A stretch of 64,000 nt of DNA from Lachnospiraceae bacterium (GTDB taxonomy: Bacteria; Bacillota; Clostridia; Lachnospirales; Lachnospiraceae). Position numbers and translations under genes: made by a program. The notes beneath the pieces are model-generated. The model saw nothing but the letters and a program-made list of their open reading frames with translations, made no database searches and was not told the origin of the DNA. Location: positions 62,001-126,000 of the forward strand of contig JAFLTH010000001.1 in assembly GCA_022510525.1 (NCBI GenBank), read 5' to 3'. Shown here piece by piece: positions 1-64,000 of the stretch (positions are counted from its first letter, which is position 1; each line of letters begins with the position of its first letter).

Positions 1-756
1 GATGAATTGGGGACGCTCTGCAGGTCTTTTGAACGGATGAAGAATGAATTGCAGAATAATTATAAAAGGATATGGCGTATGACGGAGGAGCGCAGAAAAC
101 TGGGTGCAGCCTTTGCACATGATTTACGCACACCGCTTACGGTATTGCAGGGATATACAGATTTTTTAGAAGAGTATATTCCGTTTCCCGAAAAAGAAGA
201 TACAAAACTGCTGGAAACGAACCGCATGATGGCATATTATATTAAGCGTTTGGAAGATTATGTCGAAGTTATGAACAAAATCCAAAAATTAGAGGATACA
301 CCAGTCAAAATACAGACTGTTTCAATAGACAGTTTTATGAAAATGTTGGATGACAACATAAAATTGACAGCTAAGGAATATGGGAAAGATATTTCCGTTA
401 CAAATGAAGCCAATCTACAAGAGGTTAGGGGGGATATTTCCCTGATCTTCAGAGTGTTGGAAAATGTTATGAGAAACGCCTTCCGATATTCTGAAACCAA
501 AGTTTTTGTGCGTCTGTATGAGCAGAATCATTTACTTTCTTTTGAAATGATTGATGATGGAGCAGGGTTTAGTCCGGAAGCTCTGGAGCAGGCGCTAAAT
601 CCCTTTTATACTTCCGGACAATCGGGAACTTCCCATTTGGGACTTGGATTGAATATCTGTAAAATCCTTTGTGAAAAACATGGAGGCAGCATTTCAATCA
701 GTAATACTCCAGATTCAGGCGCAAGAGTACAATTTTCATTTTTGTTGGAAAAGTAG
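1..756 (+). CDS. Sensor histidine kinase, 5' end cut by window
   Basis: C-terminal part of a membrane sensor kinase; the reading frame is open from base 1, so the true start lies outside the window. The visible protein begins with the end of a HAMP-like linker and a coiled stretch, then an H-box with phosphoacceptor His (AHDLRTPLT), an N-box (ENVMRNAFRYS) and glycine-rich ATP-binding boxes (DDGAGF, LGLGLNICK). It should autophosphorylate and pass phosphate to a response regulator encoded upstream, off the window. A terminator follows at 783, then two ABC transporters, the usual setting of kinases that sense antimicrobial peptides. The signal is not visible because the sensor domain is missing. 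Confidence 0.9.
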   Translation, partial: DELGTLCRSFERMKNELQNNYKRIWRMTEERRKLGAAFAHDLRTPLTVLQGYTDFLEEYIPFPEKEDTKLLETNRMMAYYIKRLEDYVEVMNKIQKLEDTPVKIQTVSIDSFMKMLDDNIKLTAKEYGKDISVTNEANLQEVRGDISLIFRVLENVMRNAFRYSETKVFVRLYEQNHLLSFEMIDDGAGFSPEALEQALNPFYTSGQSGTSHLGLGLNICKILCEKHGGSISISNTPDSGARVQFSFLLEK

Positions 757-782
757 ATACTTTTGTGATATTTTTCATTTAC

Positions 783-815
783 ACTCTCCTTATAGTAATG
801 AGGAGAGTTTTTTTC
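783..815 (+). terminator. Terminator/attenuator between kinase and ABC genes
   Basis: An 8-bp perfect stem (783-790 with 801-808) is followed by a run of T. It ends only about 18 bases before the SD of the next gene and no promoter fits between, so it may act as an attenuator that lowers transporter expression relative to the kinase. Confidence 0.75.
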
Positions 816-848
816 TCCGGAAAATAGCTTGTGAAGGAGTATCGGTAT

Positions 849-1601
849 ATGGAAAAAATACTATCTGTATCAGGATTGCAAAAATCTTACATTACAAAAG
901 GGAATACCTATCCTGTGCTGAAAGGTGTCAGCATGGAGATGAACAGAGGTGAATTTGTTGCGGTCATGGGACCGTCCGGCAGCGGAAAAACGACGCTGCT
1001 GAATATTGTGTCGGGGTTTTTATCAGCAGACAGTGGTAAGGTGAAAGTGGGTTCTGTGGATATGCTTCACACGGATAAAGAAAAACAGGCTGAAATCCGT
1101 TCCAGTATTTTAGGTTTTATCTTCCAGGATTTTATGCTGATAGATGGGTTGACGGTGCAGGAAAATATTTATCTTCCACAGATCATCGCCAAAAAGCCTG
1201 CAGCAGATGTAGAAGGGAAAACAAGTGATCTGCTGTGCGCCTTTGGCATTGAGGATATTTCCGGCAAATACCCAAGCGAGCTTTCCGGCGGTCAAAAACA
1301 ACGGGTGGCTATTGCAAGAGCTTTATCCAATGAGCCGTTGTTAATCTTAGCTGATGAGCCGACCGGAAACCTTGATTCCAAGTCAAGCAATGCTGTCATA
1401 GAAGCATTTCTGTTTGCAAAGGAGCATATGGAGGCTACGGTTTTGATGGTAACACATGATGCAATAGCTGCTTCCCATGCGGATCGTGTGATTGCCTTGT
1501 CGGATGGGATGGTAGTAAGGGAATTGGTACGTCAGAAAGAACAGAGGCAGTTTATGAATGACATTCTGGAATTTTTGAAGATTGTGGAGGTGGGACAATG
1601 A
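849..1601 (+). CDS. ABC transporter ATPase, BceA/MacB-like
   Basis: Cytoplasmic ATPase of an antimicrobial-peptide sensing and detoxification transporter. It has Walker A (GPSGSGKT), Q-loop, signature LSGGQKQR, Walker B (LILADEPT, preceding GNLDS) and an H-loop (VTHD), in the order and length (250 aa) of the LolD/BceA family. I start it at ATG 849 because GAAGGAG at 833-839 is well spaced; the in-frame GTG at 831 lies upstream of that site. It overlaps the next gene by four bases (ATGA), so the ATPase and permease are translationally coupled. Family knowledge says the pair acts with a two-component system against peptide antibiotics; the substrate is unknown. Confidence 0.9.
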   Translation: MEKILSVSGLQKSYITKGNTYPVLKGVSMEMNRGEFVAVMGPSGSGKTTLLNIVSGFLSADSGKVKVGSVDMLHTDKEKQAEIRSSILGFIFQDFMLIDGLTVQENIYLPQIIAKKPAADVEGKTSDLLCAFGIEDISGKYPSELSGGQKQRVAIARALSNEPLLILADEPTGNLDSKSSNAVIEAFLFAKEHMEATVLMVTHDAIAASHADRVIALSDGMVVRELVRQKEQRQFMNDILEFLKIVEVGQ

Positions 1602-3649
1602 CATTAAATGAAATCACCAGGAAGCTGATCCGCCAGAATAAAAGCAGATATATTCTTTTTGGACTGTCAATCTGTTTTGCCGTTGCCATGACCGGGGCTT
1701 ATGGCACTTTGCTTTTCAGTAGGGTTATAACCGATGTATTGATGACAGATGGATCGACTTACTTAATTTCACTTGGAATGTATGGGATTACAATGATAGG
1801 TATTGTTGTTTTTCTTTTTTACGCAAATGCTATTTATATTCAGTTTCAAATGGGGGAGATTGGGGTATTCCTTTCTCTTGGTCTCCCGCCCAAATCTGTT
1901 GGTAGAATACAAAACCGGCAGCTTGACATCACATTTTTGATCGGAGGGGCTATAGGGCTTATTCTGGCTATGCCGTTTTCTTTTGGCATATGGTCGCTGT
2001 TGTCTTTATTCTTCTCCTATACAGAGGGAGTCTATAGTGTGGGATGGAAAGGACTGTTGATTGCAGGAGGGTTATGGATATTGGTATGGGTTATTCTGCG
2101 TATCAGGAATGCAGTTCATATAACAAGGTTAGATGTGATCAAGATCCTGCGTGCATCATCTGAGGGCGAGGAGGTGAAAGGCTCCCACCCGGCGTTGGGG
2201 ATCATAGGGCTGATAGCCGTTCCTTTGGGATTGATATTGTTTAATATTACTGCGGTTATCTATTGGCTGAAAAGTTTCTCCGTTCTATTTCTTGGAGTCA
2301 GCCTGATTGGAATGTATATTCTGGCGGCGCAGGTCACGTCTATGGGCAGCCTTATAAAGCGTTTTTTTCCTAATGCATACCGAAAAGGTATATTGTTTTA
2401 CAATCTGGTAAGACAAAAGGGGAACCAATATACATTATCTTTATTTGTTTCCTCACTGCTGATCACGCTTACGGTGTTTTCCATATGCTTTAATGGGAGC
2501 ATTTTTTTGGAACTTTATTATTTGATAAAAGCAGAACCCTATGATTATGCCGTTTTAGTTGGGGAATCAGAAACAAATCTTGACGAAGACAAGATACATT
2601 CCTTTGCAGAAGAAAGTGGTATTTCTTTAAGCGAATGGCATTCATTAGATATGCTTTTGCTGGGGCGGGAGCATCAGTATTTGGATGCTTCAAGAAATGA
2701 GTGGTCACCGGAAATTATTGTAAATGTGTCTGATTTTAATGAACTTTCCGGTATGAATTTGGCTGTTCCTGATGATGGCTATATTTATTTTCAGGATTCC
2801 GACGATTCTATGTTTCAAACCTGCTCGGAAGATAGAGGGGTGTTTTACAATCCAGGCACAAAAGAAGATTTTACACTGCAAAAAATAGAACTGATTTCAG
2901 AAGAAAGTGTCTTGAACCAGACAGCAAAAATAAATTCCTTTGCAGTTGTGAGTGAAAATACTTTTCACAGGATAAGTGATACTTTGGATTCCGCATATAA
3001 AATGATTTATTACTTATTTCATGGCAGTAATCCTGAAAACAGCAGTGAATTTCAAGAGAAACTTCTGGCGGAAACTGTAGCATTAAACAATGGAGAGATA
3101 TTTGTGAGCTATCAGGATCAGGCAATTAAAGATAAAATAGAGAACTATGAAGATATTTATATCCCATACAATGGAAACGAACTGTATGCTGCCCGCTGGT
3201 GGGAATTTTACCCTTATGCTAAGCAGACGGAACTTGCCGTCCAGATGGAAGCAGGCGCAGTTTATCTAATCCTGATTTTCTTTATTGCCATTATTTCCTT
3301 TGTATCAGCAGCTATGATAATGGGATTAAAAATTGCAGGAACCATAATGCAGGATACAGAAAGCTATAAGAGGGCGATGTATCTTGGATTAAAAGAAAAT
3401 GATTTGAAAAAAATTATTCGGAAACAAATAGGGCTTATTTATTTTTTCCCTGTAATTTGTGGATGTGTCACAGCATCCTTCATGATAAACCGCTTCATGG
3501 CAGCATCATCTGTTACACACATTGTTGAAGTTACGCTGATTGCCATAGGATTATCTTGTGTAGTATTTCTTATGCAGCTTATCATATTTTTCTTCCTTCA
3601 GAAGAAATTGGTCATTTTGACATCCGGGAAAATATATGAAAGCAGGTGA
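1598..3649 (+). CDS. ABC transporter permease, BceB-like (FtsX family)
   Basis: Permease of 683 aa with the BceB layout: an N-terminal transmembrane segment, a block of hydrophobic helices up to about residue 310, a large extracellular domain (about 320-540) and a C-terminal group of helices with an FtsX-type fold. In this family the external domain binds the peptide antibiotic or its lipid complex and signals to the kinase. GGAGG lies just upstream and the start overlaps the ATPase stop. It also overlaps the next ABC gene by four bases if that gene began at GTG 3646, so this looks like one operon with the downstream immunity transporter. Confidence 0.88.
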   Translation: MTLNEITRKLIRQNKSRYILFGLSICFAVAMTGAYGTLLFSRVITDVLMTDGSTYLISLGMYGITMIGIVVFLFYANAIYIQFQMGEIGVFLSLGLPPKSVGRIQNRQLDITFLIGGAIGLILAMPFSFGIWSLLSLFFSYTEGVYSVGWKGLLIAGGLWILVWVILRIRNAVHITRLDVIKILRASSEGEEVKGSHPALGIIGLIAVPLGLILFNITAVIYWLKSFSVLFLGVSLIGMYILAAQVTSMGSLIKRFFPNAYRKGILFYNLVRQKGNQYTLSLFVSSLLITLTVFSICFNGSIFLELYYLIKAEPYDYAVLVGESETNLDEDKIHSFAEESGISLSEWHSLDMLLLGREHQYLDASRNEWSPEIIVNVSDFNELSGMNLAVPDDGYIYFQDSDDSMFQTCSEDRGVFYNPGTKEDFTLQKIELISEESVLNQTAKINSFAVVSENTFHRISDTLDSAYKMIYYLFHGSNPENSSEFQEKLLAETVALNNGEIFVSYQDQAIKDKIENYEDIYIPYNGNELYAARWWEFYPYAKQTELAVQMEAGAVYLILIFFIAIISFVSAAMIMGLKIAGTIMQDTESYKRAMYLGLKENDLKKIIRKQIGLIYFFPVICGCVTASFMINRFMAASSVTHIVEVTLIAIGLSCVVFLMQLIIFFFLQKKLVILTSGKIYESR

Positions 3650-3654
3650 CAAGA

Positions 3655-4575
3655 TTGGAATATGCAATACAGGCTTATGAGTTATGCAAAAAATATGGAG
3701 CCCATTTTGTTATCCAAAATGTATCCATGCATGTCCCGAAAGGACAGATATATGGACTATTGGGCAGAAACGGGGCTGGTAAAACTACAATTATGAAAAT
3801 GGTGCTTGGACTGGTGAAAAAGGATTCCGGATCTGTCACATTATTCAATCAGGAAATGGCAGGCTATCAGAGTGAGATTTATGCCCGCATTGGAAGCACG
3901 ATTGAATCCCCCGGCTTTTATTCAAATATGACAGCCACGGAAAATCTCTCGGTTTTCTCAAGATTAAGGGGAAAAGTGGATGGAAATAAGATACGTAATG
4001 CTCTCGGTGTCGTAGGACTTCCGTATCAGGATAAGAAGATATTTTCAAAGTATTCATTAGGAATGAAACAGCGGCTGGCAATCGCTAATGCTATAGTTAA
4101 TGACCCTGAACTGCTTATATTAGACGAGCCGACAAATGGGCTTGATCCTATTGGTATAGCAGAAATGCGGACGCTTATTCGGAAGTTAAGCCAGGAATAT
4201 GGAAAAACCATTTTAATATCCAGCCACCAGCTTTCAGAGATGGAACAGTTAGTGGACTGGGTTGGGATTATCCATGAGGGAAGGATGCTGGAAGAATGTT
4301 CTTATCAGCAGCTGAGGAAAAATGAGCATTCGTATATCCGCTTAGTAGTGAAAGAATCGGAGGAGGTATGTAAATACCTGAAAAATAGTCTTTCAATCGA
4401 AAAGACTATCAGATCGGACGCATCTGTCATAGAGATTTATGATTTGAAATATGGTACTTTAGAATTGAACAGCAAGCTGTTTGCAGCTGGTTTTGCAGTA
4501 GCTGAAATTTCTAAGTGCCAAAACAGTCTGGAAGATTATTTTAAGAAATTGACAGGAGGTGTCGGCATTGCATAA
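3655..4575 (+). CDS. Lantibiotic-immunity-type ABC ATPase (LanF-like)
   Basis: ABC-2 type ATPase of about 306 aa with Walker A (GRNGAGKT), a degenerate signature (YSLGMKQR), Walker B (LLILDEPT) and an H-loop in SSHQLSEME. The extra 80-residue C-terminal domain is typical of NisF/MutF/SpaF ATPases that expel lantibiotics from the membrane. I prefer TTG 3655 because AGGTGA sits five bases before it and homologues begin near MEYAIQ; GTG 3646 is the alternative. It overlaps the permease that follows, so it is coupled to it. The substrate is inferred from family and context only. Confidence 0.85.
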   Translation: MEYAIQAYELCKKYGAHFVIQNVSMHVPKGQIYGLLGRNGAGKTTIMKMVLGLVKKDSGSVTLFNQEMAGYQSEIYARIGSTIESPGFYSNMTATENLSVFSRLRGKVDGNKIRNALGVVGLPYQDKKIFSKYSLGMKQRLAIANAIVNDPELLILDEPTNGLDPIGIAEMRTLIRKLSQEYGKTILISSHQLSEMEQLVDWVGIIHEGRMLEECSYQQLRKNEHSYIRLVVKESEEVCKYLKNSLSIEKTIRSDASVIEIYDLKYGTLELNSKLFAAGFAVAEISKCQNSLEDYFKKLTGGVGIA

Positions 4576-5296
4576 TGCAGTTTGTTCTGAAATTATAAAA
4601 TTCCGCAGGAATAAAATGGCATGGATGGGGGCTTTAATCATTGTCACGATACCACTTTTTATGATATGGAACCATTTGGTTATTGACCCACAGAGAGAAT
4701 ATATGGAATGGCTGATGAGCGTACTCATGTTAAATACCCTTGTATTACCTATCGTAAACGGATTTGTAATCACATCGGGTATGCAAAAGGAATATCAGGA
4801 CAAAACAATACGGAATATCCTGACAGCCCCAATATCGAGAGAGAAATACCTGATAGCTAAATTAGTTGTATGGTTTTTGTGGTATTTCATATCAATTTGT
4901 TTTTCTGAGGTCATAGTGATAGCAAGCTGTTATGCCTTTTTTCCTACTGAATTTACAACAAACCATTTGAGGTATGTCTTATTTTTATTTACCCAGAACA
5001 GTTTCTTCTCTTTTATTGCGGGGATTCCCGTTCTTTGGATATGTGTGAAACAGCAGACATTGTTTTATCCTGCCATGCTCGCCGCATTGGGCACTGCAGT
5101 CTTGCAGATGGCAGGACTGCAGGTTTCAGAAGAACTGATATTGCCGGCTTGTGTATGTCCTTGGACAGCAGTACCTATTTCTGGCATAGTTGGATTTGGT
5201 ACACGCTATTATTGGATATGTATTGTATCAATATTTCTCTGCGGAGTAGTTGGTTTTATGTGTGTTATTATTTCTTTCAGAAATCAGGATCAATAG
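4568..5296 (+). CDS. Lantibiotic-immunity-type ABC permease (LanE/LanG-like)
   Basis: Membrane protein of about 242 aa with roughly six hydrophobic segments and the ABC-2 permease pattern (short cytoplasmic N-terminus ending FRRNKMAWMG, then helices). It pairs with the ATPase just upstream. AGGAGGT at 4554-4560 favours TTG 4568 over the earlier GTG 4559. Such loci usually encode two permeases (LanE and LanG). Only one is present, and the DNA after it leads into an insertion sequence, so the cluster may have been cut short. Confidence 0.82.
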   Translation: MHNAVCSEIIKFRRNKMAWMGALIIVTIPLFMIWNHLVIDPQREYMEWLMSVLMLNTLVLPIVNGFVITSGMQKEYQDKTIRNILTAPISREKYLIAKLVVWFLWYFISICFSEVIVIASCYAFFPTEFTTNHLRYVLFLFTQNSFFSFIAGIPVLWICVKQQTLFYPAMLAALGTAVLQMAGLQVSEELILPACVCPWTAVPISGIVGFGTRYYWICIVSIFLCGVVGFMCVIISFRNQDQ

Positions 5297-5481
5297 CAGT
5301 TTCTGGAGTGGCATGGAGAATAATAATTAGTTCACTTGACTGTTTTTTTTGCTTTATGCATTTATAAAATGACCTGTATAAGGTAACTTCTAGCATAACG
5401 CTAATTAAATCCTGTATAACATTAATTATTTAATTTATATGATTTATATATTTGCTTGAATTTTCTATATTTAATTTAGAG
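5297..5481. other. Spacer between immunity operon and IS
   Basis: AT-rich stretch without a supported gene. It may hold the lost end of the immunity operon, but no coding remnant is recognisable. It ends at the candidate left inverted repeat of the IS. Confidence 0.4.
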
Positions 5482-7024
5482 ATGAGCAAAACGCACTGAT
5501 TAAAAGATAAAGTTTGGCGGTTATGCTTGGGGAAATCAAATTTGTATGCATTTCAGGGCATAGCAAAGCTGACGTAAGTCCAAAACCTACGAAAATCAGG
5601 AAGTATACAGTTACGAAAGATCATGCAGTCCGTTTGACAGATTTTAGTTTGCGGTAATGCTGACCGGAATGGGAAGTGACAGCAGCAACTGCAACAGCAA
5701 GCAGACTGATGTGGGCAAGGGTATTGAGGTTTTCTACGGAAGACTTATTCCTGACCCACATACGCTCCTGCCCCGTATTTCTGAAACGGGAATTGTAGCG
5801 TTCGCATTCTGTACGAAGGGAATAGCAGTTATTAAAATATCTGCTGTCCCGGTCTATGGAGAGCCTTAAATCGTCCGGAACAGTGACCCATTTGGTGCAT
5901 CCGCGGTTCTTTTTGCCATTGTGAAATTTTACATGGTCAATCGGACATGTGCCCGAAAGTTTATAAGGACAGCAGTACTTTTGTTTTGTCCGGTTCTGGT
6001 CATAACACCTGCTGTCACGGTTCATGGCGAGTCCGGCTTCACAGACGGGAACCCCGACCGGAAGGAGCTTCGTATCTTTTGTATTGCGTTTGTTAAGAGG
6101 GATGATGCACTCACCGTCATAAAGTCTTTTATCTGGTTGTAGATGTTTTTTACATCATAACCTTTATCTGCAAGGAAGGTGCATTCGCTAACAGGCAGAA
6201 AACTGTGTGTTTTGGAGAGGATATCCAAAGCAACGGAAGAATCAGCAGTTTCGGCAGTAGTGGTCAGTTCACAAATAGGAAGACCTGAAATACAGACCAC
6301 AAGGACATGGTTTTTGTAGCCCCAGTAAAATTCGTAATTCTTTTCGCCGGTCCGGTTGGAGGCGGTGTGGACACCAAGCCTGCAATCCTTATCAGCTTTT
6401 GGGCGGTTGTCCGGATTAAATTTATTTGTGATAAAGGATTTGGGGTTATTCTGGGAAGTATTAGCACAGACAGGCGTGGAATCGAGACCGATGAAGGACG
6501 TGTCAATGATACCTTCAGAGGCAAGGCGGAGGACTTGGGAACGCATGATGGAAGATAGAACTTCATGGTCAGTGTTTTTGAGAAAACGCTCAAAAGTCCA
6601 GTAAGAGGGAAGCGGAATGGAAATATCAAAACCGCAGTAATGAGCGATAAGAAGGTTGTTATGGAGGTAATCGACTAGGTCTGATACCATGGAAAACCCC
6701 TCACACTTCATAACAATGAAAGAACAGATCATGGAATGGTTGGAAAAACCTTTACGTCCAGCTTTTGGGATTCCTTAATGAAAGAAAGGTCTAAATTTAG
6801 GAATAAGGAATCATAAAACTTAGCAGCGGGCTGTGAAGTGAAAAGACGGATGTCATTAATGATTTCTTGGCGGTAGATAACAATCAGCTCCTTTCGGGGG
6901 AATTGATTTTGACAACTTAATTATACCAGTCAGGGCTGATTGTTTCTATAAATTAGTGGTGATAAAGAGATTTGCCATGCTTTGCAAAACCGCATAAATA
7001 CTGGATGTATGGAGTTTTGCTCAT
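5482..7024. mobile_element. Decayed insertion sequence, about 1.54 kb
   Basis: An 11-bp inverted repeat, ATGAGCAAAAC at 5482-5492 and its reverse complement at 7014-7024, brackets a single DDE transposase gene on the minus strand. No clear target duplication is visible at the flanks. The boundaries are a reasonable guess, not proven, because the two ends show little further similarity inward. The transposase is frameshifted, so the copy may be inactive unless the shifts are sequencing errors. Confidence 0.5.
5621..6884 (-). pseudogene. DDE transposase with two frameshifts
   Basis: Joining three reading frames gives one transposase of about 420 aa: an N-terminal segment from near 6884, a middle part encoded below 6732, and a C-terminal part below about 6122. 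Conserved blocks include GLDSTPVCANTSQNNPKS, LADKGYD and a C-terminal TECERYNSRF. The first shift lies near 6770 (frame leaves ...FIKE and resumes GFSNHSMIC). The second is at the AAA run 6121-6123, after which the corrected frame reads DGECIIPLNKRNTKD. The family looks IS4/IS1182-like. The start is uncertain: GAAAGGAGCTG precedes a non-ATG codon. Confidence 0.8.
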
Positions 7025-7057
7025 GGCTATCATGATTTGGAAATAGGGGTGATAAAA

Positions 7058-7840
7058 ATGAATGCATGGGAGAATTTGATACAATTATTCACGCAGATAG
7101 ATATAGGAAACCGAGTTTTTGAAGAGGCGCTTCAAAAAATTGGCGAATACCTAAAAGACTTGTCCGAGCATACACGAGTGCAGGCAGAAACTGTATGTAA
7201 TGATGCCGCAAATACTTTATTAGGGGTTAGGGGAGTAAAAAGTAATCTGACGGAAGAAGACTTGCAGTGTTTTTATGAAAGAAAGATTGATGCGGCGGAT
7301 TATTGTGCTCCGTTTGACTCTTTCCGTTCCGTGTTGCGGAGTGATGCCGATTCGTTGTGTACTATGCGGGAATATCTTAAGTGTCAGCCACAAACAGAGT
7401 CGGTTCTTCGACAAACCTATCTAATGAATTGTCGCAGTCACTTATTAAGCAAGCAGATTGATTATATTGGATTAAATCATTTTTCAGTGGAGTCGAAACT
7501 AACAGAAACGGAAACTTCAAAGTTTAAGAATATGCTAGAAACATTGCCTACTTTCTCTCAGGTTGCAGTGTGGGAAACAGATCTGCCCATATTAAATGCT
7601 AAACTTGAAAAAATATTTCAGGATTATGAAAGAGAAGTGTCGCAGTATTCCAGAACAGTAGGTGAGAATTTTTCTGATTATCTGAAAGAAAAGGAAAATG
7701 CGGCTGAAAAATTGAAAATGGTTGGTTACGACGATGATGTGTTTGAAGAACTGGTGAGCAAAATTGAGCGCAATGTTGAAATGTTGGGAAGAATTACGCG
7801 GCTGGAACGGTTAGAATTATGTAAGAAAGCAGATTCTTAA
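7058..7840 (+). CDS. Hypothetical protein, mainly helical
   Basis: Protein of about 260 aa that I do not recognise. ATG 7058 has a GGGGTG site seven bases upstream and is better than the earlier in-frame start at 7037. The sequence is rich in Glu, Lys and Leu with likely coiled helices at about 180-255 and no signal peptide or membrane segment. It starts 34 bases past the right IS end, so its promoter may have been supplied or displaced by the IS. It lies upstream of the promoter of the Rad52-like operon and is probably transcribed separately. Confidence 0.7.
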   Translation: MNAWENLIQLFTQIDIGNRVFEEALQKIGEYLKDLSEHTRVQAETVCNDAANTLLGVRGVKSNLTEEDLQCFYERKIDAADYCAPFDSFRSVLRSDADSLCTMREYLKCQPQTESVLRQTYLMNCRSHLLSKQIDYIGLNHFSVESKLTETETSKFKNMLETLPTFSQVAVWETDLPILNAKLEKIFQDYEREVSQYSRTVGENFSDYLKEKENAAEKLKMVGYDDDVFEELVSKIERNVEMLGRITRLERLELCKKADS

Positions 7841-7894
7841 CTGTAGTTTTTCATGTTGTTTTGTATCGGTAACGGATAATGTATGTGAAATTCT

Positions 7895-8063
7895 TTGACA
7901 ACCTAAGCAACTTATAATATAATATCCTAAACATTCTTTATTATTCACATTGCCAGCGTATGCTGACAGAGGGATCAAATTCCTGGGAACAGGTCTTTTT
8001 CGTGTATGATAAAGGTGCATCATAAAAATATTGCGTCTACAGGTTACTGTAGGCGCTTTTTTT
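7895..8063 (+). promoter_or_regulatory. Consensus promoter and structured leader RNA (L1)
   Basis: TTGACA at 7895-7900 and TATAAT at 7918-7923 are 17 bases apart, a perfect housekeeping promoter. The roughly 135-base leader holds a hairpin CAGC-GTAT-GCTG near its 5' end, then CCTG-GGAA-CAGG (7982-7993, a GNRA-type tetraloop), then a terminator at 8033. The same order appears in leaders at 19745 and 48917 (minus strand). It probably attenuates the long operon that follows. No known riboswitch class was recognised. Confidence 0.75.
8033..8063 (+). terminator. Leader terminator before the Rad52-like gene
   Basis: A 10-bp stem (8033-8042 with 8047-8056, one G-T pair) with loop GTTA is followed by seven T. 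It sits only 18 bases before the SD of the first gene, so readthrough is needed to express the operon. Confidence 0.85.
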
Positions 8064-8092
8064 ATGAAATATTTTATAAATGGAGGACAATC

Positions 8093-8818
8093 TTGAAAGA
8101 AAGAACAGTAAATGGAATGCCTATACGGGAAGTATGGGCGAAGCTTCAGGCGGAATTTCCTTCGGATGCGATAAAAAGGCATCCGTCAACAGAAATGGAG
8201 TATATTCCGGTTGAAAAGATCGAAGAGCGCCTGAATAACGTGGTGGGTATGGAAAACTGGGACTTTGAACTCATAGCCCCCGTTCAGGTGTGCCGTTTCG
8301 GAGCTGATGGCTTTGAAAGCTGTGTTGCAAGCGGAAAGCTCAGCATCTATGATGATGAGCGTGTTCCCATTGTGCGCAGTACCGGTGGGGCATCGGATGT
8401 CATCTATCCTAAAAATTCAACGCGCCCCACATCTGTTGCAAATGCAGTTGATTCTGCCGTACAGGACGTTTTTAAGCGATGTGCGAAAAGGTTTGGGATT
8501 GGCATGAAAGGGAAAGCATCAGCAAGATTCCAGCAGTCAAGTCGGGAATCGCCGAAGGAAGTGGTCATGAAAGTGACTATCATGGAGCCTTTTAAACCTT
8601 TGCCAAGAGGCGGAGCCAAAGCGAAAGTGTGCTTTGATGGAGAAACACTGGAACTTTATATTTGGAAAAAGCAGTGGGATGACCTTCAGGAAGCATATGG
8701 TGAAAAGTTTCAGATTGGGCGCAAGCTCAATGAGATGACTTTCCGCGGGATACGCAAGGAGTACAAAGGGAGTATGCAGCTTGAATTTGTCTCATTTGAC
8801 AAGAAAGGCGCAGCATGA
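8093..8818 (+). CDS. Rad52/Rad22-like single-strand annealing protein
   Basis: Cytoplasmic recombinase of about 241 aa that should anneal complementary single strands, as phage and element Rad52-like proteins do. The N-terminal 150 residues carry the family pattern: a region YIPVEKIEERLN, a beta-rich stretch, RSTGGAS, and SVANAVDSAVQDVFKRCAKR before FGIGMKG. I start at TTG 8093 because GGAGG lies six bases upstream; the longer in-frame start at 8006 would run through the leader terminator. It is the first gene of the operon and overlaps the next gene by four bases. With the helicase and HolA-like protein at the end of the operon it suggests element-encoded recombination or replication. Confidence 0.85.
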   Translation: MKERTVNGMPIREVWAKLQAEFPSDAIKRHPSTEMEYIPVEKIEERLNNVVGMENWDFELIAPVQVCRFGADGFESCVASGKLSIYDDERVPIVRSTGGASDVIYPKNSTRPTSVANAVDSAVQDVFKRCAKRFGIGMKGKASARFQQSSRESPKEVVMKVTIMEPFKPLPRGGAKAKVCFDGETLELYIWKKQWDDLQEAYGEKFQIGRKLNEMTFRGIRKEYKGSMQLEFVSFDKKGAA

Positions 8819-9273
8819 TGAAAGGAAGCCAGTTTTTCAGAAAGCATGGGATAGAGCCGTATGATGTCTATGTCAACTATCATTACGCTTATGCGCTTTA
8901 CGTGCTGTACTTGATTGCGTCAATGCAGTTGGCAGAGGATGTAGAAGACGGGCTCTGCGTTGATGAGATTGAAGCGGTGATATTGCTTGAAAACCTGAGC
9001 GAAGCAGAGGAAATCATGAAATATTACCGTGAACAACTGAATACGGGATATGTTGGGTTTGACGTTGCTGAAAGGGTCTCAATGAGAGGATGCCGGCTGG
9101 AGCAAGGCAAAATTGTGGGAAGCGCGGAAGATGCAGCCCAGATAGCAGGAATGTGGATACGTGACTATCATAACGACAGGGTGAACCTGTTTATTTATGA
9201 AGTGGGTATTTACATTCTTTTTTTATTACAGAAGGAGGTTGATTTTGGCTTTTTAGCTAGAAAAAAAGCGTAA
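8815..9273 (+). CDS. Hypothetical protein in Rad52 operon
   Basis: Protein of 152 aa with no family I recognise. It is acidic and helical with a tyrosine-rich N-terminal part and a hydrophobic stretch near the C-terminus (VGIYILFLLQ) that looks like a buried helix, not a signal. The start overlaps the stop of the Rad52-like gene (ATGA), so it is translationally coupled and probably works with that protein or in the same process. Confidence 0.75.
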   Translation: MMKGSQFFRKHGIEPYDVYVNYHYAYALYVLYLIASMQLAEDVEDGLCVDEIEAVILLENLSEAEEIMKYYREQLNTGYVGFDVAERVSMRGCRLEQGKIVGSAEDAAQIAGMWIRDYHNDRVNLFIYEVGIYILFLLQKEVDFGFLARKKA

Positions 9274-9275
9274 TT

Positions 9276-10232
9276 ATGTACATCATGGATAAGGATCTGA
9301 AACTTCAGGAGTGGGAGTTTAGTCAAAGAAAACACCTGCCGTATGAGATAAAGCTGAAGCTGTCTGCCATACGAATACGTGAATGGTATGAATATTATGG
9401 AGGAGATGTGTATATCAGCTTCTCTGGTGGTCTGGATTCAACGGTTCTGGTGCATATGGTGGAGCGGGTTCTGGACCGGTCAATACCAAAGGTTTATGTG
9501 GATACGGGGCTAGAATTTCCGGAAATAAGGGCATTTGTCCGTACATTTGATAATGTGGAGATTTTGTATCCGGAAATGAGCTTTAAGGAAGTCCTGCTCA
9601 TCTATGGTTATCCGCTGATCAGTAAGGAAGTGGCGGCAAAGATACGCAAGCTCAGGCATGGCAACTTATCGGAGCGGTACCGGAACTATCTCCTGCATGG
9701 GGATGAGCGTGGGAAACTAGGAAAGCTGTCAGAGTGCTGGAAGTTCCTCATTGATGCGCCGTTTGACATAAGTGAATATTGCTGCATCGTTATGAAGGAA
9801 AAGCCGTTGATTGAGTATTCAAAGAGAACCGGAAGGGTGCCATATATAGGCATCACACAGGACGAAGGCTATATGCGGCAGAGGCAGTACAACCGTACAG
9901 GATGCAATGTGTATCTTGGAGGTAAGCCCAAATCGCAGCCGCTTGGTTTCTGGCCACGGCAGGATATCCTGCGGTATGTGGTGGAAAACAACTTAAGGAT
10001 CTGTCCCGTATATGGGAAGATCGGCGGCGTAGAGGGAGCCTATTATACTACGGGCGAACAGAGGACAGGCTGTATGTATTGCGCTATGGGCTGTCATATG
10101 GAAGCGGAGCCGAACAGATACCAGAGGCTTAAGGAAAATTACCCAAAGGTATACCGGTTTGTAATGGCGCCGATGAGCGAAGGCGGGTTAGGTTTTGACT
10201 ATGTTTTGAATTATTGCAATTTTATTCATTAA
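9276..10232 (+). CDS. PP-loop ATPase, PAPS-reductase-like
   Basis: Protein of 318 aa of the phosphoadenosine-phosphosulfate-reductase/PP-loop group. The PP-loop SGGLDS is at 50-55, a DTGLEFPE substrate-side motif at about 76-83, and a Cys cluster C266-x2-C269-x3-C273 near the end that could bind metal or an iron-sulfur centre. Members on phages and mobile elements are often linked to DNA or nucleotide modification (DndC is one example), but the true reaction here is unknown. It follows the previous gene by two bases inside the operon. A second, diverged PP-loop protein is encoded at 42702. Confidence 0.82.
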   Translation: MYIMDKDLKLQEWEFSQRKHLPYEIKLKLSAIRIREWYEYYGGDVYISFSGGLDSTVLVHMVERVLDRSIPKVYVDTGLEFPEIRAFVRTFDNVEILYPEMSFKEVLLIYGYPLISKEVAAKIRKLRHGNLSERYRNYLLHGDERGKLGKLSECWKFLIDAPFDISEYCCIVMKEKPLIEYSKRTGRVPYIGITQDEGYMRQRQYNRTGCNVYLGGKPKSQPLGFWPRQDILRYVVENNLRICPVYGKIGGVEGAYYTTGEQRTGCMYCAMGCHMEAEPNRYQRLKENYPKVYRFVMAPMSEGGLGFDYVLNYCNFIH

Positions 10233-10247
10233 AAAGGAGGATACGTT

Positions 10248-10526
10248 TTGGAGTTTAGTATGGACAAAAAGCGGTTGCTAAGGGAATTAAATAAGCTTGA
10301 GCCCTTAGATACCAGCCAGCTTGATGAAAAAAGCCGTAAGCTCCGGACACTGTTTCTGGTGTTAGCCGGGGATAAAAGAGTCATTGACGACGTTAATATG
10401 GAAGGCATTTCGGAACTGTTTTGTGAGGCACCAGGGCTTTTGAACTTGTATAGTTCACAATCCGAAAGCTGTTTTGATGCATCGCAGCTGGTTGATTATA
10501 AAAATACCTTGCGTAGAGCGTTGTAA
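10248..10526 (+). CDS. Small hypothetical protein before the E2-like gene
   Basis: Protein of 92 aa, acidic and helical, unrecognised. GGAGG at 10236-10240 is seven bases from TTG 10248, which favours that start over ATG 10260. It lies 21 bases before the E2-like gene and may belong to the ubiquitin-like cassette, where small unknown genes often stand beside the core set. No RING-like or zinc motif is visible. Confidence 0.7.
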   Translation: MEFSMDKKRLLRELNKLEPLDTSQLDEKSRKLRTLFLVLAGDKRVIDDVNMEGISELFCEAPGLLNLYSSQSESCFDASQLVDYKNTLRRAL

Positions 10527-10546
10527 AGTAAAAGGAGGGTGTAGTA

Positions 10547-11254
10547 ATGGCAGAAATAGCAATATTTTTAAATGAAGAGTTTAACCGTCAGCACAGTTAT
10601 GATTGCGCGAACGTTGTGATTACGGACAATAACGGGAAAAAGAAATCCAAAATAGTTGAGATTGGATCTCTGCTGAAGGCATTTAAATGTGCGGTTAAGA
10701 TGGAGGCGGACAGTGCGCCCATTGGAAAAATCCCATTTGGGTATTATGACGGGGCGATTAGTATGTGCAGCGGCAAGCTGTGCGCAGATATTGTAACCGT
10801 GCTGCCGGCAAGCATGCAGCTGATGAAGTATGAAAATACCCAATATGACGTCTGTGTGCCTTCGCTTGTCTTTTCGTTTCATGTGAATAAGGGAAGGTTG
10901 GAGAGAACTCAAGTTTTCACATTAAAAGACGAGGAAGCGACAGAAGATAGCATACTTTACAGATATCCGTATGGGAATGTGCATGATAACGGAAATGTCT
11001 GCTGGGGGAACAATGCGTTCCCGGTTATTCCTGAAATAAAGAGGCTGGAAACGGCAATGACATTATTTATACAAAGCCCGTGCAATTCCGACCTGTATGA
11101 GTCAAAAAAGTGTATTGGTCAGACAAACGTGCCATTAAGGGAATTATTCGAGCAGCTTCGCAATGTGCAGAGTTTCCCGGAAGAGTATCTCATGCCAATC
11201 AAAAAGCAGAGAGGAAATATGCGGTTAAAAGATTTAATTACATGGAAGAAATAG
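10547..11254 (+). CDS. E2-like conjugating protein (PRTRC-B / Prok-E2 type)
   Basis: Protein of 235 aa resembling PRTRC system protein B and the prokaryotic E2 family D. The stretch HDNGNVCWGN places His146, Asn148 and Cys152 as in the E2 pattern H-x-N...G-x-V-C, so Cys152 is the likely thioester cysteine. By family knowledge it would accept a ubiquitin-like protein from the E1/ThiF protein and pass it to a target. AAAGGAGGG gives a strong start at 10547. It sits directly before the ubiquitin-like/JAMM fusion and the ThiF gene, which makes this role far more likely than sequence alone would. Confidence 0.8.
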   Translation: MAEIAIFLNEEFNRQHSYDCANVVITDNNGKKKSKIVEIGSLLKAFKCAVKMEADSAPIGKIPFGYYDGAISMCSGKLCADIVTVLPASMQLMKYENTQYDVCVPSLVFSFHVNKGRLERTQVFTLKDEEATEDSILYRYPYGNVHDNGNVCWGNNAFPVIPEIKRLETAMTLFIQSPCNSDLYESKKCIGQTNVPLRELFEQLRNVQSFPEEYLMPIKKQRGNMRLKDLITWKK

Positions 11255-11269
11255 AAGGAGGATATTAGA

Positions 11270-13045
11270 ATGAATGATTTAGCAGCATTATTTGGAGTCA
11301 GCGGTAAGGATTTAGCAAACCAGAAAAAAAATGCAAAGGGAAAGAGCAAGGGAAAAGCGGCAAACAAAGAAAAAAATGAAAAGAAACCTGTCAAACAAGG
11401 TGAGCGCTATCCGTTGCCGGTGCGGGTAAGAAGCGGACATATTCGGTGTACGCTCACGCAGGAGCAGTTTGAGGGGAAGACCCTGGGCGAAAGTGAAATA
11501 AAGACGGAGATTCGCAAGCTGTACCCCGAATTGGACGGTCTCCAGTTCAGTCTTGTCAAATTCAGTAATGAACATACCAGGCTGCAGGAAACGATGGAGA
11601 AGCTTGCGGAAGATGCGGATACGGATGCAGAGGAAGAAAGCGTAAAAGGTCAGACTGAGGAAGAAGAACCTCTGGACATTGCAGAGGCTGCGTCTGAAGA
11701 TGAGTATGAAGATGGGGCTGAAGAAACAGATGCGGAACAGGATGATGAATCGGATCTGGAGGAAGACAATGCGGAGGCGAATGAAAGTCCTGACGACAAG
11801 AAAGCAGATACAGCGGGCACTCAAAGCGGAGGATGTTGGGTCAAGCTGGATATCCAGTATCAGGAGGTAAAAAAAGATCAGGCGCTTGCATTTCCGGTAA
11901 CCGTCAAAGTGGGAAAATTCGAGCTGGAGATAAAAGAGGAAACATCACTCGAAGAAATACGTACTGCATGGGTGAAGGAACATCCCGAATATGAAGGCTG
12001 CCATTTCTGCTATGATGAGAGAAATAATCTGTTGTTCCCGTATATGTTAGGCGAAGCCGAAGTTAAGGGGAAGAAGTGCAGCCTGCCCGTCCATATAGGA
12101 TATTTGGATCAGCAGGAAACATACACCGGTGCAGATTTTGGAAATGCGGAGCTGGAGCATGTTACTCTGGATGAAATCCGCAAAGCCTATGGGAAAAAGT
12201 ATCCTGAATTTGAAAATGCAATATTCGCTTACAATGCAGAAGGGAATATGCTGTTTCCCGTACTGGAATTTAAAAAGAATATGGGCAATGAGAGGATCGG
12301 TTTACCTATTCTTGTACGCGGTTCCGGCTTTAAAATGATGGTTGAGAAGGAAGACTTGAAAGGTGCAGAATCGGCAACGCTGGAAGAAATCCGTGCAGTA
12401 ATAGAGCGTGTATATCCGGAGTTTTCAAAAGAACGCACTGAGATGCACTATGATGAAAGGAATTTCGTTATCCCGGTACTCAAAGGCTCTCGGAAAGGCA
12501 TTCAAATGATAAGCGAACGCAAAAACCAGGGGTTTTATGTTGCACAGGGACGTGACGGCTTTACTTACAGGATAGAACAGATGCCGTATGGCTGTTTTGA
12601 TTGCAGGGAAGACGGTTCGGATGTAGATTTCAGGATGACCAGAGAAAAGATCCCTTACGGGATTCTGCGGGATGTTGTTGCCTTTTTTAAGAGAAATCCC
12701 CGCAATGAAGCTGCTGTGCAGATTTTTTATGATGTGGATACAGGAAAGTATGAAATATACTACCCAGAACAGAAAGTGACATCTGCAAGCGTAGTGTTCA
12801 CGCGCAGCCATGATATGGAAAGTGACAAAGTATTGGTTATGGACATACATAGCCATGGAACCATGCAAGCCTTTTTCTCGTCCATAGATGATCATGACGA
12901 GAAAGGCACACGTCTGTTTATGGTCTTTGGAAATCTTGATAAAGAAGATGTTACCTATAAGCTGCGTGCCGGAATTGCCGGGAATTACAAAATGCTGAAA
13001 TTAAGAGATGTTTTTGAAATGGAGGATAAGACAAATGAAAAGTGA
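11270..13045 (+). CDS. Four ubiquitin-like domains fused to a JAMM peptidase
   Basis: Polyprotein of 591 aa. A Lys-rich start (10-45) leads into Ubl-1 (about 47-100), then a very acidic linker (110-180), Ubl-2 (about 200-258), Ubl-3 (270-335) and Ubl-4 (343-404). Each repeat has two strands, a helix of the type L-x-E-I-R...YPE, and an end like DERNNLLFP or NAEGNMLFP, matching PRTRC-C/Prok_Ub beta-grasp proteins. Residues 415-585 form a JAB/MPN domain with the full zinc motif: His527, His529, Ser537 and Asp540 (H-x-H-x7-S-x2-D). The peptidase may cut its own Ubl chain or remove modifiers. No C-terminal Gly-Gly is seen on any repeat. SD AAGGAGG; it overlaps the next gene by 11 bases. Confidence 0.85.
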   Translation: MNDLAALFGVSGKDLANQKKNAKGKSKGKAANKEKNEKKPVKQGERYPLPVRVRSGHIRCTLTQEQFEGKTLGESEIKTEIRKLYPELDGLQFSLVKFSNEHTRLQETMEKLAEDADTDAEEESVKGQTEEEEPLDIAEAASEDEYEDGAEETDAEQDDESDLEEDNAEANESPDDKKADTAGTQSGGCWVKLDIQYQEVKKDQALAFPVTVKVGKFELEIKEETSLEEIRTAWVKEHPEYEGCHFCYDERNNLLFPYMLGEAEVKGKKCSLPVHIGYLDQQETYTGADFGNAELEHVTLDEIRKAYGKKYPEFENAIFAYNAEGNMLFPVLEFKKNMGNERIGLPILVRGSGFKMMVEKEDLKGAESATLEEIRAVIERVYPEFSKERTEMHYDERNFVIPVLKGSRKGIQMISERKNQGFYVAQGRDGFTYRIEQMPYGCFDCREDGSDVDFRMTREKIPYGILRDVVAFFKRNPRNEAAVQIFYDVDTGKYEIYYPEQKVTSASVVFTRSHDMESDKVLVMDIHSHGTMQAFFSSIDDHDEKGTRLFMVFGNLDKEDVTYKLRAGIAGNYKMLKLRDVFEMEDKTNEK

Positions 13046-13742
13046 TATTATCATTGTCGGGTGTGGTGGCACAGGAAGCCACTATATTAAAGAGCTTGGA
13101 AGATACCTTTACGGAAACGGATGCCTGCAGAAGCATGATATCCGCATAGTTCTGGTTGACGGTGATCTGGTGGAAGAGAAGAATCTGGTAAGGCAGGCTT
13201 TTCTGCCGCAGGATATAGGTCTCAACAAAGCGCAGATCATGGCTGAGATGCTCTTTCAGGTTTATAATCTGACCGTAGATTACTATGACGGTTTTATTGA
13301 CTGCGCAAAGGATATTGAAAAACTCGTGAGGGATAATTCACTCGTTTTTCTGGTGGGGTGTGTAGACAACCACCAGTGCAGGCAGAGTATGCACAATTTT
13401 TATGCCAACAGGGAGCACTGCATCTATATGGACAGCGCTAATGAGTACCAGTCCGGGGAAATTGTTATTGGTTCACGGATTGGCGGGATGGATATGTACC
13501 CTGACAGGGCAGATTATTTTCCGGATGTGCTGCAGGAAGGAGCCGTAAAAAGGAGCGAGGAAAGCTGCGAGGTCTTGAATCAGGCAGAACCGCAGCATCT
13601 TGTCACAAACCAGTTTGCGGCACTTATCCTGTTAATCAATACGATAAAGTTTCTCTCGGAGGATTGGCCGGGCGGAATTGTTTTTTTTGATGCGTTCAAG
13701 TGCTACTCAATGGACCGGACGCCCAGACAGGAGGCATCATGA
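13035..13742 (+). CDS. ThiF/E1-like adenylating enzyme (PRTRC-ThiF type)
   Basis: Protein of 235 aa with a Rossmann ATP-binding motif GCGGTG (9-14), the E1 signature DGDLVEEKNLVRQ (Asp42, Asp44, Asn50, Arg53, Gln54), Lys65 and Asp111. This is the adenylation core of ThiF/MoeB/E1 enzymes, which activate the C-terminus of a ubiquitin-like protein. Cys178 in EESCEV is a candidate for the thioester site. No paired CxxC zinc motif is visible. I use ATG 13035 because GGAGG precedes it by nine bases and the core motif starts eight residues in. It overlaps the end of the Ubl/JAMM gene, so the two are coupled. Confidence 0.85.
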   Translation: MKSDIIIVGCGGTGSHYIKELGRYLYGNGCLQKHDIRIVLVDGDLVEEKNLVRQAFLPQDIGLNKAQIMAEMLFQVYNLTVDYYDGFIDCAKDIEKLVRDNSLVFLVGCVDNHQCRQSMHNFYANREHCIYMDSANEYQSGEIVIGSRIGGMDMYPDRADYFPDVLQEGAVKRSEESCEVLNQAEPQHLVTNQFAALILLINTIKFLSEDWPGGIVFFDAFKCYSMDRTPRQEAS

Positions 13743-14533
13743 GTTTAGAAGATATTCTTGCCATTGATGCGTGCCCGGTTGATGAAGAAATACTATGTGA
13801 TATTAGCGATGCGGTAGCATCGCATTTTTCTCATTATTCATGTTACGGTCTGTCACGTGAAAAATGGGTACGTTTTCTTCTGTTCTACCGTTATATCGAA
13901 AAATTTATCCTAGCCATGGAAATACCTGTATCATTGCCGGTCATCAATTACTGCCTGTCAAAAAAGGAAGGTTCTGTGAGTATAGAAAAGTATGTCGAAG
14001 GGGGTCAGTCAGGAGATTTTGCCAGGGGGATTTTTACCCAGGTAATGACGGAATGCGGCTGGCAATACAGGATTGTGGAGTATAACGGGCAATCATGGGT
14101 ACGGACTGCGGAGACAGGGATATGTAAGTCGGCAGAGTGGAAAAGTGTGGTAAAGCTGGCACGGAAAATGAAAAAAATCATAAAGCCAGGCAGAAGTGAT
14201 ACAAAATACCATATTTTCTGGAATTATCAGCTGGCATGGTATCTGCAGTTCAGGCAGCGCAATCCCCGGAAAGTGGAACTGGTCTTTTTGGAAGGGGATA
14301 AAAAAATCATGGAACTGCTGGATCAAATTGGTAGTCCGATGAATATCAGATTTGAAGAAAATTTATGTATGCTGGATGCGGATAAATATTTACTTGGCGT
14401 GATGGAAGGATATTTCAATGGGCATAAGGTAAATTTTTGGACAGTAAAATACCTATTCCTGCTCAGAATCGTAGTTCTTGACAAACTGCTGAAATATGCA
14501 GGGAAATTATTTGAAAAGGAGGAGAAGTCATGA
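13739..14533 (+). CDS. Hypothetical protein, paralogue A next to E1
   Basis: Protein of 264 aa that I do not recognise. Its first residues, MSLEDILAIDACPVDEEIL, are nearly the same as those of the next gene, and both share a later GWQ-centred patch and a hydrophobic C-terminal helix region. They are therefore diverged copies of one family. It overlaps the ThiF stop by four bases and has CAGGAGG before ATG 13739. Its place inside the ubiquitin-like cassette suggests an adaptor, a regulator or a target of the modifier; that is inference. Confidence 0.75.
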   Translation: MSLEDILAIDACPVDEEILCDISDAVASHFSHYSCYGLSREKWVRFLLFYRYIEKFILAMEIPVSLPVINYCLSKKEGSVSIEKYVEGGQSGDFARGIFTQVMTECGWQYRIVEYNGQSWVRTAETGICKSAEWKSVVKLARKMKKIIKPGRSDTKYHIFWNYQLAWYLQFRQRNPRKVELVFLEGDKKIMELLDQIGSPMNIRFEENLCMLDADKYLLGVMEGYFNGHKVNFWTVKYLFLLRIVVLDKLLKYAGKLFEKEEKS

Positions 14534-15354
14534 CGCTCGAAGATATTTTGAAAATAGATACCTGCCCCTTTGATGAGGATGTGCTGGACGAGTGCGTCGC
14601 AGGAGAGTACAATGCTTCGTATGAAATACGGAGCAGCCTGTGCAATCTGATTTTTCGCTATATAAACCTTTTTTGGGAAAAGTATCAGCCGGATCGTGTC
14701 AGGACGTTTGCCCCTGATCGCTTAGTAGGCACAAACGATGTTGATGAGGATGAATTTGTGCTCTGGGTAGAAGAAGCTCATGATATTATGTGTACAGCAG
14801 CCACTGTCAACGGTTGGCAGTGTGTCTACCTGCGTTATTATTCGGGGGATATTGAGCTTTCAGATGCTCATGGTAAGGGTACAGAAGCCGAGCAGTTTCA
14901 TGAGGCGTATATGAAGTATCTGGATGAATGCGAAATGGAAGACTATGAAAGAAAGATTTTCGAGAATGAAGAAGAGTTAGTGAAAGATGTCGCATGTTAT
15001 ACTGACGAAGCTGTAATTGGCATTTTGCGCAATGAGAAATTGGCGGCATACAATGCCCTTAAGAAAAAAAATGCAGCTATGATACAGGAGGTGTGTAAAG
15101 AAGAGGATCTTCATATAAGCGAGCTGGAGCATGATATCTGGATGCCGTTCTGGGTTTGCTTTGTTGAAGAGAAAAAAGAGTATGAGGGAGAGGAGTATGG
15201 TATTTTCATTCTTGGCAGCGACGGTTACAATTATTACCATTTTGACCGTTTTGACCCTAACTGGGTATGCAAGGCATATGTGCTGGATCAACTTCTCGCT
15301 CTTGCATTAACGAAACTGGAGGCTTATATTGCCACTAAAAAATTGGTGGCATAG
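14530..15354 (+). CDS. Hypothetical protein, paralogue B next to E1
   Basis: Protein of 274 aa, diverged copy of the preceding gene. It starts MTLEDILKIDTCPFDEDVL and shares the GWQ patch and the C-terminal pattern with LDQLLAL. It is strongly acidic in the middle (about 120-155). It overlaps paralogue A by four bases and has AGGAG before ATG 14530. A short hairpin GGGGCGGCGGAAAGCTGCCCC with T tail follows at about 15361, just before the SD of the helicase gene, so expression may step down there. Confidence 0.75.
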   Translation: MTLEDILKIDTCPFDEDVLDECVAGEYNASYEIRSSLCNLIFRYINLFWEKYQPDRVRTFAPDRLVGTNDVDEDEFVLWVEEAHDIMCTAATVNGWQCVYLRYYSGDIELSDAHGKGTEAEQFHEAYMKYLDECEMEDYERKIFENEEELVKDVACYTDEAVIGILRNEKLAAYNALKKKNAAMIQEVCKEEDLHISELEHDIWMPFWVCFVEEKKEYEGEEYGIFILGSDGYNYYHFDRFDPNWVCKAYVLDQLLALALTKLEAYIATKKLVA

Positions 15355-15403
15355 AATTACAGGGGCGGCGGAAAGCTGCCCCGTTTTTTTATAGGAGGAA
15401 AAA

Positions 15404-18073
15404 GTGGATTATATAAGGAGCAAAGACCTGATAGCCGGATTGGAATGTAGCAGAAAGTACAAGCTGCAAAGACTTTCATTGAAAGACCATAATGCTAGAA
15501 ATCTGTGTTTCAGTGAGGCGATCAGAAGAATGACTGAGTGCATTGCAGAGGGAAAGGAAAAAAGTGTCATCCTGAACGAACTGCGGGTGTATTTAGAGGA
15601 AGCGTATCAGGAGGATTGGTTCCCTCTCTGCTGGCAGCGGAAAAGGGCAATTTCACGGGAACTTGGGTTCTTTGAACGGTTCCTTGGGAATTTCCAGCTT
15701 CCTTCGTCATCAAAAATATCAGCAGGTACAAAGGTTTCCTTGAATCTGCCGCTGTGTCATGGTGAAATTGATGCGGCAGGGATTTCCGGGACGGCAGATC
15801 TGCTGGTGGAGCAGCCGGACGGGAGCATCACCGGTGTTATTTTGTGCCGGAATTTTTGCAAGCCATATTCGTACCGGGCGAGAAAGTTGCAGCATAAAGT
15901 GGAGAACAGTCTGGAAATGTTAGTCCTGATGGAAGGGCTCGGCAGGAAATATCCCCAAAGGGATATCAGGGTAATGATGGTAAGGCTCGCATCTTCCGCG
16001 GATAAACCGGACCAGCTTGCTGAATTTGAAAAAAAGAAAGGTGATAACATTATTCAGATTTCCAGCGGGGAATATATGGAGGGGCATCCGGAAGGAGTAC
16101 CAGAGCATATACAGCAGATTATCGGATTGACGGAGGAATGTTCCTGTGAAGACTGTTTTTATGAAAATGTCTGCAAGCCGCCCAATATTGTTTTTGCAAG
16201 GCAGGAGGAAGAGGCGCAGGCAAAGAAAAAGGAGATTTCATTTTCCAAAGAACAGGAAAAGGTGATAAACCATGCAGAGGGACCCTTGCGTGTATGCGCA
16301 GGACCCGGAAGCGGAAAAACCGCAGTTTTGGTGGGGCGGATACGGAAGCTTGTGGAATCAGGAGTGCCGGCGGAGAAAATCCTTGCGATCACCTTCACAA
16401 AGAAAGCGGCTCAGGAAATGCAGGAGAGGGTACAGGCAGGGCAGGATGTCAATATTTATACGTTGCACGCACTGGCATTTGGGATTCTTACCCAATATGA
16501 ATTCCTGATAGGTCCGGTACGACTTGCAGGACTTGTGGACTGCAAAAACCTGTTAATGAAAGTCTTAAACCATGCGCCGCTGATATCCGGTGTCAGCTAT
16601 GAAGGACTCACCATGCGGTATGGATTGATTGCGACACTTTTAAAAGACTTCGAGTTCATCAATAAGCACGGGATAGAGGCGTATTCCAGCGCATACAGCA
16701 AAAAGGATATGGAAGGAATTATGAAGGTCAAGGAGCTGTATGATGCCGCCTTTAAGGAAATGGGGTACATTACCTTTGATGATCAGGTGAGCATGGCGGT
16801 GGAGCTTTTGAAAAACAATCCGGGTATTCTGGAGACGGTGCAGAACCAGTATGACTATATTATGGTGGATGAAGTGCAGGATCTTGATGATGCTCAAGCG
16901 GAATTTGTCAGGCTTTTAGTGAAGAAACCGGCTAATAATGTGATGATCTGCGGTGATGCTGACCAGTCGATATATGCATTTAGGGGCGGAAGTAACCGGT
17001 TTATGCTGGATTTTCCCAGCCTGTTTTCCGGGACTGAGGATATTCTGCTCTCACGCAACTATCGTTCCTCGGAAGAGATTGTCGCAATGGCATCCAGCCT
17101 GATAGAAAAGAACAAGGAGCGGGTACCGATGCAGCTCGCCGCATCTTTTTCCACGGGGATACAGGCAATCCATATCCCAAACTTCAATGACTGCAGATTT
17201 GGAGCACTGATAAAGGAAATACATGGAAAGGGCTATGCGTACTCGGACATTGCAGTGATTGCCCGGACGAATAAGGAACTGAACAACCTGTGTAAGATAG
17301 TGGATAAGGATGCCGCCCTGACCGGGGTAGCCGTTCCGCTTGAACGCCCGAAGCTGTATTTGCGGGAAGACTGCGTATTTCAGATGCTTTTGGACTTATT
17401 GGAGCTTGCAGTTAAGGGAATGAGTCAGGACAGGGCACTGTACCGGCTTTTAAGCACTATGGGATGTTCCGTGGAAAAGACAGACAGAAAGCTCAGCATC
17501 TATGAGGATCACGTAACCGAGGGATTGATATATGATTTTTACGGGGGAGAATCCAGCAGATACTTTCTGGAGGCACAGGATCCGCTGATAAAGGCATATG
17601 GTCGTATCTACCGAGCCTTGCAGGTGTTGAAAAAACCTTTAAAACAGGCGTTGTGGGAACTGGAGCCGTTCTTTTTTTCAACAGGGCTTTGTACAACAGA
17701 GATACTTGAAAAGATAGAAGACATCATGTATGAGAAAAAGATTGGGCATTATAGGCAGCTATACGATATTATGTCGGCGATGAAAGTCTTTGAGGATGAT
17801 ACGAGGATTTATTACAGTTCAGGGGAACGTTCCCAAGTCCATATGCTGACTGCCCATGACGCGAAAGGTAAAGAATTTCCGGCAGTAATCTTATACGGGA
17901 TAGACAACTTTGAATGCGGTGATGTGGAAGAAGACCGCAGGCTTTTATATGTGGCAGTGACCAGGGCAAAAAGGGTGCTGTTCATTCTTGAAGAATATCC
18001 GGGAAAAAGCAATTTCCTAAAGGATATTGGGAAATACGTTTCTGTAAATAGGAGAGCACGCTATGAAAAATGA
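15404..18073 (+). CDS. UvrD/AddB-like SF1 helicase with iron-sulfur N-terminus
   Basis: Protein of 889 aa. The N-terminal 260 residues look like a Cas4/AddB nuclease domain: Cys15 with C248-x2-C251-x5-C257 gives the usual four cysteines of a 4Fe-4S site, but the expected E-x-K of the nuclease is not seen (the region reads GVILCRNF), so cutting activity is doubtful. From 281 on it is a UvrD/Rep helicase: Walker A AGPGSGKT (299-306), TFTKKAAQEM, Walker B MVDEVQD, GDADQSIYAFRGG and C-terminal VAVTRAK. It probably unwinds DNA in recombination with the Rad52-like protein. SD AGGAGG precedes GTG 15404. Confidence 0.88.
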   Translation: MDYIRSKDLIAGLECSRKYKLQRLSLKDHNARNLCFSEAIRRMTECIAEGKEKSVILNELRVYLEEAYQEDWFPLCWQRKRAISRELGFFERFLGNFQLPSSSKISAGTKVSLNLPLCHGEIDAAGISGTADLLVEQPDGSITGVILCRNFCKPYSYRARKLQHKVENSLEMLVLMEGLGRKYPQRDIRVMMVRLASSADKPDQLAEFEKKKGDNIIQISSGEYMEGHPEGVPEHIQQIIGLTEECSCEDCFYENVCKPPNIVFARQEEEAQAKKKEISFSKEQEKVINHAEGPLRVCAGPGSGKTAVLVGRIRKLVESGVPAEKILAITFTKKAAQEMQERVQAGQDVNIYTLHALAFGILTQYEFLIGPVRLAGLVDCKNLLMKVLNHAPLISGVSYEGLTMRYGLIATLLKDFEFINKHGIEAYSSAYSKKDMEGIMKVKELYDAAFKEMGYITFDDQVSMAVELLKNNPGILETVQNQYDYIMVDEVQDLDDAQAEFVRLLVKKPANNVMICGDADQSIYAFRGGSNRFMLDFPSLFSGTEDILLSRNYRSSEEIVAMASSLIEKNKERVPMQLAASFSTGIQAIHIPNFNDCRFGALIKEIHGKGYAYSDIAVIARTNKELNNLCKIVDKDAALTGVAVPLERPKLYLREDCVFQMLLDLLELAVKGMSQDRALYRLLSTMGCSVEKTDRKLSIYEDHVTEGLIYDFYGGESSRYFLEAQDPLIKAYGRIYRALQVLKKPLKQALWELEPFFFSTGLCTTEILEKIEDIMYEKKIGHYRQLYDIMSAMKVFEDDTRIYYSSGERSQVHMLTAHDAKGKEFPAVILYGIDNFECGDVEEDRRLLYVAVTRAKRVLFILEEYPGKSNFLKDIGKYVSVNRRARYEK

Positions 18074-18956
18074 GTTAGTTTTTGGAAATGAACCTTATCT
18101 GCTCAATGCATACAGGGCAGAGATAGTCAAGGGAATCGCAATGCCGGAGTTTAATGTCATGGAAGCCGAACAGTTTACACAGATAGAAAGGGATTTTGCA
18201 AAGCAGATGCCATTTATGGGAAGCCGCAGAGTATTAATTGTGTCTTTGGAAAAATTGGTAGCAAATGAGCTTTTAGAAAAATACCTGAAAGATCCTGCGC
18301 CTAAGACGGATTTATATATTTTTGCAGAAGAGATAGATAAAAGGATTTCTCTGTATAAGAAATTTCCAAAAGAGGGTATAAAGCAGTTTGACAAGGATAT
18401 TGGTATACTGCAGAAATGGATTTTAGGGTACATAAAAAGGCAGAATTGCAAAATCACTAAGGACGCATACGATGAATTCCTTATGCGCATCAATTATGAA
18501 ATGGAGGATGTAAACTTATATCACGTAAAATCAGCATTGAGCCGTCTGTGTACTACGCAGGACGAAATAACAGCTGATCTGGTGCGGCGGCTGGTGCAGT
18601 CAAACGAGAAAGAGGATATATTCCAGTTGATATGCCTGATAGACAAGGGTAAGGTTACGGAATTATTTCATCAAGCAGATTTGATCATCCAGAATGGCAG
18701 CCAGAACGTTATAGGTACGCTTTCGCTCCTTTTGAGGAGTTATCGTATTTTGTATAAAGTCAATGTGTGTGGATGTTCCCTGCAGGATGTAGGTGTTCAT
18801 CAGAGGACATATATCCCGAAAATGACACTGGAGCAGGCTGACGCAGGTATTGACATCATTCAAAAGGCAGTAAATGGGATAAAAAACGGGAGATACGCAC
18901 AGGACTTTGCCTTCCGTCTGTGTTTATCACAATTGTGCCAATTAAAACAAAAATGA
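18063..18956 (+). CDS. DNA polymerase III delta subunit-like (HolA-like)
   Basis: Protein of 297 aa resembling HolA, the clamp-loader subunit that opens the sliding clamp. It starts KNELVFGNEPYL, where HolA proteins show a similar G-x-E-x-x-L motif, and has the alpha-helical middle and C-terminal third expected of the family, with a length near the usual 320-340 aa. Sequence match is moderate, so the role may be divergent. It overlaps the helicase gene by 11 bases and is the last gene of the operon before a strong terminator. An element-borne copy suggests self-directed replication. Confidence 0.75.
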   Translation: MKNELVFGNEPYLLNAYRAEIVKGIAMPEFNVMEAEQFTQIERDFAKQMPFMGSRRVLIVSLEKLVANELLEKYLKDPAPKTDLYIFAEEIDKRISLYKKFPKEGIKQFDKDIGILQKWILGYIKRQNCKITKDAYDEFLMRINYEMEDVNLYHVKSALSRLCTTQDEITADLVRRLVQSNEKEDIFQLICLIDKGKVTELFHQADLIIQNGSQNVIGTLSLLLRSYRILYKVNVCGCSLQDVGVHQRTYIPKMTLEQADAGIDIIQKAVNGIKNGRYAQDFAFRLCLSQLCQLKQK

Positions 18957-18980
18957 AATATAAACGTCCAATGGACGGGA

Positions 18981-19010
18981 AAGGCATCGCAGAAATGCGG
19001 TGCCTTTTTT
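18981..19010 (+). terminator. Terminator of the Rad52/Ubl operon
   Basis: An 11-bp stem (18981-18991 with 18996-19006, one G-T pair) followed by T-run, 25 bases after the HolA-like stop. It closes the 11-kb operon. Confidence 0.85.
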
Positions 19011-19123
19011 TAATATACGCTTATGGCTGAGGATGTCCTTACGCAATTTGGAGAAGGAGGAGATTATGATTTATTTAAAGATGCTCGGATGAGGTAGTGG
19101 AAAAACTCTCAGGAATATCAGAT

Positions 19124-19188
19124 TACGCCTAGATTGGATTGACATATATGATACTAGGAGTTTTACATTTCGTATCATGTGAGGCGTA
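19124..19188 (+). repeat. Nested inverted repeats
   Basis: TACGCCT (19124-19130) pairs with AGGCGTA (19182-19188), and inside it ATGATAC (19148-19154) pairs with GTATCAT (19172-19178). An eight-T run follows shortly after. It could be an RNA structure or a terminator for the converging alpha-CTD gene. No coding sequence lies here except an eight-codon ORF at 19066-19092. Confidence 0.45.
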
Positions 19189-19214
19189 GAATTCTCTTTT
19201 TTTTATTGCATAAA

Positions 19215-19601
19215 TCAGGTTGGAAGCGGGATATTGTATTCCTCGCATATCTTTTTGAGTTCCTGGAAGGTATTGGAACCAAGATTACGGAATTGTAAAA
19301 TTTCCTTGAGATTATACTTTGACAGACTTGATAAGTAATACACATCATGATTTGCCAAGACGTGCAATAACCGTTTGGTCATCGGAATATCATAAATGAA
19401 AATCTCACCTTCAGGGTGATGCAGGCATTCGAGAGGTATCAATTCATATATTATCTTCTCAAGTTCGCCATGCAGGAGGTTATGTTTCAAAGAAGAAAGA
19501 GAAATGTTATCTGCCTCAGTGATGTCCGTAATACCTATACTATATAAAAACTTTTCTGTTTTTTTGGAAATTGGTTTTTTTTGAATTGCATTTTTATACA
19601 T
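19215..19601 (-). CDS. RNA polymerase alpha-CTD-like protein
   Basis: Protein of 128 aa whose C-terminal 60 residues match the alpha-subunit C-terminal domain: VYYLSSLSKYNLKEILQFR followed by NLGSNTFQELKKI, a helix-hairpin-helix pattern that in RpoA binds DNA and activators. The N-terminal half looks like a degenerate copy of the same fold (YSIGITDITEAD...). It lacks the polymerase assembly domain, so it may be a stand-alone regulator that mimics or competes with alpha-CTD. It has its own direction, opposite to both neighbours. The SD before ATG 19601 is weak. Confidence 0.7.
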   Translation of the reverse strand: MYKNAIQKKPISKKTEKFLYSIGITDITEADNISLSSLKHNLLHGELEKIIYELIPLECLHHPEGEIFIYDIPMTKRLLHVLANHDVYYLSSLSKYNLKEILQFRNLGSNTFQELKKICEEYNIPLPT

Positions 19602-19720
19602 AAATCATGTCCTCAATCTTTGTAAGAGTTATGCTAATAAAATTGGAAGTATTTTAATACTAATACTAAGAGAAATAAATAAATAAGTCAAGGGAGAAGA
19701 GGGAATTGTATTGACGCAAA

Positions 19721-19876
19721 TTGACAAAAACTTAAAGCGTGTGCTAATATCTATTATAAATTCTTATTTCTTTATGGTAAAAGGCTTGTGCCAAATACCA
19801 GTATGAAAAATCCCCAGCAATGGGTTTATAATAGATATTACGTAGATGACATCTGGTTATACCGGATGTTTTTTTT
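19721..19876 (+). promoter_or_regulatory. Promoter and structured leader RNA (L3)
   Basis: TTGACA (19721-19726) and an extended -10 TGCTAATAT (TAATAT 19745-19750) form a promoter with an 18-base spacer. A perfect 16-bp inverted repeat, 19745-19760 with 19825-19840, begins at the -10 and encloses hairpins GGC-TTGT-GCC and CCCA-GCAA-TGGG (19813-19824, GNRA loop). A terminator ends the leader. The order matches the leaders at 7918 and 48917. Confidence 0.7.
19849..19876 (+). terminator. Leader terminator
   Basis: Eight-bp stem (19849-19856 with 19862-19869, one G-T pair) followed by eight T, placed only seven bases before the SD of the next gene, so it is likely an attenuator. Confidence 0.8.
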
Positions 19877-19897
19877 ATGGGAAAAGGAGGAAATCTT

Positions 19898-20497
19898 ATG
19901 TCAAAACGATGTGACAGTACGGTAGCTTTTTATTCGGACACAGATGCAGAAGCAATAAAGAGGATAAAGTGTGACCTAGAAGCGTGGTCGCAAGACAAGA
20001 AAGGATACAGTAAATTGAGCGATTATTTTCTTGCGCTTATTGGTGCTGAGGAATTGGTGGAGAAATTGCATTTGGAGTTCAGCAGCATAACCTATAATTT
20101 ACCGCAATACATCGAAATTGCAATGCATACGACCGATTTGCCGCCATGCGGTTTTTTTGATGTTGTGGCACACCATTATGGGGTAGAATATGTGTTCATA
20201 GCTGAAGAGCCTTGTACGGGATTGTTTATTAATACGGATATGAAAGGACGTTTTTTATTGCCTAATAAATATCGTGTCACATTTCTTTACGACCGTAGTT
20301 ATGGAGGAACCCCGTATGAAGAGATGCTAGAAGATGCTGAGGGATATCCTGCCTGCTTTAAGACAGAGGCAGAAATCGTAGATTTTTTCAAGTTATATGG
20401 TTTTAAAGTTGAGTCGTATGGTGATATCGAAAGCATCATAAATCCAGATTTTATATGTATTGATGTATTTGAAAGGGTGTATGTGACACGGCAATAG
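19898..20497 (+). CDS. Hypothetical protein, YubB/DUF1281-like, copy 1
   Basis: Protein of 199 aa. It shares with the protein encoded at 44302-44895 the blocks YGVEYVFIAEEP, FINTD followed by a YRV strand, and PYEEMLED, so the two are paralogues in different halves of the element. The opening CDSTVAFYS recalls the CS-N-T start of YubB/DUF1281 ferredoxin-fold proteins of plasmids, but I hold that loosely. AAGGAGG sits before ATG 19898, right after the leader terminator. Function unknown. Confidence 0.72.
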   Translation: MSKRCDSTVAFYSDTDAEAIKRIKCDLEAWSQDKKGYSKLSDYFLALIGAEELVEKLHLEFSSITYNLPQYIEIAMHTTDLPPCGFFDVVAHHYGVEYVFIAEEPCTGLFINTDMKGRFLLPNKYRVTFLYDRSYGGTPYEEMLEDAEGYPACFKTEAEIVDFFKLYGFKVESYGDIESIINPDFICIDVFERVYVTRQ

Positions 20498-20537
20498 ATT
20501 ATGTTATGAAGTAAATAAAAAGAAGGAGATTAAAGCG

Positions 20538-21137
20538 ATGGAAGAAAAGAAATTGATGTACAAAATTGACGGGCAGATGTGGCAGGTACAATTATATCCT
20601 GTCTATTATACATATAACAGGAGCCTGGGAATATGCTTGTGTAAAAAAGGCAGGAGTATTGATGATGAGGACACTCTTGAAATAACCCGCTGCCTTGATG
20701 CGCCGCAGACAAAAAATTGTGCGTATATAGACGTTAATAATTATGGCACGGACATTATAAAGTGGTTGGAAAAGAATAAGTTGGGAAAAGTAACCGGGCA
20801 GGAAGTGCAGTCTGGCTTTGTGACTTATCCGGAGTTTATGTTTGATGAAAGCATACTGCAGGACTATACGAACGAGCATTACGCGCAATATCTTAAATGG
20901 CAGAAGGAATTGAATGAGGATCAGGAATTCCTTATCCGAAGCTGTAATATGTGTCAGAAAGAAATTCCTTTGATCGTAAGCAAAAAAGCGGCAGCACAGT
21001 ATCGCGAATACCAGCAAGGTGTACCATATTTGATACAGAACATTTTTCCGGAATTAAGCAATGGAGAAAGGGGACTATTGGCGCGCGGGCAAGGTATGTG
21101 CGAGAAATGTTTCAAAAAAATGTTTGATTTGTTCTGA
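20538..21137 (+). CDS. Hypothetical protein with zinc-ribbon end
   Basis: Protein of 199 aa. The first 90 residues resemble DUF4313-type accessory proteins (IDGQMWQVQLYPVYY then LGICL). The C-terminal third has a CNMCQKE...CEKCF pair, so two CxxC knuckles could bind zinc. AGAAGGAG precedes ATG 20538. It lies 40 bases after the DUF1281-like gene and ends at a terminator, so the two form a short operon behind leader L3. Function unknown. Confidence 0.72.
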   Translation: MEEKKLMYKIDGQMWQVQLYPVYYTYNRSLGICLCKKGRSIDDEDTLEITRCLDAPQTKNCAYIDVNNYGTDIIKWLEKNKLGKVTGQEVQSGFVTYPEFMFDESILQDYTNEHYAQYLKWQKELNEDQEFLIRSCNMCQKEIPLIVSKKAAAQYREYQQGVPYLIQNIFPELSNGERGLLARGQGMCEKCFKKMFDLF

Positions 21138-21164
21138 AATAAAATTAAATAAATGGAGTGGTAA

Positions 21165-21190
21165 GGGCGTCTAAGGACGCCCCTTTTTTT
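21165..21190 (+). terminator. Terminator of the 19.9-21.1 kb operon
   Basis: GGGCGTC / GACGCCC stem with loop TAAG and seven T. Confidence 0.88.
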
Positions 21191-21209
21191 GTAGAGAGAG
21201 ATTGTAAAG

Positions 21210-21607
21210 ATGGAATTGAAACACTATGTTGTTGACAGTACAAAACATTTTTGCAGTATGTTGATATGGATTCTATCAAAAGTGATATGCTAAAGAAGGA
21301 TCAGGAATGGCTGCAACTGAGAATGCGTTTGGTTTTTGATCATAAGTCTGTGCAGGACAACAAAGAAAGGATTAGGACATTCTTCTATAAAGATGGGGTG
21401 CATATTATGTTGACATGCTGCACAGGCATTTCCAGTAAGCAGGAAGAATTGAGGCGAATGGTATCTGCCGAACTGATGGAACACTTTACTGAATTGATGT
21501 ACCATAGCAATGATCTAGACAATGAGATGGATTATCCAATCTTCTTCCTAATAAAAAGTAAAGTATCCTCAGTTAGGAGCCTGTCTGATGATGAGTATGA
21601 GGTATAA
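21210..21607 (+). pseudogene. Hypothetical gene with a one-base frameshift
   Basis: ATG 21210 opens a frame MELKHYVVDSTKHF that leaves the coding frame at the five-T run 21248-21252. With one more T the frame joins a 118-codon ORF (LQYVDMDSIKSDMLKK...) that has no good start of its own. The repaired protein would be about 132 aa and helical, of unknown function. The change is either a homopolymer error in the assembly or true inactivation. Confidence 0.5.
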
Positions 21608-21911
21608 GACATGGAATCCAAAGGAGATGGTGAACTTGTATTTTTTCCATGTACATATCCAAGTCGAAAGCTGGTGAGCAGTATTTAGATAGTCTGAATG
21701 ATTCCAATATAGTCGATAAGGAGGGAGGCTAAAAACAGATTTTTAGTGCGTGCCAAAGCGTAATGGCGCATCGCGGATATGGTATGGGAAGGAGATTATT
21801 TTTGGGGGTTATAACAACGTAATACTTTCAATGTACATAAATTTAGCCTGATGTAAGAATAATATAGGGGGAATTTATGGTAAAATCAAAATTAGATAGT
21901 AGGAGGATATT
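21608..21911. other. Non-coding spacer
   Basis: About 300 bases with only short broken reading frames. An SD-like AAGGAG near 21620 leads to a 16-codon ORF that I do not trust. No structured motif was seen. Confidence 0.4.
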
Positions 21912-22283
21912 ATGGATAAATACGAAGAATTGATAGCAGTTTTTTCAGATATTTTAAAGGAATCTCAGGATTATCATATTGCACATATATATCATGCGGG
22001 CTATGTAGCTGTTGTTGGCGAGATCGATGTTGCAAATCACAAAAATTCAACTACATTTTTCGTAGACGAATTTTTTGACGCGCCTGAAAAAATGGCAGAG
22101 AGCCTGTTAAGAAACTGGAGGTGGCAATGGTTTTACAGACATAAGCAGAATGTCGGAAAGATGGATTATAAAGATATTCAGGAACTGGATAAGGATGTGC
22201 CTGAGGATCTGAAAGAGGATTATCTGCGCCAGTTACAGGAATTGGAGCAGAAAATAGATGCCATATTGGGAACTCCCGCGTAA
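21912..22283 (+). CDS. Hypothetical protein
   Basis: Protein of 123 aa with TAGGAGGA before ATG 21912. It is acidic and ends in a coiled helix (RQLQELEQKIDA). A middle segment is rich in Trp and Arg (NWRWQWFYRH). It lacks a signal peptide or membrane segment. I do not recognise the family. It stands alone, with non-coding DNA on both sides. Confidence 0.7.
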   Translation: MDKYEELIAVFSDILKESQDYHIAHIYHAGYVAVVGEIDVANHKNSTTFFVDEFFDAPEKMAESLLRNWRWQWFYRHKQNVGKMDYKDIQELDKDVPEDLKEDYLRQLQELEQKIDAILGTPA

Positions 22284-22314
22284 CTATTCATAAAATCAGT
22301 ATAATAAAGTTTTG

Positions 22315-22357
22315 AGGCTGTCGCATTAAAGATTGATTAAATCTTAGATGCGGCAGC
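22315..22357 (+). terminator. Long hairpin after the 123-aa gene
   Basis: GCTGTCGCAT (22317-22326) pairs with ATGCGGCAGC (22348-22357), with a further AAGATT/AATCTT pairing inside. ATATTTTT follows. It may end transcription of the gene upstream, and its left arm is also one half of the 14-bp repeat pair that reappears at 24374. Confidence 0.55.
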
Positions 22358-22602
22358 ATATTTTTGCTTATTTTGGATGTAATTCAGTACGCTCAGACTG
22401 CTCTATACCCTATAAAGCAATTCTAAGCTTTCCAATATGTACGTCAGAGCAAAAAGTTGTACATTAACAAATCGTTATTTACTTATTTTAGGGAACAGAA
22501 TAAAATATTTTTAGTTAATGAGGAGCCTTTACTCATAAGAGTAAAAAGATGGATTGTTTAGCAGTAAATGAAAAAGCGCTGGATTTTAAAGTCAAAATGG
22601 AG

Positions 22603-22714
22603 ATGAATACAGTGAAAAAAGTTTTTGATAATATATGCTATTATAATTGCAATCATAGTTGTGTATTATTTGTTATTAAAAATTGGAAGGTATAGTAATC
22701 AATCAAGTGAGTAA
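22603..22714 (+). pseudogene. Small membrane-protein remnant
   Basis: From ATG 22603 the frame reads MNTVKK. Removing one A from the run before 22621 gives FLIIYAIIIAIIVVYYLLLK, a single transmembrane segment, then a stop at 22712. No strong SD. The rest of 22358-22916 shows no gene. Confidence 0.3.
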
Positions 22715-22916
22715 AAGATATTGGAGAATTTATTGGATGGTGAGGTGATGGAATGCATTGAAATTAAACGCATTTTTATAATGCAGAAAGTTTGATATAA
22801 GTGGGATAAGGTGGAAAGGAGATGAGAGAATAACGATAAGTACGTGCAAAATTGATTATGAAAATCGTATATATAACGTTTAATGTATTTATATTGAAGA
22901 AAGCGAGGAAATATTT

Positions 22917-23555
22917 ATGAGTAAAAAAGTGAATTTGTTAAAAAGTATTGGTGTTTTGTGTTTAGTAGTATCATTATCTGTGTCAATTGTTTCACCACCA
23001 GTATTTGCGTCTGAAAGTATGCGCTCAGCAGATACAAGTACGGCAAGTAAAGTGGTTGCGTATACAAGTGATGAACATACGGTAGAAATGGAAGGGTTTG
23101 AAGAGTTTTGCGCGCAAATAATGCTCGGTGATACTCTTCAGGAAGGGGAAGAACGTGTTCTTGGTACATTGAACGGAGAAGAATTTTGTGTAAGAGTAAC
23201 AGATGTTACGAAATCTTCACCCTCCACCTATGCATCAGAAGAAAAAGCGTCAGCGGTATTTACTTTTTATACGAAGAAAATATTTGGGTATCAAAAAGAT
23301 TTATTAATAGTGACAGCAGAGTGTACTTGGATAAAAGGAAGTAAAATTGTTAATTTTAAATGCACGTATGATAGATTGGTATCGGATATATATTGTTCGT
23401 GGAATGATAATTTCACAAAAGCAACTGAAACACTTCATAACCTTGGATTAGATATAACATACGGAGGAGATTCTCAGTTAGTCATTTTTTTCGCGGGTTT
23501 ATCTGCGGATAGACAAAAAGTTAATCTGACTTGTTCAAAAGATTATGAACTCTAA
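22917..23555 (+). CDS. Secreted hypothetical protein
   Basis: Protein of 212 aa with a clear signal peptide: Lys-rich start, hydrophobic core SIGVLCLVVSLSVSIV and a likely cut after VFA at about residue 31. The mature part is about 180 aa, beta-rich, with four Cys (two close to each other in the middle), and has no family I recognise. GAGGAAA precedes ATG 22917. It overlaps the next gene by 11 bases, so the two are made together, perhaps as a surface pair. Base composition is AT-richer than the surrounding operons. Confidence 0.72.
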   Translation: MSKKVNLLKSIGVLCLVVSLSVSIVSPPVFASESMRSADTSTASKVVAYTSDEHTVEMEGFEEFCAQIMLGDTLQEGEERVLGTLNGEEFCVRVTDVTKSSPSTYASEEKASAVFTFYTKKIFGYQKDLLIVTAECTWIKGSKIVNFKCTYDRLVSDIYCSWNDNFTKATETLHNLGLDITYGGDSQLVIFFAGLSADRQKVNLTCSKDYEL

Positions 23556-23937
23556 AAAAAGACTTTTCCTGATTTTGGGATGCTGCACCCTTATCGTAGT
23601 TATAACAATAATGGGTATTATGTTAAGGGAAAGTAGCTCTTTTCAGGAAAGGGAAAAGGCTAATAGATATTGTATAGACGATATGGATACAAACAATGAT
23701 AAGGATAGTTTATATTTTGATTACATTGTAGCAGTATTGGTTGAGACGATCAAAAACGAGAATGGAGTTATGGATTGTAAAATTAACTTAAATTATTCAA
23801 ATGGCGAAATTGTTTCTGCTAATGTTAGTGTAGTTGCTGAGGGTGATGAGATTAATATTTCAGAAACAAATATATTGGATTATGTTTCTCAATCATTAGA
23901 GATTTCTACAGAAGATATCATATTGTCATATGATTAA
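23545..23937 (+). CDS. Membrane-anchored hypothetical protein
   Basis: Protein of 130 aa with one N-terminal transmembrane segment (about 7-27) and an external domain of about 100 aa. The domain has a repeated strand-turn pattern (CKINLNYSNGEIVSANVSV) that suggests a small beta fold. I cannot name the family. It overlaps the secreted-protein gene and is followed by a terminator. Confidence 0.7.
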   Translation: MNSKKRLFLILGCCTLIVVITIMGIMLRESSSFQEREKANRYCIDDMDTNNDKDSLYFDYIVAVLVETIKNENGVMDCKINLNYSNGEIVSANVSVVAEGDEINISETNILDYVSQSLEISTEDIILSYD

Positions 23938-23965
23938 GTGTTGTTATATATGTATTCGAGTATCG

Positions 23966-23990
23966 AAGGGGGGCATCGCTCCCCTTTTTT
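23966..23990 (+). terminator. Terminator of the exported pair
   Basis: G-rich/C-rich stem around loop CATCGCT, followed by six T. Confidence 0.8.
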
Positions 23991-24305
23991 AATATATTAT
24001 AGAGGTTATTGCTATAAATGTTAGTTTTAAAACTGAGTTTGTTATTAATCAAAATAAGGTCAACTTTAAATCATGCTTGTTATTTATACCCTTGGTTGTA
24101 GCAGGAAAGTCATCTATAATTATATATTAGTTCAAATAAAGCAGCTTCACAATATAATAACATATGTGATTTAATGGGGAATATCAATATTTTATTAATC
24201 ATTATTGCTCTATAATTATTACCTTATAATTATAAATATTTATAATAGAGAGGTACAGTTATTATGGGAAGACTATACCTTTTGGAATGTTAGAATTTTT
24301 ACACC

Positions 24306-24336
24306 AAGAGTCGGGCTTTTCAAAGCCCTGGCTCTT
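24306..24336. terminator. Hairpin between converging genes
   Basis: AAGAG-C-GGGCTTT pairs with AAAGCCC-GCTCTT with two small bulges; T-rich on the plus side and TTT on the minus side. It can end the agr operon from the right. The other sequence between 23991 and 24403 is AT-rich with no gene seen. Confidence 0.55.
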
Positions 24337-24403
24337 ACTTTTTGACATAAAAGTACTACCGTGTTAATTTCTATTTAATGCGACAGCATCCTTATATATA
24401 TAT

Positions 24404-24967
24404 TTACGAATATTGAATTTTACCTATAATCAAGGATATAGACATCAAAGTAAAGACGAGCGCTTCTAATAGCAGATATCTTGTGTTGTTTGATAGCAAA
24501 AAGACTACAAATATGGTAAGGCTCATAAGCAGAATGATGTTAGCACGTTTGTTAAAAAATAGATTATCCTCCTCGTCAACGTACCGGTTAGGGTGGTCCA
24601 CAGATCCTATCACTTTGATTATCGCTAAAGAAATGAGGTACAAAATACACGAAAACAGCGGTGTCGCCGAAAAATACTTTACGATGCATAGGATGCCTGC
24701 TAAGGACAGACAGGATAAAAGTAAACAGGAAATATAATGCTCCATGTGAAAACCGCCTGAATAGGCGCGTAAGGGGATAAAAAAGAGGAAAAATGCAATG
24801 CATTCAAGCTTCATACCCAATAAAACGGCAATAATGATACTGCATATAATATTTATGGCAAGTTCTAGAAAACTCTGAAAGCCGTACTGGTAAATCTCAA
24901 ACTCGCTTTCCTCGATAACGTCTTTTGCGAGTATATAATCCGTTAATTTTCTGGATAATCGTTCCAT
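24404..24967 (-). CDS. agrB: AgrB-type peptide-processing membrane protease (locus 1)
   Basis: Integral membrane protein of 187 aa that should cut and cyclise the AgrD precursor peptide. It has the family motif RAYSGGFH (catalytic His), a Cys in the following helix region (HYISCLL) and about four to five membrane segments; length is normal for AgrB. AAGGAGAATGGG precedes ATG 24967. It is the last gene of a minus-strand operon after the XRE, AgrA-like and AgrC-like genes. Its likely substrate, AgrD, is encoded 3 kb away in the other direction at 27876. Confidence 0.85.
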   Translation of the reverse strand: MERLSRKLTDYILAKDVIEESEFEIYQYGFQSFLELAINIICSIIIAVLLGMKLECIAFFLFFIPLRAYSGGFHMEHYISCLLLSCLSLAGILCIVKYFSATPLFSCILYLISLAIIKVIGSVDHPNRYVDEEDNLFFNKRANIILLMSLTIFVVFLLSNNTRYLLLEALVFTLMSISLIIGKIQYS

Positions 24968-25049
24968 ACTCCCATTCTCCTTTATACAGCAAATGTACTC
25001 AAATCTTCCTTAATTATAATAGCACTCGTTATAAATACGGGTTTCCGCG

Positions 25050-26363
25050 TCATTTTTTCTCTTTAGCGCCGTACATCACTACCGATACCTTAAATACACC
25101 ATTCCGGCTCTCCGCATCCACCTGTCCGTGGTAGGCTTCCACCGCCTGTTCCACAGAGGACAGTCCCAACCCGTGACTCCTGCAATCTTTTTTTGTGGTG
25201 ATGTATTTCCCGGCACGATCTTTCTTTCGTTCCCCACGGTAGGGATTTATGACAACCAGCATGAGGACTTCCTTCTCATACGAGGCATCCAGCGTTATAT
25301 AGCGATTTCCTTCCTCTATTTCCCGGCATGCCTCCAGTGCATTGTCCAGCAGGTTCCCAAGCACGATGGTAAGGTGTCCGCCCCGGAAGGGCAGTTCGGC
25401 AGGCAGGAACACGTTGGCGACAAAGGTGATGCCCTCCGCTTTGGCGATACCGCATTTATGGTTCACAAGGTTGTCCACAATGATATTACCCGTGCAAGAA
25501 ACGTCATTTGTCCGACGATTCAGAGACTCCTGTAGTATCCCGCGCACGTATTCTTCCGCCTGTCTTGTGTCATTCACCTGCAGCATTCCCAGAAGACTCG
25601 ACATATGGTTCTTCATGTCGTGCCGCAGCTTCCGCATCTCTGTATCGTATTCCGTTCGCTCCTGTGCCTGCCTGTTCAGAAGATCAAGCTCCTGTTCATA
25701 GAGCAGGTTCTTCTCTTGTGCCTCTGCATCGTCCACCATATGGTCATAGACTTCAAATATCATATAAATCAGTATGAGGAGCAGTAGGCTTGAGATGATG
25801 GCAAAGACGTCGTACTCCTTATGCTGTGATGTTATCAGGAAGATGTTGTGCATCAGGTAGATGCTGCCGGCGGGGACAGAGAGGACTGCCACGGCGTATT
25901 GAAACGGTATGTCCATTCGCTCCATTCGCTCCATACGTTTCACATAGTGTCTCGCGATGACGGCAAGGAAAAACATGAGCATCTGTGAGATTACCGTCCC
26001 TGCCGTCCGCTGTTCCCATCCATCCATTCCGATCAGACTGAGGACGATACCTGTAATGATCTCCACAAGCATCCACACGGCGCATATCAGCATTGAGAAG
26101 ATGCAGAGCCTTTTCAGGCTTGCCTTATAGGAAACAGAACTGATTATAAGCACAAGCGCTACATTGAGGGAGAGCATTACTGGCGGAGGTATGGTGATTC
26201 CCAACACGGGAATTGTCTGCAGGATATAGTAGATGGTCCACGCTGCGAACCGGAACGGATTTCCGGATGGCTGGGAAAAAAAGGTTTTCATGAACTTGTG
26301 CAAGATGAGCAGATAAAAACACGATGTAAACAGATTGCCAACATAAACACACACCAGATTCAC
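25050..26363 (-). CDS. agrC: AgrC-like GHKL sensor kinase (locus 1)
   Basis: Protein of 437 aa: about six membrane helices in the first 200 residues, a coiled linker, then a kinase domain with the His in RKLRHDMKNH, an N-box LGNLLDNALEAC and a glycine motif GLGLSSVEQAVE. This is the layout of peptide-sensing AgrC kinases. It overlaps the AgrA-like gene by four bases and is followed by AgrB. The likely ligand is the cyclic peptide derived from the AgrD at 27876. Confidence 0.85.
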   Translation of the reverse strand: MNLVCVYVGNLFTSCFYLLILHKFMKTFFSQPSGNPFRFAAWTIYYILQTIPVLGITIPPPVMLSLNVALVLIISSVSYKASLKRLCIFSMLICAVWMLVEIITGIVLSLIGMDGWEQRTAGTVISQMLMFFLAVIARHYVKRMERMERMDIPFQYAVAVLSVPAGSIYLMHNIFLITSQHKEYDVFAIISSLLLLILIYMIFEVYDHMVDDAEAQEKNLLYEQELDLLNRQAQERTEYDTEMRKLRHDMKNHMSSLLGMLQVNDTRQAEEYVRGILQESLNRRTNDVSCTGNIIVDNLVNHKCGIAKAEGITFVANVFLPAELPFRGGHLTIVLGNLLDNALEACREIEEGNRYITLDASYEKEVLMLVVINPYRGERKKDRAGKYITTKKDCRSHGLGLSSVEQAVEAYHGQVDAESRNGVFKVSVVMYGAKEKK

Positions 26364-27103
26364 TCCTCCACCGCCTTTCCGCCCGCTATGTCACAGAGTC
26401 GCGCACGTACTGCCTTTACTCGATCCTCGCTGATCTTAAGGAGCTTTTCTGTCCCGTCTCCCATGCGCACTATTACCTCAGAAAAGCTCATCTTTCCTAT
26501 GTAGCTGTAATTTACAAGATATGACTGATGTATTCGTAGAAATTCCTGACGTCCCTCCGAGAGTTCTTTCTCCACGCTGTTGAGCTGGCCGTAGAAACGC
26601 TCAATCGAGCCGTTTGCCATAAAGATATGTACGACCCGGTTACGGCTCTCGAAATACACTATGTCCTGGATCGCAACTTTTAGAATCTTTTTGTTGAAAG
26701 AGAAACGATAATATGTTGTCGTTTCCCCTATGCGGGCGCAGGCATCGCGGAAATACTTTTGGAACTTTGCCTCTTCCACGGGCTTTGAGAGAAACCGGAA
26801 CGGCTCCACTTCAAAGAGTTCCTTTAAATACTGCTCATAACCCGACACATAGATGAGGAGCGCAGAGCGATCTATCCGGCGTATCTGCCGTGCTGCGTTT
26901 ATCCCATTCACCTTTTCCATCTCTATGTCGAGGAAGATCAGGTCGTAGCGGTAGCCCTTTTCAATGTCCGCGACGAGCGTGGCGCCGTCGGAATAGACTT
27001 CTGTATCAATACTTGTACCTGTTTTTGCCGCTTCACGGCGCGCCATTTCTTCAAGTTTTCCCGTAAAATGTTTATCATCATCACATACTGCTATCCTCAG
27101 CAT
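26360..27103 (-). CDS. agrA: AgrA-like LytTR response regulator (locus 1)
   Basis: Protein of about 247 aa starting MLRIAVCDDD. It has a receiver domain with Asp in LIFLDIEME, and a C-terminal LytTR DNA-binding domain (from about 140, DIVYFESRNRVVHI, RIHQSYLVN). The upstream in-frame ATG codons lack well-placed SD sites. The gene overlaps the end of the XRE gene, so regulator, kinase and protease form one operon. Its target sites would be in the divergent region around 27513-27875, but I could not define them. Confidence 0.85.
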   Translation of the reverse strand: MLRIAVCDDDKHFTGKLEEMARREAAKTGTSIDTEVYSDGATLVADIEKGYRYDLIFLDIEMEKVNGINAARQIRRIDRSALLIYVSGYEQYLKELFEVEPFRFLSKPVEEAKFQKYFRDACARIGETTTYYRFSFNKKILKVAIQDIVYFESRNRVVHIFMANGSIERFYGQLNSVEKELSEGRQEFLRIHQSYLVNYSYIGKMSFSEVIVRMGDGTEKLLKISEDRVKAVRARLCDIAGGKAVEE

Positions 27104-27500
27104 TTCTATCATCTTCCTTCCGATGTGCATTATACCATTGTCCAAGTTTCTCTTGTTCGTTCTGTGCCTGCTCCAGACGTTCCAGAAGTGCCATTAGGGT
27201 CTTTTGGTTGATGTCTGTCAGGTGCTGGTAACGTAAGACAATATCGTAGTATCTGTCCATCTCATGGTTCATGCGTACCTGCCCGCTTAGGTCACGCTTG
27301 ATGTCAGAGCAGCTAAGTATATAGTCAGTGGTAACATTGCATATTTTTGACATCTTTATCAAAAGGTCTGTCGGTATGTCATAGGCACCGATTTCCATAC
27401 GGCTCACTGCCTGTTGCGTGGTGCCGAGAATGGCTGCGAGACCTTCCTGAGACAGATTTAAGTTCTTTCTGAGTTCACGAATGCGGTTTTTGCTTTCCAT
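27081..27500 (-). CDS. XRE-family transcription regulator
   Basis: Protein of about 139 aa with an N-terminal helix-turn-helix of the Cro/CI type (LRKNLNLSQEGLAAILGTTQ, then QAVSRMEIGA) and a helical C-terminal half. I start at ATG 27500, which has AAAGGA at a fair distance; the ATG at 27512 lies too close to it. It heads the agr operon and stands 75 bases from an 18-bp palindrome, its probable operator, so it may repress both the operon and the divergent agrD. Confidence 0.85.
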   Translation of the reverse strand: MESKNRIRELRKNLNLSQEGLAAILGTTQQAVSRMEIGAYDIPTDLLIKMSKICNVTTDYILSCSDIKRDLSGQVRMNHEMDRYYDIVLRYQHLTDINQKTLMALLERLEQAQNEQEKLGQWYNAHRKEDDRNAEDSSM

Positions 27501-27575
27501 AGTATGCACCATCCTTTCTGATATTATTTTACATTAAAATCGATTGAGCCATTACAATTAAACAATGTATATGAA

Positions 27576-27593
27576 ATACGCATATATGCGTAT
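27576..27593. promoter_or_regulatory. 18-bp perfect palindrome, likely operator
   Basis: ATACGCATATATGCGTAT is a perfect palindrome between the XRE-headed operon and the divergent agrD. Its place and form suit an XRE operator. The rest of 27513-27875 is AT-rich with no further gene. Confidence 0.55.
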
Positions 27594-27875
27594 AGAGAAA
27601 ATGAAAAATGTGTATGACTTATTTCATCCGAAAAATAATATGCTTATTTTTAATATATGTCATTTACACAGTATGTCTTTGAGGGTGGATTATTCATGGG
27701 AAGGCATTGCCATCGTAATCAATATATAAGTGGTGATGAGAGGTGCTAAGGGAAAAATGACACAGAAACCCGTATTTATTACGAGCAACAATGAATAAAT
27801 GATGCATGATATATATTGGAATATGGTAAAAATTGTTTTACCATTCCAATATTTTTACAAGGAGGTGCATCGCGG

Positions 27876-28019
27876 ATGAAAGGAGCGGGTAAAAACTTAT
27901 CAGCGAGATTGATGAAAGCCATAGCAGGGAAGTCGGCACAGGCAGCCGCAGACAGCAGATGTATGTATATTTACCATCAACCTAAGCAGCCGGCAGGACT
28001 GCAGAGGATTAAGAAGTAG
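27876..28019 (+). CDS. agrD: AgrD-type cyclic peptide precursor (locus 1)
   Basis: Precursor of 47 aa. AAGGAGGTG gives a strong start at 27876. A basic, amphipathic leader (KNLSARLMKAIAGKSA) is followed by ADSRCMYIY and then HQPKQP with a charged tail, the standard AgrD pattern in which Cys and the next four residues form the thiolactone ring (here C-M-Y-I-Y). AgrB would remove the tail from HQPK on. The gene is divergent from agrBCA-like genes, an unusual position. A hairpin with T-rich arm follows near 28050. Confidence 0.8.
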   Translation: MKGAGKNLSARLMKAIAGKSAQAAADSRCMYIYHQPKQPAGLQRIKK

Positions 28020-28446
28020 AACTGACGTTCCGCCTATAGAATGTCCTTGAAAACTCTCTTTTATATCATTTTTAAGTGGTAAGAAAGGGAGTTTTCGCAA
28101 TGTACAGAAAAATAGCGCGAAATCCAGAGAAAAAGGTAAAATATATTATATAATGTAGATATAGTTACTTGTGACTTGTGGGCAGGAGAAAAGTAATGGG
28201 AAAGAAGCGAAAAATGAAACATAAGTGTGAGCTGGAGAAGCAGGCTGGAGCATACTGACGATATTAATCTTGGCAGGAGATTTGCATTGCAAGACGCTTA
28301 ACCGAGTAAAATGATCCGATTAAATTCCGCCCGGCGGAAAAATAACACTTGCTTATTGCAAAACGGATGGCAACACAGAAGTTGCTGTTCGTTTTTTGTT
28401 TTTTTCTCGTGAACAAAAAAGATTGAATCGCAAAATAGGTGATAAT
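28020..28446. other. Spacer between agrD and the SOS locus
   Basis: Contains a GGGAGTTTT-type hairpin after agrD (about 28049-28095) and only very short frames after SD-like sites (for example an eight-codon one at 28194). No supported gene. Confidence 0.4.
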
Positions 28447-28468
28447 CGAACGTGTTTTCTGTTATAAT
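28447..28468 (+). promoter_or_regulatory. LexA-like box and -10 before the Y-family polymerase
   Basis: CGAACGTGTTTTCT at 28447-28460 matches the Gram-positive SOS box (GAAC-N4-GTTC) with one mismatch and lies just upstream of TATAAT at 28463-28468. It fits DNA-damage control of the polymerase gene. Confidence 0.6.
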
Positions 28469-28537
28469 ATCCCTAGGCCTTATTATGAGAAACTCAGAAA
28501 TGATGACTAGACCGCTTATGATAGGAGGAGAATCTAT

Positions 28538-30064
28538 ATGACTAAGCAGAATCAATATATTGCCATAGACTTGAAATCCTTTTATGCGTCCGTAGAGTGC
28601 GTGGAGCGGCATTTGGATCCCCTGACCACAAATCTAGTGGTGGCGGATGCCAGCAGAACAGAAAAGACGATATGCCTGGCGGTATCTCCTTCACTGAAAG
28701 CATACGGAATATCGGGGAGAGCCCGGCTGTTTGAAGTAGTGCAAAAAGTAAGGGATATCAACAGGGAACGAAGGAACAAGGCACCGGGCAGACAATTCAA
28801 AGGATCTTCCTATTATGCACCAGAGCTTGCGGAGCATCCGGAACTGGAGCTTTCCTACATCATAGCGCCGCCCCGGATGGCGTTTTACATGGAGTACAGT
28901 ACAATCATTTACAATATTTACCTGCAGTATATTGCTCCAGAGGATATTCATGTTTACTCCATTGATGAGGTATTTATGGATGTGACGCATTATCTGCAGA
29001 CGTATCAGCTGACAGCACGAGAGCTGGCATCAAAGATCATTCAAAATATCCTGACAGCAACCGGAATAACGGCTACAGCCGGTATCGGGACAAATCTATA
29101 TCTTTGCAAGGTGGCTATGGATATTATGGCGAAGCATGTGCCGGCGGATGAAAACGGTGTCCGCATAGCGCAGCTTGATGAAATGAGTTACAGGAAATAT
29201 CTGTGGAATCACAGACCGCTTAGCGATTTTTGGAGGGTAGGGCACGGTTATCAGCGGAAACTGGAGGAGAATGGACTTTATACAATGGGAGATATTGCCA
29301 GATGTTCCCTCGGATGTCCGGGAGAGTACCACAATGAGGAACTATTATACCGCTTGTTCGGAATCAATGCGGAACTGCTTATTGACCATGCCTGGGGCTG
29401 GGAACCTGTCACTATAGATCTGATTAAGAAATATAAGCCGGAAACTAACAGTTTGAGTTCCGGTCAGGTGTTGAAATGCCCTTATGACTTTGAAAAGGGC
29501 AAATTGATTGTTAGGGAAATGACGGATTTGCTTGTGCTTGACTTGGTGGACAAGAAGCTGGTCACGGATCAGATGGTGTTGAGCATTGGATATGATATAG
29601 AAAATCTCACGAACAAAGAGATTAGGAAAAACTACAAAGGAGACGTCACTGTGGACCATTATGGCAGGATGGTTCCCAAACATGCCCACGGTTCTACAAA
29701 TTTGGGTCGCAAGACCTCATCCGCTAAACTGATAACAGATGCGATGATGGAGCTGTATGACCGGATTGTAGACCCCAAACTCTTGGTCCGCAGGGTCACG
29801 GTGGCAGCGAATCATTTGGTAGAGGAAAGCATGGTAAAGGAGGCTCCAGTCTTTGAGCAGATGAACCTGTTTACGGATTATGCTGCTCTGGAGAAGGAAC
29901 AGAAGGAAGAGAATGCCCGTCTGGAAAAAGAACGGAAACTTCAGGAAGCCATGCTGTCAGTGAAAAAGAAGTTTGGCAAGAACGCCATTTTGAAAGGCAT
30001 GAATCTTCAGGAAGGTGCCATGACCATAGAGCGGAATAGCCAAATCGGAGGACACAAGGCATGA
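28538..30064 (+). CDS. Y-family DNA polymerase (UmuC/ImpB type)
   Basis: Error-prone lesion-bypass polymerase of 508 aa. The palm motifs are clear: AIDLKSFYASVEC with the first metal Asp, and YSIDEVFMDV with the Asp-Glu pair. A helix-hairpin-helix-like thumb and little-finger domain follow, and a Lys/Glu-rich tail may bind the clamp. AGGAGGAG precedes ATG 28538. It overlaps the YolD-like gene by four bases, the usual SOS mutagenesis pair of Firmicute elements. A LexA-like box lies upstream. Confidence 0.92.
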   Translation: MTKQNQYIAIDLKSFYASVECVERHLDPLTTNLVVADASRTEKTICLAVSPSLKAYGISGRARLFEVVQKVRDINRERRNKAPGRQFKGSSYYAPELAEHPELELSYIIAPPRMAFYMEYSTIIYNIYLQYIAPEDIHVYSIDEVFMDVTHYLQTYQLTARELASKIIQNILTATGITATAGIGTNLYLCKVAMDIMAKHVPADENGVRIAQLDEMSYRKYLWNHRPLSDFWRVGHGYQRKLEENGLYTMGDIARCSLGCPGEYHNEELLYRLFGINAELLIDHAWGWEPVTIDLIKKYKPETNSLSSGQVLKCPYDFEKGKLIVREMTDLLVLDLVDKKLVTDQMVLSIGYDIENLTNKEIRKNYKGDVTVDHYGRMVPKHAHGSTNLGRKTSSAKLITDAMMELYDRIVDPKLLVRRVTVAANHLVEESMVKEAPVFEQMNLFTDYAALEKEQKEENARLEKERKLQEAMLSVKKKFGKNAILKGMNLQEGAMTIERNSQIGGHKA

Positions 30065-30525
30065 ATGATGAGCATAAATATGACGATATCATTAATCTTC
30101 CCCATCATGTGTCTGTAAGACATCCGCAAATGTCTCTTATTGACCGTGCAGCGCAGTTTTCGCCTTTTGCAGCGCTGACTGGACACGATGCGGCAATCAA
30201 GGAGGCACAACGGCTTACGGATGAATGGGTAGAACTGGATGAGAGCAGGAAAGAATTGTTGGATGAAAAGCTACAAATGATCCGGGAGAGTCTTTCCGGT
30301 GGAATGGGTGGGCAAGGTTTGCCAGAAATACTGTTCACTTATTTTCAGCCTGATGAAAAGAAGAGTGGCGGTGCCTATCTCTCTGTTCAGGGAAAAGTGA
30401 AAAAAATTGATGAATATGGTCATCAGGTGATCATGGAGAACGGAACGGTCCTGACCATTGAACATATCGTAGACATTGAGGGAGAGTTGTTTCGTATATA
30501 TGAAGATTTAGATATGCAGCCTTGA
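30061..30525 (+). CDS. YolD-like protein
   Basis: Protein of 154 aa. The N-terminal part has the YolD motif region (RAAQFSPFAALTGHDAAI), the C-terminal part is a small beta domain that by family helps the neighbouring Y-family polymerase. It is coupled to the polymerase by an ATGA overlap. It converges with the minus-strand gene that ends at 30508 and overlaps it by 18 bases. Confidence 0.85.
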   Translation: MNDEHKYDDIINLPHHVSVRHPQMSLIDRAAQFSPFAALTGHDAAIKEAQRLTDEWVELDESRKELLDEKLQMIRESLSGGMGGQGLPEILFTYFQPDEKKSGGAYLSVQGKVKKIDEYGHQVIMENGTVLTIEHIVDIEGELFRIYEDLDMQP

Positions 30526-30780
30526 CAAATGCCACTCATGGGCATAGTAATTGTATCGGAGGGTAAAGGTTTTCTGAGTGCCATAGATTAGAGCAACGCA
30601 AGTAAAATTGGCTCCTACCCGATTTTTATCCTGATCCTGGGAAAGTATTTTTTCCACTTTTACAGTGATGATTTCTCCAGTATTATCACGGAACCGGAAG
30701 CGAATGGGCGTGATCTTGCCGTTTGTATCAGTACATGAGATCATTTGCACCGGAATGTCAATGCACAAGATACTTTCCAT
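30508..30780 (-). CDS. Small SOS-linked hypothetical protein
   Basis: Protein of 90 aa, beta-rich (alternating hydrophobic strands, FRFRDNTGEIITVKVEKI). AAAGGAGG before ATG 30780 rules out the longer frame from 30855, which would start upstream of this site. A near-perfect LexA box overlaps its promoter at 30839, so it belongs to the damage-induced set with the polymerase and YolD-like protein. I do not know the function. Confidence 0.7.
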   Translation of the reverse strand: MESILCIDIPVQMISCTDTNGKITPIRFRFRDNTGEIITVKVEKILSQDQDKNRVGANFTCVALIYGTQKTFTLRYNYYAHEWHLSRLHI

Positions 30781-30838
30781 AGAAAACCAACCTCCTTTCT
30801 CGATGATTTTAGGTGAGAGTAATAGTATTGTAGCACAT

Positions 30839-30852
30839 CGAACATATGTTTG
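30839..30852 (-). promoter_or_regulatory. LexA-like box of the 90-aa gene
   Basis: CGAACATATGTTTG matches the SOS box on both arms (GAAC-N4-GTTT). Read on the minus strand it precedes TACAAT-like -10 sequence and the SD of the gene starting at 30780. Confidence 0.65.
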
Positions 30853-31053
30853 CAAATGGTAATTAATATAAGTTGCATGAGATAGTTAGAGGAAAACGAA
30901 AAAGCGGTTTAATGTGTGTAAAACTTTGTTTTTGAATTTCACCTTTGATGTAAGCTCTGTTGCAAATTATTGAAATTTGGGTTATATTATTGATATAATA
31001 TTTAAGTAACGTCATTCATAGGCTGATACGCACATATTTTCAGGAGGCTTAAG

Positions 31054-31395
31054 ATGAGAGGAAAAAAGAATAGCGCTACTACATCAAATCTGACGGGAGC
31101 AGTCAAGGGAGAAGCTGGGGCGGTAAACACTGTGAAAAAGACTGGCAAAGGACAGAGGGCTACGCGGGAAAAGAAAAAATCGAAGAAAGAAGAGCTAAGG
31201 CCTGAAGTTATTATACAATATGCCGGAAACGCAGCACAGGTGGAAGAGATTGTGGAGCAAGTCAAGAAATTGTATGTGGAGGACGGGCATTACTTGGCAT
31301 CTCTGAAATCTCTCCAAGTATATGTAAAACCTGAAGAAAACGCTGCTTATTATGTTATTAACAAAAAACAGAACGGAAAAATTGACTTATTCTAA
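31054..31395 (+). CDS. DUF6465-like protein
   Basis: Protein of 113 aa: a basic, low-complexity first half rich in Lys, Thr and Ala, and a conserved second half (EVIIQYAGNAAQVEEI, then LQVYVKPEENAAYYVIN) that I recognise as the DUF6465 pattern of Lachnospiraceae. The basic tail suggests nucleic-acid binding. CAGGAGG precedes ATG 31054 and a terminator follows. Function unknown. Confidence 0.78.
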   Translation: MRGKKNSATTSNLTGAVKGEAGAVNTVKKTGKGQRATREKKKSKKEELRPEVIIQYAGNAAQVEEIVEQVKKLYVEDGHYLASLKSLQVYVKPEENAAYYVINKKQNGKIDLF

Positions 31396-31404
31396 AAAAT
31401 CGGG

Positions 31405-31438
31405 GGTGCTCCTAATACGATACTGGGAGCACCTTTTT
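31405..31438 (+). terminator. Terminator after DUF6465-like gene
   Basis: GGTGCTCC (31405-31412) pairs with GGAGCACC (31426-31433), followed by five T. The next 440 bases up to 31880 hold no supported gene; a gapped palindrome around CCCATCCTTGATGGG lies near 31818. Confidence 0.82.
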
Positions 31439-31880
31439 GTTGTTCTTCTATTTTATTTTTGGGTGATTGGAGCTTCGACATACTCTTATTTCAAACGCCA
31501 GAACGTCGCAGAACTTATATAATATAAAGACGTTAAGCTGGGTTATTTCATTTGAGTAGAAGGCATCGATTTGTTGCGAGTTCATTTCTGTCTTGTGGCC
31601 TTTTCTTAAACCTTTAATTTTCAATATTTCTTTTAAATTAATCTATATATATCCGTTATTTCTTCTTCTTGCCACTTCCTAATCAAGTATATATCTGAGA
31701 CAATGAAAGAAATGAAAAAAGAGAAAAGCGGAAAGCGTGGACATCTGCAAAGGTGTGTGAAGACTTGAGCAAAAAGAACAAACTGGTGTATCATACCGTT
31801 GAAATATATCATATCAGCCCATCCTTGATGGGTGATTGATATCATCAGTATAATACACCGGTTATTAAATAATCCTATTC

Positions 31881-32948
31881 TTATGGCTCCCTTAATTTTA
31901 TAGCTGAAGCAGCCATTCTGCGCCGATTATCTTCAATGGCAGCATAGTGCTTCTTTGTAGTTCCTACATCAGAATGTCCCAGAACATCCGCAACCAGATA
32001 GATATCCCCTGTTTCCTGGTATAAACTTGTGCCAAAAGTGGAGCGCAGTTTATGCGGGGTAATCTTTTTCTGCGGTACAAACTCTCTGGTATATTTTTCG
32101 ACAAGATTTTCAACGGCATGGACGCTGATCCTTCTTTGCTGCATTGAGAAGAAAAGGGCGTTTTCGTGTCCCTGTTGTGCGTGGAGGGCAATATGTTCGC
32201 GTGGACCGTTGATATATTTTTTTAAGGCAGCTTCCACCTCTGAGCCAAAGTATAGGATTGACTCTTTTCCGCCTTTTCGGATAATCCGGATGCTGTTCTC
32301 ACGGAAATTGATATCATTCAAATCAAGACCGACACATTCTGAGACCCGGATGCCTGTGCCGAGCAACAGAGTTATGATTGCGAGGTCCCGTGTCTTAGTT
32401 TTTAGGAAGTATGCTTTTTTCTGTCCGGTGAGCTGGCTTTCGTAGTTTTCTATGTTATCAAGCAAAATAGCGACCTCATCCGGCTCCATCCGTACAATAG
32501 CCTTTTCGTGAAGCTTGGGCATATCAACCTGCATGGCCACATTCTTTGTAAGAAGTTCTTTTTTATAGTAGTAATTTAGGAAGCTCCGTAGAGAGGAGAG
32601 TTTTCTAGATATACTGACAGGACGGTTCTTTTGATTGCCATTGTCGGATTTGTAGTATTTCAGATACTCCTGATATTCCTCTATATCGCTGCTTGTTAGC
32701 CGATCAATATCATCCAATGTGACATCCTGAATTGCCTTATTGCTAAGTGAGGGGTTTTTCTCCAGCATAAAGCGGAAAAACACCTGTAAATCATAAGCAT
32801 AGGAAATACGGGTCCGGGGACTGGAAGTGTTCTCTATGGCCCGGAAGTAGTCCTTAGCGTATGGGGGCAGTTCTGTCAGTAGCTCGCGGAGCCGTTTTGT
32901 GTATTCAATTTCTTTTTCATCGTGATAGGTTAAGTTTTTCTTTTCCAT
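31881..32948 (-). CDS. Tyrosine recombinase (XerC/D type)
   Basis: Site-specific recombinase of about 355 aa with an N-terminal SAM-like core-binding domain and a catalytic domain carrying Arg in GTGIRVSE, Lys in the beta turn, the His-x-x-Arg pair in TPHKLRSTF, His in LGHSDVG and the nucleophile Tyr in KKHYA. It may integrate the element, resolve multimers or act on a local site. No SD supports either ATG 32948 or the in-frame TTG 32969. It is divergent from the TIR gene and not next to a clear att site. Confidence 0.9.
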   Translation of the reverse strand: MEKKNLTYHDEKEIEYTKRLRELLTELPPYAKDYFRAIENTSSPRTRISYAYDLQVFFRFMLEKNPSLSNKAIQDVTLDDIDRLTSSDIEEYQEYLKYYKSDNGNQKNRPVSISRKLSSLRSFLNYYYKKELLTKNVAMQVDMPKLHEKAIVRMEPDEVAILLDNIENYESQLTGQKKAYFLKTKTRDLAIITLLLGTGIRVSECVGLDLNDINFRENSIRIIRKGGKESILYFGSEVEAALKKYINGPREHIALHAQQGHENALFFSMQQRRISVHAVENLVEKYTREFVPQKKITPHKLRSTFGTSLYQETGDIYLVADVLGHSDVGTTKKHYAAIEDNRRRMAASAIKLREP

Positions 32949-33129
32949 TGTGTTGACCGTACATTGCAAATTGGATAGTTACTGATATTAAAATAATACC
33001 ATAATGGCGCTAAATACGCAAATAATGGTTGGGTAATTTTGACATTGGAAAGCTTGAGAGTTTTACAATTTTATGTTAACATAATAGGAGTATAAATGAT
33101 TTATATTTTAGGTTATCAAGGAGGCTATT

Positions 33130-34071
33130 ATGAAGTATAAGCTTTTTTTGAGCCATTCCAGCAAAGATATCGAAGTTGTGGATTCCTTTGTAAATTTTAT
33201 GTACATAATTGGTTTGACAGATAGGGATATGGTATGCACATCTGTTGCATCAACTAAAATCCCTGTGACAGAAGATATTTATGAATATCTGAACTCCCTG
33301 CTTGCTGATGAGTGCGTTTACGTCATTTATTTTTTGTCTGATAATTATTACTCCAGTCCGGTATGTTTAAATGAAATGGGCGCAGCCTGGTTGAAAAAAT
33401 CAGACAGTCTAAGCCTGCTCTTGCCAGGGTTTGATTTTAGTGATATTCAAGGCGTGGTAAATAGAAATAAAATAGGAATAAAGCTGGGAACCTCTGATGC
33501 TATGACGAAAGCATCGCTTAATGATTTTAAAGTGATTCTTGAGGATATGTTTCAAATTGAAATTCCGCACAATCGGTGGGAAATGGCGCGAGACGAATTT
33601 TTGAATAAGTCTATAGAAAATGTAAGAAGATTCAATATGACTCTTTCCCAGAGCTACTGTATTGGTGATCTTGAAAATGACGGATGTGTTATTTCGAGAA
33701 AAGAATCAAATCGTGATATGATAAAAGCTGCGATTGACTTTAGTGAAACAGATAGTAAATTATCCAGCATAGTTGTTTTTAACGGTAAACTGGATTTTAC
33801 CAGCTATTTTATAAATAAAAAAAATTTATGTTTCGAGGCATATGCAGATAAAGGGATCAGTTGTGTTGATGTTGAGTTGAAACTGAAAAATATTAATATG
33901 TCTAATGAAATAATGTTATATGATGATGAAAAGGAATACAGGATTCCTTTGATGCAATTTTGTGATGACCTGTCGTTCTGGAGAAACGTATCAGAAATCA
34001 AATTTGTACTACATAGGAAAAAAGTGACGAAAAGTGGCAACATTATCATTAAAAACCTTCGTATTGAATAG
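33130..34071 (+). CDS. TIR-domain protein
   Basis: Protein of 313 aa. The first 130 residues are a TIR domain: KLFLSHSSKD, a Ser-rich loop and CLNEMGAAW with Glu82 in the place of the catalytic Glu of NAD-cleaving TIR enzymes. The C-terminal half is beta-rich and may sense a ligand or mediate assembly. CAAGGAGG precedes ATG 33130. TIR proteins with such Glu usually act in phage defence by depleting NAD. It is followed by a metallopeptidase and a helicase-nuclease on the same strand, so it may be the effector of that set; this is inference. Confidence 0.82.
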   Translation: MKYKLFLSHSSKDIEVVDSFVNFMYIIGLTDRDMVCTSVASTKIPVTEDIYEYLNSLLADECVYVIYFLSDNYYSSPVCLNEMGAAWLKKSDSLSLLLPGFDFSDIQGVVNRNKIGIKLGTSDAMTKASLNDFKVILEDMFQIEIPHNRWEMARDEFLNKSIENVRRFNMTLSQSYCIGDLENDGCVISRKESNRDMIKAAIDFSETDSKLSSIVVFNGKLDFTSYFINKKNLCFEAYADKGISCVDVELKLKNINMSNEIMLYDDEKEYRIPLMQFCDDLSFWRNVSEIKFVLHRKKVTKSGNIIIKNLRIE

Positions 34072-34153
34072 GTACATATGGTAAGGATTCTCAAAAGCTG
34101 TTGCGATTTATTTTGTAACAGCTTGTTTTTCTATATGAATGGAGGGAATTGCT

Positions 34154-35320
34154 ATGGTGGGAATGAATCCAGTGGAGTTTTTGGAAGAAGTGCAGCACGC
34201 ATATATGATAAGTTCATTTGGTGAGATTATCGATTATGATGAAATGTACTCTAATGGAGGCTTCTTTGATTTCTTGCAGCGGGAATATAATTTCAAGCTT
34301 GAGGAGAGGGAAAAAGTAATGAAGTCGTTGCAAGAGATGAGAAGCGAACATGTCATTTCCCGGTATGAAAATCCGTATTATTATAAATATTTTAGAGATA
34401 TTATCAGCAACATACATAGGATAAAGGATAAATTTTTAGACTGCAAAGAACAGGGAGAACCGTTGTTCGGGACTGTGGAATTTGATATGTTTTACGCTCA
34501 GATCAGATGTCCGGACAGCTCAATGCCGCCAATTATTCTGTTGTATAGTGGGATTATACAATTTGCCCATGATATAACAAATGTACTTACAAAAGCTTTT
34601 CCCATTCAAGTAAGAGATGGGGAGAAAATTGTCTTCGGCATGGAGCCTCAAAAAATCTGGGATTCCATCCAAAGCAATAAGTGGATTGAAAGACGGTTTA
34701 CAGATATTGTTTTTAGCATATTCTTCTATGGAAATGTTGATATGTGCGATGTTTCGCAGCCAGAAAATGATTATCTTTACCGAAATTTCAGTAATGCTCT
34801 GGCGGACTCTTTTCTGACCTTTATTGTCGCCCATGAGTGCGCACATTATTATTTGGGACATTTGGGGACGGATGCAGTTAAAGGGATAGTGACCGTTGGC
34901 AATGTGCAGTATGAAAGTATCATTCCTGACTGGGAGCAGGAGTTTGACGCTGATTATATAGGTGTTCTTTTGACGATTCCTGTGCTGCTGGAAAAAAATA
35001 TGGATATTCAGGTTATTTTAGGTGGAATGTATATTGCCATGTGGATATTAAGTATTATGGAGAGTCTGCGGATCAAAGCTGGAGAAGAGAAAACGACGCA
35101 TCCTCCGGCAAAGGACAGGCTGTTGCAGGTCAAGAAGAAACTGCAGAATATTATGCAGGATGACTTACGTATGTTAGAGGTTTATGATATGCTCTTTTCC
35201 GTATTATGGGATCGATTTACCGTAATTGCTAAGAACGTTGAGGACAGGGTTTTAGCAGGGCGACCTATAGCAGATGTTACCTATGAGCAGATAAAGGAAG
35301 CTATTTATCAAAGTCCTTGA
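34154..35320 (+). CDS. HExxH metallopeptidase-like protein A
   Basis: Protein of 388 aa. HECAH at 227-231 and EFDAD at 263-267 form a zinc-peptidase motif (HExxH plus a distal Glu/Asp). The same arrangement is found in the proteins encoded at 38886 and 52555. The remainder is helical and unrecognised. GGAGGG stands before ATG 34154, a better start than 34139. It follows the TIR gene by 82 bases. As a protease in a defence-like island it may switch a partner on or be an effector; no substrate is known. Confidence 0.75.
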   Translation: MVGMNPVEFLEEVQHAYMISSFGEIIDYDEMYSNGGFFDFLQREYNFKLEEREKVMKSLQEMRSEHVISRYENPYYYKYFRDIISNIHRIKDKFLDCKEQGEPLFGTVEFDMFYAQIRCPDSSMPPIILLYSGIIQFAHDITNVLTKAFPIQVRDGEKIVFGMEPQKIWDSIQSNKWIERRFTDIVFSIFFYGNVDMCDVSQPENDYLYRNFSNALADSFLTFIVAHECAHYYLGHLGTDAVKGIVTVGNVQYESIIPDWEQEFDADYIGVLLTIPVLLEKNMDIQVILGGMYIAMWILSIMESLRIKAGEEKTTHPPAKDRLLQVKKKLQNIMQDDLRMLEVYDMLFSVLWDRFTVIAKNVEDRVLAGRPIADVTYEQIKEAIYQSP

Positions 35321-35420
35321 AATGTCTTTGCTTTTAAAAGGAAGACCGCAGGAAAAGTTGTGTATTTGAATCCGAAAAAAGTGTATAATTGTAAATAAAA
35401 TTAGTAATGGAGGGATTGAT

Positions 35421-37934
35421 ATGATAGATTTACTTTCCAAATTGAGCAGTACTTCTCAGAATAAGCCGATTGAGCCAAGAGAGATTTTTATGTCGTTGCC
35501 TACAAAAGATAAGCAGTACGAATATCCTCGTGATGTCCAGTCTGAAGTATGGAAAAAGTGGTTTGAAAAACGCGATCAAAAGAATACTATCATAAAAATG
35601 AATACCGGAAGCGGTAAGACGGTCGTTGGATTAATGATCCTGCAAAGCTGCCTCAATGAATGGAAAGGACCTGCAATTTATGTTGTACCGGATAATTATC
35701 TTGTTTCACAGGTCTACAATGAGGCATCAAGATTAGGAATATTGGCGACAACAGACCCTAGTAATTACAAGTATACCGTAAATGAAGCGATTCTTGTTAT
35801 ACCAATTCAAAAATTGGTTAATGGCAAAAGTGTTTTTGGCATGCGCAGTTCTAATACTAATTACCCCATAGGTAGTATATTGCTTGATGATGTTCATGCA
35901 TGTATGGATACTATAACATCCCAATTTTCTTTGCGAATACCGTATGAACATGAATTATATAATAAAATAATAAGTTTATTTTCTGATGCATGGAAAGCTT
36001 ATGACAATAATTCATATATAGATATTGTTGAAATGAAAGACCCACAAAAGAATTCCTTACTTCCGTTTTGGATTTGGCAGGACAAACAGGATGAAGTATA
36101 TTCTCTTTTGAGACAGTATGATAATGATAATGAGGAAAATCAATTTATATTTTTTAGTCTACCTTTACTTTCGGATTGTTTGAGTTCCTGTAACTGTATG
36201 ATAACAACCCGTTCTATAGAAATAACACCTAAAGGTATCCCTATATCAAAGATAAAAAGTTTTGAAAATGCCACACGGAGAATATTTATGAGCGCTACGC
36301 TTGCGGATGACAGCGTATTTGTATCGGCATTAGGTTTGAAAGAAAACGGCATAACTGACATTATCACTCCGGATAAAGCAAATGATATTGGTGACAGGCT
36401 TATTCTTTTCCCGCAGCATTTGAATAGTAGCATTACCGATATTGAGATCAAGGAAAAGATAATTGGCTTATCTAAGAAATATAATATTGTTGTTATTGTA
36501 CCATCAAGAGATCGAGGACGTTTCTGGGATGATACCGAAGAAAACATTATTACGAAAGACAACATAGAGTCTGCAGTGATGGAGCTAAAGCAGGGGCATG
36601 TCGGTCTAAAAATATTTCTTAATAGATATGATGGTATTGATTTGCCGGACAATGCATGTAGGATACTTGTTATTGACGGTTTACCTCCGCTGCGGAGTGA
36701 ATATGATAAATATGTACAAAGCATAAATCCAACAAGCAGTCTGCTATTACGGGAGCAAATACAAAGAATTGAACAAGGAATGGGGCGGGGTGTCCGTTCT
36801 AATAGTGATTCCTGCTGTGTTATTCTGATGGGTGAAAAGTTAGCAGATGTATTGTTGCGAAATGCGGGCATATCATTTTTTAGTAATGCTACAAAGGAAC
36901 AATACCAATTATCGAAAGATTTGTGGGATCTATTAATGCAGGAAAATCCTAGCCCGACCGTTAATGATATATTTGAGTTGGCGAACTTTTCGTTAAATCG
37001 AGAAGTTATATGGATACAGAGAAGCAAGGATCGTCTTTCAACAGTGGTTTACAAGACGAAGCCGAACTTTGACATCATTACCATTGCATTAAGGAGGGCA
37101 TATGAGTTCGCAAGTATGAACCAGTGGGATGAAGCAGTGAAAGTGCTTACTGACCTGGCAAATCAAGAAATAGATGAGAAAACCAAAGGATATTTGATGC
37201 AGATTAAGGCAGAATATACTAATTTTTTTGATAGATCTAGAGCACAGCAAATTCTTCAAGCGGCGAGAAAATGTAACGGTGGCGTACTTATACCAATAGA
37301 TGGAATCCAATGCAATAAAGCAATTCACAGTATGGATCAGGCAAAAGGCATAAAAGAATACTATACTAAAAGAGACTGCAATCCAAATGATTTTATTATT
37401 CATATTAATTCAGTTCTCGATAGGCTGTCATTTTCCCCGGATACACATGATTTTGAGCGTGCATTAGAAACAGTTGGTGAAATGCTTGGTTTTAAGTCAT
37501 CCCGTCCGGATACATTGACAAAGGGTAAAGGAACGGACAATTTATGGGCCATAGGAGATAACAAGTATTTAGTTTTTGAGTGTAAAAGTGGAGCCACCCA
37601 CAGTGCCATTTCAAAAGATAATTGCAATCAACTAGGTGGTTCTGTTCGTTGGTTTCAAATGGAATATGAGAACGGGTATCAGTGGATTCCGATCATGGTT
37701 CATCCAGCAAATATTCTTGACCGCCTTGCAACGCCAGTGCCAAATATGAAAGTAATGACATCGGAATTGTTGGATAAACTAAAAAAACAGATAAAAGCTT
37801 TCTGCTCTGCATTGGCATCAGCTGGAGACTGGAATGATGAAGCAAGGATTGGTGAACTGCTTATAATGTATAAATTACGCGGAAAAGATATTGTATCGCA
37901 ATATACAACTGATTATCGGATAAATACAAGTTAA
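35421..37934 (+). CDS. SF2 helicase fused to a PD-(D/E)xK-like nuclease
   Basis: Protein of 837 aa. Walker A NTGSGKT (61-67), a DDVH box (156-159), an FMSATL motif III and a C-terminal EQGMGRGVR (motif VI) mark a DEAD/DEAH helicase of the XPD/DinG-like kind. Near the end, Asp706 and Glu720-Cys-Lys722 (FECKSG) form the D...ExK pattern of a PD-(D/E)xK nuclease. GGAGGG precedes ATG 35421. Helicase-nuclease fusions of this size are common in anti-phage systems. It is the third gene after the TIR and peptidase genes and ends in a strong terminator. Confidence 0.8.
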   Translation: MIDLLSKLSSTSQNKPIEPREIFMSLPTKDKQYEYPRDVQSEVWKKWFEKRDQKNTIIKMNTGSGKTVVGLMILQSCLNEWKGPAIYVVPDNYLVSQVYNEASRLGILATTDPSNYKYTVNEAILVIPIQKLVNGKSVFGMRSSNTNYPIGSILLDDVHACMDTITSQFSLRIPYEHELYNKIISLFSDAWKAYDNNSYIDIVEMKDPQKNSLLPFWIWQDKQDEVYSLLRQYDNDNEENQFIFFSLPLLSDCLSSCNCMITTRSIEITPKGIPISKIKSFENATRRIFMSATLADDSVFVSALGLKENGITDIITPDKANDIGDRLILFPQHLNSSITDIEIKEKIIGLSKKYNIVVIVPSRDRGRFWDDTEENIITKDNIESAVMELKQGHVGLKIFLNRYDGIDLPDNACRILVIDGLPPLRSEYDKYVQSINPTSSLLLREQIQRIEQGMGRGVRSNSDSCCVILMGEKLADVLLRNAGISFFSNATKEQYQLSKDLWDLLMQENPSPTVNDIFELANFSLNREVIWIQRSKDRLSTVVYKTKPNFDIITIALRRAYEFASMNQWDEAVKVLTDLANQEIDEKTKGYLMQIKAEYTNFFDRSRAQQILQAARKCNGGVLIPIDGIQCNKAIHSMDQAKGIKEYYTKRDCNPNDFIIHINSVLDRLSFSPDTHDFERALETVGEMLGFKSSRPDTLTKGKGTDNLWAIGDNKYLVFECKSGATHSAISKDNCNQLGGSVRWFQMEYENGYQWIPIMVHPANILDRLATPVPNMKVMTSELLDKLKKQIKAFCSALASAGDWNDEARIGELLIMYKLRGKDIVSQYTTDYRINTS

Positions 37935-37945
37935 AAAAGTCAGGG

Positions 37946-37993
37946 CAATTCAATCTATGAATTAAACAAGTATTTGTTTCATAGATTGAATTG
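37946..37993. terminator. Bidirectional terminator
   Basis: A perfect 16-bp inverted repeat (37946-37961 with 37978-37993) between the converging helicase and DUF4145-like genes. Confidence 0.8.
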
Positions 37994-38050
37994 CTATTCT
38001 TCTTATAAATAAACCAGAGGACGCAGAAATTTGTCCTCTGGAAAAACAAT

Positions 38051-38839
38051 CTAAGTCATATTTTGTGGGTGATTCCCATTAAGTATCATTGAGACTAAAC
38101 ATACAAAACTATCTCTTTTATCTTCCTCAATAACAGGCAATAGATTATTAAAATTTATTTTCGCAGATTCGAGGTCTTTAGCAATTGGCAGCATACTGAA
38201 GCTTTGTTTTAGTAAGCTTATATCATGTAAATATACAGCATGCTCTAAATCTGTAATTTCTTTTTTATTATAGCACTCTTGTAAGAAATTAATCGCCTTT
38301 TCCTCTGACCCGCTTTTCAAATAAGCTTTTGAAAGCTTGTCTATCACAAAGGTAGAGGGATCGCATTTGTAGTATTCTTCCAATATATATACTCTGTAAA
38401 TTGGCGGCAATGTGCTAAATACAGTCGGAATCCATGTCTGTTTTTGTACGCCAAATCCATTTATTTTAAAATAGGATAAAAATACATTTAAAGAAAACTC
38501 TTTTATGGAATCAATGGATTTTTCAATATCTGCTTCACTATAGTTGCCCTCTTCTCCTGTATGTACCCCCTTATTTCCTATAATCTTTGCGTCAATCAAC
38601 TTATCTACAATATCTTTATCCAAAAAACTTCTTGATGCCATTAATTTACTATGCAAATCATATTTTTTCCAGCTTTTTTTATCAGTCTCTGAAACGAATT
38701 CTACAATGATTTCATCACAAATGTACTCAAGACAAATTCTAATGTCTTCAGCTCTATGGTGTTTTCGACTACTTTTTTCATTAGCGTAATCGTAATATTT
38801 TCTTGACACTGGTGATATTAATGGAATATCTATACTCAT
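38051..38839 (-). CDS. DUF4145-like hypothetical protein
   Basis: Protein of 262 aa. The first 130 residues resemble DUF4145-type domains of restriction and defence proteins: AEDIRICLEYICDEII, then KIIGNKGVH. The C-terminal half is helical and looks like short repeats. GGAGG precedes ATG 38839, which I prefer to the ATG at 38854. It is separated from the helicase by a terminator and reads the other way, following the second HExxH gene on the same strand. Confidence 0.65.
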   Translation of the reverse strand: MSIDIPLISPVSRKYYDYANEKSSRKHHRAEDIRICLEYICDEIIVEFVSETDKKSWKKYDLHSKLMASRSFLDKDIVDKLIDAKIIGNKGVHTGEEGNYSEADIEKSIDSIKEFSLNVFLSYFKINGFGVQKQTWIPTVFSTLPPIYRVYILEEYYKCDPSTFVIDKLSKAYLKSGSEEKAINFLQECYNKKEITDLEHAVYLHDISLLKQSFSMLPIAKDLESAKINFNNLLPVIEEDKRDSFVCLVSMILNGNHPQNMT

Positions 38840-38885
38840 AATAAAAACCTCCAATTTTCACATGACATGTTAAAGGGCCGAACTA

Positions 38886-39827
38886 TCAATCGGAATCTTC
38901 AATTATTTCTAAACATAATTTATCTATCAGCGTGCATAAAGTGTCATATCCTGTAATAAGTTCTTGTTCATCTATGCTGATCGGCAGCTCTTGCAGCTGG
39001 TCTAACATCATATCATAGCGATTTAACCAATTTTCTCTGCATATCACTTTGTTTTCATAATTCTCCGCCATTCCTACATCCAACAATGTGAGATAGGAAT
39101 ACAATAACATGATTGCAATAATTATCCATGCAGTCATTTTTTTGTTATTGTGCATATATTCTTTCACAGCTTTTAATGCAGTCAAATCTGCCGATATTTC
39201 TGCAGATATGCCCATGTCATTTGGATTCAGTATATGCCCTAACTCGTGAGAAATAATAAATATAGACTGTATCTGTTGGAATAGTTGCATTATCTGATAT
39301 TGCACAGGTGTAAATTGCTCTCTATCATAAATCGCTGAAAATATATCACAATCTTTTCTGTCAATAAATTTCTCTTTGTATGTACTCAATATTGCTTTGC
39401 AATCAATGTAGTATTCATTAAAATCCTTGGCGCACAAAATACTTGTGTTTATCAAATCAATATACTTAATCAGCGGCCATTCCAGCAGAATAAATACATC
39501 TTTCCCATTTGAATCACTCCGCAAATCAACGCCGCCAGTTACAATCAAATGATAATTCATAGATTTAATATCTTTAAAGCAATCTACTCTTTCCAAGATG
39601 CAGTTTAAGATACAAGTGTAAGCCCGCTCAATAGGTCTGTAATGTGGGAAATTCTGTATATCTTCAAAAAAACGATAGTCAAAAACTTCCCTTTCCATAA
39701 GTTCATTAATCTTCTGTGCCTGAACTTTCTCTGCATCAATTTGATCTTTTGTATATTTGGAGTTTAGAATTTTCTTTTCGCCGTATAAAATCTCAACAAT
39801 TGGATCGCTGTCAGGAACTTCAATCAT
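38886..39827 (-). CDS. HExxH metallopeptidase-like protein B
   Basis: Protein of 313 aa. HELGH at 194-198 and EISAD at 210-214 form a zinc-peptidase motif; a hydrophobic stretch of about 20 residues (around 230-250) is a possible membrane segment just after it. It overlaps the preceding small gene by four bases, so the two are coupled. The general form resembles proteins A (34154) and C (52555), although the overall sequences differ. A toxin or signalling peptidase of a conflict system is likely; the substrate is unknown. Confidence 0.72.
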   Translation of the reverse strand: MIEVPDSDPIVEILYGEKKILNSKYTKDQIDAEKVQAQKINELMEREVFDYRFFEDIQNFPHYRPIERAYTCILNCILERVDCFKDIKSMNYHLIVTGGVDLRSDSNGKDVFILLEWPLIKYIDLINTSILCAKDFNEYYIDCKAILSTYKEKFIDRKDCDIFSAIYDREQFTPVQYQIMQLFQQIQSIFIISHELGHILNPNDMGISAEISADLTALKAVKEYMHNNKKMTAWIIIAIMLLYSYLTLLDVGMAENYENKVICRENWLNRYDMMLDQLQELPISIDEQELITGYDTLCTLIDKLCLEIIEDSD

Positions 39828-40153
39828 TCATTTACCTCTTTTCCAGCCTCCATAATAAATTCCTCCAAATCCTTGATTTCCTCAAGGGAATATCCCGAAT
39901 ATGCCCTTTTGCCCTTACCATTTTCGATGGTAACAGTTTTTCCGTCATTATGCTTAATATAATTTTGTATAATATTTGCTATCGTTGCAACAATTCCAGG
40001 AGTAGCGGCTACGATGGCGACAATTATTTCTGAAGAACTGAAAAGTCCTCTGGAGTCTAAAACCTCTACTCGACATTCATTCTTCAATTCATCTTGTATT
40101 ACCTCAGCAAGTTCACGGTTCTTAGTGTCTATGCTTATCTTTACTGCGTACAT
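39824..40153 (-). CDS. EACC1-like small membrane protein
   Basis: Protein of 109 aa with one membrane-like segment in the middle (IIVAIVAATPGIVATIANII) and a C-terminal strand-turn-strand (KTVTIENGKGKRAYSGYS) followed by a helix. This pattern resembles the effector-associated constant component EACC1 that accompanies effectors in NTP-dependent bacterial conflict systems. It overlaps the peptidase B gene and has AAGGAGG before ATG 40153. It would tether or control the peptidase. The family call is by eye. Confidence 0.55.
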   Translation of the reverse strand: MYAVKISIDTKNRELAEVIQDELKNECRVEVLDSRGLFSSSEIIVAIVAATPGIVATIANIIQNYIKHNDGKTVTIENGKGKRAYSGYSLEEIKDLEEFIMEAGKEVNE

Positions 40154-40275
40154 AATACTCGCCTCCTTGGGATTATTATATCTATAAAATACTGATTTGA
40201 AAAGAGCATTGCGCTCATTGCTTTTTAAAAGGGCGGAGATATATCTTTACATCCCCGCTCTCTAAAAATAGGTAA

Positions 40276-41091
40276 TCAGTCAGCCGTTCCATCAACGGCG
40301 GTTTTCAATAGATTCAAATACTTATATACACTTTCAGAGCATTTGCATCCTTTACCTCTATAAAATTGAATATGTATTACGCCGTCTTGGGCAAATAATA
40401 CTGAAGTCAGCTTATTGTTGATCCATCCCTGCGTTTTCAGGGGAACATTGATATTATGCTTTTTCATCAAATATAGGATAAGGTGTTTCCCATCATCTAA
40501 TGAATCATTCTTCAGCAGCTTGTTTCTTCTGATGCAGTCCTCCGCTTCTAAAATCCTGGCATTAAATAATTTTTGCCTCTCATCTTCTGTTTTCTGTTGT
40601 TCAAGCTGCCGTTGTTTTTCCTGCTCGCGTTCTTCTCGCTCTTTTATGGTCAGATAATTCTCCCTATATTTGCTGTAATAGTCTACAAGCTCTGATTCGT
40701 TAAGCAGTTTTAAAGCATATATCTCTGTCAAATTGATATATTCACCAGCTGTTTCCATATGGGAAAGCCGCCTTTTATAGCCTTCCGTCCCCTTAAATTC
40801 CATATTTTGATGCATCACCTTTGTTACATCAGATATCTCCTGTTCCTCTCTAAATGAAAGATATTTAACGGCGATTACTCCTCCACAGTCATTCCATGCC
40901 ACATAATCTGTGAAATAACTAAAATTGGCTATTTCTATATAAAAGCCTTTCAGCGTGTCATCGCCGGTTATGACTTCCATAGGATATAGATCACGCTTGC
41001 GCCTGACAGCGCTTTTCCCGTCCTTTGAAAATTCGCTGCAGAGGATTTCTACTGTGTTTAACTTATCGAATTTTACTTCGCTCAAAGTCAT
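40276..41091 (-). CDS. Hypothetical protein with coiled-coil centre
   Basis: Protein of 271 aa; about residues 150-185 are a long Glu/Lys/Gln-rich coil (REREEREQEKQRQLEQQ). The N-terminal part is beta-rich, the C-terminal 80 residues contain two Cys close to each other (GKGCKCSES). I do not recognise the family. It is the last gene of the minus-strand accessory operon that begins at leader L2 near 49079, 18 bases after the DUF5688-like gene. Confidence 0.7.
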   Translation of the reverse strand: MTLSEVKFDKLNTVEILCSEFSKDGKSAVRRKRDLYPMEVITGDDTLKGFYIEIANFSYFTDYVAWNDCGGVIAVKYLSFREEQEISDVTKVMHQNMEFKGTEGYKRRLSHMETAGEYINLTEIYALKLLNESELVDYYSKYRENYLTIKEREEREQEKQRQLEQQKTEDERQKLFNARILEAEDCIRRNKLLKNDSLDDGKHLILYLMKKHNINVPLKTQGWINNKLTSVLFAQDGVIHIQFYRGKGCKCSESVYKYLNLLKTAVDGTAD

Positions 41092-41109
41092 AGTAATATT
41101 ACTCCATTT

Positions 41110-42000
41110 CTACAATTTAATAATTTCATCAATATTCCTGTCGTAATAATAGGCAGAATATGAAAGGATTTCCTCCTCGTCAACCTGCGTATCATTTACC
41201 TCCCTTATCATACACTTAATATATTCATATTCTGGTTCGTTCGCGTTTTCTGAAGGAAGAAGTATCACTTCATGGATTGATGATGGAAGAATATATATAT
41301 TGCTATCTAACATATCAGAGATATGCTTGAGCACATTGGGGTAAATCATGCACGCTGCTCCATGAATACACGCCTGATTGCTTAGCATATACATTGACGC
41401 GGGTATCTGCTTTATTGCCTCCTGTGGTATAAACGGCCCTATTACATCTTTCAAATCGTGTATTTCATATCTGTTTATAATCGGAGTATTGTGGCAGGCA
41501 TCCTTATAAATCTTGTCTAAAGATATATTCCATATTCCTAAATGCTCATTGCGAATAAGAATAGTTGCATTTCCTAAATCTAGTTTGTCTACCATAACTT
41601 GAAACACAATTGATAAATCGTGAAATGTAATATGTGGGATTTCCTGTAAAAGCTTCCTATTCTTTTCTGTATTGATAAGCTTATAAACTATTTTTTTTCT
41701 GATATTTTTGTAGTTTTGGAATTGACGCATATCTATTCTTTGATCAAACTTATTTTTCTCGTAAACCATAAGTATGTTATTGATAATCTCTTTGAATTCC
41801 GCACCTCCGCTTTCATACGCCTGATAATAGCCATTAAGGTATATTACTGGCGCTATATTACTGCTTTTGTTTTGTATAGTTAATCCGCTTATAATTACTC
41901 CATTATTTTTTGCAGCATCATTAAGGATGACGGTGCAGTCCTTTCCTACCCTGCTTTCTACTTCTCTTTTTACTGCATATTTAAAAGTTGTAAATTCCAT
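41110..42000 (-). CDS. DUF5688-like protein
   Basis: Protein of 296 aa that I recognise as the DUF5688 pattern of gut Clostridia elements: KREVESRVGKDCTVILNDA, NGVIISGLTI, IAPVIYLNGYY and a C-terminal end in YYDRNI. AGGAGGAA precedes ATG 42000. No catalytic motif is seen. These proteins are common in mobile islands, often with other small accessory genes, as here. Function unknown. Confidence 0.78.
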   Translation of the reverse strand: MEFTTFKYAVKREVESRVGKDCTVILNDAAKNNGVIISGLTIQNKSSNIAPVIYLNGYYQAYESGGAEFKEIINNILMVYEKNKFDQRIDMRQFQNYKNIRKKIVYKLINTEKNRKLLQEIPHITFHDLSIVFQVMVDKLDLGNATILIRNEHLGIWNISLDKIYKDACHNTPIINRYEIHDLKDVIGPFIPQEAIKQIPASMYMLSNQACIHGAACMIYPNVLKHISDMLDSNIYILPSSIHEVILLPSENANEPEYEYIKCMIREVNDTQVDEEEILSYSAYYYDRNIDEIIKL

Positions 42001-42066
42001 TTGATTATTCCTCCTTTTTTTGAAATGCTCAAAAACGATAATATTCCTGAGCGTTTCTGCCTATGT

Positions 42067-42294
42067 TCATCTAATATTGTTGTTACTGTGCTCTATGAAC
42101 CGAACCTGTCCGTAGCCTTGCTTTTTCATTGCGGCCAGCTCGGAGTCCAGCTCATCCACACCTACATTTCCTAGAAAATCTCCGCCAGATGTCTGCATCT
42201 GATAATATCCCGCATCCGGATATTGGGGATGTGGGTAAAATCGGCATACAATCTCTCGAATATCTACTTCATGTTCTGTAATAGCTGTAGACAT
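42067..42294 (-). CDS. Small hypothetical protein
   Basis: Protein of 75 aa. AAAAGGAGG before ATG 42294 favours that start over 42315. It has a tyrosine/glycine-rich middle (YPDAGYYQMQTSGGDFLG) and no membrane segment. Unrecognised, part of the accessory operon. Confidence 0.65.
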   Translation of the reverse strand: MSTAITEHEVDIREIVCRFYPHPQYPDAGYYQMQTSGGDFLGNVGVDELDSELAAMKKQGYGQVRFIEHSNNNIR

Positions 42295-42337
42295 ATATAT
42301 CCTCCTTTTATTCATACTGCAAACTATTGTCTAGTAG

Positions 42338-42682
42338 TTACTGCAGTTCCCAAGCTTGGATCATCCCGAGGTAATACATATCCTTTCTTCCGTTCCAGAA
42401 GTGTGCAGATAAGTCTTCCAGGCTCTTTTTTTCATTCTTTAATGCTTCATAATCCCTCTTTACATCAGCATTTGTGTAGCCTGAATAATTATTATGGGAT
42501 ATTGTGAGCCGAAACTTTTCGCCACCCTCTACCCATCTGCCTTTTCCAGTGATCTTTGCGATTGGATATGCACCGATAGTCAGTCCATATAAATCTGGAT
42601 ATTCAGGTGTATTGTGACTGCTCCAATCCTCTAGCTGGATTACTGTTCCGTTTGGCATGATTGCCGTCTCAATGATTTCCAT
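42338..42682 (-). CDS. Small hypothetical protein
   Basis: Protein of 114 aa, start ATG 42682 with TGGAG upstream (the ATG at 42694 overlaps that site). Mixed strand/helix composition with GRWVEGGEKFRL. I do not know the family. It follows the PP-loop gene by 19 bases on the same strand. Confidence 0.65.
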   Translation of the reverse strand: MEIIETAIMPNGTVIQLEDWSSHNTPEYPDLYGLTIGAYPIAKITGKGRWVEGGEKFRLTISHNNYSGYTNADVKRDYEALKNEKKSLEDLSAHFWNGRKDMYYLGMIQAWELQ

Positions 42683-42701
42683 AATTATCTCCATTCTTTT
42701 T

Positions 42702-43466
42702 TTATTCAGATTGTGCTTTTTTTCGAGGCAGTACCAGATGGCACATGATGCTGCATTCCGGGAATACCTCAGTATTCATATCTCCTCTGTCTGGTTCCAG
42801 TTCATCAAGATATACAGGGTTTCCCTTGTAATCCTTAAGCATCGAGTGGCCAATTTCCCTTTCCAGTGCCGCTCTTTGCTGAAAGGTTTTAGGGAAGTCT
42901 ACCCTTATCCTGTTCCAGTAACCGAAGCCTCCTTTCACGCAGCCCACGCAGTTATTATTTGGATAGCCCATTTCGTACATCTGTGGACGTGGGAAAGAGA
43001 ATATCCTTTTAAAAAGCCCGTGGACATCCTTTTTTGACAAATTTTTTTCAATCAAAGGAAATTCGTGCTCTGCTTGCGGATTTTCCGCTACAGTCCGGTC
43101 TGCCCTGTCTCGTTCTTTTAAATCAAAGCCCCATACATAAATAAGCTCATATCCATGATGTTCTGCTTCCCATTGTTTACGGATTCGTTTTTTTAGCCAG
43201 TTCGTACATGGTGCAAATCCGTTCCGGTAATTGCGGAAACCGCCAAATGTCCTGACACAATCCTCCACGCACGTATACTGGTTTGATCTTAATACCTGTA
43301 TCTCCTTTCCAATGGCTTTTTCACAGTCGTGGATAAATCTCATACTGTCCTCGTGCTGATCGGCAATGTCTATGTAAATCCACTCGTCAACATCACCTGC
43401 AAGATAACCTCCCATGAATGAAGATATACCTGCTGAGATCCAACATACTTTTAATCTCTGTTTCAT
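42702..43466 (-). CDS. PP-loop (PAPS-reductase-like) protein, diverged
   Basis: Protein of 254 aa related to phage and element PAPS-reductase-like proteins. The usual PP-loop SGGxDS is changed to SAGISSF (about 11-17). Conserved later parts are YIDIADQHEDS, TNWLKKRIRKQW, WGFD and NNNCVGCVKGG, whose Cys pair may bind metal. Unlike the protein at 9276 it lacks the normal loop Asp, so its chemistry may differ. SD before ATG 43466 is weak. The 170 bases upstream (43467-43636) hold no gene. Confidence 0.75.
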   Translation of the reverse strand: MKQRLKVCWISAGISSFMGGYLAGDVDEWIYIDIADQHEDSMRFIHDCEKAIGKEIQVLRSNQYTCVEDCVRTFGGFRNYRNGFAPCTNWLKKRIRKQWEAEHHGYELIYVWGFDLKERDRADRTVAENPQAEHEFPLIEKNLSKKDVHGLFKRIFSFPRPQMYEMGYPNNNCVGCVKGGFGYWNRIRVDFPKTFQQRAALEREIGHSMLKDYKGNPVYLDELEPDRGDMNTEVFPECSIMCHLVLPRKKAQSE

Positions 43467-43636
43467 AACACCACGAACAAATCCATCCGTGGATAGGGCA
43501 TCTGGCCTCCCATGCTACTTCAGTATGGTATTCACAGAGCAGCTCTCATTCATACCTTTTTCACGCTGTTGTTCTGCCCTTTTCTTCTCTGCGTTTAGCA
43601 CCCTCGCAGGTCAACCCGGTCTACCGGGATTCGTTA

Positions 43637-43903
43637 TTACTCCTTTCTTAATATGCTTTTAATGCGGAATCTATAATATTCTGTTTTCAATGCTTCACCC
43701 CATTCGCTTTTGCCCGTTCCTATGGACAGGCTGCGCAAAGTTCTTGCCAGTAGTTCTTTTACTGAAACAATTTCTTCCAATGGGAAACTAAGCCGTTTTA
43801 TTATCCTGGTACCCCAGTAGCGTTTGATTTCTCTGTAGTCTTCCAGTTTGTCACCAGATAGCAACATATCAAACCACTTTTTCTTGATGGGTAGAATTAG
43901 CAT
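43637..43903 (-). CDS. ASCH/PUA-like domain protein, short
   Basis: Protein of 88 aa. The start PIKKKWFDMLLSGDKLEDYR and end SIGTGKSEWGEALKTEYY match ASCH-type RNA/nucleotide-binding proteins. The usual middle strand with FRNGY is absent, so the domain is shorter than the family norm, perhaps altered. AGGAGGTA precedes ATG 43903. In this family the fold binds RNA or modified bases. Confidence 0.7.
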   Translation of the reverse strand: MLILPIKKKWFDMLLSGDKLEDYREIKRYWGTRIIKRLSFPLEEIVSVKELLARTLRSLSIGTGKSEWGEALKTEYYRFRIKSILRKE

Positions 43904-43943
43904 TTATCCATACCTCCTAAAATGTATTAGATGGTTCTGCCGT

Positions 43944-44255
43944 TCATTCGACAAGTTCTTTCACGCATTTTCCTGCGCAATACAAGTCACGTTCTATGCC
44001 GATTAAAAACGGTCCTTTGTAAGATTCTAATTCGCTCAGCATAACGCTTCCCCACTCCCATCCATGTCCCAAGGTAGCGTACCCATACAGTTCCCAGTCG
44101 TCTTCGGTGCGCTCGCCACCTACCACAAGCCAGGTTGCGGCACCACAAGGATTAAAATATTTAACGATTACCTCCGCTTCAAGCATACTGTCCGTTTCAG
44201 GAAATAAACCTATCTGTTCCAGCTTACCTTCTATTTCTTTTGTCATAAGTTTCAT
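43944..44255 (-). CDS. DUF2958-like protein
   Basis: Protein of 103 aa with the DUF2958 pattern: KYFNPCGAATWLVVGGE, then ELYGYATLGHGWEWGSVML and a C-terminal ERDLYC. These are common plasmid and ICE proteins with no proven role. AAAGGAGG precedes ATG 44255. Inside the accessory operon. Confidence 0.85.
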   Translation of the reverse strand: MKLMTKEIEGKLEQIGLFPETDSMLEAEVIVKYFNPCGAATWLVVGGERTEDDWELYGYATLGHGWEWGSVMLSELESYKGPFLIGIERDLYCAGKCVKELVE

Positions 44256-44301
44256 ATAAAGCCTCCTTTTTTCGTATCAATTTATATCCCTTCGGTATCT
44301 A

Positions 44302-44895
44302 TCAGGCACAGACTGTATCATATAGATTGATACTTACATAATCTGGATCCAACTTATCCTCCAGTTCATCATAACTGCCTGCAGATATCCCGTACTTTGC
44401 AAACCATTCCAGCAAATCGGTTTCGTGAAAGAAATAAACCTCCGTATCCGTTTCCTCTTTCAGCATCTTTTCATAAGCCGTACCTTCTGCATCTGTATCC
44501 AGTTCCAGCAGCACACGATACCTAACATCCAGATATATTCCGTAAATATCGGTATTGATAAAGATGCGCTCTCCCGGTTCTTCCGCACGAAGGACAAAAT
44601 CCAGCCCATAGTACGAGGCGATCTCACGGTAGGCATCATAAAGAGGGCTCCAAGCTGTCTCCAGATCCAGGCGGATACAGGTGTCTTTGATATCCATGTA
44701 AACGATATCACCTCGTAAGTAGATTCCATCCGTAGGGATATTCAGATGTTTAAACAGCAGAACAATCCTCGTGTCGGCGCTGTATCCCGTGTCAGGGTAG
44801 CAGCTTAACAAATTTTCTTTCAGTTTGAGTATGTTATCCCCTGTAGTATCGTCTTTCGGGAAAAAAAACACTGTGTCCGAGCATACATTCGCCAT
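44302..44895 (-). CDS. Hypothetical protein, YubB/DUF1281-like, copy 2
   Basis: Protein of 197 aa and paralogue of the protein at 19898: it shares YGLDFVLRAEEP, FINTD, a YRV strand and AYEKMLKEE. It opens MANVCSDTVFFFP, close to the MANWCSN start of YubB-type proteins. GGAAGGAGG before ATG 44895. It is overlapped at its start by a small ORF in another frame (44834-44950). Function unknown; two copies in one element suggest a useful or dosage-linked role. Confidence 0.74.
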   Translation of the reverse strand: MANVCSDTVFFFPKDDTTGDNILKLKENLLSCYPDTGYSADTRIVLLFKHLNIPTDGIYLRGDIVYMDIKDTCIRLDLETAWSPLYDAYREIASYYGLDFVLRAEEPGERIFINTDIYGIYLDVRYRVLLELDTDAEGTAYEKMLKEETDTEVYFFHETDLLEWFAKYGISAGSYDELEDKLDPDYVSINLYDTVCA

Positions 44896-44950
44896 ATTGC
44901 TCTACCTCCTTCCTGTAAATAGGGTATGTAATTTGCATTTCATCTTTCAT
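44834..44950 (-). CDS. Possible 38-aa leader ORF
   Basis: AAAAGGAGG stands eight bases before ATG 44950, opening MKDEMQITYPIYRKE and running 38 codons. Its last half overlaps the DUF1281-like gene in another frame, and it contains that gene's SD. It may be a coupling peptide, not a functional protein. Confidence 0.35.
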   Translation of the reverse strand: MKDEMQITYPIYRKEVEQYGECMLGHSVFFPERRYYRG

Positions 44951-45020
44951 AAAGGGTTCCTCCTTTTAAAAACAAAAGTACGGTATGGGTAAACCCACAT
45001 CTCACTTTATATCAAACTTT

Positions 45021-45287
45021 TTATATAATATAGTATTGGGGAATGTTTTCCCTGCCTATGCTCAGTGCAAACATGATGATATCGGGAATGGCATCCAGAA
45101 GGTTTTTGTAATGTGTTTTTTTCGAGTTGTAATCCATCTGCCCGCCGTCCTTTTCCTCGTAGTTCCCGTCATATAAGGTATAGTCGATTGCACTGTCGCA
45201 GCCTTCCGTGTAAAAGTCACTTTCTGCAAAGCCGTATTCCAAAAATTCCCCCGTAGACAGAATAAGTCTCACCGTATTATTCCTCAT
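45021..45287 (-). CDS. Small hypothetical protein
   Basis: Protein of 88 aa, acidic in the middle, no motif known. It begins four bases after the stop of the preceding gene and has AGGAGTGAGG before ATG 45287, so it is coupled to that gene. Unrecognised. Confidence 0.65.
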   Translation of the reverse strand: MRNNTVRLILSTGEFLEYGFAESDFYTEGCDSAIDYTLYDGNYEEKDGGQMDYNSKKTHYKNLLDAIPDIIMFALSIGRENIPQYYII

Positions 45288-45291
45288 TTCC

Positions 45292-45933
45292 TCACTCCTC
45301 TGTATCAGGCATATACCCGCCCTGTATTTTCAGGAAATATTCACGGTAAAGCGCCCTCCTGCTGTCCGGTATCAGTGACAGCAGCTCATCAAAGACCTCA
45401 TTCAGAGCAAGATATTTGGGATTTAAAACTACCGCATTGTCGAGCAGCATCCTTACAATGGCCGCATACTCTAATGCGTACTGCTCCGTTTCCTGATCTG
45501 TGTTTCCGTACCATACGTCAAACTGACGCAGGAGCCGCATCCGTTCCTCCGTGTTAAGCCTTATTTTCATAAAATAAAGGGGATGCTGCTCGAATTCGTA
45601 AAAAGCATATGAAAGAATAGGCGAGTTTTCATCATCCCTCACGCAGCTTTCGCAGTGGCAGTCACTTTGGCTGCAGTAGCGGGAGCCTCCTTCATCGCTT
45701 TCAATATATGGATAGCATACCAGCTTCCCAAACTGAAGCAGAGCATCTATTATGCTTTCTCGGACTTCCGCCAAAATCTGCATGTTCCAGGGGAACAGTT
45801 TCTCCCTCTCCCCGTCCGGAATGCCCATATAACTGCAGCATACTTCATAAGTTGCGTTGTCGATAAGGTCCAGCTGACGAATCATAGCGTCTGTCATTTC
45901 TGGTTCTTTGTTGTTGTTTCTTGTTTTGTCCAT
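45292..45933 (-). CDS. Hypothetical protein with Cys cluster
   Basis: Protein of 213 aa, start ATG 45933 after GGAGGT (the ATG at 45960 lies inside the terminator arm). A Cys-rich patch (SDCHCESC) near residue 95 could bind metal; the rest is helical and acidic. It follows a terminator hairpin by only about 17 bases, so the downstream part of the operon is attenuated. Family unknown. Confidence 0.68.
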   Translation of the reverse strand: MDKTRNNNKEPEMTDAMIRQLDLIDNATYEVCCSYMGIPDGEREKLFPWNMQILAEVRESIIDALLQFGKLVCYPYIESDEGGSRYCSQSDCHCESCVRDDENSPILSYAFYEFEQHPLYFMKIRLNTEERMRLLRQFDVWYGNTDQETEQYALEYAAIVRMLLDNAVVLNPKYLALNEVFDELLSLIPDSRRALYREYFLKIQGGYMPDTEE

Positions 45934-45949
45934 GTTTACCTCCAAATAA

Positions 45950-45990
45950 AAAAGCTGCAATTGACTAAAACAGTCATAAGCAGCTTTTTT
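45950..45990. terminator. Internal terminator of the accessory operon
   Basis: AAGCTGC / GCAGCTT with a further TGACTG / AGTCA pairing inside; T runs on both strands. On the minus strand it lies between the HAD gene and the SD of the gene starting at 45933. Confidence 0.78.
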
Positions 45991-46033
45991 TCCTTATATT
46001 AATAATTATAATGTTATTCATTTCAACTTATCA

Positions 46034-46588
46034 TCATGCGGATGTAGAAAATACTGCATTCCAACACGCGATCCTCTGTAGGACGCTGTACGGGTGGATT
46101 ACTGCCATCTCGTAGATTTGCTTGGCTATGGTCTCAGGCCGCATGGCAAAATACACGCCGATACCCTTCCACGTCCCATTCCTCCCGTTTATCCCATTGT
46201 AAAGCTTAATAGGTATGCCTGACCAGCACCGCAGATTTGCTGTATAGTCATCTATCAGCACGTCAGACGGGCGTATTCCGCCAATCTTCTCCAACGCACT
46301 CGCTTTCCTACTTCCGCAGGGACAGTATAGCTGTCTCTCCTCCGGCAGATCAAGATGTCTTGCCACCCATGTTTTTTTATCTGATTCAGAATGGCTGTCC
46401 TGGAACACGCAGGATAGGGTATACAGCTCAATGTCGGGAAGGCGCTCCAATAACCTGAAGGCGGCCACAACGTTTTCCTGTACGGGGATGCTGGAAAAAT
46501 ATCCCTTCTGGGTCACACGTTCCTGTGGCAAATCCTGCCAAACCGCAAGCACACCGTCCAAATCGAAAAAAATCCTCTGTTTTTCCAT
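46034..46588 (-). CDS. HAD-family 5'-nucleotidase-like protein
   Basis: Protein of 184 aa: FFDLDGVLAVW at the start holds the HAD nucleophile Asp and the second Asp, a Thr-x-Ser follows (YTLSCVF), and VLIDDY is the Mg-binding Asp pair. The size and form fit NT5C/5'(3')-deoxyribonucleotidase-like enzymes of phages and elements, which adjust nucleotide pools. The SD (46615-46620) is 27 bases from the start, with a hairpin in between; see that entry. It lies after ssb. Confidence 0.78.
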   Translation of the reverse strand: MEKQRIFFDLDGVLAVWQDLPQERVTQKGYFSSIPVQENVVAAFRLLERLPDIELYTLSCVFQDSHSESDKKTWVARHLDLPEERQLYCPCGSRKASALEKIGGIRPSDVLIDDYTANLRCWSGIPIKLYNGINGRNGTWKGIGVYFAMRPETIAKQIYEMAVIHPYSVLQRIACWNAVFSTSA

Positions 46589-46597
46589 ACAAAAACA

Positions 46598-46620
46598 GGC
46601 AGCTTTACGCTGCCACCTCC
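46598..46620 (-). promoter_or_regulatory. Hairpin between SD and start of the HAD gene
   Basis: Read on the minus strand: GGAGGT, then directly the hairpin GGCAGC-GTAAA-GCTGCC, then TGTTTTTGT and ATG 46588. Folding brings the SD close to the start (about nine bases), unfolding leaves it too far. The stem plus T-run also resembles a terminator. A translation switch is likely. Confidence 0.6.
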
Positions 46621-46660
46621 TTTTTTTTATAAATCACCAAAATAATTTACGGCATAAGTT

Positions 46661-47092
46661 CTAGTTGAACGGAAGTTCTTCATCAATCCCATCTGGGATA
46701 TTCATGAAACCATCACCTGCGGTTGCGGGCATTGGGCTGTTGTTGTCTGCCTGCTGGCTTCTTTCGCTCGTGGCCTTGCTTTCCGCAAATTCCTGTTCCT
46801 CTACTATTACTTCGGTTGTATATACAGTCTGTCCTTCCTTGTTGGTGTATTTCCCGGTGGCAATCCTGCCGCTGAGCGTAACTTTTGTTCCTTTCCGGAA
46901 ATATTTTTCTGCAAATTCTGCGACCTTGCCAAACGTGACACAGGGAATGAAATCTGCGCTTGGTTCTCCCTCACGCTGATATCTCCGGTCTACCGCAAGC
47001 GTGTACCTGGCGATAGCAGTTGGGTTATCACCCGAAGAATATCGTACTTCAGGATCTCTTGTCAGCCTTCCCATTAATATTGTTTTATTCAT
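46661..47092 (-). CDS. ssb: Single-stranded DNA-binding protein
   Basis: SSB of 143 aa: OB fold from NKTILMGRLTRDPEVRY to about residue 105, a Gln/Ser/Asn-rich linker and the acidic end IDEELPFN that in SSB proteins recruits repair and replication proteins. GGAGGAAA before ATG 47092 fixes the start. Element-borne SSBs protect transferred single-stranded DNA. It lies mid-operon after the DpnD/PcfM-like gene. Good partner for the Rad52-like protein of the other strand. Confidence 0.95.
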   Translation of the reverse strand: MNKTILMGRLTRDPEVRYSSGDNPTAIARYTLAVDRRYQREGEPSADFIPCVTFGKVAEFAEKYFRKGTKVTLSGRIATGKYTNKEGQTVYTTEVIVEEQEFAESKATSERSQQADNNSPMPATAGDGFMNIPDGIDEELPFN

Positions 47093-47112
47093 AGTATTTT
47101 CCTCCATTTCTA

Positions 47113-47364
47113 TTATTTGTTTTCATTGTCTAGCTGCGGATTTACATGCTGTAGACTTTCCGCCATTTCTTCATCGCACCAGTCCGCAGGGTAAATATTC
47201 ACCACGGAACCGGTTTGGGGGTCGGTAATCAGGGCGCTGCAGTCCAGCACAATGACACCTTTTTCGTAACATTGCCCTGCCAAATATACGGCATCTTCCT
47301 CACTGTCGGCTTCCACTGTAACAACTTTGCGAAGAATTCCTTCCACTGCGATAGGATATATCAT
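47113..47364 (-). CDS. DpnD/PcfM-like small protein
   Basis: Protein of 83 aa. The pattern VEGILRKVVTVEADSEEDAV then YEKGVIVLD matches the DpnD/PcfM family of plasmid and ICE proteins of unknown role. AAGGAAGGTGG precedes ATG 47364. It is 20 bases before ssb on the same strand. Confidence 0.72.
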   Translation of the reverse strand: MIYPIAVEGILRKVVTVEADSEEDAVYLAGQCYEKGVIVLDCSALITDPQTGSVVNIYPADWCDEEMAESLQHVNPQLDNENK

Positions 47365-47393
47365 TTATTCCACCTTCCTTCCCATATTGATTC

Positions 47394-47581
47394 CTACACG
47401 TAGTCTACCCACACAAATCCGTCTTTTGCGGCAACGATTGTTCCATCTTCAAGCAGTTTACGGAACATATCGTCCGTTTCCTCTTGATGAATAGTGTTAA
47501 ATTCCTCAGCATTGCAATTGAAGCTGTTTTGTCTCTTAAGTTGCCGAGTATAAGGCGTGCCAGAATTTCGTTGTCATTCAT
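47394..47581 (-). pseudogene. Small gene with one-base frameshift
   Basis: ATG 47581 overlaps the stop of the preceding gene (ATGA), and the frame reads MNDNEILARLILGNLRDK. At the four-T run 47527-47530 (AAAA on the coding strand) it shifts; with one base more it continues as NSFNCNAEEFNTIHQ and ends DGFVWVDYV at 47394. The repaired protein would be about 62 aa. As read, a 58-codon ORF ends at 47405. Homopolymer error or decay. Confidence 0.55.
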
Positions 47582-47949
47582 CCTGCCTTACCTCCCAGTG
47601 CGCGCCACGTAGATGCTGCTTTAGGAAAATCTACTGAAAATGCCTTGCTTGATACGTCGTATTCCTCATACTCTTCCACGTATCCATACTTCAGCAGGCT
47701 CAGGTTTACTCCCTTGTAATGGTAATCTTCTTGAAACTGCCGCCATGACTCTTTAGCATCATCATGTTTGTAGAGCATATCATCTGCCCTGATGCATGAA
47801 CCTATCATCACGTAAAGGGTCTCTGGATCATCAGTTATCCCCAACAGCCTCATACTGTTGCACTCTTTCCACTCGTTGCAGGAAAACAGTGCATAATGGG
47901 TCTTTTTTTTGTTATTTCCCTTATTTTCTTCCCAGGGCTTCGATCTCAT
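47578..47949 (-). CDS. Hypothetical protein
   Basis: Protein of 123 aa. I use ATG 47949, which has GGAGGAG upstream within the end of the previous gene (29-base overlap); the longer frame from 48048 lies almost wholly inside that gene. Mixed helix/strand, basic start. No family recognised. Confidence 0.65.
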   Translation of the reverse strand: MRSKPWEENKGNNKKKTHYALFSCNEWKECNSMRLLGITDDPETLYVMIGSCIRADDMLYKHDDAKESWRQFQEDYHYKGVNLSLLKYGYVEEYEEYDVSSKAFSVDFPKAASTWRALGGKAG

Positions 47950-48796
47950 TGATAATCTCCTCCTTTGTCCCGAATAGTCGGCGTCCTTCCTGCTTGTGAA
48001 AGGAATGATAGTATTTTCCTGCATCATGGGTATATAGGCAATATTCACCCGATTCTTTTGCCTCCCGGATCAGGTACAGATGTTGCTTGTCATCGACAGG
48101 TATCAACCCTATCAGTTCATCTAGTTTTCCCTTTTGGACGGAGCTTTCAGCTAAGAGTGCCTCCAGCCGGACATCTGGCATATCATGAAGCCAAAGCGAA
48201 AACAGTTCTCCTTCCTGTCGGCATACCGCCAGGATAGACACATAGCAAACACAGACAAGCTGTTTCAGGATTCCCGTTAGCATATCCCTTTCATTTGTGT
48301 CCATGTTGTTGATGAAATTCCTCTCCAGCAGGTTCGTCAGATACAATGCCTGTTCCGGATTTAATGAAACGTCTACATCCGACTTTGTGTAATGTGAGCC
48401 GCGACCGTTCAGCATCAGAGAGCACTCTGCAGCAATCCTCGACATTTTCAGGAAAGCGTCTACACTCTCCTCAAGCGTCTTCCCTGTCGCAAAGTTCAGA
48501 TACTGCTTCTGTTCCTGCTCATCACGATATATTAGCGAAATGTCAAGGTATATCCCTTCGCTTCCGCCGAAATTTGGGACGCATACCGCATAATCATAAT
48601 CCGGAAGTTCCCAATCCTTGTTCCAGTCGTTCCGGTTCATCAGGAAATACTCATCTGGCAGCATGTCCTTGCTTATCAAGTGCTCTTTGAGCATTTCAAA
48701 GACCTCGCCCAGTTTAAGCATTCCAATGTGCTGTACCCTGCCTTTCTCGTCCCTTTCGCTCCAGCGATCCACTTCAAAACTCTTAATTGTTGCCAT
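47921..48796 (-). CDS. Hypothetical protein, first gene of the accessory operon
   Basis: Protein of 291 aa of unknown family. It is acidic, mixed helix and strand, without membrane segments; a Cys-rich helix (QLVCVCYVSILAVC) is unusual. GGAGAAAG precedes ATG 48796. It is the first substantial gene after leader L2, so its expression and that of about 15 following genes depends on readthrough of the leader terminator. Confidence 0.7.
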   Translation of the reverse strand: MATIKSFEVDRWSERDEKGRVQHIGMLKLGEVFEMLKEHLISKDMLPDEYFLMNRNDWNKDWELPDYDYAVCVPNFGGSEGIYLDISLIYRDEQEQKQYLNFATGKTLEESVDAFLKMSRIAAECSLMLNGRGSHYTKSDVDVSLNPEQALYLTNLLERNFINNMDTNERDMLTGILKQLVCVCYVSILAVCRQEGELFSLWLHDMPDVRLEALLAESSVQKGKLDELIGLIPVDDKQHLYLIREAKESGEYCLYTHDAGKYYHSFHKQEGRRLFGTKEEIINEIEALGRK

Positions 48797-48916
48797 GTTT
48801 CTTCTTTCTCCTTTTTTAAATTGATGTTGTCATGCATTGCTCTGCAGGTTATCAATAATATGATCCTGCGCTTCATTGTTGCATAGAACATTCCCTCCTT
48901 TTTTAATATTTTGCAT

Positions 48917-49079
48917 AAAAAAAGCACCTGAGCCTAAAACTCAGGTGCAAGTGCAATCCCATTATTTAGTTGTTGTACCTGTTTCCAGGAATTAAAAGAA
49001 CTTGTACCGACTACGCCGGTAACGTTGAAAAATTGAATCAATATGAGGATATTATAATATATAACTCTTCCATTGTAAA
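48917..49079 (-). promoter_or_regulatory. Promoter and structured leader RNA (L2)
   Basis: On the minus strand TTTACA (49074-49079) and TATAAT (49051-49056) are 17 bases apart. The leader carries ACCG..CGGT (49006-49020), then CCTG-GAAA-CAGG (48978-48989, GNRA loop), then a terminator GCACCTGAG/CTCAGGTGC (48924-48948) with seven T. Order and parts of the sequence (TATAATATCCT, AATTCCTGG-AACAGGT) match leader L1. Confidence 0.75.
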
Positions 49080-49215
49080 GAATTTACTTTATGCTTGAGC
49101 TTGAGTCTTGAGTTTCCGTGGTTTTATCCACAATTTGACTGCATTAGAACTTATTTAAGCATGTTCAAAAGGTATGTGCAATCCTATCTATTCGGAAACA
49201 AGTTTCTGTGTAACA

Positions 49216-49842
49216 TTATCTCTTTCCTTCTCGTGCAGCAAACCTAGCACATATTTCTTCATCGCTAAGAGGATCATGATCTCGATAACAGAAACTCACA
49301 GTGTCATCATGCCCGAGCAGGTTAAATAAATTGGGGCGAAGCAGCTTCGTTTTATCACTGTTAAATGGACTCCTATGACGTTGCTGATTGTCAATCCTGG
49401 AATGATGTATGACATCATAACAACATAAATTGTTAATACCATCACCATCATTTCTGCTCAGTCTGCCCACCATAGCTTGCGTTAGTTCATTGTCATATTC
49501 TTGCGCTATTTCTTGAGGAACAGCCCGGTTAAAGAAATCATAAAATTGCTGAAATATGTCTCCTAGATTGTTCGCATATTCAATGCCAAAGTATTCCCGA
49601 AAGCTTCTAGCATCTATCTCAAATCTATACGCATTAGCTCTTGTTGTAAGTATATGAGCTGCATTCGCTCTATCAATAAATGTCAAAAAAACCAAAAAAC
49701 CATTAGGGACTATGCGTAAATTTTCAATATCTTCAAATAAAACGATATATTGTCTTTGATTATATGTAAATTGAAATGCAGTGATATGCCAATGATTATT
49801 TCTCAAATCTCTAAGCAGTATTGGAATGTTTTGCATAGGCAT
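49216..49842 (-). CDS. Hypothetical protein (DUF6037-like?)
   Basis: Protein of 208 aa. Two strands near the start (HWHITAFQFTYNQRQYIVLF) and a helical second half; ends in a charged region. It vaguely recalls DUF6037 proteins of gut Clostridia, a weak guess. AAAGGAGA precedes ATG 49842. It lies upstream of the L2 promoter on the same strand and downstream of a set of three small genes. Function unknown. Confidence 0.65.
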   Translation of the reverse strand: MPMQNIPILLRDLRNNHWHITAFQFTYNQRQYIVLFEDIENLRIVPNGFLVFLTFIDRANAAHILTTRANAYRFEIDARSFREYFGIEYANNLGDIFQQFYDFFNRAVPQEIAQEYDNELTQAMVGRLSRNDGDGINNLCCYDVIHHSRIDNQQRHRSPFNSDKTKLLRPNLFNLLGHDDTVSFCYRDHDPLSDEEICARFAAREGKR

Positions 49843-49894
49843 AGATATTTGTCTCCTTTTTTATTATTTTTTTATTTTATCACAACTAATCCCA

Positions 49895-50093
49895 TTATAT
49901 CAAGGAACAACATGCAATGCGGATTGTCTTATCAATACTGTATGTCCCACCCATCACAACCGCCTGCTTTACGTTCAGATCAAATATCCCTCTGTCCTTT
50001 GCAAACAGAATACGGGGATATTCTACTTCATAAAACACTGTTCCGCATGTCACAGCTTTTTATAGCTGTCTATTGTATAGTAGCGCTGTTCAT
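49895..50093 (-). pseudogene. Small gene with two frameshifts
   Basis: GGAGGTGAC leads to ATG 50093, which overlaps the previous stop region. Adding one base just after the start and one near 50054 gives a continuous 66-codon frame (EQRYYTIDSYKKL, then GTVFYEVEYPRILFAKDRG). The spacing of 199 bases plus two fits a whole number of codons. Function unknown. Confidence 0.4.
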
Positions 50094-50094
50094 G

Positions 50095-50216
50095 TCACCT
50101 CCGTTTTGCCTTTTGCTGCGATTTTCTCTGCCTTTTATCATACATATCGTGTATCCAGTCTTTCACCGGGGGCTTTCCGCATCTCACTCTTGTTTGGGAT
50201 TTTTTTTACTTGCCAT
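50095..50216 (-). pseudogene. Small basic protein gene with A-run shift
   Basis: ATG 50216 reads MASKKN then stops. If the eight-base A run (T at 50200-50207) were nine, the frame would run MASKKKSQTRVRCGKPPV and on to a Lys/Gln/Arg-rich end, stopping at 50095 (40 aa). It overlaps the previous gene and its stop precedes the next start by one base. Confidence 0.45.
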
Positions 50217-50556
50217 CTTCTTTTCCCTCCCATAATGCAAGGAAGTCCGTAACAGGGTTCTTTTCCCTTTTATCTGTGCATTTTTTCAAAAAAGCCTCGC
50301 TATCAATCAGCATATCCAGCGTGTGATATCTGCCGAATTTCTTATTCAGCCGTATGACAGACTTTATAAGTTTTTCATCTGCCTGTATGCCTGCGGCGGC
50401 AAGCATATTCTCTATGCCGGATTCCTCTTTGGTCCGCTTCCATGCTTTGGTAAATGACTTCTGCCCGCTTTGTGTCTTTCTCTTCACGGACAATCTTGCT
50501 GATTGTATAGCAGTGTGTAAGATTCCGGTAATGAGGACATCATATTTGGAGAGCAT
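50206..50556 (-). CDS. Hypothetical protein
   Basis: Protein of 116 aa, basic and helical, with RKTQSGQKSFTKAWKRTKEE and a C-terminal charged tail. It may bind nucleic acid, but no family is recognised. It overlaps the next small gene by 11 bases. The SD before its start is not strong. It lies just beyond the end of the Pycsar-like cyclase gene. Confidence 0.6.
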   Translation of the reverse strand: MLSKYDVLITGILHTAIQSARLSVKRKTQSGQKSFTKAWKRTKEESGIENMLAAAGIQADEKLIKSVIRLNKKFGRYHTLDMLIDSEAFLKKCTDKREKNPVTDFLALWEGKEDGK

Positions 50557-50559
50557 ACT

Positions 50560-51273
50560 CTACGATAATATGTAACAATCTTTATCGTTGCTAGGTATAA
50601 ATTTTATTTTTCCATGTTCACTTGATGGCCAAATCTTTTTTACCTGTTTTGATACTTTTACTTGGTTGTGCCCATTTGAATATTTTGAGGCTTTATTTAC
50701 GCAATCCCCAAATGCTTTGACATCATAAAACTCCTGGATTCCTATCTTAGTAACTATGACATTCCCATAATCTACACCAACTCCTATATCTATATCCCAC
50801 TGAATCTTTTCTTCCTGTAAAATTTTATTAACCACTTTATCAATAATACGCAACATATCTTTTCCACATAAACCAGCTTTTTTCACAGCTATTTCCTTAG
50901 TCATATTTGACTTTTTGCCACCAAAAAATACCATGATTCCATCACCCATGATATCAACGACTTTGCCATTATAAAATTTTATTACTTCAAGCAATGCAGG
51001 TATATATGCATGCATTGTCAAAAAAGTCTTTTCTGGTCCAATCGTCTGCGCTCTCTTAGTTGAATGACGCATATCAACAAATAATACTGCAAAATTATCT
51101 TTAGCATATGACCCAAACTCTAAATATTCTGCTTGATACCCTGGAATTGTATCTGATATGGCATCAGCATGTTCTAACAACAAAGAGTGTTTTATCTCTT
51201 GTAAAGTCTTTTTTGCTTTATTATAATGCTCTTTGGTCTTCAAATATATCTCATCAACATTTATTCTGCTCAT
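50560..51273 (-). CDS. Class III nucleotide cyclase, PycC-like
   Basis: Protein of 237 aa with a single class III cyclase domain: Asp67 in VLFVDMRHST and Asp111 in IMGDGIMVFFGG bind the metals, and IGVGVDYGNV and AFGDCVNKASK complete the fold. There is no receptor or membrane part. Together with the four-helix membrane effector just upstream it forms a Pycsar-type pair, in which the cyclase makes cCMP or cUMP upon phage infection. ATG 51273 is preceded by GGAG at short distance and AAGGTGG further up; GTG 51288 is the alternative. Confidence 0.82.
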   Translation of the reverse strand: MSRINVDEIYLKTKEHYNKAKKTLQEIKHSLLLEHADAISDTIPGYQAEYLEFGSYAKDNFAVLFVDMRHSTKRAQTIGPEKTFLTMHAYIPALLEVIKFYNGKVVDIMGDGIMVFFGGKKSNMTKEIAVKKAGLCGKDMLRIIDKVVNKILQEEKIQWDIDIGVGVDYGNVIVTKIGIQEFYDVKAFGDCVNKASKYSNGHNQVKVSKQVKKIWPSSEHGKIKFIPSNDKDCYILS

Positions 51274-51289
51274 TGCTCCAAACACCACC

Positions 51290-51874
51290 TTATTTTACAT
51301 TAAGAAAAACACAAATACACACTATTATAAATAGTACAATAAGGGTTATCCCAAATGCACATATGGTTCTTTTCATCGTTGCAGCTTTTTGTCTATATAT
51401 ATCATTCACTTTATACAATTCTGCTGCTAATGTATCTATGACGTCTTTTTCTGTCATCTTTTTTATATCGTTTTTATATACTTCAAATGGATAATCATCT
51501 TTTTTTTCAATTATAAACCATAAGGATTTAAAATTTATATTACACCTATGTGATTTTATGGTTTGTAGTCCCCAAAAATAAACAAGAACCGTAGTTATGG
51601 CAAATATAAGTACTAATACGCAAAAGAAAATATGTAGCAAACCATATGCCTGCGACATCTGATAGGTAGCATATATTATTTCTCTGCAATTAATGGTTCC
51701 AGAAATTACAATCCCTAATGCTGCCATAATAATTGATACTTTTGTGTCTAAAAATTTAATCCAACCCGAAACATCATTTATAGCACTATTCAAAAAACTT
51801 TGTGTTTTCGTGAATTCCATTTCACAAAATTCTTCCTTTGTCTTAATCTTCCTCATGTTATTCTTCTTTCCCAT
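51290..51874 (-). CDS. Pycsar membrane effector (PycTM-like)
   Basis: Protein of 194 aa. A helical N-terminus with a conserved FLDTKVSIIMAALGI segment (first helix), a second helix near 85-105, a cytoplasmic stretch and a final helix near 170-190 give the pattern of the Pycsar effector/DUF5706-like family. Binding of the cyclic pyrimidine would open or disrupt the membrane and stop growth of the infected cell. It is directly upstream of the cyclase gene (16 bases) on the same strand. Confidence 0.78.
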   Translation of the reverse strand: MGKKNNMRKIKTKEEFCEMEFTKTQSFLNSAINDVSGWIKFLDTKVSIIMAALGIVISGTINCREIIYATYQMSQAYGLLHIFFCVLVLIFAITTVLVYFWGLQTIKSHRCNINFKSLWFIIEKKDDYPFEVYKNDIKKMTEKDVIDTLAAELYKVNDIYRQKAATMKRTICAFGITLIVLFIIVCICVFLNVK

Positions 51875-52007
51875 TTCTCCACCTACTGCCGTAAATATAG
51901 TTTTATTATACCACTTCTGTTACCTCAAAAAATCCACCTGTGCGGTTGGAAAATTTTTATAAAGCAATTATAACTGTACAGATATACAGAGAGCTTTCAT
52001 AGAATTT

Positions 52008-52577
52008 CTACTCCAGTTTCCCCCACACCTTCTCCTTCAGATAAATATTCCCTTCTTTGTAATCCGCCACCTTTATATGGTATAAATGGTTTATTGCATT
52101 TACAATATCCCCACGTTCCAGAGTCTTCCTTCCTTTCTCCTGATACCATTCCTGAAAGCTCAAAATAAACCGCTCATCTTCTACTCCGACCTCATAAGTT
52201 CCCCTTATGTGCAGCCAGTATACAATATAGGCTTCCACCTCGCTCAGCTCCTGCTTTGATACCTTTCCGATAAATAGTGCAGATACGATCAGCAGCTGTA
52301 TATAATTAAAGATGCTCTCCGGCGCACTTATGGACGCTACAAACTCTATTCCGGCCAGTATTGCCTTTTTCAAATCTATCCTCACATTGCCGACTTTATA
52401 GGAAGCGGGGTCATTTCCCAAGAATATCATTCCTTTTACGTGGTCTTCCGGAATGAACTCTATGAAATTGTCTACTATGTATGCGCCTGCCTGCTGGTCC
52501 ATAAGAATTTCCTTTGCGCAGTCCTGCAGTCGGATCTTTAATTCGGTATCATATTCATTCGCCTGTTTCCTCGTCAT
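52008..52577 (-). CDS. Hypothetical partner of metallopeptidase C
   Basis: Protein of 189 aa, helical, with a hydrophobic mid-part (SIFNYIQLLIVSALFIGKV) that looks buried, not a signal. It overlaps the metallopeptidase C gene by 23 bases and has GAAGGA before ATG 52577, so the two are coupled. It could be inhibitor, sensor or substrate of the peptidase. No family recognised. Confidence 0.65.
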   Translation of the reverse strand: MTRKQANEYDTELKIRLQDCAKEILMDQQAGAYIVDNFIEFIPEDHVKGMIFLGNDPASYKVGNVRIDLKKAILAGIEFVASISAPESIFNYIQLLIVSALFIGKVSKQELSEVEAYIVYWLHIRGTYEVGVEDERFILSFQEWYQEKGRKTLERGDIVNAINHLYHIKVADYKEGNIYLKEKVWGKLE

Positions 52578-53628
52578 TTTTCCTTCTCCTCATTTCCTCT
52601 CGTTGCTCTGTCCTTAGAATTTTATTGAGCTTTCCGCGCTCCATCTTTAACAATACCTGATCCTTGAACTCGTCGTGGACATCGAGGAAACCGCTGTATA
52701 GATGGTTTCCGTCAACGGTGTCAAAATCATATTCCGGCCGATCGGCTATGCCGAACAGGTGATTCTTTCGTTTCTTTACGGCAGGATGTGATAAATCATA
52801 AATCTTAGTTTTATACAATATTCTGTCTGTATAAAACATCAGATCGAAAAAATCCATATACATCATCGGTGCCAGATAGGTGTATTCCTCTAGGATGCCG
52901 TTATTTTCTTCCTTATCCATAATGATTTTTAGTACAATGTGGTATGCGATGGCATCCGCATCATATTCTTCCTTTTCCGGATGCTGCTTTGTATATACCT
53001 TGCCAATACTGGGAAGATATGCGTGCGCAATCTCATGGGCCAGACTGAATGCCAGCACTGTCCAATAGCAGTCCTCTGCAAGCTGCAAAATCTGCAAATC
53101 GCCTGCCACCATCTCCAGCATTGCCCTGTTTGCGTCTTCCCCCTGCATTTCCCCGAGGATGCACACGTCGTTCATCAGATACAGCAGATACCGGAAACAG
53201 TTCCCATATATCTCTAGATCCTCAAAATCTTTTGACCATTTGAATACTGCCAGAAAAAAAGCCATCACGGTTGATTCAAATAGCTCGTCTATGTGTACGA
53301 TTGCCGGATTTTCGGTATCGTCATAGATATAGCTGTTGACGGATCTCTGGTAACGGTTATTCAACTCGATACCGTTGCCGGTGTAATTGTATTCCTTTTG
53401 GAAATACTTTTTCACCAGGGTAAACATATTCTCCAGATTATAGTGTTGCATATTTTTCCGGAGCTGTTCTTCCGTGAAATACTCGGAAAAATACTGCAGC
53501 ATCAGCTGCATTCCCCATTCCTCATTCTTCAAAGATTGGCCACCAAACTTGAAAATCTCATATTTTGACGGGGAGACCATGAATTTGTTTAATTTAGGGT
53601 GTTTTTCGTTTTCCTTATTCTTATCCAT
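52555..53628 (-). CDS. HExxH metallopeptidase-like protein C
   Basis: Protein of 357 aa. HEIAH at 198-202 is followed by EEYDAD at 220-225, nearly the arrangement of protein A (HECAH ... EFDAD). The N-terminal 190 residues are helical and the end is very basic (EQREEMRRRKNDEE). No SD motif of note. It heads a two-gene unit. Third such peptidase in the window, so this is a recurrent accessory type. Function unknown, probably defence or toxin-antitoxin-like. Confidence 0.75.
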   Translation of the reverse strand: MDKNKENEKHPKLNKFMVSPSKYEIFKFGGQSLKNEEWGMQLMLQYFSEYFTEEQLRKNMQHYNLENMFTLVKKYFQKEYNYTGNGIELNNRYQRSVNSYIYDDTENPAIVHIDELFESTVMAFFLAVFKWSKDFEDLEIYGNCFRYLLYLMNDVCILGEMQGEDANRAMLEMVAGDLQILQLAEDCYWTVLAFSLAHEIAHAYLPSIGKVYTKQHPEKEEYDADAIAYHIVLKIIMDKEENNGILEEYTYLAPMMYMDFFDLMFYTDRILYKTKIYDLSHPAVKKRKNHLFGIADRPEYDFDTVDGNHLYSGFLDVHDEFKDQVLLKMERGKLNKILRTEQREEMRRRKNDEETGE

Positions 53629-53838
53629 CTATCTACATCACCTTATCTTAAGTATAACACAATATTTAAAAAGGTGACAAAGCTAAACCTTTCCCACTTC
53701 TGCGTTACCAATGTATTAAAATGAAATATCCCTTGTCTACCTTTATATAGCAATCATATTTGTAACAAATAGGACAAAAGCATCTTCATTTCCTATTATG
53801 TCTTCACTCCCGAAACTACAGTGATTATATAGAATAAC
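53629..53838. other. Spacer after metallopeptidase C
   Basis: AT-rich; nothing recognisable apart from a weak promoter-like AT stretch that could drive the minus-strand peptidase gene. Confidence 0.35.
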
Positions 53839-53985
53839 CTATTGGATTACTTCCCAACTATTTCCTATCTCTGTAAATGTCAGATGCTCCTTCAGACCGC
53901 TCTCTATTTCCATTCTGCCTTCATAGCTTATAAGCGTTGCCTTAACATCTCCTTTCCCTGCCGACCTTTTCCACTGTAAAAAAAG
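53839..53985 (-). pseudogene. 3' fragment of an unknown gene
   Basis: A frame ending at 53839 reads KGDVKATLISYEGRMEIESG and ends TFTEIGNSWEVIQ, with coding-like composition but no start or upstream part; it emerges directly from the terminator hairpin at 53977. It looks like the tail of a lost protein. Confidence 0.35.
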
Positions 53986-54012
53986 ACAGATGAGACATCT
54001 CTTTCTGTCTTT
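53977..54012 (-). terminator. Terminator of agr locus 2
   Basis: AAAGACAGA (53982-53990) pairs with TCTGTCTTT (54004-54012), with an eight-T run on the minus strand, about 80 bases after the agrB stop. Confidence 0.78.
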
Positions 54013-54089
54013 GCGCTGCCAGTTTCACTAGCGACTTTTATTCTGTTTGCATACCACTTTCCTATCAAAACGGGAATCTCACTATTCAA

Positions 54090-54674
54090 TTAAGGGGATT
54101 GCTTTAAGGACTCTAACTTCCCAAGAACAGTTAGTATGGTAACCATTGTAAACCCTATTGTATACAGCTTAACCAGATACCATCCTCCCAGCCCTGATGT
54201 AACTGCGTATATAATAATAAAGGCTAAGGAAATTATTTTAAGCCTGCGTCGAAAGTAAGTAATATCTTCTGCGTCTAATCTTCTGTTTATATGCTGGATA
54301 GGCGACAATATCAGTAACAAAATCAGATCAAGGACTGAAACTACCGTCATGCCCCACCAAGTAAAACTTAGCTTAGTTGCAAGAAGAGATAAAAAAATAA
54401 CAGCGCATGAAAACAGGTAGCATCCAATTCTCGTTTTGGCGTGGAAACCACCTGTATTGCGCCGAAAAGCATAAAGAATTGAAAAAACAATCACGAATTC
54501 AAGAAATTTATTCATACATAGAGCTATTACGATATAAGAGACATAGTGAACTGCCTTTAATATGGTAACTTCCAGTCCAAACTTATAAGCTTCCACATCA
54601 ACCATATCTATCGACTTGTCCTCAACTAACCCATATATAATTCTGTCAATTAAATTTCTATATTTCTCGCCCAC
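54090..54674 (-). CDS. agrB: AgrB-type peptide-processing membrane protease (locus 2)
   Basis: Membrane protein of 194 aa with RRNTGGFH (catalytic His) and a following Cys in the next helix (GCYLFSCAV), four to five hydrophobic segments and the usual length. It starts at GTG 54674, whose G is also the last base of the agrD stop (TAGTG), so agrD and agrB are translationally coupled. It should cleave AgrD2 and form its thiolactone. Distinct in sequence from AgrB of locus 1, so the two signals should be separate. Confidence 0.87.
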   Translation of the reverse strand: MGEKYRNLIDRIIYGLVEDKSIDMVDVEAYKFGLEVTILKAVHYVSYIVIALCMNKFLEFVIVFSILYAFRRNTGGFHAKTRIGCYLFSCAVIFLSLLATKLSFTWWGMTVVSVLDLILLLILSPIQHINRRLDAEDITYFRRRLKIISLAFIIIYAVTSGLGGWYLVKLYTIGFTMVTILTVLGKLESLKQSP

Positions 54675-54814
54675 TATTTTTTCTTTATGTCCTTAAACTT
54701 TTTTGCGGAATCAGGCACACGCGGCTGAAAGCCAAAAATTGCGCATGCGCTATCCATTTCCTTTTGAATATTTTTTTTAATGACAGCGGAAATAATTTTA
54801 GATGTTTTCTTCAT
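54674..54814 (-). CDS. agrD: AgrD-type cyclic peptide precursor (locus 2)
   Basis: Precursor of 46 aa. AAAGGAGATG lies before ATG 54814. The basic leader (KKTSKIISAVIKKNIQKE) leads to DSACAIFG, then FQPRVP and a Lys-rich tail. By the family rule Cys and four following residues form the ring (C-A-I-F-G), with FQPRVP as the start of the removed tail. Coupled to agrB by one shared base. Too short for normal gene finders. Confidence 0.85.
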   Translation of the reverse strand: MKKTSKIISAVIKKNIQKEMDSACAIFGFQPRVPDSAKKFKDIKKK

Positions 54815-55083
54815 TTTCTCATCTCCTTTTTTTTGATAAATTTTACCAAATTTATATAGTATTAATCAATAATTTTTCTAAAATGTACAACTTTTTGTCC
54901 TGATGTACAACCTGTTACTAAATATAATTAATGTCGTAAATATGAGCATATCAAATAATAGGATTGTTAATCTTTACAAATAGTCTATCAAACTGCCACA
55001 TCATTTTCAATAAGATAGCAATTTTAGCATAAAAAGCTGATAATTTAGTTCCCAGCCGCCTATTTCCCGACATTACCTTTCAT

Positions 55084-56382
55084 TTATTCATCAACCCTAT
55101 TCAAAACAATATCGCATACAAGCAACTGATTAGTATATTTATATATGATGCTTCCTAAATAATCTTCTACACACTTCTGTATATTTAATAATCCGATGCC
55201 ATTTCTTTTTTCGTTATTGCTATCAATTCTTCCGTTCTTTATAACTACGAATTTATCTACACTGTTTTCTATTCTAATAGAAAGCATTTCATTATATTCT
55301 TTAATATATAGGCCGATATATTTTTTTTCAGTGCATTTTTTATTTGCCTCTAATGCATTGTCAATCAGATTTCCAAATAAAGTTGTTATATCTATAGGCT
55401 TCATATAACTTATATCAACATCATCTATTTCTATTTTAAATGAAATTCCACTACTGTCTGCCACTCTTTTTTTGTCTGACAACAGACAATTTAATACCGG
55501 ATTATCAGTATACCTAAAAGGTACAAGTGGCTGCAACATTTTTCGGATCTGTTCCGTATAATTGAGAGCTTCTCTTTTTAAATTCTCCTGATATAATCCC
55601 TCAATCATTTTCATATGCTTATCAACATCATGTAAAATAGCCATAGCTTCTTTATATTTCTCTCTTTGTATCTCATATTTGTCATATTGAAGCTTCTCCT
55701 GCTGTTCCATCATCTCTAATTGCATCCTATAATAATTTCGCTCATCTGAAAACTTTATAAAAGACAGCAAGTACATATTAGCGAAAATTGTACTTCCCAC
55801 AATAACCATCAGAATCAATGGATTTTCTCTATCAGAGATAACCGCAATAATTAACACATTGACAACACTATATAAAAACATTATTAAATATAGAATATAT
55901 TGTGTTTTTGTACGCAAGAAGCTTTTTTTCCATAACCGACTAAAAACCGCATAGTATAAAAATAGTAATACAATCTTTGAAAAAGCTGTTTCAATACTTT
56001 TTTGAATCTCTGTGCTCTGTGGAATTATTTGCATAATTTCCATGATTAAATCAATCAAAAAAACTCCTAATGCTTCTGCCACGCCTATAACCATAAATAA
56101 TGCTTCCGATTCAAATATGCGCATGAATTTTCTGTCATTTTCCTCATAATAAAAGAAATAACTTACAAACCCAATCCAGGTTACATTTGCAAGCAAATTA
56201 AGTAAAGGGCTCATTATCATATTTATTGGTGTAACAATAGCTATACTTACTATTGGCAGTAATACATATAACAGTTTTCTGTTATAAGATTTTAAGTATC
56301 TATCATTAAAAAACTGAAACAATAAGCTTACTAGAATTACACAAGATATAAATGAACAGAACAATAAAATTAATGAATCCAT
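55084..56382 (-). CDS. agrC: AgrC-like GHKL sensor kinase (locus 2)
   Basis: Protein of 432 aa: six or seven membrane helices in the first 210 residues, coil, then kinase with His in MAILHDVDKHMK, N-box LFGNLIDNALEAN and glycine box GIGLLNIQKCVEDY. It follows agrA by three bases. It should sense the AgrD2 peptide. About 270 bases separate it from agrD; that stretch is AT-rich and could hold an extra promoter for agrDB. Confidence 0.86.
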   Translation of the reverse strand: MDSLILLFCSFISCVILVSLLFQFFNDRYLKSYNRKLLYVLLPIVSIAIVTPINMIMSPLLNLLANVTWIGFVSYFFYYEENDRKFMRIFESEALFMVIGVAEALGVFLIDLIMEIMQIIPQSTEIQKSIETAFSKIVLLFLYYAVFSRLWKKSFLRTKTQYILYLIMFLYSVVNVLIIAVISDRENPLILMVIVGSTIFANMYLLSFIKFSDERNYYRMQLEMMEQQEKLQYDKYEIQREKYKEAMAILHDVDKHMKMIEGLYQENLKREALNYTEQIRKMLQPLVPFRYTDNPVLNCLLSDKKRVADSSGISFKIEIDDVDISYMKPIDITTLFGNLIDNALEANKKCTEKKYIGLYIKEYNEMLSIRIENSVDKFVVIKNGRIDSNNEKRNGIGLLNIQKCVEDYLGSIIYKYTNQLLVCDIVLNRVDE

Positions 56383-56385
56383 ATC

Positions 56386-57135
56386 CTAATGAAATGAATC
56401 ATGCAGGTATTCATTTATCCTTTCTTTAAATTCTTTGACTCTCCTTTGTGACAACGGCACATTTCCGCCAGTATCCAGTAAAACGTTATACATCTTAATC
56501 CGAGTAACCCTCTCTAGGTTAACCAGTATCCCACGACAGCACATCTCAAAGCCTAAAGGCTGCATTTTTTCCTCCAGTCTGTTCATTGTCTCGGAATATA
56601 TGTACTCTGTTGATTTTGTCACAATCTTAATTTCTTTCTGCATTTTTATATACTCGAAATATACAATCTCCTTCACGGGGATTGATACTATAGATTTTAC
56701 CACGTCTGTACCATCATGGCTGTACCGAACATTATGGAAATCCATCATAAGATCCTGTGTCCCCTCGCTGTCCTCAAAGAATTCTTTGATTTGCGCCTCA
56801 ACAGCTGGAGTTTTTAAGGGCTTTTCCAAAAATGCAAATGCGTGTGTCCGGTTTATCGCCTCCTGACAGTACTGTCCGAAGTTTGTCTGGAAGATAATCT
56901 TTGTAGCACGGTTCTTACGATGTATATGCTTGCCGATATCTATCCCATTTTCATCATTCATTACAATGTCCAGGAATATCAAATGAAAAAGCGATGCTGC
57001 CTGCATTAAGCTCTCGCCAGATTCGTATTCCTGTATATCGTAGCTCACAGAATATTTGCCCAACACTTCCTGGAGTATGGACTTCAATTGTATAATATCC
57101 TTTTTCTCGTCATCGCAAATTGCTATGTTTATCAT
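56386..57135 (-). CDS. agrA: AgrA-like LytTR response regulator (locus 2)
   Basis: Protein of 249 aa starting MINIAICDDE. Receiver domain with Asp in LIFLDIVMNDENG, LytTR domain from about residue 145 (EIVYFEYIKMQKEI, then NVPLSQRRVKEF). ATG 57135 is preferred; AGGGGA is too close to the ATG at 57141. First gene of the agr operon 2. In front of it are related inverted sequences (ATTACAATGTAAT, CAATGTAATAGTAATG) that may be its binding sites. Confidence 0.86.
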   Translation of the reverse strand: MINIAICDDEKKDIIQLKSILQEVLGKYSVSYDIQEYESGESLMQAASLFHLIFLDIVMNDENGIDIGKHIHRKNRATKIIFQTNFGQYCQEAINRTHAFAFLEKPLKTPAVEAQIKEFFEDSEGTQDLMMDFHNVRYSHDGTDVVKSIVSIPVKEIVYFEYIKMQKEIKIVTKSTEYIYSETMNRLEEKMQPLGFEMCCRGILVNLERVTRIKMYNVLLDTGGNVPLSQRRVKEFKERINEYLHDSFH

Positions 57136-57257
57136 GTTCATTCCCCTATTACAATGTAATGCTATTGTTTACTATTATACATTCATATATTACATAATTC
57201 TACATATATTTTAATTATACTAGCAATGTAATAGTAATGCAAATGGGGACATCACAA

Positions 57258-57289
57258 CAAGACCCCGGTTCCTAAAAACCGGGGCCTTG
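57258..57289 (-). terminator. Hairpin after the cold-shock operon
   Basis: CAAG-CCCCGGTT pairs with AACCGGGG-CTTG with one mismatch; it follows the 29-aa gene and precedes the agr 2 promoter. The T-run is weak. Confidence 0.65.
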
Positions 57290-57294
57290 TGACT

Positions 57295-57384
57295 TTATGC
57301 TCTTTTTCTTAAAACAGCGCAGGTAATGGCACCTATCACAGTTGTAACCAGTGCTGCTATTGCAAACTTTGTTCCTGTCTTCAT
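57295..57384 (-). CDS. 29-aa membrane peptide coupled to cold-shock gene
   Basis: A 29-codon gene whose ATG shares a base with the stop of the cold-shock gene (TAATG), with AGGAGAG upstream. It reads MKTGTKFAIAALVTTVIGA and ends RKRA: one membrane helix and positive ends on both sides. It may be a small membrane regulator or a toxin-like peptide. Too short for most gene finders. Confidence 0.6.
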   Translation of the reverse strand: MKTGTKFAIAALVTTVIGAITCAVLRKRA

Positions 57385-57620
57385 TATTCTTCCTCTCCTT
57401 CCGTAATAATAGTAACATCTTTAGCTACCGTGCGTCCGTGCTCATCCTCGTCCTGGACGAAGGAAACAGTCTGCCCTGCCTTGAGCCTCTTGAAACCATC
57501 CATATTGACATTTGAGAAATGGACAAAGCAATCTACACCGTCTTCATCGGAAATAAACCCGTAGCCCTTTCTCACATCAAACCATTTAACGGTTCCTTTC
57601 ATTAAATTACTCTTTGCCAT
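57384..57620 (-). CDS. Cold-shock protein, CspA family
   Basis: RNA-binding OB-fold protein of 78 aa: KGTVKWFDVRKGYGFIS holds RNP-1, DCFVHFSN is RNP-2, and the end is acidic. It acts as an RNA chaperone. I prefer ATG 57620, since the GTG at 57632 touches the AAAGGAG site. It is coupled to a 29-aa peptide gene and preceded by the tRNA-like sequence. Confidence 0.92.
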   Translation of the reverse strand: MAKSNLMKGTVKWFDVRKGYGFISDEDGVDCFVHFSNVNMDGFKRLKAGQTVSFVQDEDEHGRTVAKDVTIITEGEEE

Positions 57621-57678
57621 AAACTTACTCACTCCTTTTCTTCCTTATTTAATCTATATCGTGTATGGCGACACGAAA

Positions 57679-57718
57679 AGGGCATGGCGGATTCGAACCG
57701 CCTGTACCATCCTGCCCT
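57679..57718 (-). other. tRNA-like mini element (T-arm plus acceptor)
   Basis: On the minus strand AGGGCA, a nine-base spacer, a canonical T-arm (GGCGG-TTCGAAT-CCGCC) and then ATGCCCT with T tail. The ends pair as an acceptor stem. D-arm and anticodon arm are missing. It may be a tRNA 3'-end fragment (att-type scar), a tRNA mimic, or the terminator of the secreted-protein gene that ends at 57725. Confidence 0.5.
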
Positions 57719-57724
57719 CCGCCG

Positions 57725-59494
57725 TTATTTTTTCGGCGCAATATGCCAGTCTGACCACAGATTTCCGCTGATCTGCACAGAGTCTGTCAGGTTTGCAGAC
57801 AGCATTCCGTCTGGAGTCCAGCTATCCATGACATAGGTATACGCGGTATAGCTTCCGTCCGGCATCCAGATTGGGGAAAAATGCGTCCGTCTTCCATAGG
57901 TGGAATACTCATTGCTTTTGAACTGATACTCCGCCTCCATTCCGCTGCTCACCTGCTCAAGCAGCCTCCAATAAGTCCTGTAATAGAACTCAGGGAAATA
58001 GGAAACCGCTGTCTGCGAACCGGTGACTGCCGAAGACTGATTTGTTGTTGTCGTTGAATGGACCGTGACGTTGACACCGTATCCGCTCTTAATCGTAGAG
58101 CCGTCAACCGTAGGGTTTTTATCGTCCGGCGACAGGTCCATAGATGCGCTCATCGAAGCACTGTAATGCTCCAGATCAAACTCCCACCAGCCTTCATCTA
58201 CCCACTCGCCGTCATCCACCCAGCTTCCATGATTTGTTGTACATCCTTCAAGGCAGGAATCGCTGTGTGGTTGAGAATGCCAGTTCCAGTCACTGTGCCA
58301 TACCCAGTGTTCCTGCCACCAGGGAGCCCAGATGCTCCAATACGCACTGTCTTTCGCCGGATTTTCCGGGATTTCTGCGTTAGACCGGGAGTAGGAATTA
58401 TTTCTGTCGTTGGCAGTGGGGTTGGGCGGATCGTTCCCATCAAGATCAACAATCCTTGCCGTAATACTGCCCTGTCCCGGCGAACCACTCCCGCTTGCGC
58501 TGACCGTGATGGTAATTATTTGCGGAGTAGACGGCGTCCTCCATCTCACCCATGCAAGCTGTGACGCGTCTTCCGGATAATAGACATTAGATACAGTATA
58601 GCTCCTTCCATCAATATGAAACGTCACATTAACCGGATGGTCGGGATCTGACTGTCCACCGGAAATGGTAACGGCAGTAATGACCTCCGTATCGACCCTG
58701 TACTCATAATCTACAGATTCCAGTTCCGGAGATGTGTCTATCTCATTAAAGCGCACGATACCTATTCCTAAGGAAGAGATAATGGTCTCGTTGGAAACGC
58801 GATCTGTCTTTGAGCCTGTCCAAGCTGGGAAGCCCAAATCTGATTTTTCAAGAAAAATCGCAAGGGGCAGATTTTTGTGTGAGAGCGATGGCATTTTACT
58901 CTGCATCAGACCGCTAAGCATACGATCATACATAGCTGCTTCTGTTGCGGTCATTGCTGTCCTTGCACCTTGGAATGTCACATATGCAAGTGGTTCCACC
59001 AGCAGCTTGTAATCCCCGCTTATTAACGTGTCAAAATCAAAGCCACAGTAACCAGCAATGCCGCGGATTATCTGCTCGTCCGTAAAATACCTTTTAATCT
59101 GAGCTATGTTGCTGCCTCCAGAAGATGTGCTGATGACACTAGGAAGCGGCTGACCCGGATTTATATATGTGTAAGTTCCTGTATTAGGTATCAAAGAAGC
59201 TCCTCCGCGGTATGCGACCTTGCTCCTTTTGGCAAAATGCAACACGATGTTTCCGGGATTGACATTGGTAAGATCCACAGATGCGGATACTGCAGTCCCA
59301 TCAGATGCCCGGACAACTGTGACCCTCACACCCTCATCTCCATTGACCCACTTATTGGTGCTAGTACCTGTCCCAAAACCTCCACCGCCACCGTCCATGT
59401 TCCCTTCGCCCGCGGCAAGCACTGTTTCTGTTCCTGAAAAGGACAAAAATAAAAGCAACATGAGTAAACATGTTGCTTTCCTTCGGATTTTCAT
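57725..59494 (-). CDS. Secreted Tad-cluster surface protein
   Basis: Protein of 589 aa with a signal peptide (RRKATCLLMLLLFLSFSG, cut near AAG at about 29), a Gly-rich start, a mainly beta-rich body (repeats like VTFHIDGRSYTV) and a striking Trp/His-rich stretch around 390-430 (WSIWAPWWQEHWVWHSD), near CLEGC. No LPXTG motif. It is the last gene of the Tad-like cluster. It may be a tip or host-contact protein of the pilus or channel. Family unknown. Confidence 0.72.
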   Translation of the reverse strand: MKIRRKATCLLMLLLFLSFSGTETVLAAGEGNMDGGGGGFGTGTSTNKWVNGDEGVRVTVVRASDGTAVSASVDLTNVNPGNIVLHFAKRSKVAYRGGASLIPNTGTYTYINPGQPLPSVISTSSGGSNIAQIKRYFTDEQIIRGIAGYCGFDFDTLISGDYKLLVEPLAYVTFQGARTAMTATEAAMYDRMLSGLMQSKMPSLSHKNLPLAIFLEKSDLGFPAWTGSKTDRVSNETIISSLGIGIVRFNEIDTSPELESVDYEYRVDTEVITAVTISGGQSDPDHPVNVTFHIDGRSYTVSNVYYPEDASQLAWVRWRTPSTPQIITITVSASGSGSPGQGSITARIVDLDGNDPPNPTANDRNNSYSRSNAEIPENPAKDSAYWSIWAPWWQEHWVWHSDWNWHSQPHSDSCLEGCTTNHGSWVDDGEWVDEGWWEFDLEHYSASMSASMDLSPDDKNPTVDGSTIKSGYGVNVTVHSTTTTNQSSAVTGSQTAVSYFPEFYYRTYWRLLEQVSSGMEAEYQFKSNEYSTYGRRTHFSPIWMPDGSYTAYTYVMDSWTPDGMLSANLTDSVQISGNLWSDWHIAPKK

Positions 59495-59545
59495 ATAAAA
59501 CCTCGCTTTCTACAAAAAGAGGACGCCCTACGGCGCCCTCCCTGT

Positions 59546-60133
59546 TTAGTCCATAATCCCTATTGTGTTTCCGTTCTCATAGATGTCGCCTGCCTGTGTG
59601 CCGGATGTACCGCCGCCTTCATAATCTAACCAGCCGAAGCCCTCTATGTAAATCTTACCATCCCGTACCTCTCCGTTTCGAGGGTTGCTTGATGTTCCTG
59701 TTCCACTTGACCCAGAGTTGCTGGATGTGTCCGACGAATTCGCAGGGATCTCCTTGTTTTCTGGCTTTTCACTGGAGCTGCTCTGTTCGGTTTCCGTAAC
59801 CTCCGCCGGCGGCTCGCTGGGCTTGATTTCCTCAGTCTTTACCGGGTCGTTCTGGATGGACTGGGTAGTATCATCTGCTTCGGAAGTTTTCACTGAATCA
59901 ATCGGCTTGGTGGAGATTGCAAGCTCCTCAGTATCCTGCTCTGTCAGTTTCTCAGACTCTGCATTGATAATCAAATCCTCATCATCCTCGGTTACCACCA
60001 GATTTTCGACTGCTACCTCAACTGGCGTGTCTGTTTTCAAGGTAAAGCGTATACCGCAGAAAGCACCTGCTCCTACTACGATCAATGCTACAACTAATGC
60101 AATCTTTTTTGTCTTATCATTCCACTTTTTCAT
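59546..60133 (-). CDS. DUF6550-like membrane-anchored protein
   Basis: Protein of 195 aa: a short cytoplasmic Lys-rich start, one membrane segment (about 11-31), a long low-complexity Ser/Thr/Glu/Pro part and a small conserved end (DGKIYIEGFGWLDYEGGG, then GNTIGIMD). I recognise the DUF6550 pattern of Lachnospiraceae elements. AAGGAGG before ATG 60133. It is likely exposed outside, as part of the Tad-like apparatus. Confidence 0.75.
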   Translation of the reverse strand: MKKWNDKTKKIALVVALIVVGAGAFCGIRFTLKTDTPVEVAVENLVVTEDDEDLIINAESEKLTEQDTEELAISTKPIDSVKTSEADDTTQSIQNDPVKTEEIKPSEPPAEVTETEQSSSSEKPENKEIPANSSDTSSNSGSSGTGTSSNPRNGEVRDGKIYIEGFGWLDYEGGGTSGTQAGDIYENGNTIGIMD

Positions 60134-60211
60134 AAAATCCCTCCTTGTTTCTTTTTCTGACTTTATTGTAATATACTCTCATCCATATGTCTAATTTTCA
60201 GCAAATTATTT

Positions 60212-60754
60212 TTAAAATTTAGGAGTATATGCGGCTTTACACCAGACGGTGATTTTCATGTCCGGTAACACTTTCTTCAGGAAGGATATCGGAACCTCAA
60301 GCCTTACTGAAGCCTCAGCTTCAAACGAGCTTGTATCGCCGGAAGCCAGTCCCGCATTGTGGATATATACCTTTAAGTCCGTAATACGGAACTCTGTCGC
60401 CCCATTTGAACCTACTTTACAGTGGTATCCGCTATCTTCCTCTAAGCCGAGCAGTCCGTCGAGCCTCCCATATATATCCCCATAGTCCAAACTCTCCTCA
60501 AAAGAACCATCCGTCGGCTGGTATCCGGCCGCATATCCCTCACGAACTGCATGGTATACGTCCGCATAGTTGTCGTTTATGGTGGATATTACTGCCTCCT
60601 GCATTGCGTCCTTCACGCCTGCACATACAATCATAAGCCTTGCAAACTGTATGATTACAAGGACAAGCATCAGCAACCCAAGCGTAACCGCGGCAGCAAG
60701 CGGCATCCCGTTTCCTTCTTTATTATAAAGGATTCCCTTGCATTTTCTTGTCAT
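60212..60754 (-). CDS. TadE/TadG-like pseudopilin
   Basis: Protein of 180 aa: after a basic start (RKCKGILYNKEG) comes a hydrophobic helix (AAAVTLGLLMLVLVIIQFA) with the form of the TadE/pilin class, and a beta-rich outside part. It overlaps the next (upstream) gene by four bases and thus belongs to the pilus operon. The usual cleavage Gly-x-x-Glu is unclear (EGNGM). Role: minor pilin or scaffold. Confidence 0.7.
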   Translation of the reverse strand: MTRKCKGILYNKEGNGMPLAAAVTLGLLMLVLVIIQFARLMIVCAGVKDAMQEAVISTINDNYADVYHAVREGYAAGYQPTDGSFEESLDYGDIYGRLDGLLGLEEDSGYHCKVGSNGATEFRITDLKVYIHNAGLASGDTSSFEAEASVRLEVPISFLKKVLPDMKITVWCKAAYTPKF

Positions 60755-61155
60755 TTATGGTACACCTCGCTTTTTCCGCTTGCCCTCGCCTTAAGCTGAA
60801 CTGGAAATGAATCGAAACCACCGAACAGTCCGATGTTCCTATCTAAAGTGAGAGTTACCGTTACCTCCTCGTTCAGCTGGATATTTCCCGTCTTTGACCA
60901 AGATACAGATGGGCGTAGTCCCGTTTTTTCGTTCAAAACATGCTCCCTGTTACTTGTTTCCGAGCCTACGCATCCTGCTATTTCCGCTTCCCTTATCAGT
61001 TCGTCCGCAAAATTATCAAGCTGCATCTTCACCACATATATCGGATAAACACGTACCGCAAGTGCAATCACCAGCATTGCACACATCACCAGCACGACGG
61101 TATCTATATAACCCTCGCCACTTTTGTTTAATATTTTTTTAAATTTTTCCTTCAT
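60751..61155 (-). CDS. DUF4320-like pseudopilin
   Basis: Protein of 134 aa: short basic start with GEGYIDTVV, a helix (VLVMCAMLVIALAVRVYPIYV) and a beta-rich end. I recognise the DUF4320 pattern, a TadE-related family of clostridial elements. It is coupled to the TadE-like gene by a four-base overlap and follows the TadC-like gene by nine bases. Confidence 0.78.
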   Translation of the reverse strand: MKEKFKKILNKSGEGYIDTVVLVMCAMLVIALAVRVYPIYVVKMQLDNFADELIREAEIAGCVGSETSNREHVLNEKTGLRPSVSWSKTGNIQLNEEVTVTLTLDRNIGLFGGFDSFPVQLKARASGKSEVYHK

Positions 61156-61164
61156 AGGTGCCTC

Positions 61165-62037
61165 CTACATCATACTACTCATGGACTTTAAGATTTCATA
61201 ACCTATAATGATAATATATGTAATCATAAAGCACATCAGCATTGCAAATGAGTATTTACGAATCTTAGGCGGAATTTTCTGAGCTTTTGCCTTAAGTCGC
61301 TGTATCTCAATCTGTTTAAAGTCATGTACGAGCATCTGAAAATATACGGCACTGTCATCGCCCCTTAATACGCCAATCAGACCACGTACAATGTCGGAAA
61401 GCTGCGGTGAATTCAACCTTGCCTCAAAACGTGTCAGCGCCGCCTCGTAGCTTGAAGATCTCATATCTGCGCATACGATATCCAGTTCTTGGGCAAACTC
61501 CGGTCCCGCATTTTTCTTGTAATTTTCCAGTATGGACAGTACATCCCTGCTGTTTCTGAGCTCCTGTTCGATGGTAGATGCAAAACGGGACAACTCATCT
61601 TCAATGGCTTCCCTTTTCTCACGGAGCTTCTCGTCTGCCTTTCCTATCTCATTGAAATACACCATGACAGCCGCCATTAGCACTACGATTGCTGCCAGCG
61701 GGAATATGTATAGGCAGGGAATGATTGCAAGCATGACTAACACCGTCTTTATGATTGCATAAGAAGTGTAAACCTCGGGCGACATATTCATTCCCGCCGC
61801 CTTTAGGGTAGCCAACATCCTCGCCTTTTTATGCGGGTTCATTGGCAGATGCCTGGATAATACTACGGCGCCATCCATAAGCCACATATCCAGCGTTTTT
61901 GCTGCCTTTTTTTCGGACCGTCCCGCAGCTGACATAACCTTTACCGTCTGCATGGTAGGTATCCGGAATATATCTGCAAGAATCAGGAACAGTCCGGCGG
62001 CGAAAAAAATGCCGAATAAAATCATTAAGATTACCAT
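61165..62037 (-). CDS. TadC-like inner-membrane protein
   Basis: Protein of 290 aa of the T2SSF class: an N-terminal membrane helix, a pair of helices near 95-135, a long cytoplasmic helical domain (150-255) and a last helix near 265-285. It forms the platform on which the CpaF-type ATPase assembles the pilus. GGAGG before ATG 62037; nine bases after the TadB-like gene. Confidence 0.82.
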   Translation of the reverse strand: MVILMILFGIFFAAGLFLILADIFRIPTMQTVKVMSAAGRSEKKAAKTLDMWLMDGAVVLSRHLPMNPHKKARMLATLKAAGMNMSPEVYTSYAIIKTVLVMLAIIPCLYIFPLAAIVVLMAAVMVYFNEIGKADEKLREKREAIEDELSRFASTIEQELRNSRDVLSILENYKKNAGPEFAQELDIVCADMRSSSYEAALTRFEARLNSPQLSDIVRGLIGVLRGDDSAVYFQMLVHDFKQIEIQRLKAKAQKIPPKIRKYSFAMLMCFMITYIIIIGYEILKSMSSMM

Positions 62038-62046
62038 TGTTCCCTC

Positions 62047-62976
62047 CTATCTCCGATATTCAATCGGTTTTGTCAGCTTTACCACCTTTGCTGCTGAAAA
62101 GAAAATGACTGCGGTTGTAATGCTCAGCATGACCTGCCCAATAACGGTTGTCATCAATGCGTTATACCAATCCTGGTTCAGAAAATAAAGCAACGGGATA
62201 TTCCCAACTACCAAAATTACCATTGTGATAAACTCCTTGCGCGGTTCATAAACCATATACTCCAGATCCGCATTTACCAAACGCATATCGGATAGCTTTG
62301 CCACAATCGGCGTCAAAATAGTCTTTAAGCTCCTGTCCGTCTGGCACTCCTGAAGCGCATCGCACCATTCCTCAAAGGTGTCATTGTGAATTTTTGTCTT
62401 CAGTTCCTTGAGTGCGCTCCCAATATCCGGATCCACAAGGCGGATGCGGGACGCAAATTCTTGAAAGACCGTCTGAACAGGCGGGTTTAAGTAAAATACA
62501 CTCTCTTCCACCGCCGTCAGGATATCCTCGTTTCTTAGATAAGATGTGGTGATGATGGAAAGCGCCGTCTCCAACTCTGCAGCAACATCCTTTTTAAAGG
62601 AATGTGCTGTGAGCTTGATGTACCAGAACGGTAGGAATAAACACCCTATTGCCAGCACCGGGACAAGGAAGAAATTTCCCATCAGGATTGCCGCCGATGC
62701 GCCAAACGCGAAAAACATCAGAGCCGCCGTGCACAGCAGGGGAAACTGCTTCTCCCTCCCAGTTACGGTCAAAATCTCTTGCACTTCAAGGATCTCACGC
62801 TTTAACAAGGGCATCTTTTTTGAATTGGTTTCCTCTAGAATAGCATCCTGCATGTTTTTTGGCTTGCCGAGTATCCCACGAAACAGATCCTCTGTAAAAT
62901 CTTCCAGCCGAATGCCCAATGCAAAGAAGCACCCGGCAATCATGCCTATGCAGGCGATCAACTGTAATGTCAGCAT
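62047..62976 (-). CDS. TadB-like inner-membrane protein
   Basis: Protein of 309 aa with the same T2SSF design as the next gene: N-terminal helix, helix pair near 85-125, cytoplasmic domain with an elongated helix set (about 130-240) and C-terminal helices. Overlaps the ATPase gene by seven bases. Together with TadC it forms the membrane platform. Confidence 0.82.
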   Translation of the reverse strand: MLTLQLIACIGMIAGCFFALGIRLEDFTEDLFRGILGKPKNMQDAILEETNSKKMPLLKREILEVQEILTVTGREKQFPLLCTAALMFFAFGASAAILMGNFFLVPVLAIGCLFLPFWYIKLTAHSFKKDVAAELETALSIITTSYLRNEDILTAVEESVFYLNPPVQTVFQEFASRIRLVDPDIGSALKELKTKIHNDTFEEWCDALQECQTDRSLKTILTPIVAKLSDMRLVNADLEYMVYEPRKEFITMVILVVGNIPLLYFLNQDWYNALMTTVIGQVMLSITTAVIFFSAAKVVKLTKPIEYRR

Positions 62977-64000
62977 TTCTTCCCCTCCTCCCCGGTTATC
63001 TTCTTCAATGTTTCCTTTGGCATCCCGTTCTCCAGAAGCCTTCTTTTCAGTCCTTCGGAGATTCCGTTCACCTTTTCATGGTCACCCTTGATCACAAACT
63101 TCGTCCCCTCCATTCGGTTCTCCCGAATATGATAGTGGAACAGGGTGCGGAAGTTATAATTTCCATCGGGCAGGATCTCGCATTCCATAATCTCCATGAC
63201 TTTACGCTTTTTATTCTCCAGCTGTTTTGTGAAAACGATAATAGGAAACGCTTCAGTCACCAGAGACATCAGCGTTTCGTCCTTAATGTCGTATTTTCTT
63301 TTACAAAGCGTACACATTCTGCGGTACGTGGACTCACAACTGTTGCTGTGGATCGTTGTAAGCACGGTATGCCCAGTACGGGCGGCTTCCTGCGCTGTAT
63401 AAGCCTCATAGCTTCTCATCTCTCCTACGCATATGATCTCCGGATCAAATCGGAGCGCCATATCCAATAGCAGGTCTTGGTCGATGTTTTGTTTCTCATT
63501 TTCCGATGCCCTGGTGATTGTATGGATGACGCTGTTGCATACTGCGCCATCGCGCTCCCTAACAAGATCTAGCTCGCGGCTTCCGTTTTCTATAGTAAAG
63601 ATACGCTTGCTGTCCGGTATCGTGCCAAGCAGCCAGCCGGTCACCGTTGTTTTTCCAGAACTTGTTGCCCCGGCCACGCATATGCTGATTCCGTACCGAA
63701 GGCATTCAGAGAGAAAATCCAGTTCTTCCTCTGTCGCGGTTCCGCCTTTTACAAAGTCCTCTTTTGTAAGCGACAATGGGTTTACGATACGGATGGAAAC
63801 TGCCACGCCTACATCTTCGTCAACCAGCGGTGTTTTTAAGACCGCGATACGGATATTTTTGCTCAAATGCCCCAAAACGGCGGGACTTGCATTATCCAGC
63901 ACCATCCCGGAAATATGCAGCATCCTCCTTATCACGTTGATGGCGTGTTCCGGTGACTCAAAATGCTCCTGTAGCTTCTCGCAGGTTCCGTTGGAATACT
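62970..64000 (-). CDS. CpaF/TadA-type secretion ATPase, 5' end cut by window
   Basis: The frame is open to base 64000, so the start lies outside; the internal GTG at 63935 is not the true start. Walker A GATSSGKTT, Walker B (ICVGEMRSYEAY, with the Glu) and His boxes (TGHTVLTTIHSNS) mark a secretion ATPase of the TadA/VirB11 family that powers pilus assembly or DNA/protein transfer. The known part is 343 codons. It heads the visible Tad-like operon. Confidence 0.9.
   Translation of the reverse strand, partial: YSNGTCEKLQEHFESPEHAINVIRRMLHISGMVLDNASPAVLGHLSKNIRIAVLKTPLVDEDVGVAVSIRIVNPLSLTKEDFVKGGTATEEELDFLSECLRYGISICVAGATSSGKTTVTGWLLGTIPDSKRIFTIENGSRELDLVRERDGAVCNSVIHTITRASENEKQNIDQDLLLDMALRFDPEIICVGEMRSYEAYTAQEAARTGHTVLTTIHSNSCESTYRRMCTLCKRKYDIKDETLMSLVTEAFPIIVFTKQLENKKRKVMEIMECEILPDGNYNFRTLFHYHIRENRMEGTKFVIKGDHEKVNGISEGLKRRLLENGMPKETLKKITGEEGKKC

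Follow-up and report, generated by a model that had tools for sequence, protein, structure and literature searches.

A predicted tetra-ubiquitin-like precursor with E1, E2 and JAMM components in a replication and recombination operon of a Lachnospiraceae contig

The window under study, a 64,000-nucleotide stretch of a Lachnospiraceae bacterium contig, encodes an E2-like protein, a polyprotein in which four ubiquitin-like (Ubl) repeats precede a JAMM peptidase domain, and a ThiF/E1-type enzyme, and these three genes lie in the middle of an operon of 11 genes (8006-18956, forward strand) in which a Rad52-type gene comes first and a clamp-loader delta subunit last. What is new here is that a Lys-Gly pair at the repeat/JAMM boundary coincides with the point at which separate Ubl ORFs stop, and that relatives on large plasmids often lie beside replication and recombination genes. 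The initial annotation had given the coordinates and reading frames of the three genes correctly and had described them as a self-contained cassette, a description that does not hold, as the genes belong to the larger operon. Nor is their make-up unique to the window: it recurs in related contigs, with simpler versions on plasmids of Bacillota and on further contigs. In the parts of the literature surveyed, those Ubl conjugation systems of bacteria whose role is known act in anti-phage defence. If the reading developed below is true, a Prok-E2_D system in replication and recombination operons would bring Ubl modification to the replication forks of bacteria, which would also possess a self-processing polyubiquitin-like precursor joined in one chain to its protease.

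The operon genes, all on the forward strand, are separated by gaps of at most 49 nt and some of them overlap; the same gene order is found in two other contigs, and L005, L006 and L007 are near copies of the window. The first gene, for a Rad52-type single-strand annealing protein (8006..8818, PF04098 E 5.6e-7), has an 85-87% identical orthologue at the equivalent position in L006 and L007, and is followed by a 152-aa protein (8815..9273, 82-83% identical in the same two contigs), for which Pfam and NCBIfam searches gave no family match, and by a PAPS-reductase-like (PP-loop) protein (9276..10232, PF01507 E 2.1e-15) with partial PADLOC matches to BrxP/SspD. Upstream of the E2 lies a small protein with a hydrophobic C-terminal tip (...RRAL; 10248..10526) and no Pfam or NCBIfam family above cut-off. 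Other loci carry small genes at a similar place, compared by position and not by homology, a comparison that leaves out candidates in L061, L062, L067 and L070 and a second one in L058. Downstream of the conjugation genes come two fast-evolving proteins, pA (13739..14533, 60% identical in L005-L007), whose ATG overlaps the E1 stop and for which no family was found in Pfam/NCBIfam, and pB (14530..15354), which shares 68% identity with the pA start over its first 19 residues; these are followed by an SF1 helicase (15404..18073, PF00580 E 3e-54) with a 280-aa N-terminal extension bearing a Cys cluster, and by the HolA-like delta subunit (18063..18956, TIGR01128 112.7 bits, cut-off 80). The tie to Rad52, helicase and HolA-like genes proposed earlier is thus borne out by a shared operon, the helicase being of UvrD type.

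The E2 protein (10547..11254) matches PF14460 (Prok-E2_D; E 1.4e-13, 51.3 bits, cut-off 25), a profile that is specific as a genome probe (0/14 control genomes matched). Its AF2 model (pLDDT 86.2, pTM 0.72) has an E2/UBC fold, as inferred from the fact that 33 of the 34 top structural matches are E2 or UEV proteins by title, with modest Z values; profile and model are both in agreement with the original assignment. The proposed HxN..GxVC motif is rejected: Asn144 (codon 10976-10978) and Cys152 (codon 11000-11002) are kept in all 32 aligned sequences while His146 varies, and the alignment reads Y-P-[FYL]-G-N144-V...G-x-[VI]-C152. Across a broader collection of 30 E2s the Cys is never missing, and position 144 holds Asn 25 times and His 5 times. 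The window protein has no His after Cys152; several aligned relatives do have a downstream His. Sequence and profile searches of solved structures returned no credible sequence relative of the E2 or of the polyprotein, which rules nothing out.

The polyprotein (591 aa, 11270..13045) is organised as Ubl1-acidic linker-Ubl2-Ubl3-Ubl4-KG-JAB, according to Pfam/NCBIfam and hhalign, and its 112 relatives indicate that the ORF is a genuine conserved gene. Repeat 1 (residues 46-112, 11405..11605), in which the last strand is not evident, aligns by hhalign to repeat 4 with a probability of 97.8%, repeat 2 (residues 200-267, 11867..12070) to repeat 3 at 98.8%, and repeat 3 (residues 268-341, 12071..12292) to repeat 4 at 97.4%; repeat 4 (residues 342-410, 12293..12499) adjoins the JAB region. 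All six pairs of repeat alignments score 90-99%, against 0.1-1.0% for the JAB-N control. Repeat 4 in addition matches the Ubl of JAB proteins that have only one (hhalign probability 98.9%, E 2.2e-17), this fused Ubl matches separate Ubls (96.7%), and two of the latter match PF14454 (Prok_Ub) at 4.1e-17 and 8.5e-18; repeat 4 alone gives no PF14454 match at E 1, the link to Prok_Ub running via an intermediate profile only. Judged by these profile comparisons, the four repeats are homologous and ubiquitin-like, with the beta-grasp as predicted fold. The JAB-N region and JAMM domain (12500..13042) are recognised by PF14464 (Prok-JAB; E 5.1e-7, 30 bits, cut-off 25) and TIGR03735 (PRTRC_A; E 5.4e-19). 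The motif HSH-x7-S-x2-D (HSHGTMQAFFSSID, residues 527-540, 12848-12889) is intact, and H527, H529, S537, D540 and the candidate Glu E480 are invariant in 73/73 aligned sequences, E517 being equally conserved, so that the sequence carries both the H-x-H-x7-S-x2-D pattern and the upstream Glu of a JAMM peptidase. The four Ubl domains and JAMM peptidase of the initial annotation are thereby supported.

The boundary between the two parts of this protein is marked by Lys409-Gly410 (12494..12499), kept in 73/73 aligned sequences. The Lys-Gly pair ends repeat 4 in 108/108 relatives that bear the repeat-4 marker motif, a set defined without P0031, P0107, P0110 and P0112, from which the motif is absent. 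In the Bacilli set the boundary is KG in 52 of 53 and NG in one, in the fetched loci, with sites read by eye, KG in 24 of 25 and NG in one, and every fusion checked has the Gly. Eight separate Ubl ORFs were recognised (L054, L056, L058, L063, L069, L070, L075 and L083), and all of them stop at the equivalent Gly, six as KG and two as MG; in L063 and L083 JAB is the next ORF, the gene being naturally split there at the predicted cut site. Taken together, the conserved boundary and the separate ORFs ending at Gly lead us to predict Gly410 as the mature Ubl end and JAMM cut site. An added cut at the end of repeat 2 is disfavoured, since Gly267 is kept in 69/73 sequences but Lys266 in 48/73 only, so that one main cut site is preferred. 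Boundary and natural gene splits offer an exact and simple entry point for experiment.

The third protein (235 aa, 13035..13742) matches PF00899 (E 4.1e-15) and TIGR03736 (PRTRC_ThiF, E 7.8e-26) and presents GCGGTG, Asp111 and Cys178 (codon 13566-13568), the latter in a column identical in 24/24 aligned E1s; family matches and conserved ATP-binding and Cys positions confirm it as a ThiF/E1 enzyme. Its start is probably ATG 13035, overlapping the Ubl-JAB stop by 11 nt, in place of 13008. As a genome probe TIGR03736 was unusable (240/299 genomes matched, none above cut-off); the viral contigs searched held no E1 relative and one polyprotein relative (L074). The E1 also matches UBA5 chains weakly (E about 0.002), and UFM1-UBA5 pairs a minimal E1 with a single-Gly Ubl, a likeness that we take as analogy. 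A ThiF-like E1 and a single C-terminal Gly would also suit a sulfur carrier, in which, as in ThiF/ThiS, the E1 would convert the C-terminal Gly of the Ubl to a thiocarboxylate and sulfur would pass to the PAPS-reductase-like protein to modify nucleic acids or nucleotides on the element; the presence of that gene in the operon, with its partial SspD match, and the annotation of PAPS-reductase genes close to the module in L060 and L069 point the same way. However, a sulfur carrier does not need the Cys-bearing E2-D that accompanies the E1 (Cys in 30/30 E2s), the tetra-Ubl fusion speaks against it, and a PAPS gene is named in 0/6 Bacillaceae/Planococcaceae plasmid stretches, where many neighbours are 'hypothetical'; we regard this explanation as improbable.

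Among known systems, the ParB-related, ThiF-related cassette PRTRC has a homologous set of E2-D, JAB and ThiF with a Ubl ending in Lys-Gly, and sits on plasmids; repeat 4 ends in KG as does PRTRC protein C, its profile link to Prok_Ub being indirect. In contrast, the window's Ubl is fused to JAB in four copies, and Rad52, helicase and HolA stand in place of ParB. The PRTRC models of NCBIfam (TIGR03735, TIGR03736, TIGR03737) all remain below their curated cut-offs (protein B 51.6/131.45 bits, protein A 68.5/101.8, ThiF 90.9/144.75) and no ParB match was found in the scanned operon genes (Pfam: all but HolA; NCBIfam: all but the helicase), for which reasons membership in PRTRC was rejected. Operon type 6d of Iyer 2006 is described, in the available parts of that source, as having an E1 unfused to JAB, a Cys-bearing E2 without the classical His but with an absolutely conserved His downstream of the Cys, a JAB with N-terminal domain and a beta-grasp Ubl with C-terminal Gly (PMC1779556). 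The window shares the conserved E2 Cys, separate adjacent JAB and E1 genes, the JAB N-terminal domain and a predicted Ubl with C-terminal Gly; it differs in lacking the downstream His, in a Ubl held within the tetra-Ubl-JAB precursor, although standalone in some relatives, and in replisome genes within the operon; the available parts of PMC1779556 state no such link, and its main text has neither the word 'Rad52' nor 'ParB'. The best reading is that of a sister of the PRTRC and type 6d systems.

BilABCD and Bub/type 6e are likewise E1/E2/Ubl/JAB sets from bacteria, and tandem Ubls occur in some of them; as far as the available parts of these sources go, type 6e has an inactive E2 and a JAB mostly fused to E1, and Bil a separate two-domain Ubl (PMC11354881, PMC13373217, PMC1779556). 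Unlike type 6e/Bub, the window has its E1 as a separate protein and retains Cys152, and unlike both groups its JAB is fused to Ubls. That the module serves anti-phage defence, conjugating Ubl to phage or sensor proteins in the manner of Bil/CBASS and merely carried by mobile elements, would agree with the defence role of such sets in the literature covered (BilABCD, CBASS, Bub) and with weak PADLOC matches of the E1 (E1-E2 models, best 9.2e-7; BilD, 0.0077, 13 bits). Yet at E 0.01 neither the E2 nor the Ubl-JAB protein matches PADLOC, BilD being the sole Bil model found for the E1, and the module is surrounded, in a number of different arrangements, by genes for replication and recombination, which makes a defence role a poor prospect in our view.

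These arrangements are well illustrated on plasmids and related contigs. The order Rad52-DnaN-small gene-x-E2-UblJAB-E1 occurs in Halobacillus, Cytobacillus, Niallia, Terribacillus and Planococcus (Rad52 and DnaN of the last assigned by HMM), and in Virgibacillus DnaN is present and Rad52 was not detected; E1-DnaX-HolB-DnaN-like order is seen in Lysinibacillus, Sporosarcina and Alkalihalophilus. E2-Rad52-SMC-like ATPase-primase-like order is found in L055 and L082, similarly in L057, and genes for YqaJ, RecD2 and ERF lie downstream in L074. In L053, an ORF next to HolA that was guessed by eye to be a clamp gave no DnaN match. Relatives on large plasmids often adjoin DnaN, DnaX/HolB or Rad52, within 6 kb in 17 of 33 loci (the near copies L005-L007, L074 with DnaX far off, L011 and L068 not being among the 33). 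The final proximity test, from which HolA was left out (W17-W26 were not covered for it), comprised the 27 records with a match to these genes; W13, W15, W16, W17, W23 and G958, within the 33, have none and stand outside it. Distances of 6 kb or less were observed in 17/27 records against 4.0 expected (Fisher p 3e-5), a signal that weakens to p 0.037 to 0.105 with relatives collapsed. This weakening, the 10/27 records in which over 6 kb separate the module from the closest of the tested genes, and two PRTRC plasmids that pair the module with ParB instead would fit a module acting on partition, transfer or host proteins, with replication genes nearby since large plasmids cluster them. Against this stand the tight co-directional operons, such as the window's 11 genes, and the E1 overlapping DnaX in Lysinibacillus and Sporosarcina, and we consider such incidental proximity unlikely, though not negligible. 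In the literature covered, outside which the later Burroughs/Iyer/Aravind surveys fall, no tie between clamp or clamp-loader genes and either Prok-E2_D or PRTRC was met.

The reading that we favour, and to which we give close to an even chance, is that the system attaches a self-processed tetra-Ubl to the carrier element's own proteins for replication and recombination. After Gly410 the four-repeat precursor would be cleaved by the JAMM domain that it carries, and since the last repeat is the only one to keep the Lys-Gly end throughout the aligned relatives, the modifier of the window's operon would leave as a tetra-Ubl. It would then be activated as an E1 thioester, passed to the E2 as a thioester and joined by an isopeptide bond to a target lysine, from which the same JAMM could remove it. 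Conjugation genes beside DNA-copying and repair genes in one operon suggest replication proteins as likely targets; clamp, clamp-loader or annealing proteins are candidates, with less support than the cleavage and conjugation steps. The element could in this way pause, switch or disassemble its own replisome during recombination or on meeting damage. In eukaryotes, PCNA is switched by ubiquitin and SUMO marks on a clamp-type protein, and the analogy concerns the proposed logic of replisome control only, with no homology of targets claimed. More tentatively, large plasmids and related elements in general may regulate their replisomes in this manner, with a JAMM-processed tetra-Ubl on clamp, clamp loader or Rad52 as counterpart of PCNA switching.

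The element carrying the operon is likely a mobile element; the contig ends do not overlap, so circularity is not indicated and we do not call the window itself a plasmid. Elsewhere the contig encodes a ParB_N-like gene below cut-off (PF02195 E 2.2e-4, 21.7 bits, cut-off 26.3). It also codes for Pol III alpha, gamma/tau and delta'-like subunits, and a clamp is matched weakly.

The three reading frames starting at 10547, 11270 and 13035 were confirmed where the initial annotation had placed them, and profile searches bear out the family assignment proposed for each product. The 10547-11254 protein matches the E2 family Prok-E2_D (PF14460, E 1.4e-13, above cut-off), the 11270-13045 polyprotein contains a predicted JAMM peptidase, as evidenced by a Prok-JAB match (E 5.1e-7) and by residues 527-540, which match the JAMM motif perfectly, its JAB domain also matching PRTRC_A (E 5.4e-19), and the 13035-13742 protein is of the ThiF/E1 type (PF00899, E 4.1e-15; PRTRC_ThiF, E 7.8e-26), with its Cys178 in a column that does not vary among the 24 E1s aligned, two near copies included. 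The suggested tie to Rad52, helicase and HolA genes also held, these being part of a single operon that starts with Rad52, ends with HolA and comprises eleven co-directional genes, with intergenic gaps of -11 to 49 nt assuming that E1 starts at 13035 and the protein pA at 13739. Two related contigs (L006, L007) have all eleven genes in unchanged order, and a third (L005), which begins there, the last eight. Across the three, identity to the window is 85-90% for Rad52, E1, helicase and HolA, 72% for E2, 77% for the polyprotein and 59-64% for p92 (10248-10526), pA (13739-14533) and pB (14530-15354). The helicase (15404-18073), whose best PADLOC match is a GajB helicase, is extended at its N-terminus by 280 residues that include a Cys cluster (C246, C248, C251, C257) and resemble, by eye, the remnant of a RecB/AddB-type nuclease.

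The presence of four repeats in the polyprotein was likewise substantiated. Using profiles cut from an alignment of 73 sequences (the window's and 72 of 112 polyprotein relatives), all pairs of repeats match at 90-99% probability, against 0.1-1.0% for the JAB-N control. The match of repeat 4 is to the lone Ubl domain of plasmid one-Ubl-JAB proteins (98.9%, 2.2e-17), which in turn matches six separate Ubl proteins taken as a set (96.7%, 4e-10), two of these, PRTRC protein C members, matching PF14454 Prok_Ub (4.1e-17 and 8.5e-18) and the remaining four having no match to it. Because direct comparison of the repeats with the separate set gave no signal (0.6-9%), the link to Prok_Ub is a chain through the one-Ubl-JAB proteins, which suggests that the repeats are ubiquitin-like, with a predicted beta-grasp fold. 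Repeat 4 is followed directly by Lys409-Gly410, invariant in 73/73 (aligned relatives plus window) and present in 108 of the 112 relatives, namely those carrying the repeat-4 marker motif. In another set, of 53 Ubl-JAB proteins from Bacilli, 52 have KG and one has NG, and 25 fetched loci inspected by eye have KG in 24 and NG in one. In all eight recognised stand-alone Ubl genes, some identified from position and alignment alone, the ORF stops at the equivalent Gly, ending in EKMG (loci L054, L056), QKKG (L058), AKG (L063, L083, and L069, a PRTRC protein C), TKG (L070, also protein C) or KKG (L075); in locus L059 the gene preceding E1 is no evident Ubl and its terminal residue is not Gly. In L063 (Metabacillus) and L083 (Peribacillus) JAB is the ORF directly after the stand-alone Ubl, and the gene is therefore naturally split at the predicted cut. 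Repeat 2 has a terminal Gly in 69/73, the preceding Lys not being fixed, and repeat 3 has no comparable Lys/Gly site in the 73-sequence alignment. We predict that the JAMM domain cuts after Gly410, releasing a tetra-Ubl with a single-Gly end.

The operon is kin to the NCBI PRTRC families and to operon type 6d, outlined in 2006 (PMC1779556), and we would place it in neither, since the PRTRC models score below their cut-offs here and its E2 is devoid of the downstream His described for type 6d in that outline (PMC1779556). In the literature searched, we found neither a tetra-Ubl-JAB precursor with a Lys-Gly boundary nor a link between such a module and the genes for clamp, clamp loader and Rad52. 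The reading that we tentatively favour, giving it slightly less than an even chance because four of the separate Ubls match no family and the proximity tests cover module-bearing records only, is that the polyprotein would process itself to a tetra-Ubl, which E1 would activate and E2 would transfer, likely onto the element's replication or recombination proteins, the JAMM peptidase reversing the conjugation. PAPS-reductase-like genes lie near the module in the window (9276-10232), in L060 (17929-18762) and in L069 (10382 onward), and the one neighbouring the cassette argues for sulfur transfer instead of conjugation, which we nonetheless consider improbable; a defence system seems to us just as improbable.

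Elsewhere, the neighbours of the module fall into several arrangements. The order Rad52-DnaN-small gene-x-E2-UblJAB-E1 occurs on plasmids of Halobacillus, Cytobacillus, Niallia and Terribacillus. Planococcus shares it, except that a group II intron gene separates E2 from Ubl-JAB, and in the Virgibacillus version DnaN is present and no Rad52 was detected. Lysinibacillus, Sporosarcina and Alkalihalophilus (intron-split) have E1-DnaX-HolB-x-DnaN-like, the clamp-like match being below cut-off, and in Peribacillus DnaX and HolB adjoin E1 fragments. Maturase genes of group II introns (ltrA) interrupt or lie within the cassette or its DnaX neighbour in L061, L080 and L083, on the Alkalihalophilus, Planococcus and Peribacillus plasmids. 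Loci L055 and L082 have JAB-E1-...-E2-Rad52-SMC-like ATPase-primase-like, as does L057, judged from gene order and the Rad52 match; in L074, E2-Ubl-JAB-E1 is followed by two pA/pB-sized unknown genes, more unknown genes, then YqaJ, RecD2 and ERF; and in L054, which has a stand-alone Ubl, DnaN and what by eye is a ribonucleotide reductase lie nearby. Counter-examples, with no DnaN, DnaX/HolB or Rad52 match, are the records from Bacillus velezensis, Lactiplantibacillus and Brevibacillus, two plasmids of the PRTRC type and the short G958 contig.

Counting these three families, 27 of 33 loci share their record or contig with one or more of them, and in 17 a counted gene lies within 6 kb of E1 (of JAB in one record), versus 4.0 expected from random placement among those same 27 records. 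Fisher's method gives p 3e-5 for the full 27 records, and 0.037 or 0.105 when related records are collapsed to their median or their worst p; an earlier round, which covered 19 records and also counted HolA, yielded 0.013 and 0.135. Ten of 47 records (W17-W26) were picked blind to neighbours, save Peribacillus and Virgibacillus, whose DnaX had already been seen. With collapsed values of 0.037-0.105, from tests on module-bearing records only, the statistical link is suggestive, the operon architecture being the stronger evidence; mere co-location with replication genes we regard as rather unlikely.

Upstream of E2 we compared 26 small proteins of 88-132 residues, selected by that position alone (10248-10526; L005, L008, L009, L052-L060, L063-L066, L074-L080, L083, L084), five further candidates having been left out before the count. 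All 26 have a hydrophobic final residue, preceded by F or Y in 20. The window's protein ends in RRAL; those on Bacilli plasmids often have an acidic tip followed by FI or FF (as in DDFI), which may resemble the SSB C-terminal tail.

The E2 is rare in genomes: within the family 2 of 299 have it, and within the class 4 of 391 (two above cut-off), own genome counted in both, and one cluster of the 112 polyprotein relatives is found on 614 contigs, a pattern that fits a mobile element. The 147 kb contig in which the window lies also encodes a DnaE-type polymerase III alpha (5.7e-104), DnaX and a HolB-like protein, together with a weak DnaN-like clamp (PF00712, 1.6e-4) and a ParB_N-like protein, both below cut-off, and further full copies of DnaN, DnaX and HolA lie on other contigs; the operon's delta subunit is therefore probably one component of a polymerase III set that the element carries. 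The same contig also has an AgrB and GHKL kinase pair (24404-26363), a Y-family polymerase (IMS, 28538-30064), a TIR-like protein (33130-34071, below cut-off), a type II/IV secretion ATPase (62970-63935) and, at 31091-34557 of the contig, outside the window, a four-gene run that by eye resembles TsaC/TsaD/TsaE/TsaB (tRNA t6A synthesis). Finally, the large phages Salmonella phage Arash and Bacillus phage KLEB27-3 (L011, L012) carry a PRTRC_A-like JAB, which in KLEB27-3 has, by eye, no Ubl domain and is adjoined by a ThiF gene.
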